IMG/VR virus record: IMGVR_UViG_3300032242_001445
Span: 1-28,716 of that record
Origin: a virus
Strand: one strand, 5' to 3'
Length of the DNA: 28,716 nt
Shown: positions 1 through 28,716 of the stretch, piece after piece
Layout of the letters: every line of letters starts with the position of its first letter
Numbering within the stretch: position 1 is the stretch's first letter
Position numbers and translations under genes: made by a program
Notes under the pieces: model-generated
Told to the model about the DNA's origin: nothing
Seen by the model: only the letters and a program-made list of their open reading frames with translations
The model's database searches: none

Positions 1-384
1 GTTATTCAAATCGCTGCTTGGACTGATGAGCGTGGTCTGTTGATCGCTGCTAAACCACGTAAGTTGGTAGTTCCACCAGCATTACAGTTCGTTGCAACTC
101 GTTTGCTAGAAACTGAATTGCGCGTTGGTACAAACAACAACGACATCAATGCAATTAAAAACAACGGTTCTGTTCCAGAAGGTTACACAATTAACCACTT
201 CTTGACCGCTACCAATGCATGGTTCTTGACCACTGATGTACCTAATGGTTTGAAGCACTTTGAACGTACTCCACTCCAGAACTCTATGGATGGTGACTTC
301 GATACTGGTAACGTCCGTTACAAGTCACGTGAGCGTTATAGCTTCGGCTATTCCGACCCACTGGGCGTATACGGTTCTTACTAA
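1..384 (+). CDS. Major capsid protein, C-terminal part (partial)
   Basis: The reading frame is open from base 1, so the start lies outside the window; 127 codons and a TAA stop are visible. The segment PNGLKHFERTPLQNSMDGDF and the ending SFGYSDPLGVYGSY resemble the C-terminal end of phage major capsid proteins, where the last strands of the coat fold carry a conserved F-E-R and a Y/F-rich tail. The protein would form the icosahedral shell. An intrinsic terminator follows 27 bases after the stop, which fits a highly transcribed coat gene. The call rests on this C-terminal pattern and on the structural genes downstream. The N-terminal arm and any scaffold gene cannot be seen, so the capsid family is not fixed. 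Confidence 0.72.
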   Translation, partial: VIQIAAWTDERGLLIAAKPRKLVVPPALQFVATRLLETELRVGTNNNDINAIKNNGSVPEGYTINHFLTATNAWFLTTDVPNGLKHFERTPLQNSMDGDFDTGNVRYKSRERYSFGYSDPLGVYGSY

Positions 385-411
385 GAATCAATCAAACGTA
401 AATAAGTTTGG

Positions 412-436
412 ACCCCGCTCAAAAGGCGGGGTTTTT
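412..436 (+). terminator. Intrinsic terminator after the capsid gene
   Basis: The stem CCCCGC (413-418) pairs with GCGGGG (426-431), A412 with T432, around a seven-base loop, and is followed by five T (432-436). It ends the capsid transcript 16 bases before the next start codon, so the + strand gene at 452 would depend on read-through or on a promoter I cannot identify. Confidence 0.88.
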
Positions 437-451
437 CATTTATAATAAGGC

Positions 452-1093
452 ATGAAAGTTATTTATGACCTTGGCGCCAATAACGGCGATGACATCCCAT
501 ATTATTTAACCAAAGCAGATAAGGTTGTAGCTGTAGAACCTAACTTATCTTTAGTTCATACGATGATTGCGCGTTATGGAAATGAGTTAAGCACTGGAAA
601 ATTGGTTATTGAAGCTTGCGCCGTTACTACAACCCAAGAAAACCAAGTAGATTTTTATCTTTGCGACGACCATGTATTAAGCACCATGCAACCAACTGAT
701 AATAGTCGATTTCAAAAAACTACTTTACCAGCAAAAAATATAGTCCAATTAATAAATGAACACGGATTGCCGCATTATATAAAAATAGATGTGGAGTTCT
801 ACGATCACATTATTTTAAAATATTTGTTTGAAAACGGCATAAGACCACCATATATTTCTGCGGAGTCTCATACTATTGAGGTGTTTGCGTTAATGATTGT
901 GTTAGGAAACTACAATAAATTCAAATTAGTGGATGGCGATACAGTACAAAATGTTTATCCATCATTTCCAAGACACACAGCAGGACCATTTGGAGAAGAT
1001 ATTCAAGGCGAGTGGATGGACAAAGATCAATTTTTTAATGTGCTTGCAGAAGCTAAATTAGGATGGAAAGACATCCATGCTACTTATTTGTGA
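452..1093 (+). CDS. FkbM-family SAM-dependent methyltransferase
   Basis: This 213-residue protein has the layout of an FkbM-type methyltransferase. The SAM-binding loop DLGANNGDD is at residues 6-14, the acidic ribose-binding strand ends in VEPN at 28-31, and YIKIDVEFYDHIIL at 109-122 corresponds to the family KIDVEG motif, with Phe in place of the usual Gly. FkbM-type enzymes O-methylate sugars or small metabolites, and phages often carry them with glycosyltransferases. Its stop region overlaps the convergent - strand methyltransferase by 10 bases, so no terminator separates them. It is the only + strand gene in the glycan cassette. AAGG lies only one base before the ATG, so initiation may be weak. 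The substrate is unknown. Confidence 0.82.
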   Translation: MKVIYDLGANNGDDIPYYLTKADKVVAVEPNLSLVHTMIARYGNELSTGKLVIEACAVTTTQENQVDFYLCDDHVLSTMQPTDNSRFQKTTLPAKNIVQLINEHGLPHYIKIDVEFYDHIILKYLFENGIRPPYISAESHTIEVFALMIVLGNYNKFKLVDGDTVQNVYPSFPRHTAGPFGEDIQGEWMDKDQFFNVLAEAKLGWKDIHATYL

Positions 1094-1644
1094 CACTCAA
1101 CGCATAAGCTTTCTAAAGCTCGACCCATATTAATAGGCTCCAATTCTTTAATATCATCAAGCCTGCTTTCTTGATAATAACAATTTCTAATATCTTTAAA
1201 ACCAGCCTCATTTAAAAAATACTTCAAAGTGTCCCAATCCCAACCCATTTTGTGACCGTGGTTATGTAACATACCCATAAATATTGCGCCATCCGTGGGA
1301 TATTGTGGACCTAAATAAGCATCGCGATAGGCATCTAAAAACTCTCTATCACCCTGCAAATAGCACATGGCCCATAGCTTTAAGTCAGGCACAAGAATGC
1401 GCATAATTGCGCCCTCTTTCATTGCAGAATAAGAGTTTTTTAATAATTGAATGCCATCAAAATAACTTAAATGCTCAAGGAAATGGCAATGATAAATTAC
1501 GTCAACCGTGTTGTCTTCGTAAGGAATGCCAGTGCTAAGGTCGTGGTTTAAGTACCATTCACTGTTTTGTTTGCCTTCGTCATAGCTAATATTAACGTAT
1601 CCCGGAATAATGTTTCCGCCGCATCCAAGATTAAGTTTGAGCAT
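1084..1644 (-). CDS. Class I SAM methyltransferase, Methyltransf_11-like
   Basis: The 186-residue protein opens with the SAM-binding loop KLNLGCGGNIIPG (residues 3-15). HDLSTGIPYEDNTVDVIYHCHFLEHL follows from about residue 34 and matches the acidic loop and post-motif region of small-molecule methyltransferases found in polysaccharide clusters; it is given here as positions and key residues D35, D44, D48 and E57. It is the last gene of a four-gene - strand operon and overlaps the upstream GT25-like gene by 14 bases. Its neighbours suggest methylation of a sugar or glycan precursor in the cytoplasm, for example capping or masking a surface polysaccharide. The C-terminus holds a CVEC pair (residues 182-185) of unknown meaning. 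Confidence 0.8.
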   Translation of the reverse strand: MLKLNLGCGGNIIPGYVNISYDEGKQNSEWYLNHDLSTGIPYEDNTVDVIYHCHFLEHLSYFDGIQLLKNSYSAMKEGAIMRILVPDLKLWAMCYLQGDREFLDAYRDAYLGPQYPTDGAIFMGMLHNHGHKMGWDWDTLKYFLNEAGFKDIRNCYYQESRLDDIKELEPINMGRALESLCVECHK

Positions 1645-2338
1645 TTTGAGTGTCCGTTCTATTAAGGCTGGTTGAGTGATCGTTGTCTGCTAAAGCCATG
1701 GGTGGAAAACAAAGAACGCTTTTAGTTCTTTCATAAGCTTCAGGCATAGCCATATCTAAACCTGATGGCGGAACTGTCATAGAACCACCATTAGGGATAT
1801 TTACGGTAATCATAGGTTTTAATGGATAGCAAATATCTAAAAACTGCCTCGCGCCCGCGGGTGTAATGCTGTAACAAAAGCTACCATTAAATAGGTGCAA
1901 ACGCATAAATGTGTAATTAACAGGATTATTTAAATATCCTTGTTTATTTGCCCGCATACTTTCTTGATTAAATACAATTTGCATAGGCGATAAAAATGGT
2001 AACGTGCTTACAGTTATTGGACAATCAAAATTCCAGCCCCAGCAGATGAAATCAAATGGATTAATTGTATCTAAATGATATAAAGAGTTACCAATATCTT
2101 TGTGCAAAAAAGCATCGTCTTCGCAAATAGTAAACATCTCATTCCCAGCAGCGCACATCTTCCATAGCTCAATATGAGACATAGCATTACCTAGCGCACC
2201 CGGACGATAATTTGGGACTTGATCTAAAGTACTACCGTCTATTGCATCAAATACATCAAATGGGATATGGCCATTTCTGTCCCTAAATTGCTGCAAACGT
2301 TCAGGTGTTTTTTTTAAAGAAATTACATAATTTTTCAT
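1631..2338 (-). CDS. Glycosyltransferase family 25-like protein
   Basis: The 235-residue protein starts MKNYVISLKKTPERLQQF, the typical opening of GT25 enzymes (LPS biosynthesis galactosyltransferase family): a short strand, then R-x-x-x-F. GALGNAMSHIELWK at 47-60 matches the family G-x-x-x-S-H-x-x-x-W region, and the probable metal- and nucleotide-sugar-binding EDD is at 73-75. GT25 enzymes move a hexose onto lipooligosaccharide or, in other lineages, onto collagen-like proteins. It overlaps the downstream methyltransferase by 14 bases and the upstream GT9-like gene by 4, so all are probably translated from one - strand message. The acceptor could be host LPS or a phage protein; the sequence does not decide. 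Confidence 0.78.
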   Translation of the reverse strand: MKNYVISLKKTPERLQQFRDRNGHIPFDVFDAIDGSTLDQVPNYRPGALGNAMSHIELWKMCAAGNEMFTICEDDAFLHKDIGNSLYHLDTINPFDFICWGWNFDCPITVSTLPFLSPMQIVFNQESMRANKQGYLNNPVNYTFMRLHLFNGSFCYSITPAGARQFLDICYPLKPMITVNIPNGGSMTVPPSGLDMAMPEAYERTKSVLCFPPMALADNDHSTSLNRTDTQNAQT

Positions 2339-3102
2339 AATACGCGCGCCAAAAATTCTTTGGTCATTTTCATTCCACGACCAAAGTTAGCCTCTACGTC
2401 TTTATATCTAAATACCTCCATTACTCCATCTTTGACATATGGGTCAATAAAGTTCTGGTCTCGTGGCTCATCGTGGTAATCCCCTAGCCATACAAAGGTG
2501 GGAATGCGGTTCATAGAACTCATAGTTTTAATTCCGCTATCGCTACCAATTACTGCGGCGCATTGTCCAACATAAGCTAGACTCTTGGCGGGATTTGGAT
2601 CAGATACAAACTTTAATGTATCTGATTGGCGAATCCCCATTCCACGCAGTTCTTCATCTAATCCAAAAACCATAAGATTGTAGTCTTTGGATTTAAGCTC
2701 TTTAATTACTTTGGCAGGAATGGATTTAAGAATCATTCCAAACTTTCGCTGGGTATCAATCGAGAATGCACTACCATTCACATGAACACCAACTACGGGT
2801 TTACCATTATCAAATAAAGGCTTTTCATGGTTAAAAGGGAAAATGTCAAAGTATTGGGTACGCGGGCAATGAACATACTGTTCAGATCTAGGTAGCGCAT
2901 TTAAAACTTGATTTTGCTCTTCCATAGTCTTGAATATAAAAAGAGCGCTTGGGTCTATGCCAACTGTATTCAAAAATTCTTTTGCGCCTTTTAAATGGGT
3001 TACACAGCAATATTGAATATGATTTTTTTTGTTGGCATCCATAAAAGGCAAGCACTGTAAAAAGTCTCCAATACCACCCTGTAATAAAACTATTTGACCC
3101 AT
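2335..3102 (-). CDS. GT9-like (heptosyltransferase-type) protein
   Basis: The 255-residue protein starts MGQIVLLQGGIGDFLQCLPF. The GGIGDFLQ turn is the N-terminal signature of GT9/heptosyltransferase-like proteins. VGVHVNGS near residue 105 and IGSDSGIKTMSSMNRIPTFV near 188 match the start of the second Rossmann domain and the nucleotide-sugar pocket. At 255 residues it is shorter than bacterial heptosyltransferases (usually 320-350), so it may be a reduced or diverged enzyme. It overlaps the upstream TPR gene by 13 bases and the downstream GT25-like gene by 4. It probably acts with them on a surface glycan. Donor and acceptor are unknown. Confidence 0.66.
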   Translation of the reverse strand: MGQIVLLQGGIGDFLQCLPFMDANKKNHIQYCCVTHLKGAKEFLNTVGIDPSALFIFKTMEEQNQVLNALPRSEQYVHCPRTQYFDIFPFNHEKPLFDNGKPVVGVHVNGSAFSIDTQRKFGMILKSIPAKVIKELKSKDYNLMVFGLDEELRGMGIRQSDTLKFVSDPNPAKSLAYVGQCAAVIGSDSGIKTMSSMNRIPTFVWLGDYHDEPRDQNFIDPYVKDGVMEVFRYKDVEANFGRGMKMTKEFLARVL

Positions 3103-4724
3103 TTTATTAAATCCTCTTTTATGTTGCTTACTACGGATTCCCAGTCGCCCAGTTTAGGCTGTCGGTAAAGTTTAATTGTTGGATACCAAGGGCTATCGGT
3201 TCTATCCATAAACCAGCGCCAACAAGTATCAAATCGGTTCATCATCCATACCTCTTTACCCATAGCAGCGGCAACGTGGCAGGTAGATGTATCAACGCAA
3301 ATAACCAAATCTAAGTTTTCAATAAATGCGGCAGTATCTGCAAAATCTGCAAACTCTGCAGTATGGTCAATCATATGCTTCCAAACAGCAGAATCTGCCA
3401 ACTCTTTTTCAGCTTCTGCGCCTTTTTGCAAAGAATAAAAATTAACATCTAATTCTGCTAATGGATTTAATTTAGTTAACCCTATGTTTCTGCGCTCGTT
3501 TACTGCCCAAACCTCTGGTTGGTCAGGTCTAAATCCGCCGGACCAAACCAACCCAACATTCTTTTTTCCGTTATCCAAAATCATTGGCGCAAAGCGTCTT
3601 ACTAAATCTGGATCTGGTTTTATATATATTCCATGAGGAATGCTATCCATGCGAGTTTTAAACGCATAAGGAAGACTCATAAGAGGAATATGATAATCAA
3701 ATGGCGGTATAGGATCACCAGCGGTTAAAATTTGATCTACGCCCTCTAAAGTAGCCAATAATCTAGTTAAAGGTTTTTCTACACCAAGAATAACTTTTGC
3801 GCCATTATTTTTGGCTAATCTGGCATAACGGCAAAACTGCAGCATATCGCCAAGCCCTTGTTCACTATGAATAAATAGGGTTTTTCCATTTAAATCCTGC
3901 GTTCCGTTATACAGAATTCCGGGTAAATTGCGTCTTGGATACACTGGACGCATCCAACGCCATTCGTGTTCATCCCAAGCGGTATCGTAGTCGCCGCGCA
4001 AAAGCATACATAAAGATCTATTAAAACGGGCGTCTGCTAGATTTGGATCAATATCGACAGCTCGGTTATAGTCCGCAATAGCCTCATCTGGGCGCCCTAG
4101 ATTTTGGTAAACCAGCCCACGATTATTGTAGAAAGCTTCAACCCCCTTGGGATTTTGGGCTATTCCAGCTTGATAGCAAGCTAATGTTTCTTCCATTCTA
4201 TGGAGTTTTTGCAGTGCAATGCCCTTGTTATTGTAGGCTTCTGGAAAATTTGGTTTGTATTTCAGGGCTAAATCATAATGTTCAATTTCTTCCTCAGTTT
4301 TGTGCAGGGTACCCAAAACAATGCCCTTGTTATAATAAGCCTCAGAATAGGTTGGGGCTAATCTAATCGCGCTATCAAAGTCCATAATTGCCAATTCTGG
4401 CTGTTTTAAGGCTTGGAATACATTCCCTCGGTTATTTAGGGCTACTGGATTGGTGGCTAAACGCTCGATTGATAAATTAAAATATTGAAGGGCTGCCAAG
4501 TAATTTTTAATCGAACCCAAAATACAAGCTATTAAATGGTAAGCATCGGGGTGATTTGGCGCTGCTTTTGTAATTTCTTCAGCAATCATTAGGGCTTGCT
4601 CATTATTGCCTGCCGCTTGAGCATTCATGGCGGTTTGCAGCCTAGCCGTAAGTTGTGGTGAAAGAGCTTGAATTTTGACCATTTTTGGTGGTCTTGATGG
4701 TATTACATTTTTCTTCTTTTTCAT
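3090..4724 (-). CDS. TPR protein with C-terminal GT9/GT41-like glycosyltransferase domain
   Basis: The 544-residue protein has two parts. Residues about 24-245 hold six to seven tetratricopeptide repeats of 34 residues, with units starting near 58, 95, 129, 163 and 197 and typical A-Y-x-N-K/R-G and A-I-x-x-Y/F positions. Residues about 280-544 form a glycosyltransferase-like domain with HSEQGLGDMLQFCRY at 286-300, NVGLVWSGG near 389 and LVICVDTSTCHVAAAMG near 468, the last resembling the nucleotide-sugar site of GT9 and O-GlcNAc-type enzymes. TPRs usually present a protein or glycan acceptor. It is the first gene of the - strand operon and is divergent from the capsid-associated gene at 4864. 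The Lys-rich start MKKKKN follows directly on the divergent promoter region. Protein glycosylation is possible but not shown. Confidence 0.78.
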   Translation of the reverse strand: MKKKKNVIPSRPPKMVKIQALSPQLTARLQTAMNAQAAGNNEQALMIAEEITKAAPNHPDAYHLIACILGSIKNYLAALQYFNLSIERLATNPVALNNRGNVFQALKQPELAIMDFDSAIRLAPTYSEAYYNKGIVLGTLHKTEEEIEHYDLALKYKPNFPEAYNNKGIALQKLHRMEETLACYQAGIAQNPKGVEAFYNNRGLVYQNLGRPDEAIADYNRAVDIDPNLADARFNRSLCMLLRGDYDTAWDEHEWRWMRPVYPRRNLPGILYNGTQDLNGKTLFIHSEQGLGDMLQFCRYARLAKNNGAKVILGVEKPLTRLLATLEGVDQILTAGDPIPPFDYHIPLMSLPYAFKTRMDSIPHGIYIKPDPDLVRRFAPMILDNGKKNVGLVWSGGFRPDQPEVWAVNERRNIGLTKLNPLAELDVNFYSLQKGAEAEKELADSAVWKHMIDHTAEFADFADTAAFIENLDLVICVDTSTCHVAAAMGKEVWMMNRFDTCWRWFMDRTDSPWYPTIKLYRQPKLGDWESVVSNIKEDLIKWVK

Positions 4725-4745
4725 GCCGAAAGTTTACATCAAAAC

Positions 4746-4774
4746 TTGATATAAAAGTTTAGATAGTGTATAAA
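4746..4774 (+). promoter_or_regulatory. Sigma70-like promoter for the gene at 4864
   Basis: TTGATA (4746-4751) and TATAAA (4769-4774) are 17 bases apart, an almost ideal host sigma70 arrangement. Transcription would begin near 4781 and give a leader of about 80 bases before the ATG at 4864. A short inverted repeat, ATCAA-aac-TTGAT (4738-4750), overlaps the -35 box and could be an operator, though it is short enough to be chance. The promoter lies between divergent genes; I see no equally good - strand promoter for the TPR operon. Confidence 0.7.
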
Positions 4775-4863
4775 TACAACATCTGGGTGATTTGCTTATT
4801 CCGCCACTGCCCCAGCAGACGATGCAACGATTGGAATAGGCTCTTTTGCATAAGGAGTCCATT

Positions 4864-5565
4864 ATGGGACGTAGTACATTTGAAGGTCCAGTGTTATCTG
4901 GAGACAATCGTTTCGGTCCACAACGCGACGTTGGTTATACCGACTTAGTTCAGACCGCATTCTTAGACTTTTCGGTAACAGCACCTAATACTTCCAACTA
5001 TGGTGGTAGCAACCAAGTGTTTGTTTCCTCAAACAACATTCCAAACAGCAGCGCAACAATTTGGACTCCACAATCTGGTGCATACAGCACTAGTGGTCCT
5101 AGCGTTGCTACAGCTCCAACTGCTGACGTTTCTGGCACTATTTATCGTGGCGCATCTTTCTTGTTGCCACAAGGTTCAAACATTACCGACATTATTCTTG
5201 ATGTTGGTACAGTTCCACAGTCTGGTACTGTAGTAGCTGCAGCAATCCAAGCTTATGCTTCAAACCAGTTTGCAACAGCTACCGGCGTGTATGGTACATT
5301 TGGTTCTGTTAGCACAGCAACTCGTACTACTGCAACCTTTGTTGGCACACAGTTGGCTAATGCAAACTCTACATTACAAGATGTACAAAACTTGCAGCCC
5401 GGTACACAGCCTACATGGTTCTCACAATTGGTTGTTACATTAAAATTCACCGCCACTGGTTTAACTGCACTTACGACTGGTCAAGTTGAAATCACTGTAC
5501 GTTACAACCAAAGCGATTTGAACATTGGAAATAGTACAACCTATCCATATGGTAACTTCGACTAA
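4864..5565 (+). CDS. Capsid-associated virion protein (decoration or head-fibre candidate)
   Basis: The 233-residue protein begins MGRSTFEGPVLSGDNRFGPQ. The F-x-GPV-x-SG opening resembles short proteins beside the capsid gene in many aquatic phages. The rest is rich in Ser, Thr, Ala and Gly with alternating hydrophobic residues, as in beta-rich virion proteins, and has no enzyme motif. The start is fixed by AAGGAG at 4852-4857, six bases before ATG 4864; an in-frame upstream codon at 4846 precedes this site. It has its own promoter and a strong terminator, so it can be made alone and at high level, as expected for a protein present in many copies on the head. A decoration role is inferred from position and expression signals, not from a recognised domain. 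Confidence 0.62.
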   Translation: MGRSTFEGPVLSGDNRFGPQRDVGYTDLVQTAFLDFSVTAPNTSNYGGSNQVFVSSNNIPNSSATIWTPQSGAYSTSGPSVATAPTADVSGTIYRGASFLLPQGSNITDIILDVGTVPQSGTVVAAAIQAYASNQFATATGVYGTFGSVSTATRTTATFVGTQLANANSTLQDVQNLQPGTQPTWFSQLVVTLKFTATGLTALTTGQVEITVRYNQSDLNIGNSTTYPYGNFD

Positions 5566-5574
5566 TAATCCGAT

Positions 5575-5597
5575 GGGGTACTTCGGTACCCCTTTTT
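5575..5597 (+). terminator. Intrinsic terminator with UUCG tetraloop
   Basis: GGGGTAC (5575-5581) pairs perfectly with GTACCCC (5586-5592) across the very stable loop TTCG, followed by five T (5593-5597). It closes the single-gene unit that begins at the promoter near 4746. The next gene starts 18 bases later with no room for a promoter, so 5616 onward must rely on read-through from this unit or from further upstream. Confidence 0.93.
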
Positions 5598-5615
5598 AAA
5601 ATTTAAGGAGATATT

Positions 5616-8159
5616 ATGTCAGGTGCATGGAATTTATTAAATTTTTTCTCTCCCAGCAATGGACAGGGATTAAATAACCAAACAGGTAATTTAGGCGTAC
5701 AAACAGCAACTACCCCTTGGACGGGTATTGATGGTGCTGCTCAATTTATTGCTCCTCAACGTTTACGCGACGTTGTAGGTAAACTCAAAGTTTCACAATC
5801 GCAAAACATTTATGACGCTGACTTTGAGTATGGTGTTCAACCTTTGCGCTGGGAACAGTTTATTCAAAATACATCAGGCCAAGCATATATTATTCAAAAC
5901 CCCGGCTTAGGTGGCGTTTCTATGAACATCGGCGGTGGTAATACTCCCGGAGATATTACAATTCGCCAATCACGTCCTTATCATCGTTATCAGCCCGGAA
6001 AAACAATGTACATGGCTTCTAACGTAAACTTTGGTTCATCTGTTAGCGGTCAAACACAACGCGTTGGTATTTTTGATGACTCTAATGGTATTTTCTTTTT
6101 GCAAAGCGGAACTCCATATACTGGAAATCCCGGCGCAATGTATGCTGTAATTCGTTCAGATTCAGGTGGCTTGCCAACAGAACAAGTATTTCCATTGGAT
6201 TCATGGAATGGCAATAAAAACATTATTAACTCCATCGACTGGACTAAGGTTCAAATGATTTGGATGGAATACGCTTGGTATGGCGCTGGTGCGCTTCGCT
6301 GGGGCGTAGTTATCAATGGTGAGCCTTGGGTACTCCATCAGGTTGGCGCAGGTAACGCTACTATTTTAGGCAGCGCTGCAGTTAAGCCTTGGAGCCGTAC
6401 TGGTAACTTGCCAGTAAGATATGAGCAACGCGACAATGGTAGTTCTGCAACGTCATTAATGACTCACTACGGTGTATCAGTATTGATTGAGGGTGGACGC
6501 GATAATCAACGTGGATTTACTTACTCTTATGGTAACTATGCAGCTTCTCAGCAACGTAGTTTGAGTGGCGCAGTAGTGCGTTACCCAGCTATGTCATTCC
6601 GCATGAGAGCAGTTGGTTCAGATATTTTTGATAATACCAACGCTGCAGCAACAAGCGGTACTCCACAAACATTGACTATCAGTCCGTCTACGCCTGCAAT
6701 TAACTCGGTTGTTGGTCAAGCTAGCGGTGGATCCGCTTTAGTTACTTTCAACTCTGCCCATGGATATGCTGTAACAAATCCAGCTAACGCCAATAATCCA
6801 ACCCAGTTTATTACTTTAAGTCAATTTACTGAAACGGCATCTATTACTGGATATAGTATTGCTAGTGCAACTCTAACAGTGACCACAATTACTGCTGGTG
6901 CAATTCAATCAGGTATGTCATTGACTGGTACTGGTATTGCTTCTGGAACAACTATCACTGCTCAATTAACTGCAACAAGCTCTGCCGTAGGTTCACAGGC
7001 ATTTGCTAGTGGCGGAGCAATTGGTTCTAGTATTGTTGTATTGGCAGCTGGAACATCTTTTGCAGTTGGTCAGCTATTTGCTGGAACAGGCGTACCTGCA
7101 AGCACCTTTATTACTGCAGTTAACGGAGCAACAATTACCCTTAACAAGCAATTTACAGCTCAAGCTGCTGGTACCTATACCTCATATGCTGTAGGCGGTG
7201 TAGGAACTTATCAGTTAAGTGCTTCACAAACTGGCGTATCTGGTACTTTAACAGCTACAACAACCTATGCAGCACAAACTTGGTTGATTCAATCTGTGCC
7301 AAGCACAACTACAATGGTTCTACCAATTTTGCTGGCAAATGGCGCAACATTGACTTCTACCCCAACGGCAACATATTGGGGCGTAAATCAATGGGTTGGC
7401 AAATCAGTTTACTATCAAGCAGGCCTTCCAAGCCTTAGTGGTGTAGCTCTTGGTGCATCAACTGTAATTGGCGGCGTATCATTAGTCCCAGCCACATTGA
7501 CATTCTCAGCAATTAATAGCTTGTCAACAGGTAACGTAATTACAATTTCTGGTGCAAATCCATCAGCATACAATGGTATTTATAATTACTCTTCGCTAAA
7601 TGCTACACAAGGGTTGATTTATTTTGCGTCATCTCCCGGTTCTTTTACAAGCGCTACTGGAATTACATCTCCATACACTGGCCGTATTACAAGCAATACA
7701 ACTTCGACCATTACATTTGGCGATATAGTAACCGGAGGCGCATTAGCAAATGCTCCAACTGCTAACGGTACTTATCAAATTGGTTTAATTGATCGCGGAC
7801 AGTTATTGCCACAAACTTTGTTGGTTAACACCAGTCAAACTGCTTTGATTGAGTTGATTGCTAGTACTCCTACTAATCAATTATCGTTGCAAGGCGCAAA
7901 CTTTAAACCGTTAAATACGCTGGGTTCATATAACTCATTTGCTGAAGTAGACTTAAACTCAACCGGCTTAAGTGGTGGCGAAGTAGTTTATGCTTTCTCA
8001 ACTCCAAATAATGCGCTGCAACAATTGGATTTGACAAACTTCTTCCCAGTATTGACCAACATTAAAGGTAACGTGGCCGATATCTTGACAGTAGCTATTA
8101 CTACAAGTCAAACAACTGTGGTTCAAGTAAACGTAGTTTGTCAGGAAGCGATGGCTTAA
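5616..8159 (+). CDS. Large virion structural protein with repeat-rich insert
   Basis: The 847-residue protein has a start fixed by AAGGAG at 5605-5610. Residues 1-345 and about 725-847 look like a conserved phage core. The stretch with IRQSRPYHRYQPGK (116-129), DWTKVQMIWMEYAWYGAGA (208-226) and WGVVINGEPW (229-238) is one I recall from structural proteins of many aquatic phages. Between the core parts, residues about 346-725 are Ser/Thr/Ala/Gly-rich and include two tandem units with the turn TGTGI/V-x-x-(S/G)-T-x-I-T, at 437-447 and 490-500. The middle probably forms surface beta domains added to an older core. No catalytic motif is visible. It could be a tail or head-surface protein; the family has no clear experimental role that I can name. 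Confidence 0.7.
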   Translation: MSGAWNLLNFFSPSNGQGLNNQTGNLGVQTATTPWTGIDGAAQFIAPQRLRDVVGKLKVSQSQNIYDADFEYGVQPLRWEQFIQNTSGQAYIIQNPGLGGVSMNIGGGNTPGDITIRQSRPYHRYQPGKTMYMASNVNFGSSVSGQTQRVGIFDDSNGIFFLQSGTPYTGNPGAMYAVIRSDSGGLPTEQVFPLDSWNGNKNIINSIDWTKVQMIWMEYAWYGAGALRWGVVINGEPWVLHQVGAGNATILGSAAVKPWSRTGNLPVRYEQRDNGSSATSLMTHYGVSVLIEGGRDNQRGFTYSYGNYAASQQRSLSGAVVRYPAMSFRMRAVGSDIFDNTNAAATSGTPQTLTISPSTPAINSVVGQASGGSALVTFNSAHGYAVTNPANANNPTQFITLSQFTETASITGYSIASATLTVTTITAGAIQSGMSLTGTGIASGTTITAQLTATSSAVGSQAFASGGAIGSSIVVLAAGTSFAVGQLFAGTGVPASTFITAVNGATITLNKQFTAQAAGTYTSYAVGGVGTYQLSASQTGVSGTLTATTTYAAQTWLIQSVPSTTTMVLPILLANGATLTSTPTATYWGVNQWVGKSVYYQAGLPSLSGVALGASTVIGGVSLVPATLTFSAINSLSTGNVITISGANPSAYNGIYNYSSLNATQGLIYFASSPGSFTSATGITSPYTGRITSNTTSTITFGDIVTGGALANAPTANGTYQIGLIDRGQLLPQTLLVNTSQTALIELIASTPTNQLSLQGANFKPLNTLGSYNSFAEVDLNSTGLSGGEVVYAFSTPNNALQQLDLTNFFPVLTNIKGNVADILTVAITTSQTTVVQVNVVCQEAMA
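6861..7142 (+). repeat. Two protein-level TGTGI-type repeats inside the 5616 gene
   Basis: Residues 416-455 and 466-509 of the encoded protein share the order: Thr/Ser-rich strand, hydrophobic V-G/S-G-x-x-L/F turn, then T/A-GTG-I/V-x-x-(S/G)-T-x-I-T. A related unit with the core ITGTGISSGTYV occurs at residues 390-401 of the protein starting at 21991. The similarity is in protein sequence; the DNA copies are not identical. Confidence 0.6.
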
Positions 8160-8160
8160 T

Positions 8161-8406
8161 ATGGCTAAGACTCCAGCTTGGCAACGCAAGGAGGGGAAGT
8201 CCCCCTCCGGCGGCTTAAATGCCAAAGGCAGAGCCTCGGCTAAGAAGCAAGGTATGAATCTTAAAGCACCTCAACCAGAAGGCGGATCACGCAAGAAATC
8301 ATTCTGCGCCCGCATGGAAGGGATGAAAAAGAAACTTACTTCTTCTAAAACAGCCAGCGATCCAGATAGCAGAATCAACAAATCGTTAAAGAAGTGGAAA
8401 TGCTGA
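8161..8406 (+). CDS. Small basic phage protein, DUF6321-like
   Basis: The 81-residue protein starts MAKTPAWQRKEGKSPSGGLN, has RKKSFCARMEGMKKKL in the middle and ends KKWKC. As I recall, this is the pattern of the phage family DUF6321, whose function is unknown. It is very rich in Lys and Arg, has no membrane segment, and carries two cysteines in fixed positions (FCARM and the last residue). It begins one base after the stop of the large structural gene and overlaps the next start (TGATG), so it belongs to a tightly coupled string of small genes. A nucleic-acid-binding or packaged internal protein is possible from its charge. Confidence 0.75.
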   Translation: MAKTPAWQRKEGKSPSGGLNAKGRASAKKQGMNLKAPQPEGGSRKKSFCARMEGMKKKLTSSKTASDPDSRINKSLKKWKC

Positions 8407-8648
8407 TGGAAGCACTTATGCAATTTTGGAATGTATTGTTAACTATTGTGGTCGGCGCTATTGGATTTTTTGTTAAAGAAAAGTTTAATGATTTAGATCG
8501 TGTAGTTATTTTGGTTAATAAAACCCGCGAAGAAATGGCTCGTGACTATATTACTAAGACTGAAGTACGTAGCGACATGGAGCAAATTATTTCAAGGTTT
8601 GATAAGCTTGAAGCTAAATTGGATCGTTTTATAGAAGGACATAAATAA
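8406..8648 (+). CDS. Small membrane protein with coiled-coil tail
   Basis: The 80-residue protein has one N-terminal hydrophobic helix, FWNVLLTIVVGAIGFFV (residues 7-23), then a charged helical region ending in heptad-like SRFDKLEAKLDRFIEGHK. Such anchored short coiled coils are common between structural genes of aquatic phages. It could be a small inner-membrane or spanin-like accessory; no function is established. I chose ATG 8406, which overlaps the previous stop as TGATG. ATG 8400 and GTG 8394 are in frame and would add two or four residues. Its position among virion genes, far from the lysis genes, argues against it being the main holin. Confidence 0.65.
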   Translation: MEALMQFWNVLLTIVVGAIGFFVKEKFNDLDRVVILVNKTREEMARDYITKTEVRSDMEQIISRFDKLEAKLDRFIEGHK

Positions 8649-8899
8649 TGCCATACGAAGAAACAGGAAGCCAAAAGGCTAAACGTGAAGCTTATATGAA
8701 AGCCAATAAAGAACGTGGAATTCGTCAAGAAGCAGAGCGAGATTACAAATTATTTGGTTCTACAGAACAAAACATTCCAGCGGTTGATACTATGGGAAAT
8801 CCTACTGGTATGAAAAAAGGCGGAAAAATAAAATCGTCTGCGTCTAAACGTGCAGATGGTTGTATTGAAAAAGGTCATACTAAAGGACGTTTTTGCTAA
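8648..8899 (+). CDS. Small Lys-rich protein with C-terminal KKGG/RADG motif
   Basis: The 83-residue protein has an N-terminal charged helix-like half (KAKREAYMKANKERGIRQEA) and a C-terminal tail MKKGGKIKSSASKRADG followed by CIEKGHTKGRFC. The same tail, with KKGG, S-x-RADG, KG-x-T-x-G and a final Cys, ends the next gene, so the two share a module. Start and stop are coupled to both neighbours by TAATG. Function is unknown; the basic tail with two cysteines suggests nucleic-acid or metal contact, but this is not demonstrated. Confidence 0.72.
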   Translation: MPYEETGSQKAKREAYMKANKERGIRQEAERDYKLFGSTEQNIPAVDTMGNPTGMKKGGKIKSSASKRADGCIEKGHTKGRFC

Positions 8900-9555
8900 T
8901 GCCAAGTGTCTCTAAAAAACAGCATAATCTTATGGAAGCAGTTGCGCATAACGCGAAATTTGCTAAAAAAGTAGGTATCCCTCGCTCTGTCGGTGAGGAT
9001 TTTGTAAAGGCCGATAAGGGCAAATCTTTTAAAAAGGGTGGTGTCATGGAAAAGACAAAGATGTTTAAAGAAAAAGAAACAATGGGTCCACGCTCTATGT
9101 CTAAGGACGTAGAAGCCGGCTCAAACAAACATGGTAAGTTTGGTCAATCTAAGTTACAAAAACGAGGCTTAACTCGTGGCAAAGAACTTGGAATTGATGG
9201 ACCAAAAGAACCAATTGAAACTGAAAAAAACATGAAGTCATTTATGGCTGAAATGAAAAAAGGTGGCAAAGTTAAAAAAATGGCTGCTGGTGGAATGGCT
9301 AAGTTTCCAGTAGAAAAGGGCGAAATGGCTCCTTCCAAAAAAGGCACAAAACCATTTGGTCAACATCCAGATCAAGAGCGCGGTATGACTCGTGGTACTA
9401 ATGTAAAAATGAAGGGTAACATCATTGGCGATGGTCCTTTGGTTAATACCAAGAAAAAAGGTGGTATGGTTAAGAAGATGGCTTCTGGCGGTACTGCATC
9501 ATCCCGTGCTGATGGTATTGCACAAAAAGGTAAAACCCGCGGTAAATATTGTTAA
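8899..9555 (+). CDS. Conserved phage protein with MPSVSKKQHNLM start and repeated KKGG motifs
   Basis: The 218-residue protein opens MPSVSKKQHNLMEAVAHNAKFAKKVGIPRSVGEDFVKADKGKSF. The key elements, S-K-x-Q-H-x-L-M, AKK-x-G-(I/V)P and ADKGK, are shared by many phage proteins I recall as uncharacterised. The remainder is Lys/Gly-rich with three KKGG units and two KKMA-(A/S)-GG units. It ends with SSRADGIAQKGKTRGKYC, matching the tail of the preceding gene. No enzyme motif is visible. ATG 8899 overlaps the previous stop (TAATG); in-frame TTG 8893 lies inside that gene and is less likely. Its charge and repeats suggest an internal, DNA-associated or maturation-related protein. Confidence 0.72.
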   Translation: MPSVSKKQHNLMEAVAHNAKFAKKVGIPRSVGEDFVKADKGKSFKKGGVMEKTKMFKEKETMGPRSMSKDVEAGSNKHGKFGQSKLQKRGLTRGKELGIDGPKEPIETEKNMKSFMAEMKKGGKVKKMAAGGMAKFPVEKGEMAPSKKGTKPFGQHPDQERGMTRGTNVKMKGNIIGDGPLVNTKKKGGMVKKMASGGTASSRADGIAQKGKTRGKYC

Positions 9556-9568
9556 TAAAGGAAACATT

Positions 9569-9772
9569 ATGAAAATGGATCACCCACCAATCTCTAAAGA
9601 TATGCAAGCTGAAGAGCATATGATTCACCCAGAGCATATTGAAAAGCATCATGGCGGAGACGGACACGTTCAACACCACGAGCATTTCAAGAAACACGCT
9701 GCTGGTCACAAGTTGCACCACGAACACGTTAAAGAAATGTGTGGCGGTGGTTATGCTAAGGGCAAGAAGTAA
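9569..9772 (+). CDS. Histidine-rich small protein
   Basis: The 67-residue protein contains 15 histidines, spaced through the sequence as H-x(2-3)-H and HH pairs (EEHMIHPEHIEKHHGG, VQHHEHFKKHAAGHKLHHEH), and ends CGGGYAKGKK. AAAGGA (9557-9562) lies six bases before ATG 9569 and fixes the start; a longer in-frame reading from 9425 would run through the preceding gene. It may bind zinc, copper or nickel, or act as a pH-sensitive helix; this is inference from composition. It sits in the string of small virion-region genes and shares the GG-x-x-KG ending with them. No family is recognised. Confidence 0.68.
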   Translation: MKMDHPPISKDMQAEEHMIHPEHIEKHHGGDGHVQHHEHFKKHAAGHKLHHEHVKEMCGGGYAKGKK

Positions 9773-10032
9773 TGATGGCGAGCCGTGGAATGGGCGCAGT
9801 AAGCCCTTCTAAAATGCCTAAGAAAAAGGTTATTCATCGGACGGATAATCCAAATGATGTTGACCTTTTTGCTAAAGGCGGAGAAGTTTGGGATAAGCCA
9901 CGTCCAAAAGGATTAGGTAAATCTAAGAAGCTATCACCAGCCAAAAAAGCTAGTGCCAAAGCTATGGCTAAAGCGGCTGGCAGACCATATCCCAACCTAG
10001 TAGATAACATGAGAGCTGCGAGGAAAAAATAA
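9772..10032 (+). CDS. Small basic phage protein
   Basis: The 86-residue protein begins MMASRGMGAVSPSKMPKKK, has VDLFAKGGEVWDKPRPKGLG in the middle, and ends in a Lys/Ala helix-like tail with GRPYPNLVDNMRAARKK. The start overlaps the previous stop (TAATG); ATG 9775 is an equally plausible start one codon later. The FAKGGE element repeats the KGG theme of its neighbours. The high Lys/Arg content and lack of membrane segments fit a DNA- or RNA-binding internal protein. No named family is recognised. Confidence 0.7.
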   Translation: MMASRGMGAVSPSKMPKKKVIHRTDNPNDVDLFAKGGEVWDKPRPKGLGKSKKLSPAKKASAKAMAKAAGRPYPNLVDNMRAARKK

Positions 10033-10211
10033 TGGCTGAAAAATGGATTCAGAAGGCTATTAAAAAGCCCGGCGCATTAAAAAAAGAATTAGGCGTTAAG
10101 GAAGGCAAGACTATTCCTGCTAAGAAACTAGCTGCTGCTGCAAAAAAGCCCGGCAAGTTAGGGCAGAGAGCTAGATTGGCTGAAACCCTTAAAGGCATGA
10201 AGAAAAAATAA
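10032..10211 (+). CDS. 59-residue basic protein (KKPGALKKELGVKEGKTIPA type)
   Basis: This gene is below common ORF length limits but is clearly real. ATG 10032 overlaps the previous TAA, and its own TAA overlaps the next ATG at 10211. It encodes MAEKWIQKAIKKPGALKKEL followed by GVKEGKTIPAKKLAAAAKKPGK and a tail GQRARLAETLKGMKKK. As I recall, the KPGAL-x-x-x-LGV-x-x-G-x-x-IPAKKL pattern recurs in phage and giant-virus proteins, either alone or as a C-terminal extension, with no known function. It is basic and predicted helical. It may bind DNA inside the head. Confidence 0.82.
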   Translation: MAEKWIQKAIKKPGALKKELGVKEGKTIPAKKLAAAAKKPGKLGQRARLAETLKGMKKK

Positions 10212-11143
10212 TGGCATATACCAGTGGTAATTCAACATTTAACCTTGACCTCACTGAGCTTGTAGAAGAAGCCTTTGAGCGTTGTGGCTCGCAGTTACGC
10301 ACTGGATATGATCTTCGCACCGCAAAAAGGTCTATCAATTTATTAACGATTGAGTGGGCTAACCGCGGCATTAATTTTTGGACAGTAGAAGAAATTTCTA
10401 TTCCGCTGGTATATGGCCAAGCTATATACCCAGTTGGAGCAGATACTATTGATATTTTAGATTTGGTTACTCGCACTAACAATGCTAGCTCAAACAACCA
10501 ACAAGATATCAATTTGAATCGTATTTCTGAATCAACCTATTCTACGATTCCTAATAAATTAACAACTGGGCGCCCAATTCAAGTTTGGTATAACCGTCAA
10601 ACTGGCAACTCGAATATTTATACCGGCGTAACTTTGGCGGCTACTTTGACTCCATCGGCCACTACGATTACCCTTAGCTCTACCTTTAATATGCGGTCTA
10701 CTGGCTTCATTCAGATTGATAATGAAATTATTGGCTATGTCAATATTTCAGGAAACCAGCTTTTAAACTGCTACCGCGGACAGTACAATACTACGGCAGC
10801 GTCACATAACGTTGGAGCAGCAATTTACGACCAGCAATTACCGAGCTTGGCAGTATGGCCTACCCCTAATAATTCAACGCCGTATACGCTTGTTTATTGG
10901 AGAATGAGACGGGTTCAGGATTCAGGCACTGGTGTATATGTACAAGATATTCCATTCCGTTGGATAAACTGTTTAGTAGCGGGATTGTCATATTATTTGG
11001 CGATGAAAATACCCGGCATGGATATACAACGTGCAATTGGTCTTAAACAAGAATATATGACGCAGTTAGAGCAAGCTATCGAAGAAGATAGGGAAGCTGT
11101 ATCAATTAGATTTGTACCGCGCAATTTGTTTTACGCGAGGTAA
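10211..11143 (+). CDS. Connector/tail adaptor-like structural protein with inserted beta-module
   Basis: The 310-residue protein has an N-terminal helical half, LDLTELVEEAFERCGSQLRT (residues 12-31) then RTAKRSINLLTIEWANRGIN (36-54), and a C-terminal helical half, FRWINCLVAGLSYYLAMKIP (249-268) with coiled, charged LKQEYMTQLEQAIEEDREA. This all-helical bundle with a central beta insertion matches head-tail connector proteins I recall from short-tailed phages. Residues about 131-206 look like a separate module: ATLTPSATTITLSS, IQIDNEIIGY, CYRGQYNTTAASH. After it, LPSLAVWPTPNNSTPYTLVY resumes the core. It probably sits below the portal and links to the tail. The exact ring (gp4-like adaptor or tail tube) cannot be settled from sequence alone. 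Confidence 0.68.
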   Translation: MAYTSGNSTFNLDLTELVEEAFERCGSQLRTGYDLRTAKRSINLLTIEWANRGINFWTVEEISIPLVYGQAIYPVGADTIDILDLVTRTNNASSNNQQDINLNRISESTYSTIPNKLTTGRPIQVWYNRQTGNSNIYTGVTLAATLTPSATTITLSSTFNMRSTGFIQIDNEIIGYVNISGNQLLNCYRGQYNTTAASHNVGAAIYDQQLPSLAVWPTPNNSTPYTLVYWRMRRVQDSGTGVYVQDIPFRWINCLVAGLSYYLAMKIPGMDIQRAIGLKQEYMTQLEQAIEEDREAVSIRFVPRNLFYAR

Positions 11144-11145
11144 GT

Positions 11146-11574
11146 ATGCCAACTAAGTATGCTTCTGGCAAACACAGTATTGCGGAATGTGACAGATGTG
11201 GTCAAAGATATAAGTTAGTAGAATTAAAAAAGCTAACCATCAAGACCAAGCTAGTCAGTATTAAGGTTTGTCCTGAATGTTGGGATCCGGATCAGCCTCA
11301 GTTACAACTGGGTATGTATCCAGTAAATGATCCCCAAGCAGTGCGTGAACCAAGACCTGACATTAGTTATTATGGGTCTGGTCCTAGTGGATTGCAGGTG
11401 CAGCAGGGTGGTGGAACCAGTCAATTACAGTCTGGTTATCCAGAAGGCGGTAGTAGAGTAATACAGTGGGGATGGTATCCTGTAGGTGGTTCTAGTGGAT
11501 ATGATAGAGGCCTAACCCCTAATTATTTAGTAGGAAATGGCAATATCAATTCAGTAACAATAACGGTAACTTAG
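11146..11574 (+). CDS. Zinc-ribbon phage protein
   Basis: The 142-residue protein has a classic zinc ribbon at its N-terminus: C-x2-C at residues 15-18 (CDRC) and C-x2-C near 43-46 (CPEC), 24 residues apart. It is followed by WDPDQPQLQLG and a flexible Gly/Ser/Gln/Tyr-rich tail. The family occurs beside connector genes in many phages, and its job is unknown. GAGG (11137-11140) precedes the ATG. Zinc would stabilise the small N-terminal fold, which could bind DNA or a partner protein. The tail could be a flexible peptide displayed on the virion. Confidence 0.72.
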   Translation: MPTKYASGKHSIAECDRCGQRYKLVELKKLTIKTKLVSIKVCPECWDPDQPQLQLGMYPVNDPQAVREPRPDISYYGSGPSGLQVQQGGGTSQLQSGYPEGGSRVIQWGWYPVGGSSGYDRGLTPNYLVGNGNINSVTITVT

Positions 11575-11583
11575 GAGTTAAAA

Positions 11584-11835
11584 ATGGCAAAGATGGAATC
11601 AAAAAAAGAAGATATGAAACAAGACAAAGCTATGGCTGATAAAGAAATTAGAAAAGCCATGAAAGAACACGATGCTCAGGAGCATCCCGGAAAGCATACC
11701 AAGCTCAAACTCAAAAAGGGCGGTATGGATGTTAAGAAAATGGCTAAGGGTGGTGTAACCCAGTCTAACTTACGCAGCATGGGTCGCAATATGGCTCGCG
11801 TTGCTAATCAGAAATCTAGCTCAAGAGGTCGTTAA
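11584..11835 (+). CDS. Small Lys/Met-rich protein with KKGG-KKMAKGG tail
   Basis: The 83-residue protein starts with a highly charged helix-like stretch (KKEDMKQDKAMADKEIRKAM), then HPGKHTKLKLKKGGMDVKKM, AKGGVTQSNLRSMGRNMARV and a basic end. The KKGG...KKMAKGG element is the same as in the proteins at 8648-9555. AGGAG (11573-11577) gives a good start at 11584. No family name is recognised. It resembles an internal virion protein in composition. Confidence 0.7.
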   Translation: MAKMESKKEDMKQDKAMADKEIRKAMKEHDAQEHPGKHTKLKLKKGGMDVKKMAKGGVTQSNLRSMGRNMARVANQKSSSRGR

Positions 11836-11836
11836 T

Positions 11837-12157
11837 ATGGCAACCGCAAAGAATGTAAAACCAACCACCAAGAATAGTCCAAAGATTACTCTAGGTAAGG
11901 CTCCGTATAACAAGCCTGCAAGTGACTATGCCAAGCCACATACCATGACTGATGGCCCAGTAGACTATACCGCTGCAATTAGCTTTGAGCGTTATGGTAA
12001 CAAAGGCTCAAAAATTGCTGGTGACAAAACTTCAAAAGACCCTGTTGATAATGTTTCTATCGGTGCCAATACCGTTAAAAACCAAAATGGTGAAATTGAA
12101 ATGCGTGGCGCTGGTGCAGCAACAAAAGGTCGTATGATGCGTGGTCCACGGGCTTAA
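11837..12157 (+). CDS. Conserved small phage protein (LGKAPYNKPASDYAKPHTMTDGP type)
   Basis: The 106-residue protein starts at ATG 11837, two bases after the previous stop; in-frame codons further upstream overlap that gene. The sequence moves from a Lys/Thr-rich arm to LGKAPYNKPASDYAKP, MTDGPVDYT, a Gly/Lys stretch with DKTSKDPVDNVSIGANTV, and a final GAGAATKGRMMRGP. I recall this pattern from uncharacterised proteins next to connector genes in aquatic phages. It has little hydrophobic content and is likely flexible. A minor virion role is inferred from location. Confidence 0.7.
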   Translation: MATAKNVKPTTKNSPKITLGKAPYNKPASDYAKPHTMTDGPVDYTAAISFERYGNKGSKIAGDKTSKDPVDNVSIGANTVKNQNGEIEMRGAGAATKGRMMRGPRA

Positions 12158-12160
12158 TAA

Positions 12161-13090
12161 ATGAATTACGAAACGTTATATAACAATATTCAGACTTATG
12201 CCCAGACGTCAGAAACGACGTTTGTGGCAAACATCCCGTTCTTTGTTGAACAGGCTGAAACTCGTATATATAACGCGGTTCAAATCCCATCTTTACGTAA
12301 AAACGTTACGGGTAATTTTACGGCTGGAAACCAGTATTTAACTTTGCCGTTTGACTGGTTGGCCACTTACTCTATTGCCGTATATGACAGCAGTGGAAAC
12401 TACACTTATCTACTTAACAAAGATGTTAACTTTATTCGCGAAGCTTACCCTAACAATGGCTTAAGCTCTTGGTCTTTGCCTAAGTATTATGCTATTTTTG
12501 GCAGCTCTACCAATAACGTAAATGAATTAACTGCAATTGTTGGTCCTACTCCAGATTCATCTTATGGCGCTGAACTGCATTATTTTTACTATCCAGTGTC
12601 AATTGTTCAGGGCGTTATTGGTGTTTTGAATACTACATTTACAGCAGGAACTTTGTATAGCCCCGGTTTATATCAAAATGTATCATTAACTGGTGGATCA
12701 GGCTCTGGGGCAACTGCAGATATTTTGGTCAATTCTAGCGGTAACGTGTCATCAGTAACATTACAAAATGGTGGCAGCTTCTATCAAGCAACAGATGCTT
12801 TATCTGTTTCATCCATATCTGTTGGCGGAACAGGATCAGGATTTTCAATTGGAATTGCTACTCTCAATAACCCTTCTGGACAAAGTTGGCTTGGAGATAA
12901 TTACGATCCAGTGCTATTTTATGGTGCTATGCGCGAAGCTATGTTATTCCAAAAGCAAGAGGCTGATATTATTAAGTATTACGAAGATAAGTTTCAAGAA
13001 GCTTTATCTGAAATCAAACGCCTTGGCGATGGTCTTGAGCGTGGCGATGCTTACCGCGACGGCCAAACTAAAATTATGGTTAAAAGTTAA
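12161..13090 (+). CDS. Connector-like (tail adaptor/stopper) protein with inserted beta-module
   Basis: The 309-residue protein has an N-terminal helix pair (YNNIQTYAQTSETTFVANIPFF, residues 7-28, and FVEQAETRIYNAVQIPSLRK, 28-47), a beta core with LPFDWLATYSIAVYD (62-76), and a C-terminal helix pair (DNYDPVLFYGAMREAMLFQK and EADIIKYYEDKFQEALSEIK). This order fits a head-completion or adaptor ring of short-tailed phages. Between LHYFYYPVSI (139-148) and the helix beginning WLGDNYDP (243), residues about 150-236 form an extra Gly/Ser/Val-rich module (YSPGLYQNVSLTGGSGSGA, GGTGSGFSI). It probably assembles next to the product of the gene at 10211. The specific ring is an inference. Confidence 0.68.
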   Translation: MNYETLYNNIQTYAQTSETTFVANIPFFVEQAETRIYNAVQIPSLRKNVTGNFTAGNQYLTLPFDWLATYSIAVYDSSGNYTYLLNKDVNFIREAYPNNGLSSWSLPKYYAIFGSSTNNVNELTAIVGPTPDSSYGAELHYFYYPVSIVQGVIGVLNTTFTAGTLYSPGLYQNVSLTGGSGSGATADILVNSSGNVSSVTLQNGGSFYQATDALSVSSISVGGTGSGFSIGIATLNNPSGQSWLGDNYDPVLFYGAMREAMLFQKQEADIIKYYEDKFQEALSEIKRLGDGLERGDAYRDGQTKIMVKS

Positions 13091-13518
13091 TGGCTATTAT
13101 TCAAACCCAAACTACGCTTTTTAAAGCCAACATTTTGTCTGGTTTGGAGAACTTTACCCTAACTTCTCCGTATACTTACAAAATAGCCCTTTACAACGGC
13201 AATGCCAATTTAGACAATACCACCACAGCCTATAGCACAACAAATGAAGCTGTAGGGTCCGGATATACGGCTGGTGGACAAATATTGAGCATAGCCAACC
13301 CTCCAACCCAAGACACTGTAAATAATATAGCTTATATATCATTTAATAACGTTTCTTGGACTGGAAGCCTTTCCGCAAATGGGGCCTTAGTTTATAATAG
13401 CACCACCGGAGCGGCGTGTTTTATTTTGAATTTTGGTAGCACAATTACCAGCTCAAATACGTTCACCGTTACGTTCCCAACGGCAACATCAACTACCGCA
13501 GTATTGACAATTAGTTAA
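13090..13518 (+). CDS. Small beta-rich tail or virion protein
   Basis: The 142-residue protein reads as one beta-sandwich-like domain: FKANILSGLENFTL, YKIALYNGNANL, a GYTAGGQ turn (residues 58-64), WTGSLSANGALVYNS and FILNFGSTITSSNTF. The same family, as I recall it, is found between connector and tail-fibre genes in other phages without a defined role. Its start overlaps the previous stop (TAATG). There are no catalytic motifs. It is probably a minor tail or fibre-associated subunit. Confidence 0.62.
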   Translation: MAIIQTQTTLFKANILSGLENFTLTSPYTYKIALYNGNANLDNTTTAYSTTNEAVGSGYTAGGQILSIANPPTQDTVNNIAYISFNNVSWTGSLSANGALVYNSTTGAACFILNFGSTITSSNTFTVTFPTATSTTAVLTIS

Positions 13519-13528
13519 GGAGTTTTAC

Positions 13529-14152
13529 ATGGAAAAAGCAAAATTTGGAGATATCAGTACTGCTGCGGTAATGCGTAACGCTGCATCTGACAACTCTGTT
13601 GGTTTCGAAGGATTCTACGATGTAGTATGCTACGACGCACAAGGAAATATTAAATGGGAAGACAGAGCGCCTAACTTGGTGACTGCTGCTGGAAAAAATG
13701 CTTTATTTGATTATTATTTTGGCGCAACTGGTACTGGTGGCGGTACTTCTTCTGGCGCTAACTATCTCGGATTAGTAGGCAGCGCTTCTGCTACTGCTAA
13801 CTATTTCCCATCAGATACTATTTCTAGTCATACTGGTTGGATTGAAGTTGGTGGATCTAATGCTCCTGCATATACAGGTACACGTCAACAACCAAACTGG
13901 ACAGCGTCAACAAACAATGGATCTGCTGCTGGAAGCAACATTACTTCAAAAGCCGCGTCTGCATTGACATTTACATTTACAAGTGGCGGAACAGTATTTG
14001 GTTGCTTTATCAACTCTGGAGCAAGCGCTTCTGCAACTAAAGATTCAACCGTTGGCGTTTTATACAGCGGTGGTTCATTTACCGCAGGAAGCAAAATTGT
14101 ATCCAGTGGCGACTCATTGGCAGTAACATATACCACTACCGCAACGTCTTAA
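13529..14152 (+). CDS. Tail/fibre-associated structural protein (YDVVCYDAQGNIKWED type)
   Basis: The 207-residue protein has YDVVCYDAQGNIKWEDRAPN (residues 30-49), NLVTAAGKNALFDYYF, then HTGWIEVGGSNAPAYTGTRQ and a beta-rich C-terminal half with an FGCFINSG strand and a final DSLAVTYTTTATS. I recall this layout from virion proteins near fibre genes of many caudoviruses. AAGGAG (13517-13522) supports ATG 13529. The C-terminal half alternates small polar and hydrophobic residues, as in trimeric fibre or baseplate-surface domains. It may form part of the tail tip. Confidence 0.65.
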   Translation: MEKAKFGDISTAAVMRNAASDNSVGFEGFYDVVCYDAQGNIKWEDRAPNLVTAAGKNALFDYYFGATGTGGGTSSGANYLGLVGSASATANYFPSDTISSHTGWIEVGGSNAPAYTGTRQQPNWTASTNNGSAAGSNITSKAASALTFTFTSGGTVFGCFINSGASASATKDSTVGVLYSGGSFTAGSKIVSSGDSLAVTYTTTATS

Positions 14153-14166
14153 TTTAGGAGCCAATT

Positions 14167-15660
14167 ATGGCTTTAGTATTAGCTGATAGAGTACAGGAAA
14201 CAACGACCAGTACAGGCACTGCTTCGGTCATATTGTCTGGAGCTGTGAATGGTTATCAATCATTTACTGCTGGCGTTGGTAATAATAATACTTGTTATTA
14301 CACAATTTATGACAATACATCCTTCGCATGGGAAGTAGGTATTGGCACGTTTACAACATCACCTAATACCTTAACCCGTAATACCATCCTATCTTCAAGC
14401 AATTCGGGTTCAGCAATTAACCTTGCTGGTAACACCGCTGCTGTTTGGGTTGATTATCCAGCGGAAAGAGCTGTTTATCTTGGAGCAACCATTGCCAACT
14501 TGCTATTGTCTAGCCCAACAATTACGGGCGGAACAATTAACAATGCAGTAATTGGTGGTAGCACGGCAGCGGCTGGAACATTTACAACAGCTACCGTTGG
14601 TACTTTGGCTGCTACGGCAATTACAAGCGGAGCATGGAATGCAAGTTTAATTGGTCTGGCTTACGGTGGAACTAACGCTTCTTTAGTAGCGACTGCGGGC
14701 GCTTCAGTATATTCTACTGGTACAGCCTTGGCATTAACTGCAGCCGGCACTTCTGGTCAGCCATTAGTTTCTGGCGGCTCTGGCGCGCCTACATTTACAT
14801 CTACTTTAAATTTAGCTTTGGTTAGCTCTACTGCTGTAACTATTCCAAACCAATCATTAACTGCCACACTAAATACAAGCCCATTGCAATTAGGTACATT
14901 AAGCAATTTTAGCGATACTGGCATTGCTATGATGTCTGGTGCATCAATAAACAGCTATTATCAAAATGTAATTCAAAACCAAAATAGCGGTGCTACCGCC
15001 TCTGCTGAATATATTGCCTATAGCGATCAAGGATCGTCTGCCGGTAGATATATCACAATGGGTATGAACTCTAGTGGATACACTGGATCTGGCGCAGTTA
15101 ATGCAGCAAACGCTGGATTTTTAGTAACCGGTAATAGTTCGGATTTAGCAATTGGTACGGTTGGTTTAAATCAAGTGCGATTCTTTGTAAACAGCGGCGC
15201 TACGGATGCAATAAATATTGCTACGTCTGGTTTAGTTACAATTGCAAGCGCCACCTTGGGCGCGGTCCAAATTAACTCATTAGGGGTTGGAACACCTTCA
15301 TCTGGAACTGCTGGTGAAATTCGTGCAACCAATAACGTAACAGCTTACTATTCATCAGATAAAAAATTCAAGGAAAATATTCAACCAATCCAATCTGCTC
15401 TTGAAAAAGCAAGCTATATTGGTGGTAAAACATTTAGTTGGACACAAGATTATATTAATAAAAGAGGCGGAGAGGATGGCTTTTTTGTTAAGAAACATGA
15501 TTTTGGTGTAATAGCGCAAGATGTACAAGCGGTGTTTCCGTTGGCCGTAAGAACCCGTGAAGATGGTTCTTTAGCAGTTGATTATTCAAAATTGGTAGCG
15601 CTCGCATTCCAAGCTATTGCTGAACTGAAGGCGGAAGTAAACGCTCTAAAGGGTAAATAA
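14167..15660 (+). CDS. Tail fibre with C-terminal S74 intramolecular chaperone
   Basis: The 497-residue protein has an N-terminal attachment-like domain (MALVLADRVQETTTSTGTAS, then WEVGIGTFTTSPNTLTRNTI and AVWVDYPAERAVYL, residues 1-105), a long Ser/Thr/Ala/Gly-rich shaft, and a C-terminal peptidase S74 domain. The latter begins near S396-S397-D398 (SSDKKFKENI), continues through DFGVIAQDVQAVFPLAV and ends with a coiled helix LVALAFQAIAELKAEVNALK. S74 domains guide trimerisation of beta-helical fibres and then usually cleave themselves off at the Ser-Asp-like site. The protein is likely a host-binding fibre. AGGAG (14156-14160) supports the start. The shaft has no recognisable glycan-degrading motif. 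Confidence 0.88.
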   Translation: MALVLADRVQETTTSTGTASVILSGAVNGYQSFTAGVGNNNTCYYTIYDNTSFAWEVGIGTFTTSPNTLTRNTILSSSNSGSAINLAGNTAAVWVDYPAERAVYLGATIANLLLSSPTITGGTINNAVIGGSTAAAGTFTTATVGTLAATAITSGAWNASLIGLAYGGTNASLVATAGASVYSTGTALALTAAGTSGQPLVSGGSGAPTFTSTLNLALVSSTAVTIPNQSLTATLNTSPLQLGTLSNFSDTGIAMMSGASINSYYQNVIQNQNSGATASAEYIAYSDQGSSAGRYITMGMNSSGYTGSGAVNAANAGFLVTGNSSDLAIGTVGLNQVRFFVNSGATDAINIATSGLVTIASATLGAVQINSLGVGTPSSGTAGEIRATNNVTAYYSSDKKFKENIQPIQSALEKASYIGGKTFSWTQDYINKRGGEDGFFVKKHDFGVIAQDVQAVFPLAVRTREDGSLAVDYSKLVALAFQAIAELKAEVNALKGK

Positions 15661-16331
15661 TGTTTGGCTTAACAGTATTTGCTGATGCCCCATTCAATGC
15701 TTTTCAATCCAATATTTATGGTGGAAGCATTAGTGAGTCAATATCTTCTGAATCTGATATTGATGCGGTAATTGCTACCTTTAACAGTGCTATCTCAGAG
15801 CCTGTTGCAAATTTTGCAGATTCTGAAAGCTTTACTTATACTTATGGAACAAACATAACAGAGTCAATTAGTAATTTTTCAGATTCTATACCGTTGCCAC
15901 CACAAACGTATGCAGTTTTGGTAAATGAACAAATTACTTCTGAATCAGATATTGAGGTAAGTGTTTTTGTTTTCCTTGCAAACATAAATGAAAATATTGC
16001 AGCTGATAATGATATTGATTCTGTTATTGCAAACTTTTCCTCTGTCATTTCAGAAGGAATTAATGCAGCAGAATCTTCTACTGGATTAAAAACGCAATAT
16101 ACTGTAATTAACGAAAATTTTGCAGCAGCAGACAAAGAATCAGTTATAGCGGCTTTTGTTAGTGCTATATCAGAAAATGTTAATCCCGCAGATGTGCCAG
16201 CAGTAATAGCTTCATTTAGATCATCTATTTCTGAAAATAGTAACTTTGCTGAGTCAGAATCTTTTTCTGGCTGGTTCAAAATTAATGATTCTCAAACATT
16301 AGGATGGGTCGTTATTAACGATTCCCAATAA
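15660..16331 (+). CDS. Acidic nine-repeat tail/fibre protein
   Basis: The 223-residue protein is built from nine repeats of 20-22 residues that begin I/V-(S/N/T)-E at residues 24, 45, 66, 88, 109, 130, 150, 170 and 190. The best-kept units read ISE-x-x-x-x-A-D-x-x-x-VIA-x-F-x-S-x. It ends with WFKINDSQ (205-212) and WVVINDSQ (216-223), an 11-residue-period pair. It is strongly acidic and lacks cysteine. It lies between two fibre genes and overlaps the S74 fibre stop by one base. I recall similar repeat proteins in other aquatic phages. A stalk or adhesin role is inferred from the repeat architecture. Confidence 0.66.
   Translation: MFGLTVFADAPFNAFQSNIYGGSISESISSESDIDAVIATFNSAISEPVANFADSESFTYTYGTNITESISNFSDSIPLPPQTYAVLVNEQITSESDIEVSVFVFLANINENIAADNDIDSVIANFSSVISEGINAAESSTGLKTQYTVINENFAAADKESVIAAFVSAISENVNPADVPAVIASFRSSISENSNFAESESFSGWFKINDSQTLGWVVINDSQ
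15729..16289 (+). repeat. Nine tandem 20-22-residue protein repeats
   Basis: The repeats are visible in the translation, starting at residues 24, 45, 66, 88, 109, 130, 150, 170 and 190 of the gene at 15660. The spacing is 21, 21, 22, 21, 21, 20, 20 and 20. Each begins with I/V, a small or polar residue and E. The DNA copies are diverged, so this is an old protein repeat rather than a recent tandem duplication. Confidence 0.78.
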
Positions 16332-16339
16332 GGACTTAT

Positions 16340-17116
16340 ATGACAACCACTTACTCGCCATCGCTTAAATTAGCCCTTATTGGAACCGGAGATCAATCTG
16401 GTACATGGGGTCAAACAACTAATACAAATTTAGGTACTTTGCTTGAGCAAGCGATTACTGGAGTTACCGCCATTAGTTTATCTGGACTAAGCTCTTATAC
16501 ATTAACCAATTACAACGGCACTTCTGATGATGCGCGTAATGCAGTTTTGATATTTTCTGGATCACCATCTGGAACTGTCACAATTGTTGCACCAGCACAA
16601 AATAAAGTATATGTAATTGTAAACAATACTAGCCAGTCAATTTCTATGACCGCAACTGGCGGATCGGTTGCCTTAACTGTTCCGGCAAATACAACCGGCC
16701 AGTGTTATTGCGACGCATCAAATGTTGGCGGTAACGGAATTGGATTTTATTCTGCACAAACCACTGCAGCCGGTAATTGGAATATTGGCGGCAATTTGGC
16801 AGTTTTAGGCACATCCAGCCTTACAGGTTCAACTATTACAAGCACCTTGACTGCAACTGCTATTAATTCTGCATCAGTCAGCTCATCTGGAACGGTTATT
16901 GCATCCAGCTTTACTGGCGCGGCAACTGGCTTAACCGGCACGGCAGCAAGTTTAACAGCAGCAGTATCCCAAAGCATAGCCAATTCTGGTGGTTGGAACA
17001 TTACCCCAAATGGTAATAAATTATACTTTAATTATAATGGCGCTAATATTGCCAGCTTAGATTCAACTGGAAACTTTATTGCTTTGTTAAACGTAACTGC
17101 TTATGGAACCCCTTAA
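16340..17116 (+). CDS. Tail fibre or tail-tip protein (SLKLALIGTGDQSGTWGQTT type)
   Basis: The 258-residue protein starts MTTTYSPSLKLALIGTGDQS, with SGTWGQTTNTNLGTLLEQAI at residues 20-39. I recall this N-terminal domain as the attachment part of many phage fibres. Residues about 60-130 form a beta domain with ARNAVLIFSGSPSGTVTIVA and VYVIVNNTSQSISM. The C-terminal part is a Ser/Thr/Ala-rich shaft with short WN-(I/G) repeats and ends LLNVTAYGTP. AAGGA (16330-16334) overlaps the preceding stop and supports ATG 16340. It probably forms a trimeric fibre or a collar. No chaperone domain is present, unlike the fibre at 14167. Confidence 0.75.
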   Translation: MTTTYSPSLKLALIGTGDQSGTWGQTTNTNLGTLLEQAITGVTAISLSGLSSYTLTNYNGTSDDARNAVLIFSGSPSGTVTIVAPAQNKVYVIVNNTSQSISMTATGGSVALTVPANTTGQCYCDASNVGGNGIGFYSAQTTAAGNWNIGGNLAVLGTSSLTGSTITSTLTATAINSASVSSSGTVIASSFTGAATGLTGTAASLTAAVSQSIANSGGWNITPNGNKLYFNYNGANIASLDSTGNFIALLNVTAYGTP

Positions 17117-17667
17117 TGCATGATTATTGGCTTTGGAATAGTGTTTTGCCTAAATGGTTTTGTGAAGAACAAATTAACAATATAAACTGGACAGAAAAAG
17201 AACAAGGAAAAGTTAAAAAAGGCAAAGAACACGTTTTAGATTTAGAAAAAAGAATTACTGATATTGTTTGGGAGGACATTAGTTCTCCAATAGGATGTAT
17301 AGCACAAGTTTATATAAATATGGCTAATGAGAATGCTGGTTGGAATTTTAATTTATCAAATACATCTGGCATTCAAATTGGTAAATATGATAGCAGCACA
17401 AAAGGTTTTTATGATTGGCACACTGATGATGGATTAAAACCAAAAGAAAATGGTTTGGTTAGGAAGCTATCAGTTAGTATTTTGTTAAGCGATACAAATG
17501 ATTTTGAAGGCGGCATGTTTGAGTTTGAAAATTTTGATACGCAACCAATATTAAAGCAAGGGAGCATTATTGTTTTTCCTTCTCAAATAAGCCACAGAGT
17601 AACACCAGTAACATTAGGAACACGATATTCAGCAGTAACTTGGGTTCAAGGGCCTGCTTATAGATAG
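17116..17667 (+). CDS. 2OG-Fe(II) oxygenase, prolyl-hydroxylase/PKHX-like
   Basis: The 183-residue protein has the double-stranded beta-helix motif set of 2-oxoglutarate/Fe(II) dioxygenases: the H-x-D pair in YDWHTDDG (H102, D104), SVSILLSD and EGGMFEF strands, the distal H160 in SQISHRVTP and R170 in GTRYSAVTW for 2OG binding. The D/E-GG turn followed by P-x-x-x-x-HRV is typical of bacterial PKHX/PiuC-like prolyl hydroxylases. It would hydroxylate a protein or small molecule using O2 and 2OG. It starts on the last base of a fibre gene and is directly followed by the glycine-rich adhesin gene, so the adhesin or a host protein could be its substrate; this is inference. Confidence 0.85.
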   Translation: MHDYWLWNSVLPKWFCEEQINNINWTEKEQGKVKKGKEHVLDLEKRITDIVWEDISSPIGCIAQVYINMANENAGWNFNLSNTSGIQIGKYDSSTKGFYDWHTDDGLKPKENGLVRKLSVSILLSDTNDFEGGMFEFENFDTQPILKQGSIIVFPSQISHRVTPVTLGTRYSAVTWVQGPAYR

Positions 17668-17676
17668 GATTAAATT

Positions 17677-18558
17677 ATGGTAATGAACGCTTCTGGACCA
17701 ATTAGTTTAGCTGGCACTACAGCCGGTGTATCCATTGAAATTGAAAATGGCGGTAATGGCACAACTCAAATTAGTTTAAATGATGGTGCTGTGAGAACGC
17801 TTGCTGGTGTAACAACGCCGAATAGCGCTATTACGATGCCAACAAATTTTTATGGTAAATCTAACCGCGTTCAAGTTACTGTTACTTTGTCATCAAATAC
17901 ATCAAATTACACATTTAATAAATGTAAAGTTGCTGGATATCAAGCTGGAAAAACGTGCGCAACATTAAAAATTAATAGCGGAGTTTACGTTTATGCAGCA
18001 GGCACGGGATGTAAAGCATTAACAATTCCAAATACTTGGAATCCAGCTGATGGTGTAAAAATTGTTAACTGCGGATTTATTGTTGGGGCTGGTGGATCTG
18101 GTTCTTGGGGTCAAGGCCCTTATGGACAACCATCCTATGGCAACGCACAAGCAGGAGGAACGGCTTTATCAATATTGTTCCCAGTTTCAATTACTAATAA
18201 CAATACCGTTGGTGGAGGAGGCGGAGGTGGAGGTGGCGGTGGAGGCGCAGCACAAAACTTTCAACCGTGTTGCTGTGGTGGTCCTCAAAGCGCGGGTGGT
18301 GGATCGGGAGGAACTGGTAGAGGCCTTAGTGCAGCTACGCCCGGCACTTGCGGTGGTGGACCAACTGGATACGGCAGCAGAGGTGGAAATGGTGGCGGTG
18401 GTGGACAATGGGGTCAAGCGGGCGGGCATGGCGGTGGGGGTTCTGGTGGTAGCCCAACCTATGGCGGATTTTGTGGCGGTGGAGGCGGGCCAGCAACGCA
18501 AGGAAATTCATTTGTTACATGGGTTGCTACAGGAACGCGTTTGGGTCCATTAGGTTAA
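17677..18558 (+). CDS. Glycine-rich tail-tip adhesin candidate
   Basis: The 293-residue protein has an N-terminal attachment-type domain (MVMNASGPISLAGTTAGVSI, then ISLNDGAVRTLAG, MPTNFYGKS, residues 1-63), a beta-rich middle, and a glycine-rich C-terminal part from about residue 137. That part holds a 12-Gly run (179-190), CCCGG (198-202), GGNGGGGGQWG and GGHGGGGSGGS-type segments, separated by short variable stretches. Known phage adhesins of the T-even gp38 type fold such Gly-rich motifs into a polyglycine-II sandwich that displays receptor-binding loops; the likeness here is in composition and layout only. AGGA (17666-17669) supports ATG 17677; ATG 17683 is an alternative. Oxygenase genes lie on both sides. 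Confidence 0.7.
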   Translation: MVMNASGPISLAGTTAGVSIEIENGGNGTTQISLNDGAVRTLAGVTTPNSAITMPTNFYGKSNRVQVTVTLSSNTSNYTFNKCKVAGYQAGKTCATLKINSGVYVYAAGTGCKALTIPNTWNPADGVKIVNCGFIVGAGGSGSWGQGPYGQPSYGNAQAGGTALSILFPVSITNNNTVGGGGGGGGGGGGAAQNFQPCCCGGPQSAGGGSGGTGRGLSAATPGTCGGGPTGYGSRGGNGGGGGQWGQAGGHGGGGSGGSPTYGGFCGGGGGPATQGNSFVTWVATGTRLGPLG

Positions 18559-18587
18559 ACTATGTTTTTACTTAATCTAATTAAAAA

Positions 18588-19235
18588 ATGAACAATAAAG
18601 CAAACATAAATGGGTTTCAACTTTTTTCATCTTCAGTTTACACAATAGAAAAACCTGAATTTTTAAATGTTGCAAGAGATGTATCCAAAAAGTTTCTTGA
18701 TAAAAGAAAAGAAACGGATGAGCTAAATCCAAATTTTCCAGTCTTTATGACTGACAATATGTTTAATGATCCAGAGTTATTAAACTTCGGCAAATTTGTT
18801 TCACAAACTGCTTGGGAAATTTTAAATGACCAAGGCTACCTGATGGATGTTTTTCAAACCTATTTTATGGAAATGTGGGTTCAAGAACATCACAAAGGTT
18901 CTTCTATGGAAAGACATATTCATGGAAGTGGAGCAGTAATTTCAGGTTTCTATTTTTTAAATTGTCCAAGCGAAGCAAAAATTGTATTCCATGATCCAAG
19001 AGATGCAAAAGTAATTACTAGCTTGCCAGACAAAGATGTAACTCAACCAACACAAGCAAGTAATATGATTCATTTTAACGCCACTAATGGTTTGATGTTG
19101 TTTGCAAATTCGTGGCTGCCGCATTCTTTTAATAAAAATGTTGAAGATATTCCATTAACATTTATTCATTTTAATATTGCGGTTGCGCCCATTCAGCAAG
19201 AGATTAATTTAGAGCCAAACGTTGAAGTGATATGA
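18588..19235 (+). CDS. 2OG-Fe(II) oxygenase-like protein, PF13759/TIGR02466 type
   Basis: The 215-residue protein has MERHIHGSGAVISGFYFLNC (residues 107-126), which matches the H-x-H-x-x-x-x-x-SG-x-x-Y/F-x-L motif of the putative 2OG-Fe(II) oxygenase family PF13759. LFANSWLPHSFNKN (171-184) supplies the distal His (H179). The final strand LTFIHFNIAVAP lacks the usual Arg expected for 2OG binding, so activity may be altered. ATG 18588 has no clear ribosome-binding site, but a nine-codon ORF from ATG 18562 ends at TGA 18589-18591 and overlaps this start. Its place immediately after the glycine-rich adhesin suggests a shared role, which is not proved. Confidence 0.75.
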   Translation: MNNKANINGFQLFSSSVYTIEKPEFLNVARDVSKKFLDKRKETDELNPNFPVFMTDNMFNDPELLNFGKFVSQTAWEILNDQGYLMDVFQTYFMEMWVQEHHKGSSMERHIHGSGAVISGFYFLNCPSEAKIVFHDPRDAKVITSLPDKDVTQPTQASNMIHFNATNGLMLFANSWLPHSFNKNVEDIPLTFIHFNIAVAPIQQEINLEPNVEVI

Positions 19236-19471
19236 AAAAGTATCGAATTAGATTTAACAAAAGCCGTGGTTCTCCGGGAAGGGGTACGGTAGATCATATT
19301 TGGCGCGTATTTGAAGGCGACAAAGAATATTTAGTTAAAAGTTTTGAGATTAAAGTTCCATCTTTTAGCGAAAAAGAGGATAATGGCGTGGACTGGAATG
19401 TAGTATGTTATGGCACACTAACTTTAGATAGAGAAACATCTACAGCAATTATTGAGGGAGACAAAGAATGA
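19232..19471 (+). CDS. Conserved small phage protein (MKKYRIRFNKSRG type)
   Basis: The 79-residue protein begins MKKYRIRFNKSRGSPGRGTV and continues DHIWRVFEGDKEYLVKSFEI and DWNVVCYGTLTLDRETSTAI. It overlaps the oxygenase stop and the next start with ATGA. Proteins of this pattern, with an arginine-rich N-terminus followed by a small beta barrel, are known to me from phage genomes without function. It sits at the boundary between the oxygenase and the lysis genes. Confidence 0.7.
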   Translation: MKKYRIRFNKSRGSPGRGTVDHIWRVFEGDKEYLVKSFEIKVPSFSEKEDNGVDWNVVCYGTLTLDRETSTAIIEGDKE

Positions 19472-19671
19472 ATTTTACATTTACATGGATTATGGACAAG
19501 CTTGGCTATATGCCAAAGATTGATATGGAAATTGGCAAAGTAGTTGAAGCTCCTTGGCCATTTCCTGCGCCCGTTGCAAAAAAGAAGCCCACTGTTCAAA
19601 AAGCCACAACTCGTACTGTTGCTAAAAAAACAACTACTGTTGCCAAAAAAGCTAAAGCTAAAAAGGCATGA
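19468..19671 (+). CDS. Small protein with histone-H1-like Lys/Ala/Thr tail
   Basis: The 67-residue protein starts MNFTFTWIMDKLGYMPKIDM and has a Pro-rich hinge (APWPFPAPVA, residues 28-37). It ends with about 30 residues dominated by Lys, Ala and Thr (KKKPTVQKATTRTVAKK, TTTVAKKAKAKKA). The tail looks like H1-type or phage DNA-binding tails. It is coupled to both neighbours by ATGA overlaps, directly before the holin-like gene. DNA, LPS or membrane binding are all possible for such a tail; none is shown. Confidence 0.68.
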   Translation: MNFTFTWIMDKLGYMPKIDMEIGKVVEAPWPFPAPVAKKKPTVQKATTRTVAKKTTTVAKKAKAKKA

Positions 19672-19895
19672 GTGAAATACTTAAACAACTTCTTACTGGC
19701 AAAGATAATCAAACCCATGACCTAGGTCGATGGACTTGGTTTATTGGTTTTGTTGCCATTATTGCCATCGCTATTTATGAAGTTATACAAAGTAAAACAA
19801 TTAGTTTAACTGAGCTTGCATCAGCTTTAGGAATTGTCTCTGGTGCTGGTGGAGCAAGCGTAATGATGAAGCAAAATTCTGAGCCGGGGGCGTAA
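19668..19895 (+). CDS. Small membrane protein, holin candidate
   Basis: The 75-residue protein has a strong transmembrane helix WTWFIGFVAIIAIAIYEVI (residues 22-40), a short polar turn, and a second weaker hydrophobic segment (LTELASALGIVSGAGGASVMM, about 47-67) before a charged end. Two short helices in under 80 residues, immediately upstream of Rz/Rz1-like and endolysin genes, suggest a class II holin that would release the endolysin through the inner membrane. Phage proteins with this N-terminal pattern (LLTGKDN-x-THDLGRW) are familiar to me but not functionally proven. Starts and stops overlap its neighbours. Confidence 0.6.
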   Translation: MSEILKQLLTGKDNQTHDLGRWTWFIGFVAIIAIAIYEVIQSKTISLTELASALGIVSGAGGASVMMKQNSEPGA

Positions 19896-20302
19896 TGTTA
19901 TATGGAACCTACATCAAAGCTGGTCTACTTGTTATATTTGTATGTGGTGTGTTTTTCGCTGGCTGGCATACTAGGGATCGCGATTTTACTATTTACAAAG
20001 ATCAGATCCGTATTGAAGCTGAGAAAGCTCAAGCACATACGGAGTCGGTACAGAAACAACAAGCATTAATCAATAAAGGAATACAAGATGAATATGATGC
20101 GAAGCTTGCTCTTTTGCGCCAGTATTATGCTAACGGGGTGCGGAACAACAATGGTAGCAACTCAGTGTCCGGCATTTCCTCAACCGCCAAGCTCTCTGAT
20201 GCAATCGCCGCCTACAATAAACTTGCTTCAGACTGCGCAGCCACTACCCTCCAAACAATAACCTTGCAGCAATGGATAACAGAACAGATGGCTATTAAAT
20301 GA
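19895..20302 (+). CDS. Rz: Rz-like inner-membrane spanin
   Basis: The 135-residue protein has a short cytoplasmic start, a transmembrane helix (KAGLLVIFVCGVFFAGW, residues 8-24), then a long charged helical region (KDQIRIEAEKAQAHTESVQKQQ and following, 35-80), as expected for an i-spanin. Decisive support comes from the lipoprotein gene nested in its +1 frame (20088-20261), the hallmark of the Rz/Rz1 pair. The complex spans the periplasm and fuses inner and outer membranes after the endolysin has cut the wall. It overlaps the endolysin start by ATGA. Here Rz precedes the endolysin gene, unlike lambda. Confidence 0.85.
   Translation: MLYGTYIKAGLLVIFVCGVFFAGWHTRDRDFTIYKDQIRIEAEKAQAHTESVQKQQALINKGIQDEYDAKLALLRQYYANGVRNNNGSNSVSGISSTAKLSDAIAAYNKLASDCAATTLQTITLQQWITEQMAIK
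20088..20261 (+). CDS. Rz1: Rz1-like outer-membrane lipoprotein spanin, nested in the Rz-like gene
   Basis: Reading the +1 frame inside the Rz-like gene gives a 57-residue protein: a start MNMMRSLLFCASIMLTGC with a positively charged, hydrophobic signal and lipobox LTGC (cleavage before Cys18), then a short Pro-rich mature part with CPAFPQPPSSLMQSPP. Lipobox plus proline-rich mature region is the usual o-spanin signature. AAAGGA (20075-20080) lies seven bases before ATG 20088, giving the nested gene its own ribosome-binding site. The mature lipoprotein would sit in the outer membrane and bind the Rz-like protein's periplasmic end. It is too short for usual gene callers. Confidence 0.88.
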   Translation: MNMMRSLLFCASIMLTGCGTTMVATQCPAFPQPPSSLMQSPPTINLLQTAQPLPSKQ

Positions 20303-20877
20303 ATTTAGAAGCATTAGGAATAGACGTAAAATGGGAGCAGCCTCTTCAAGCTGTATTTGATAAATACGGAATGAATACCCCAATTCGTCAAGCATCTTTT
20401 ATAGGACAGTGCCAACATGAGTCCAATAACTTTAGAACTCTTGAAGAAAACCTTCATTACTCTGCCGCTGGACTTATGCGTGTTTGGCCCAGCAGATTTC
20501 CTAGTCCATATGTGGCTGACCAATTTGCAAATAATCCAGAAAAGATTGCCAATAAAGTCTATGCTGGACGCATGGGAAACACCGAAGAAGGCGATGGATG
20601 GGCATACCATGGAAGAGGGTTAATACAGCTTACAGGGCGCGATAATTATCGTAACTGTGGGGATGCCCTAGGTCTTGCTTTAATAACAAATCCTGAGCTT
20701 CTAACGATGCCTAAAGGGGCAGCATTGTCGGCAGGATGGTTCTGGAATAAGCATGGCTTAAATGAGTTGGCAGACGCCAAAGATTTTGAGACAATGACGA
20801 AACGCATCAATGGTGGCACATTGGGTTTGGAAGATCGCATTTCCAAAATTAATCAAGCTTTAGAAGTATTAGGGTAA
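20299..20877 (+). CDS. GH19 (chitinase class I-like) endolysin
   Basis: The 192-residue protein is a single GH19 lysozyme domain without a signal peptide. FIGQCQHESNNFRTLEENLHY (residues 34-54) carries the general acid Glu (E41) and a second Glu (E50, or E49) in the usual order. GRGLIQLTGRDNYRNCGDALG (105-125) is the conserved substrate-groove region, and GWFWNKHGLNELAD (146-159) also fits. Phage GH19 enzymes cut the glycan chain of peptidoglycan. Its ATG overlaps the Rz-like stop. Its stop codon lies in the loop of a short hairpin that also covers the next start. It probably needs the small membrane protein at 19668 for release. Confidence 0.92.
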   Translation: MNLEALGIDVKWEQPLQAVFDKYGMNTPIRQASFIGQCQHESNNFRTLEENLHYSAAGLMRVWPSRFPSPYVADQFANNPEKIANKVYAGRMGNTEEGDGWAYHGRGLIQLTGRDNYRNCGDALGLALITNPELLTMPKGAALSAGWFWNKHGLNELADAKDFETMTKRINGGTLGLEDRISKINQALEVLG

Positions 20878-20885
20878 ACCCTAAT
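20868..20885 (+). promoter_or_regulatory. Hairpin across endolysin stop and oxygenase start
   Basis: ATTAGGG (20868-20874) and CCCTAAT (20879-20885) are perfect seven-base arms around TAAA, the endolysin stop codon with its next base. The AGGG in the left arm is the only ribosome-binding-like sequence before ATG 20884, and the first two bases of that ATG are in the right arm. No T-run follows, so it is not a terminator. It may keep the oxygenase start closed until ribosomes finishing the endolysin open it. Chance is possible for seven bases. Confidence 0.45.
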
Positions 20886-21393
20886 GATTGAACAATATAA
20901 TAATTTTTTGTCCCAAGATGAATGGGATTATGTTTTTGATAAAACTGTAGAAGGCAAAACATGGTCTTTTATGGGGCGTAGCAATGAAAATGGCAATCCT
21001 TTTTGGTTTATGAATTTAATAAATGATGAATTTTTTTCAAATAAATTATTTACTAAAATTAAAAATGTAACAAAAAAAGATTTTGATTTGCTTCGTGTTT
21101 ATGCAAATGGTCAAACATTTGGATTGGATGGTCAATTTCATATAGACACTAAAAAAGGTGAAGAAAAAAACAAATACTTTACTTTTTTGTATTATCCATG
21201 TAAAAGTTGGGACGCTAGTTGGGGTGGAAAAACAATTATTGTTGATGAAGAAAATAGTTTAAATTTTCAATATCCTAGCCCCAACAATGCAATTATGTTT
21301 GATAGTACAAATTTACATTATGGAGAAGGACCTGCAAGATTGTTTTATGGTTTAAGAGTTACTGTTGCATTTAAAATGAAAATAAGAGATTAA
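20884..21393 (+). CDS. 2OG-Fe(II) oxygenase, prolyl-4-hydroxylase-like
   Basis: The 169-residue protein has GLDGQFHIDTKKGEE with the H-x-D pair (H86, D88), strands YFTFLYYP and WGGKTIIVDEE, PSPNNAIMFDSTNLHYGEGP with the distal His H145, and GLRVTVAF with R158 for 2OG. The order and spacing fit a compact prolyl-4-hydroxylase fold. It is far more AT-rich than the endolysin before it: bases 21001-21060 have 7 G/C of 60, against 30 of 60 at 20701-20760. This suggests later acquisition. The start lies in the hairpin 20868-20885. The substrate is unknown. Confidence 0.82.
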   Translation: MIEQYNNFLSQDEWDYVFDKTVEGKTWSFMGRSNENGNPFWFMNLINDEFFSNKLFTKIKNVTKKDFDLLRVYANGQTFGLDGQFHIDTKKGEEKNKYFTFLYYPCKSWDASWGGKTIIVDEENSLNFQYPSPNNAIMFDSTNLHYGEGPARLFYGLRVTVAFKMKIRD

Positions 21394-21394
21394 A

Positions 21395-21991
21395 GTGAAA
21401 GTAAATTTAATTACAGATCCTTTTAATTACATAGTAATTGATGATTTCTACAGTGAAGAAGAATTGAAGCTTGTTATGGAAGAGATCACTGCTTTAGAGC
21501 CTTATGCATTAGACGCAAGTTTTACTGGTTCAGCGATTGCTAATAACAAAAATGAAAAAAAAGATTTTTTAAAAAGTGGTCGCGGTATATTTTTAGATGA
21601 GTTTTTTGTTCAAAACAGATCTGTATCAAAAATATTAAACGCTAGCAGAAAATTATTTTCTGATGAATTACGCGAAATTTTTAATATGTTTGATCCATCT
21701 TTTAGACATATTGGCAATTCGGACAAAGATACTACTCTTATAAATTATTATAAAAATGGGGAAGAATATAGCTCCCACAAAGATAAATCGACTATAAGCG
21801 CGGTTACTTTTTTAAACGTTGGGAATTTTGAAGGTGGAAATTTTTGTTTTCCAGAATTTAAAGAAACAATTTTATTTAAACATAACAGGATTGTAATATT
21901 TAACGGATGTATGAATCATCAAGCAGAAAAAATTATAGCTGAAGACGGTTCTTACAGAGCAAGTATTGCACAATTTATTGGTTACAAATAA
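21395..21991 (+). CDS. 2OG-Fe(II) oxygenase, second copy of a distinct type
   Basis: The 198-residue protein carries LINYYKNGEEYSSHKDKSTI with H128 and D130, strands SAVTFLNVG and EGGNFCFPEF, IVIFNGCMNHQAEKI with the distal His H175, and YRASIAQFIGY with R188. All metal- and 2OG-binding residues expected for the fold are present. It starts at GTG 21395, one base after the previous stop. It is AT-rich like its upstream neighbour, and the two may have arrived as a pair, but their sequences differ enough that they are not a recent duplication. The stop overlaps the gp10-like gene (TAATG). Confidence 0.82.
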   Translation: MKVNLITDPFNYIVIDDFYSEEELKLVMEEITALEPYALDASFTGSAIANNKNEKKDFLKSGRGIFLDEFFVQNRSVSKILNASRKLFSDELREIFNMFDPSFRHIGNSDKDTTLINYYKNGEEYSSHKDKSTISAVTFLNVGNFEGGNFCFPEFKETILFKHNRIVIFNGCMNHQAEKIIAEDGSYRASIAQFIGYK

Positions 21992-24582
21992 TGCCATTAC
22001 AAAAACTTAACTTCGTTCCGGGATTAAACAGAGAAGGCACTGCCTACTCTGTAGAAGGCCAATGGTATGACGGAGATAAAATTCGTTTTCGTTCTGGCAA
22101 ACCTGAAAAAATTGGCGGTTGGTCACAAGTAAATCCAAATACATTTACAGGAATCTGTCGTTCATTATGGACTTGGGTTGATCTATCGTCTAACGTTTTT
22201 ATTGGCGTTGGAACTACATCTAAGTATTATATTTACAGCGGTGGAACATATAACGACATTACCCCGATTGTTTATACAAGTACTTTAGGTACAAACCCTA
22301 TTTCCACCACAGCCAGTTCTACGTCGGTAACAATAACTGATACTGCATATAACCCATCAATTGGTGACTATTTATTATTTTCAGGTTCTGCAACTGTTGG
22401 TGGAATTGTAATTAGCGGTGAATATGTTGTAACTAGCGTTATTTCTAGTACTCAATACACTATCAAAGCCGCTTCTGCTGCATCATCTACAACTACGGGC
22501 GGAACCGGTACAGTTATTCAATACGAACTTCCGACTGGAGCGTCAACATATTTTTCCAGCAATGGTTGGGGTACTGGTCCATGGGGCGGAATATCGCCTG
22601 CATTAACTGCAACATTGGGTACAAATCCATTTTCTACTACGTCTGGTAGCGGTGTCGTAATTGTTTCCCAAGCTTCTACTCCATATACATTAACTGGTCA
22701 GTATGTTTATTTTTCAGGCGCATCCAGCATAACTGGAACCGGTATAGCAGCTTCAATGTTGACTAATACATTTAGCGTAACCCCAGTTAGCGCTAGTTCT
22801 TATAGCATTAGTATGCCTAGTGGTTTTACTGCAAAAGCAACAACTACTGGCGGAGGAACAACAGTAGTTGCTACTGAACAATCAGGAACACGTGGATGGG
22901 GTACAGCCTTTTTGGGTACTGGTGCTGGAAATCAATTAAGACTTTGGAGCAACGATAACTTCGGTCAAGACTTAGTATTTGCTCCACGTGGCGGCGCTAT
23001 TTACTATTGGGTGGATGCAAATGGTGTGGGAACAAGAGGCGTAAGTCTTGCATCACAAGCAAATGCTACAGCAAGCACAATTACCACTTTAACTTTTGCT
23101 AGCGGATCAACAACCGCCATAGCTTCTGCTCCTTCTGGAATTTACCCATATTCTTATATTACCGGTACTGGAATTTCTTCTGGAACTTACGTATCTTCTA
23201 CTTATGTTATTGGATCAACTAGCGTTCCTCTTTCTATAGCTTCTACTGCAGCTAGTAGCGGTAACTATACTATTACTTATGCGGGGTCATATGTCCCAAC
23301 TCAGACTCTCCAAGTTATTACGTCGGCTATCCAACAATTTGTCATTGCATTTGGTGCAAATTCCTATAATGGCGGCTCTTTATCAAATGATCCGTTTAAC
23401 CCGATGCTTGTCAGATGGTCGGATCAAGCAAATGCTTATCAATGGGTTCCGCAAGTTACAAACCAGTCTGGCGAATTTGCCTTAAGCAATGGCTCATACA
23501 TTATGGGCGCAAGATCAACTCGACAGGAAATTTTAATTTGGACTAACACTGCTTTATACACAATGCAGTATATTGGTTATCCATATGTATGGTCATTCCA
23601 ACTATTGATGGATAACATATCGGTTATGTCTCCAAATTGCATGGTAACAATTAACAATATTACTTATTGGATGGGAACCAGTAAATTCTATAAATACGAC
23701 GGTACGGTGCATACATTACCATCTGCTTTACGCCAGTATGTATTTGATGATTTAAATATTAACCAATCGTTTCAAGTATTTGCAGGTGCCAATGAAGGAT
23801 TTAATGAGGTATGGTGGTTTTATGTAAGCAACGAAAGTATCAATAATTCCATTGACAAGTATGTTACCTATAACTATGTAGATAATGCTTGGTCATATGG
23901 TACGTTTGAAACCGTACAAATAGCAGCCGGTAATTTTGTTATTGGTCAGCAATATGTAATTGCTACGCAAGGAACCACTAACTTTACTCAGGCTGGCGCC
24001 GCTAATAATAATATTGGAACTTATTTTATTGCTACCACAACTGGTTCTGGAACTGGTACTGCATGGGCATTAAATGGTAGAAGCGCATGGATTCAAAATA
24101 ACATTCAATCAAATCCCGTAGCAGCAGACTATAACAGCCGTCTTTTATATCATGAAAACGGCGTAGATGATAATGCGACATCTGATACTCAGCCTATTTA
24201 TGCATATATTCAATCTTCAGATTTTGGAATTATGGCATCAGATAATAATAATTCAGGCCAACATTTTGGTTTTGTATGGCGCATATTGCCAGACGTAAAC
24301 TTTAATGGGTCTAACCAAGCCAATCCTCAAGTTACGATGGCTATTTACCCACGCCAAAATTCTGGTACAGCATATGGCAATACGGACCTAAATCAAGTAT
24401 CTAGCAGCCAAATTTACGCTTATCCTACTCCCCAAGAGTATACAGTTCAACAATTTACTGGTGAAGTATATACACGATTACGCGGGCGTCAGATGGCATT
24501 TAAATGTTATTCCGACACAATTGGAACCCAATGGCAACTAGGTACGCCTAGGTTTGATGTTAAGCAGGATGGAAGAAGATGA
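21991..24582 (+). CDS. P22 gp10-like tail protein with inserted modules
   Basis: The 863-residue protein starts MPLQKLNFVPGLNREGTAYS, followed by WYDGDKIRFRSGKPEKIGGW (residues 25-44), and has repeated aromatic blade-like segments (WTWVDLSSNVFIGV, LRLWSNDNFGQDLVFAPRGG, NPMLVRWSDQANAYQW, ILIWTNTALYTMQYI, ITYWMGTSKFYKYDG, EVWWFYVSNES). This fits the beta-propeller-type tail hub of short-tailed phages, of which P22 gp10 is the best known. Inserts are visible: a tandem TLGTNP module pair (98-178 and 208-296), a TGTGIS unit (about 357-430), and a GTTNF...SGTGTA module (about 640-695). It likely closes the tail channel below the connector. The gp10 link is inferred from pattern. Confidence 0.7.
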   Translation: MPLQKLNFVPGLNREGTAYSVEGQWYDGDKIRFRSGKPEKIGGWSQVNPNTFTGICRSLWTWVDLSSNVFIGVGTTSKYYIYSGGTYNDITPIVYTSTLGTNPISTTASSTSVTITDTAYNPSIGDYLLFSGSATVGGIVISGEYVVTSVISSTQYTIKAASAASSTTTGGTGTVIQYELPTGASTYFSSNGWGTGPWGGISPALTATLGTNPFSTTSGSGVVIVSQASTPYTLTGQYVYFSGASSITGTGIAASMLTNTFSVTPVSASSYSISMPSGFTAKATTTGGGTTVVATEQSGTRGWGTAFLGTGAGNQLRLWSNDNFGQDLVFAPRGGAIYYWVDANGVGTRGVSLASQANATASTITTLTFASGSTTAIASAPSGIYPYSYITGTGISSGTYVSSTYVIGSTSVPLSIASTAASSGNYTITYAGSYVPTQTLQVITSAIQQFVIAFGANSYNGGSLSNDPFNPMLVRWSDQANAYQWVPQVTNQSGEFALSNGSYIMGARSTRQEILIWTNTALYTMQYIGYPYVWSFQLLMDNISVMSPNCMVTINNITYWMGTSKFYKYDGTVHTLPSALRQYVFDDLNINQSFQVFAGANEGFNEVWWFYVSNESINNSIDKYVTYNYVDNAWSYGTFETVQIAAGNFVIGQQYVIATQGTTNFTQAGAANNNIGTYFIATTTGSGTGTAWALNGRSAWIQNNIQSNPVAADYNSRLLYHENGVDDNATSDTQPIYAYIQSSDFGIMASDNNNSGQHFGFVWRILPDVNFNGSNQANPQVTMAIYPRQNSGTAYGNTDLNQVSSSQIYAYPTPQEYTVQQFTGEVYTRLRGRQMAFKCYSDTIGTQWQLGTPRFDVKQDGRR
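22282..22878 (+). repeat. Tandem TLGTNP beta-module pair inside the gp10-like gene
   Basis: Residues 98-178 and 208-296 align by eye: TLGTNP(I/F)STT, V-x-I strand, P-x-x-x-G-(D/Q)Y-(L/V)-x-FSG, an SS-x-Y-(T/S)-I strand, TTGG-x-GT-x-V end. They are separated by 29 residues containing SNGWGTGPWGG. The copies are diverged at the DNA level. Only the protein pattern is claimed. Confidence 0.7.
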
Positions 24583-25508
24583 CCAACGTTACTAACATTA
24601 GACCTTCTAAAGCACCCAATCTTCCTGTTGCGCCGCAACAATATAGTGATGATTTTCAAAATAAATTTGAAAATATATTACGGCTTTACTTTAACCAAAT
24701 TGATAACGCAATAGGACAACTTGCAACCGTGACCGCATCCACCATAGGTAGCAGCGCTACCAATCCAAGTTATACCATTTCTAGCACAGAAACCCCTTAT
24801 GCTCTTCCGCCTTATTTACAAGTATCAAGAGGTTTAGTTTCTGGGATATCCGTAGTTAATATTTATGGCTACCAAGCATCAGTAGGAACAACTTTTATTC
24901 CAGTTTGGGAAAATGCAAGTACATATACTTATCCACCATCTGCCATTTCAATGGTTTTATATAGTTCTTCAGCTTCCGATACGGCTGTTTCTGTATTAAT
25001 TAATGGTTTAGATTCAAATTATAATTTAGCTTCTGAAACTTTAGTATGTACTGGTACTGCTGGAGCCACAACAATAGGTTCATATTTAAGAATAAATTCT
25101 ATTAATACGACTGGTAGCAATAATGCTGTAGGTGATATAACTTTATCAAACGTTGGTAAATCAATATCATATGCAAAAATTTTGGCTGGAAACGGGAAAA
25201 GTCAATCCACAATTTATACGGTTCCAAATGGATATACTTTTTATTTAACTAGGGTTAATGCTTATACCAACCAAGTTGGCAATCTTTCTAGTTCATACTG
25301 TACTTATCGTGTATATACTAAAAATAGTTCTGGTTTAATAACAATTTTGTTACAAGCGCCATTTGGTAACAGCTATACTTCTTATAGGGTTGCTCCTCGT
25401 CCGTATGCAGCGACAACTGATATTCAATGGCAAGCAAATACTCCTTCTTCTACAGCAGCAGTAGGTATAGCTGTGGAAGGCATTTTAATAGCGAACGGTA
25501 CTGTATAG
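24579..25508 (+). CDS. Beta-rich virion structural protein with helical N-terminal arm
   Basis: The 309-residue protein has a short N-terminal arm ending in a helix, QYSDDFQNKFENILRLYFNQ and IDNAIGQLA (residues 21-49), which resembles the trimeric or attachment helix of phage fibres. The remainder is beta-rich and of low complexity, with ISMVLYSSSASDTAVSVLIN and YTVPNGYTFYLTRVNAYTNQ. I recall the last motif from receptor- or fibre-associated proteins in aquatic phages. It overlaps the gp10-like gene by ATGA. There is no enzyme motif. It is probably a minor tail or head-fibre protein. Confidence 0.65.
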   Translation: MTNVTNIRPSKAPNLPVAPQQYSDDFQNKFENILRLYFNQIDNAIGQLATVTASTIGSSATNPSYTISSTETPYALPPYLQVSRGLVSGISVVNIYGYQASVGTTFIPVWENASTYTYPPSAISMVLYSSSASDTAVSVLINGLDSNYNLASETLVCTGTAGATTIGSYLRINSINTTGSNNAVGDITLSNVGKSISYAKILAGNGKSQSTIYTVPNGYTFYLTRVNAYTNQVGNLSSSYCTYRVYTKNSSGLITILLQAPFGNSYTSYRVAPRPYAATTDIQWQANTPSSTAAVGIAVEGILIANGTV

Positions 25509-25510
25509 TA

Positions 25511-25538
25511 TTGTTTAAACTATATATCATGGTAAAAT
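25511..25538 (+). promoter_or_regulatory. Possible promoter for the ejection-protein genes
   Basis: TTGTTT (25511-25516) and TAAAAT (25533-25538) are 16 bases apart, and TGG at 25530-25532 makes an extended -10 element. This is one of few intergenic gaps on the + strand without stop/start overlap. Transcription would start near 25545, just upstream of the ribosome-binding site AAAGGA (25553-25558). The boxes are imperfect, so this is a candidate only. Confidence 0.45.
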
Positions 25539-25564
25539 GAGCAAAATTCTTTAAAGGAATGATT

Positions 25565-26545
25565 ATGGGCGGTGGTGGCGGAAGCAATAATTTACTAAAT
25601 ATGGGGCTAATGGTAGCCGCAGGTATTGCTGCTCCTGAAGTGGCTGCTGAAATTGCCCCTGAAATGATGGCTGCTGGCGGTGCTAGTGGAGCCGCTGTAG
25701 GCGCCGCTACTGGCGCTGGAATTAGTGGTTTAACTGCTGCTGCTACCGGTCAAAACCCATTAAAAGCTGCTCTTATTGGTGGATTAGGCGGTGCTGCTAC
25801 AGGTTATTTGCCTGACGTACCGGGTACAATTCCCGGCGCTGCTGGTCCTACTTTGCCCGGTGCTACTGTTGATGAGACGGGCAATCTTTTACCAAATTTG
25901 CCCAGCACTGGCGTTCCTCCAGCTCCAGCATTAAGCGGACCAACCCCAGCATATACCCCACCTCCTACCCCTACACCCAATATGTTTGGTCAAGTAACCG
26001 GCCCAAGCAATTCACAGCTATATACTTCTGCTGGCATTAATGCTTTAGGCGGACTAAGCAAGCGTCCAATTGGCGCTTATACGCCTGCTAACGCAATTGA
26101 TACTGGCGGTGGATTATCTAAGTTTAAATACGATCCCAATAACTATACCCCAGATACTGTAGTTCCACCACGCCCAGCATATCAAGTCAATTACACTGGT
26201 ATGGCTGCAGCTGAAGGTGGTTTAATGGGATTATCTGCTGGCGGATACGCCCATGGCGGTAAAACATATAATTTAGGAAGCTATTCTGACGGCGGACGTT
26301 TGCTTAAAGGACCCGGCGATGGTATGTCTGATGACATTCCCGCAACAATTGGTGGCAAACAAGAAGCGCGATTAGCTGATGGAGAGTTTGTAGTGCCTGC
26401 TGATGTAGTATCTGGGCTAGGAAATGGCTCTACTGATGCAGGTGCAAAGCATTTATATAAGATGATGGACAAGGTTCGTCATGCTAGAACTGGTAAAAAG
26501 TCACAAGCCAAACAAATTAAAGGTGAAAAGTTCGTACCAGCATGA
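25565..26545 (+). CDS. Gly/Ala-rich ejection or internal virion protein
   Basis: The 326-residue protein has a Gly/Ala-rich N-terminal half with glycine-zipper hydrophobic stretches (GAAVGAATGAGISGLTAAA and AALIGGLGGAATGYL, within residues about 41-82), a Pro-rich linker, then a C-terminal domain: MSDDIPATIGGKQEARLADG, EFVVPADVVSGLGNGSTDAG and AKHLYKMMDKVRHARTGKK. I recall this C-terminal domain from many phage proteins thought to enter the cell with DNA. AAAGGA is directly against ATG 25559 but six bases before ATG 25565, so 25565 is the better start. A membrane-active role at genome entry is inferred. GG motifs (AEGG, SAGG, AHGG, SDGG) echo the small proteins upstream. Confidence 0.72.
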   Translation: MGGGGGSNNLLNMGLMVAAGIAAPEVAAEIAPEMMAAGGASGAAVGAATGAGISGLTAAATGQNPLKAALIGGLGGAATGYLPDVPGTIPGAAGPTLPGATVDETGNLLPNLPSTGVPPAPALSGPTPAYTPPPTPTPNMFGQVTGPSNSQLYTSAGINALGGLSKRPIGAYTPANAIDTGGGLSKFKYDPNNYTPDTVVPPRPAYQVNYTGMAAAEGGLMGLSAGGYAHGGKTYNLGSYSDGGRLLKGPGDGMSDDIPATIGGKQEARLADGEFVVPADVVSGLGNGSTDAGAKHLYKMMDKVRHARTGKKSQAKQIKGEKFVPA

Positions 26546-26949
26546 TAATTAAAACCGTAGCGCTTCAATATATTAGCCAAACTTGGCCATTAATTGAAAA
26601 ATACATTGTTGATTCACAGCAATACGGTGGCGGAGATTATAGTTCAGAACACGTTAAAGTGTATTTAACAACTGGACAATGGATGTTGGTGGTAGCGGTA
26701 GATGAGAATAATGTAATACATGGTGCAATGACCATAACATTTAATAATTACCCTAACCATAGGGTTGCTTTTATAACTGCAACTGGCGGCAAAGGAATTA
26801 TTACAAAGGATACTTTGGAGCAATTAAAAGATATTCTAAAGGGTTTGGGAGCAACACGGATTCGGTCAGCAGTAAGACCTTCAATGGAAAGATTACTTTA
26901 TCGGGTTGGATTTTTTAAACGATATACGATTGCAGAGACACAAATATGA
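26542..26949 (+). CDS. Phage GNAT-like acetyltransferase
   Basis: The 135-residue protein starts with a helix (ISQTWPLIEKYIVDSQQYGG), then strands TTGQWMLVVAVDENNVIHGA and HRVAFITATGGKGI, a helix KDTLEQLKDILKGLGATRIR, and VRPSMERLLYRVGFFKRYTI. The order of strands and the GATRIR-x-x-(V)-RPSMERLL-x-RVGF end fit the phage-type GNAT fold, in which the C-terminal helix follows the acyl-CoA site. The usual Q/R-x-x-G-x-G/A loop is not clear, so activity is uncertain. It is coupled by overlap to both ejection-protein genes, which suggests action on those proteins or packaging with them. Confidence 0.65.
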   Translation: MIIKTVALQYISQTWPLIEKYIVDSQQYGGGDYSSEHVKVYLTTGQWMLVVAVDENNVIHGAMTITFNNYPNHRVAFITATGGKGIITKDTLEQLKDILKGLGATRIRSAVRPSMERLLYRVGFFKRYTIAETQI

Positions 26950-28262
26950 GAATGAAAAGACCGCATTTTGGAATGTTGCCTGAACAGGCTTTTAAACCAC
27001 GCACTGGTCGTATGGCTTTCGGTGGTGGCGGAATGACTTTTCATGGATGCTGCGGTCCCGCTCCTTCTCCAGCTCCTGCTGCACCTACTCAGACTACTGT
27101 ACAAAATACTAATATTCCTTGCTATGCCAAGCCATATGTTCAAACCATGCTCGGCGCTACAACGCAACAGTTATTTAATACTACTGGTAGTGGTTGCTGT
27201 ATTCAGATTACCGGTGTAAAGCCATATGTTCCATATAGCACGAACCCACAAGACTATGTAGCGGGATTTAGCCCATTACAGCAAAAAGCTCAACAAGGCG
27301 CTGCTAATTTAACTACTCCCGGTCAATTTGGCGCAGCCACAGGTTCAGCAACTACAGGTTCAAATCAAGCCATGGGTGCTGGACAGGGATTGCAAAATAC
27401 TTTGACAAGCGCTCAAGGTATTGGTCAATACATGAATCCATATATTCAAAATGTATTGAATCCTGCTTTAGCGTTATCTAATCAACAGTACGGCATGAAC
27501 TTAGCTCAAGAGCAAGGGCAGGCTACAAATGCTGGCGCATTTGGTGGTAGTCGTGAAGCATTGATGGCTGGTTTAAATCAACAGAATCAAATGTTAGCTA
27601 ATAATCAATTGATTGGTAATGCATATAACACAGCATACAACAATGCTCAAGGCGCAGCTACAAATGTGGCAGGCATGAATTTGCAGGGCGGACAAGCTGG
27701 TATTGCAGGCGGTCAAGCATTAGGTCAATTAGGAACACAGTGCCTTGCTGCACAAATGAACGTGCTTAACACTCAAAGTCAAGCTGGCGCACAACAACAA
27801 CAAAACCAACAGCAAGTTATCAATAACGCAATCAATAACTATGCTGTAGCGCAACAATACCCACAACAACAATTGGCATTTATGAATGCTCAGTTACGTG
27901 GTTTACCACTACAGTCTTCAACTGTTCAACAATACAATGCTCCACCCAGCGGAGTTTCTCAAGCCGCGGGCTTAGGAACTGCAGGCATTGCTGGGTTAGG
28001 TTTGTATAACGCTATGAGCGGCAATACATCAGATATTCGTGCTAAAGAAAATATTGAAGCAGTAGGTTGGTTGCCTAATGGTTTACCAGTATACGAGTTT
28101 GAATATAAAGCTGAATTCAAAGATAAGGCTGGTCATGGACGTTATCGCGGCGTTATGGCTCACGATGTTGAAGAAATTATGCCACAAGCAGTTAACGTGG
28201 ATAGTAATGGTTACAAACTTGTTAGCTACCCAATGCTTGGCATTAAGATGGAGCAAGTATGA
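26946..28262 (+). CDS. Gln-rich internal virion protein with S74-like C-terminal domain
   Basis: The 438-residue protein starts MRMKRPHFGMLPEQAFKPRT and GRMAFGGGGMTFHGCCGPAP. The middle is rich in Gln, Asn, Ala and Gly with helix-forming stretches (LAQEQGQATNAGAFGGSREA, QAGAQQQQNQQQVINNAINN). From residue 362 it has an S74 chaperone-like domain: SDIRAKENIEAVGW, PVYEFEYK, GRYRGVMAHDVEEIMPQAV, YKLVSYPMLG. Such C-termini normally trimerise fibres; here the position beside ejection proteins and the GG motif suggest an internal or tail-needle-like protein. It overlaps the genes on both sides by ATGA. The true location in the virion is uncertain. Confidence 0.7.
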   Translation: MRMKRPHFGMLPEQAFKPRTGRMAFGGGGMTFHGCCGPAPSPAPAAPTQTTVQNTNIPCYAKPYVQTMLGATTQQLFNTTGSGCCIQITGVKPYVPYSTNPQDYVAGFSPLQQKAQQGAANLTTPGQFGAATGSATTGSNQAMGAGQGLQNTLTSAQGIGQYMNPYIQNVLNPALALSNQQYGMNLAQEQGQATNAGAFGGSREALMAGLNQQNQMLANNQLIGNAYNTAYNNAQGAATNVAGMNLQGGQAGIAGGQALGQLGTQCLAAQMNVLNTQSQAGAQQQQNQQQVINNAINNYAVAQQYPQQQLAFMNAQLRGLPLQSSTVQQYNAPPSGVSQAAGLGTAGIAGLGLYNAMSGNTSDIRAKENIEAVGWLPNGLPVYEFEYKAEFKDKAGHGRYRGVMAHDVEEIMPQAVNVDSNGYKLVSYPMLGIKMEQV

Positions 28263-28716
28263 TTAATAGTTTAATGAGCCGTATGAATGCGGCTGATAAC
28301 TTATCTGTTCAGCAATTACATAAAGCAGTAGCAGATGGAATCTTGCCAGCATATGTTGGTGTTCCGATGATTCAAGACAAAATGAGGCAACAGCAGCAAG
28401 CTATGGCCATGCAAAGACCACAGCAACAGCCTCCTATTGCTGAACAAATTATGGCTGCTTCTGCACCGCAGCAAGGAATTGATACAGCACCAAGCAACCT
28501 ACCTACGCAAATGGCCGAAGGTGGAATTATAGGATATGCCGGTGGAGGAATGGATGACCAAACAGAAGATGACGAACTGGAACAACTTTATGGATCTGGA
28601 TCAGATAATGACCTTATACAAGCAATCGCTGCTCGCGGTAGAGGATCTGACGTACATCCCTCTGCTGCTATCCAAATGCGACCTGAATCCGAAAGCATTG
28701 GGTTTGGAAAAGGACA
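28259..28716 (+). CDS. N-terminal part of an internal virion/ejection protein (partial)
   Basis: The frame opens at ATG 28259 (ATGA overlap with the previous stop) and stays open to the window end, giving 152 codons. It reads MINSLMSRMNAADNLSVQQL, then KAVADGILPAYVGVPMIQDK, a Gln/Pro-rich stretch, NLPTQMAEGGIIGYAGGGMD and an acidic segment with DDELEQLYGSGSDNDL. The LPAYVGVP-x-(I/L) and MAEGGI-x-GYAGG elements are ones I recall from large phage proteins ejected with DNA; some homologues carry a lytic transglycosylase further on, which cannot be checked here. Length and C-terminal domains are unknown. Confidence 0.72.
   Translation, partial: MINSLMSRMNAADNLSVQQLHKAVADGILPAYVGVPMIQDKMRQQQQAMAMQRPQQQPPIAEQIMAASAPQQGIDTAPSNLPTQMAEGGIIGYAGGGMDDQTEDDELEQLYGSGSDNDLIQAIAARGRGSDVHPSAAIQMRPESESIGFGKG

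Follow-up and report, generated by a model that had tools for sequence, protein, structure and literature searches.

The window analysed here, 28,716 nucleotides of viral DNA, contains four 2OG-Fe(II) dioxygenase genes, hereinafter designated A to D, in its fibre, adhesin and lysis block. The genes are accessory and inserted into this block, and we put the chance at about even that their products hydroxylate the phage's own fibre or adhesin late in infection, the hydroxyls perhaps being glycosylated.

Four dioxygenase genes and their surroundings

The original prediction of four such genes is borne out. All four are intact open reading frames, and by profile and motif they are 2OG-Fe(II) dioxygenases, with catalysis predicted from sequence. 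A (17116-17667, plus strand) is PKHD/PiuC-like. It matches PF13640 (2OG-FeII_Oxy_3; gathering cut-off 27 bits) at 50.4 bits (E 4.7e-13), and its aligned motif is H102xD104, H160 and R170. The closest PDB sequences are PiuC and Sbal_3634, and the PKHD-type hydroxylases PiuC and YbiX are its best solved relatives, but A scores only 63 bits against the best PiuC/YbiX equivalog of NCBIfam, below the cut-off of 143. Orthologues with 74-80% identity occupy the equivalent position in two other loci (L082 and L083), and in a third (L094) an A-like gene adjoins the terminase.

B (18588-19235, plus strand) is a PF13759-type oxygenase and passes the gathering cut-off of that model (2OG-FeII_Oxy_5, 27 bits) with 41.2 bits (E 2.3e-10). 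A, C and D have the HxD...H triad; B instead has HxH...H, specifically H110xH112 and H179 in the alignment. HxH...H is invariant in B's family and, judged from these sequences, is the family state and no peculiarity of the window copy. At the position where the rest of the branch mostly carries Arg, B and its L082 counterpart have Thr. The AlphaFold model of B (pLDDT 91.8, pTM 0.87) matches the 2OG dioxygenases PHD2, PolD and 6n1f in the PDB (Foldseek), and B is, by this model, a 2OG dioxygenase with a double-stranded beta-helix fold. The expected fold is predicted for B; A, C and D were placed by profile only.

C (20884-21393, plus strand, GC 27.5%) belongs to the phrog_274 family and matches PF13640 at 28.6 bits (E 2.8e-6). 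Its motif is H86xD88, H145 and an Arg 13 residues after H145, and its match to the NCBIfam 2OG-Fe family NF052475 (51 bits) lies under the cut-off of 240. D (21395-21991, plus strand, GTG start, GC 29.0%) matches phrog_61 (1.5e-19) and scores 26.7 bits (E 1.1e-5) against PF13640, marginally below the cut-off. Its motif is H128xD130, H175 and R188, and over its full length it is 33-37% identical to annotated cyanophage 2OG oxygenases. The metal ligands of C and D pair up in the profile alignment. A, C and D have the Arg and B has Thr in its place, so the earlier reading that three copies keep the 2OG-binding Arg and the gene at 18588 lacks it is correct.

Two names attached to C were set aside. 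The NCBIfam name "FlmC" was dropped as a hint of flagellin modification because C scores far below the cut-off and because the Caulobacter protein of that name is a cytidylyltransferase according to PMC7591256. The phrog_274 label "DNA endonuclease V" is, on sequence matches, a misnomer: the only credible Pfam matches are 2OG dioxygenase models, and no endonuclease model appears among the Pfam matches of C and of the cyanophage and pelagiphage phrog_274 members tested. The label would favour modification or repair of DNA or nucleotides by A to D, as would cyanophage S-SM1, in which two 2OG genes (SSM1_143 and SSM1_182) lie in replication operons and 2OG genes adjoin uvsX and uvsY. Not every phage 2OG gene therefore serves fibres. 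For A to D, a DNA role is nevertheless extremely improbable, given C's Pfam match, its HxD..H..R motif, and the location of all four genes in a virion and lysis block.

The placement of the genes around a fibre, an adhesin and lysis genes is likewise as first described. Immediately 5' of A is a fibre-region gene (16340-17116, plus strand; phrog_31104), the stop of which shares one base with the start of A; the other phrog_31104 member, gp69 of pelagiphage HTVC023P, also matches tail fibre families. Between A and B lies a glycine-rich GP38-like tail fibre adhesin (17677-18558, plus strand), with up to 53% Gly across 60 aa. It matches phrog_2056 ("tail fiber protein; host specificity") at 1.2e-6, and its L083 orthologue exceeds the PF05268 GP38 cut-off. 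A plus-strand lysis block follows (19668-20877), with holin-like (from 19668) and Rz-like spanin-like (from 19895) genes spanning 19668-20302 and a GH19 endolysin at 20299-20877 (PF00182, 35 bits); the spanin match is weak. L017 and L006 carry holin/spanin-like genes 89% identical to these. The final base of D is shared with the start of a phage stabilization protein homologue (21991-24582, plus strand), assigned by tblastn to annotated "stabilization protein" and "phage stabilization protein" entries.

Insertion history and clusters in other phages

The stabilization gene served as the landmark for neighbourhood comparison, with 80 relatives retrieved. The GC content of A to D is 27-33%, compared with 40% for the window, and that of C-D is 27-29%. 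In five relatives the C-D site, between the endolysin and the stabilization gene, is only ~10 bp long; A/B is common to two relatives. From these sequences, A to D are AT-rich accessory genes that arrived in at least two insertions, A/B and C-D, A and B being probably AT-rich insertions as well. The insertion site is not random: most of the adjoining genes code for fibres, adhesins, fibre assembly or lysis, and in six loci (L006, L017, L052, L055, L074 and L077) 2OG genes sit between fibre and lysis or stabilization genes.

These data bear on the view that A to D are morons. On that view they would be AT-rich genes, neutral or selfish, that pile up in a hypervariable fibre/lysis region and share no common function. 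Their base composition and the near-empty C-D site in relatives are consistent with it. So are two search results: of the 40 stabilization-gene relatives whose upstream sequence was long enough, only 5 have 2OG genes, and when IMG/VR was scanned with B, C and D individually, the patterns used returned no close relatives. Yet all four genes retain their metal ligands, the order and place of A and B are held across distant phages, and the order A-B-F, where F is the "ferrochelatase" gene described below, is repeated in many HTVC023P-type loci. We consider the moron view quite unlikely. Random insertion, named at the outset as a possible refutation, holds in part: C-D and probably A/B are AT-rich insertions, but placement beside fibre or adhesin genes recurs in several phage groups.

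Contrary to the earlier claim, four copies in one place are not unusual: aquatic phages with multi-copy 2OG clusters have been described before, and the window is a freshwater example. HTVC023P has, with F included, four 2OG-type genes (gp65, gp66, gp67 and gp71) in 4.95 kb, Sf-CH1b has six, S-SM1 has nine in one 6.3 kb block (SSM1_051-061), and the S-SCSM1 genome has 24 (PMC9602691). The HTVC023P cluster lies between fibre genes and the homologous stabilization gene, ending just upstream of the latter, and the window has the same arrangement. Co-located non-orthologous 2OG genes have been described for such phages (PMC9599517). The order of A and B is that of their HTVC023P matches, gp65 and gp66, with identities of 38-42% for A and 31% for B; the fibre types are unlike. 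The window lacks the HTVC023P-type gene mislabelled "ferrochelatase" (F), a profile search of the window with F giving no match, and carries C-D in its stead.

Because small-profile hhalign gave no placement of the F family, its structure was predicted; the model has a 2OG-dioxygenase fold, with a prolyl hydroxylase from Pseudomonas putida, for which a structure with bound EF-Tu also exists, as best structural match. That match accords with host reprogramming, in which A to D would consume 2-oxoglutarate or alter host proteins (nitrogen signalling, EF-Tu or ribosomal hydroxylation), an idea put forward for cyanophages (PMC3037559, PMC9602691). It leaves unexplained the fibre-side placement and the several divergent copies in one block, and appears very unlikely here. 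In cyanomyoviruses (S-SM1, Sf-CH1b and S-SCSM1), as in the window, 2OG blocks contain multiple divergent genes after fibre or collar genes, and the best phage relatives of C and D lie in these blocks. Unlike the window, cyanomyoviruses have larger T4-like genomes and extra 2OG genes in replication operons.

Association with fibres and candidate substrates

Neighbours of 2OG clusters (n=107 proteins) match mainly tail fibre and fibre-assembly families. They include 11 Gly_rich_2 and two GP38 proteins, and also potential tailoring enzymes, namely four VirX1-like tryptophan halogenases and two sulfotransferases. In several pelagiphage-like contigs the halogenase, with VirX1 flavin-dependent halogenase (PDB 6QGM) as best PDB match (E 2.9e-97), lies between A- and B-type genes; it is absent from the window. 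The 12 whole phage genomes compared encode 27 glycine-rich proteins, of which 19 are within five genes of a 2OG gene, against 7.6 expected from circular shifts within genomes (p 0.0003). In six held-out genomes, examined once the idea existed, proximity was weaker (p 0.03-0.10). Among the 40 stabilization-gene relatives co-occurrence was not significant (Fisher p 0.14), glycine-rich genes without 2OG genes being common there (21/35). The association therefore rests on position within genomes, which is marginal in the held-out set. HTVC027P has a 2OG cluster and no glycine-rich protein, and in Melnitz-3 the glycine-rich proteins are distant from the 2OG genes.

A second line of evidence comes from fused proteins. 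In S-CAM9, S-PRM1 and CRP-6 a protein combining GT25, PLOD-GT and 2OG domains follows a collagen-like fibre. Of 14 loci with at least 3 kb of upstream sequence, 13 have the fusion downstream of such a fibre, and most of these loci carry stand-alone 2OG genes in the interval. In these fibres 57-193 GXY repeats follow one another without interruption, and Lys occupies the Y position in 10-44 of them. Collagen lysine is hydroxylated and glycosylated by PLOD/COLGALT enzymes in animals and by L230 in mimivirus. In the window, separate genes encode GT25 and related 2OG enzymes, and, unlike in the PLOD-type phages, there is neither a PLOD-GT domain nor a fusion. No collagen-like fibre was found in the window; polyglycine aside, there are no collagen repeats.

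The window's GT25 gene (1631-2338, minus strand; PF01755, 73 bits) lies ~15 kb from the 2OG genes. The nine phage records that it matches all belong to cyanophages, and the match falls within the N-terminal portion of their fusion protein. A second gene (3090-4724, minus strand) encodes TPR repeats (TPR_1, 113 bits) and a GT9-like GT-B C-terminus (GT9, 21 bits), a domain order identical to that of the flagellin O-glycosyltransferase FlmG (PMC7591256). FkbM and one more methyltransferase are also encoded.

All of these enzymes belong to families that also decorate LPS or capsule, and the closest named relatives of A, PKHD/PiuC enzymes, are not known as fibre modifiers. The targets of A to D might instead be glycans on the host surface or metabolites of the envelope, altered in the course of infection so as to block superinfection or aid release. 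The genes would then lie near fibre and lysis genes as fellow late genes directed at one surface. This reading seems unlikely: the PLOD-type fusions adjoin Lys-rich collagen fibres, and fibre-assembly genes are the recurrent neighbours of 2OG genes.

Modification of the phage's own fibre or adhesin is the best-supported function, and the late oxygen-dependent modification first suggested is retained to that extent, on genomic evidence only. In this tailed phage A and B flank the adhesin, and the endolysin and stabilization genes enclose C-D, a pair of low GC. We infer that A to D are probably made late, alongside virion proteins, and that their most likely activity is side-chain hydroxylation of fibre or adhesin proteins, with the glycine-rich GP38-like adhesin next to A and B as the foremost candidate. 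The hydroxyls may then be glycosylated by the phage GT25 or TPR-GT enzymes, in the way PLOD/COLGALT enzymes glycosylate collagen lysine. Such modification would adjust how the fibre folds, how stable it is or how it binds its receptor. We found no phage work on fibre hydroxylation or on a phage PLOD/collagen hydroxylase in the open-access literature, which is weak evidence of absence. More tentatively, many aquatic phages may share a fibre-tailoring island in which diverse 2OG enzymes, accompanied in some cases by VirX1-like halogenases, sulfotransferases or GT25/PLOD glycosyltransferases, alter the chemistry of receptor-binding fibres of the glycine-rich or collagen-like kind. The window would be a freshwater member with A to D acting on the GP38-like adhesin.

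Cyanophages and pelagiphages have many 2OG oxygenases, for which published proposals invoke DNA repair or the nitrogen metabolism of the host. The repeated siting of these genes by glycine-rich or collagen-like fibre genes, together with the collagen-type GT fusions, points to virion-protein substrates, a question directly accessible to mass spectrometry of purified virions. Correcting the labels "ferrochelatase" and "DNA endonuclease V" also takes away a published heme/iron interpretation. A shared tailoring island, if real, would unite in function many phage 2OG genes now classed as auxiliary metabolic genes, and would supply the viral halogenase with a class of natural substrates. If the fibre or adhesin is indeed the substrate, oxygen-dependent post-translational modification would diversify or stabilise phage receptor-binding proteins.

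Four dioxygenase genes and probably mislabelled relatives

The window spans 28,716 bases, the whole of an IMG/VR virus record, and is a fragment of a tailed phage. It starts with the C-terminus of a capsid-like protein and also contains fibres, an adhesin, lysis genes, and a stabilization-protein homologue. As originally predicted, four intact ORFs, A (17116-17667), B (18588-19235), C (20884-21393), and D (21395-21991), lie exactly as placed and encode 2OG-Fe(II) dioxygenases, with profile matches and metal ligands in all four. D is 0.3 bits below the Pfam cut-off, yet it has a strong PHROG match, and its full-length cyanophage relatives are 33-37% identical. The metal pattern of the B family is HxH...H. 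The suspected loss of the family arginine in B is real, with threonine there in the window and in L082, its closest relative; the high-confidence AlphaFold model of B is grouped with 2OG dioxygenases by Foldseek.

Two phage families with other labels also resemble 2OG dioxygenases. C scores above the PF13640 cut-off and is itself a member of phrog_274 ('DNA endonuclease V', cyanophage denV), and the remaining tested members have the HxD..H layout of C. The family (window 20884-21393, L088:7158-7646, L085:8310-8792) appears to consist of 2OG dioxygenases, not of endonuclease V. Proteins annotated as 'ferrochelatase' in pelagiphages and cyanophages (phrog_2954/3531, HTVC023P gp67, T4-GC 615; L084:11295-11915, L173:8001-8618, L088:10543-11659) likewise contain HxD...H and have no ferrochelatase match in Pfam. 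A high-confidence structure prediction (pLDDT 93.6) gives them a 2OG dioxygenase fold, most similar to a P. putida prolyl hydroxylase, and the label is likely a misannotation. Because of this predicted fold, the motif, and the missing Pfam match, what has been reported as 2OG oxygenases partnered with ferrochelatases (PMC9599517) is probably a set of 2OG oxygenases partnered with each other.

Clusters and insertion history

The claim that four copies are unusual does not hold. The isolated pelagiphage HTVC023P carries gp65, gp66, gp67, and gp71 within 4.95 kb, directly upstream of a homologous stabilization gene, with gp65 and gp66 matching A and B, order included. S-SM1 has nine 2OG genes in 6.3 kb and Sf-CH1b has six. 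At least four within 5 kb occur in 65/167 loci holding 2OG genes, a set mostly chosen for A-type or 'ferrochelatase'-type genes. The literature reports 1-5 copies in each cyanophage (PMC3037559) and 24 in S-SCSM1 (PMC9602691), with eight non-orthologous kinds located together described for HTVC023P-type phages (PMC9599517).

Among relatives with the stabilization gene and at least 5 kb upstream, the slot between fibre and lysis genes sometimes holds 2OG genes (5/40). The L025 record (G015:C1:1202-1933) is an exception, with two PF13640 genes ~25 kb from the stabilization gene. In L002, L003, L004, L006, and L017, ~10 bp separate the GH19 endolysin end from the stabilization gene; in the window this gap is occupied (20878-21991) by the low-GC (~28%) C-D pair (C 27.5%, D 29.0%; A and B 33%), seen in the window only. 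A and B lie on either side of the adhesin in L082, and A is upstream of it in L083. A-D therefore arose through at least two insertions; a rival reading takes them as hitchhiking genes.

Between the window's fibre genes, a protein (15660-16331) has degenerate ISE..ADS/SE repeats of ~20 residues, with diverged versions in L082, L083, L003, L004, L006, and L017. Several small Lys/Gly-rich proteins with common MKKGG-like motifs lie among structural genes (8161-12157).

Neighbours of the clusters

In a PHROG/Pfam scan, 107 neighbours of 2OG clusters are chiefly tail fibre, collar, and fibre-assembly families, and include glycine-rich domains (11), GP38 adhesins (2), tryptophan halogenases (4), and sulfotransferases (2). 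The best PDB match of the neighbour halogenase is VirX1. A VirX1-like flavin halogenase separates the A-type gene from the next B- or C-type gene in six HTVC023P-type contigs (L112:2140-3624, L150:6111-7595, L160:3787-5268, L103:7029-8447, L200:1629-3113, L239:2662-4149), a placement that suggests fibre proteins as possible substrates.

Across 12 whole phage genomes, 19/27 glycine-rich proteins are encoded no more than five genes away from a 2OG gene, against an expectation of 7.6 (p 0.0003). The six genomes unseen before the hypothesis give 9/16 (~5.2-5.4 expected, p 0.03-0.07; three-gene radius, p 0.05-0.10). Because these values are marginal and the cyanophages sampled are mutually related, the positional association is suggestive, not proven; Melnitz-3 and HTVC027P are counter-examples.

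Fibre modification as the proposed role

For the window's minus-strand GT25 gene (1631-2338), matches occur in only 9/50,697 phage records, all cyanophages. The matching protein of S-CAM9 and S-PRM1 fuses GT25, a PLOD glycosyltransferase domain, and a C-terminal A/D-type 2OG domain. Upstream of it, beyond two stand-alone 2OG genes, lies a tail fibre whose 59 GXY repeats run without interruption and are Lys-rich at Y. Such fusions (L335:7001-8842, L336:4001-5845, L337:5926-7695, L338-L351) follow a collagen-like fibre (57-193 GXY repeats, many GXK) at 13 of the 14 loci with at least 3 kb upstream, several being same-clade copies (~7 distinct lineages, including Roseobacter phage CRP-6). Collagen lysyl hydroxylase/glycosyltransferases would be expected to show this layout. 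The window has neither fusion nor collagen fibre and is thus outside that system, which it may resemble at most in mode of action.

Just past the capsid gene, a mostly minus-strand block (452-4724) encodes an FkbM methyltransferase, a methyltransferase, GT25, a 255-aa protein, and a TPR-GT9-like protein, possibly a protein or surface glycosylation module. The TPR and GT-B order of the last (3090-4724) resembles FlmG, a protein O-glycosyltransferase (PMC7591256).

A-D might instead act in host-surface modification, on host metabolism, or in DNA modification. In the best reading, A-D would hydroxylate the phage's own fibre or adhesin late in infection, and GT25 or the TPR-GT protein may then glycosylate it as an optional step.
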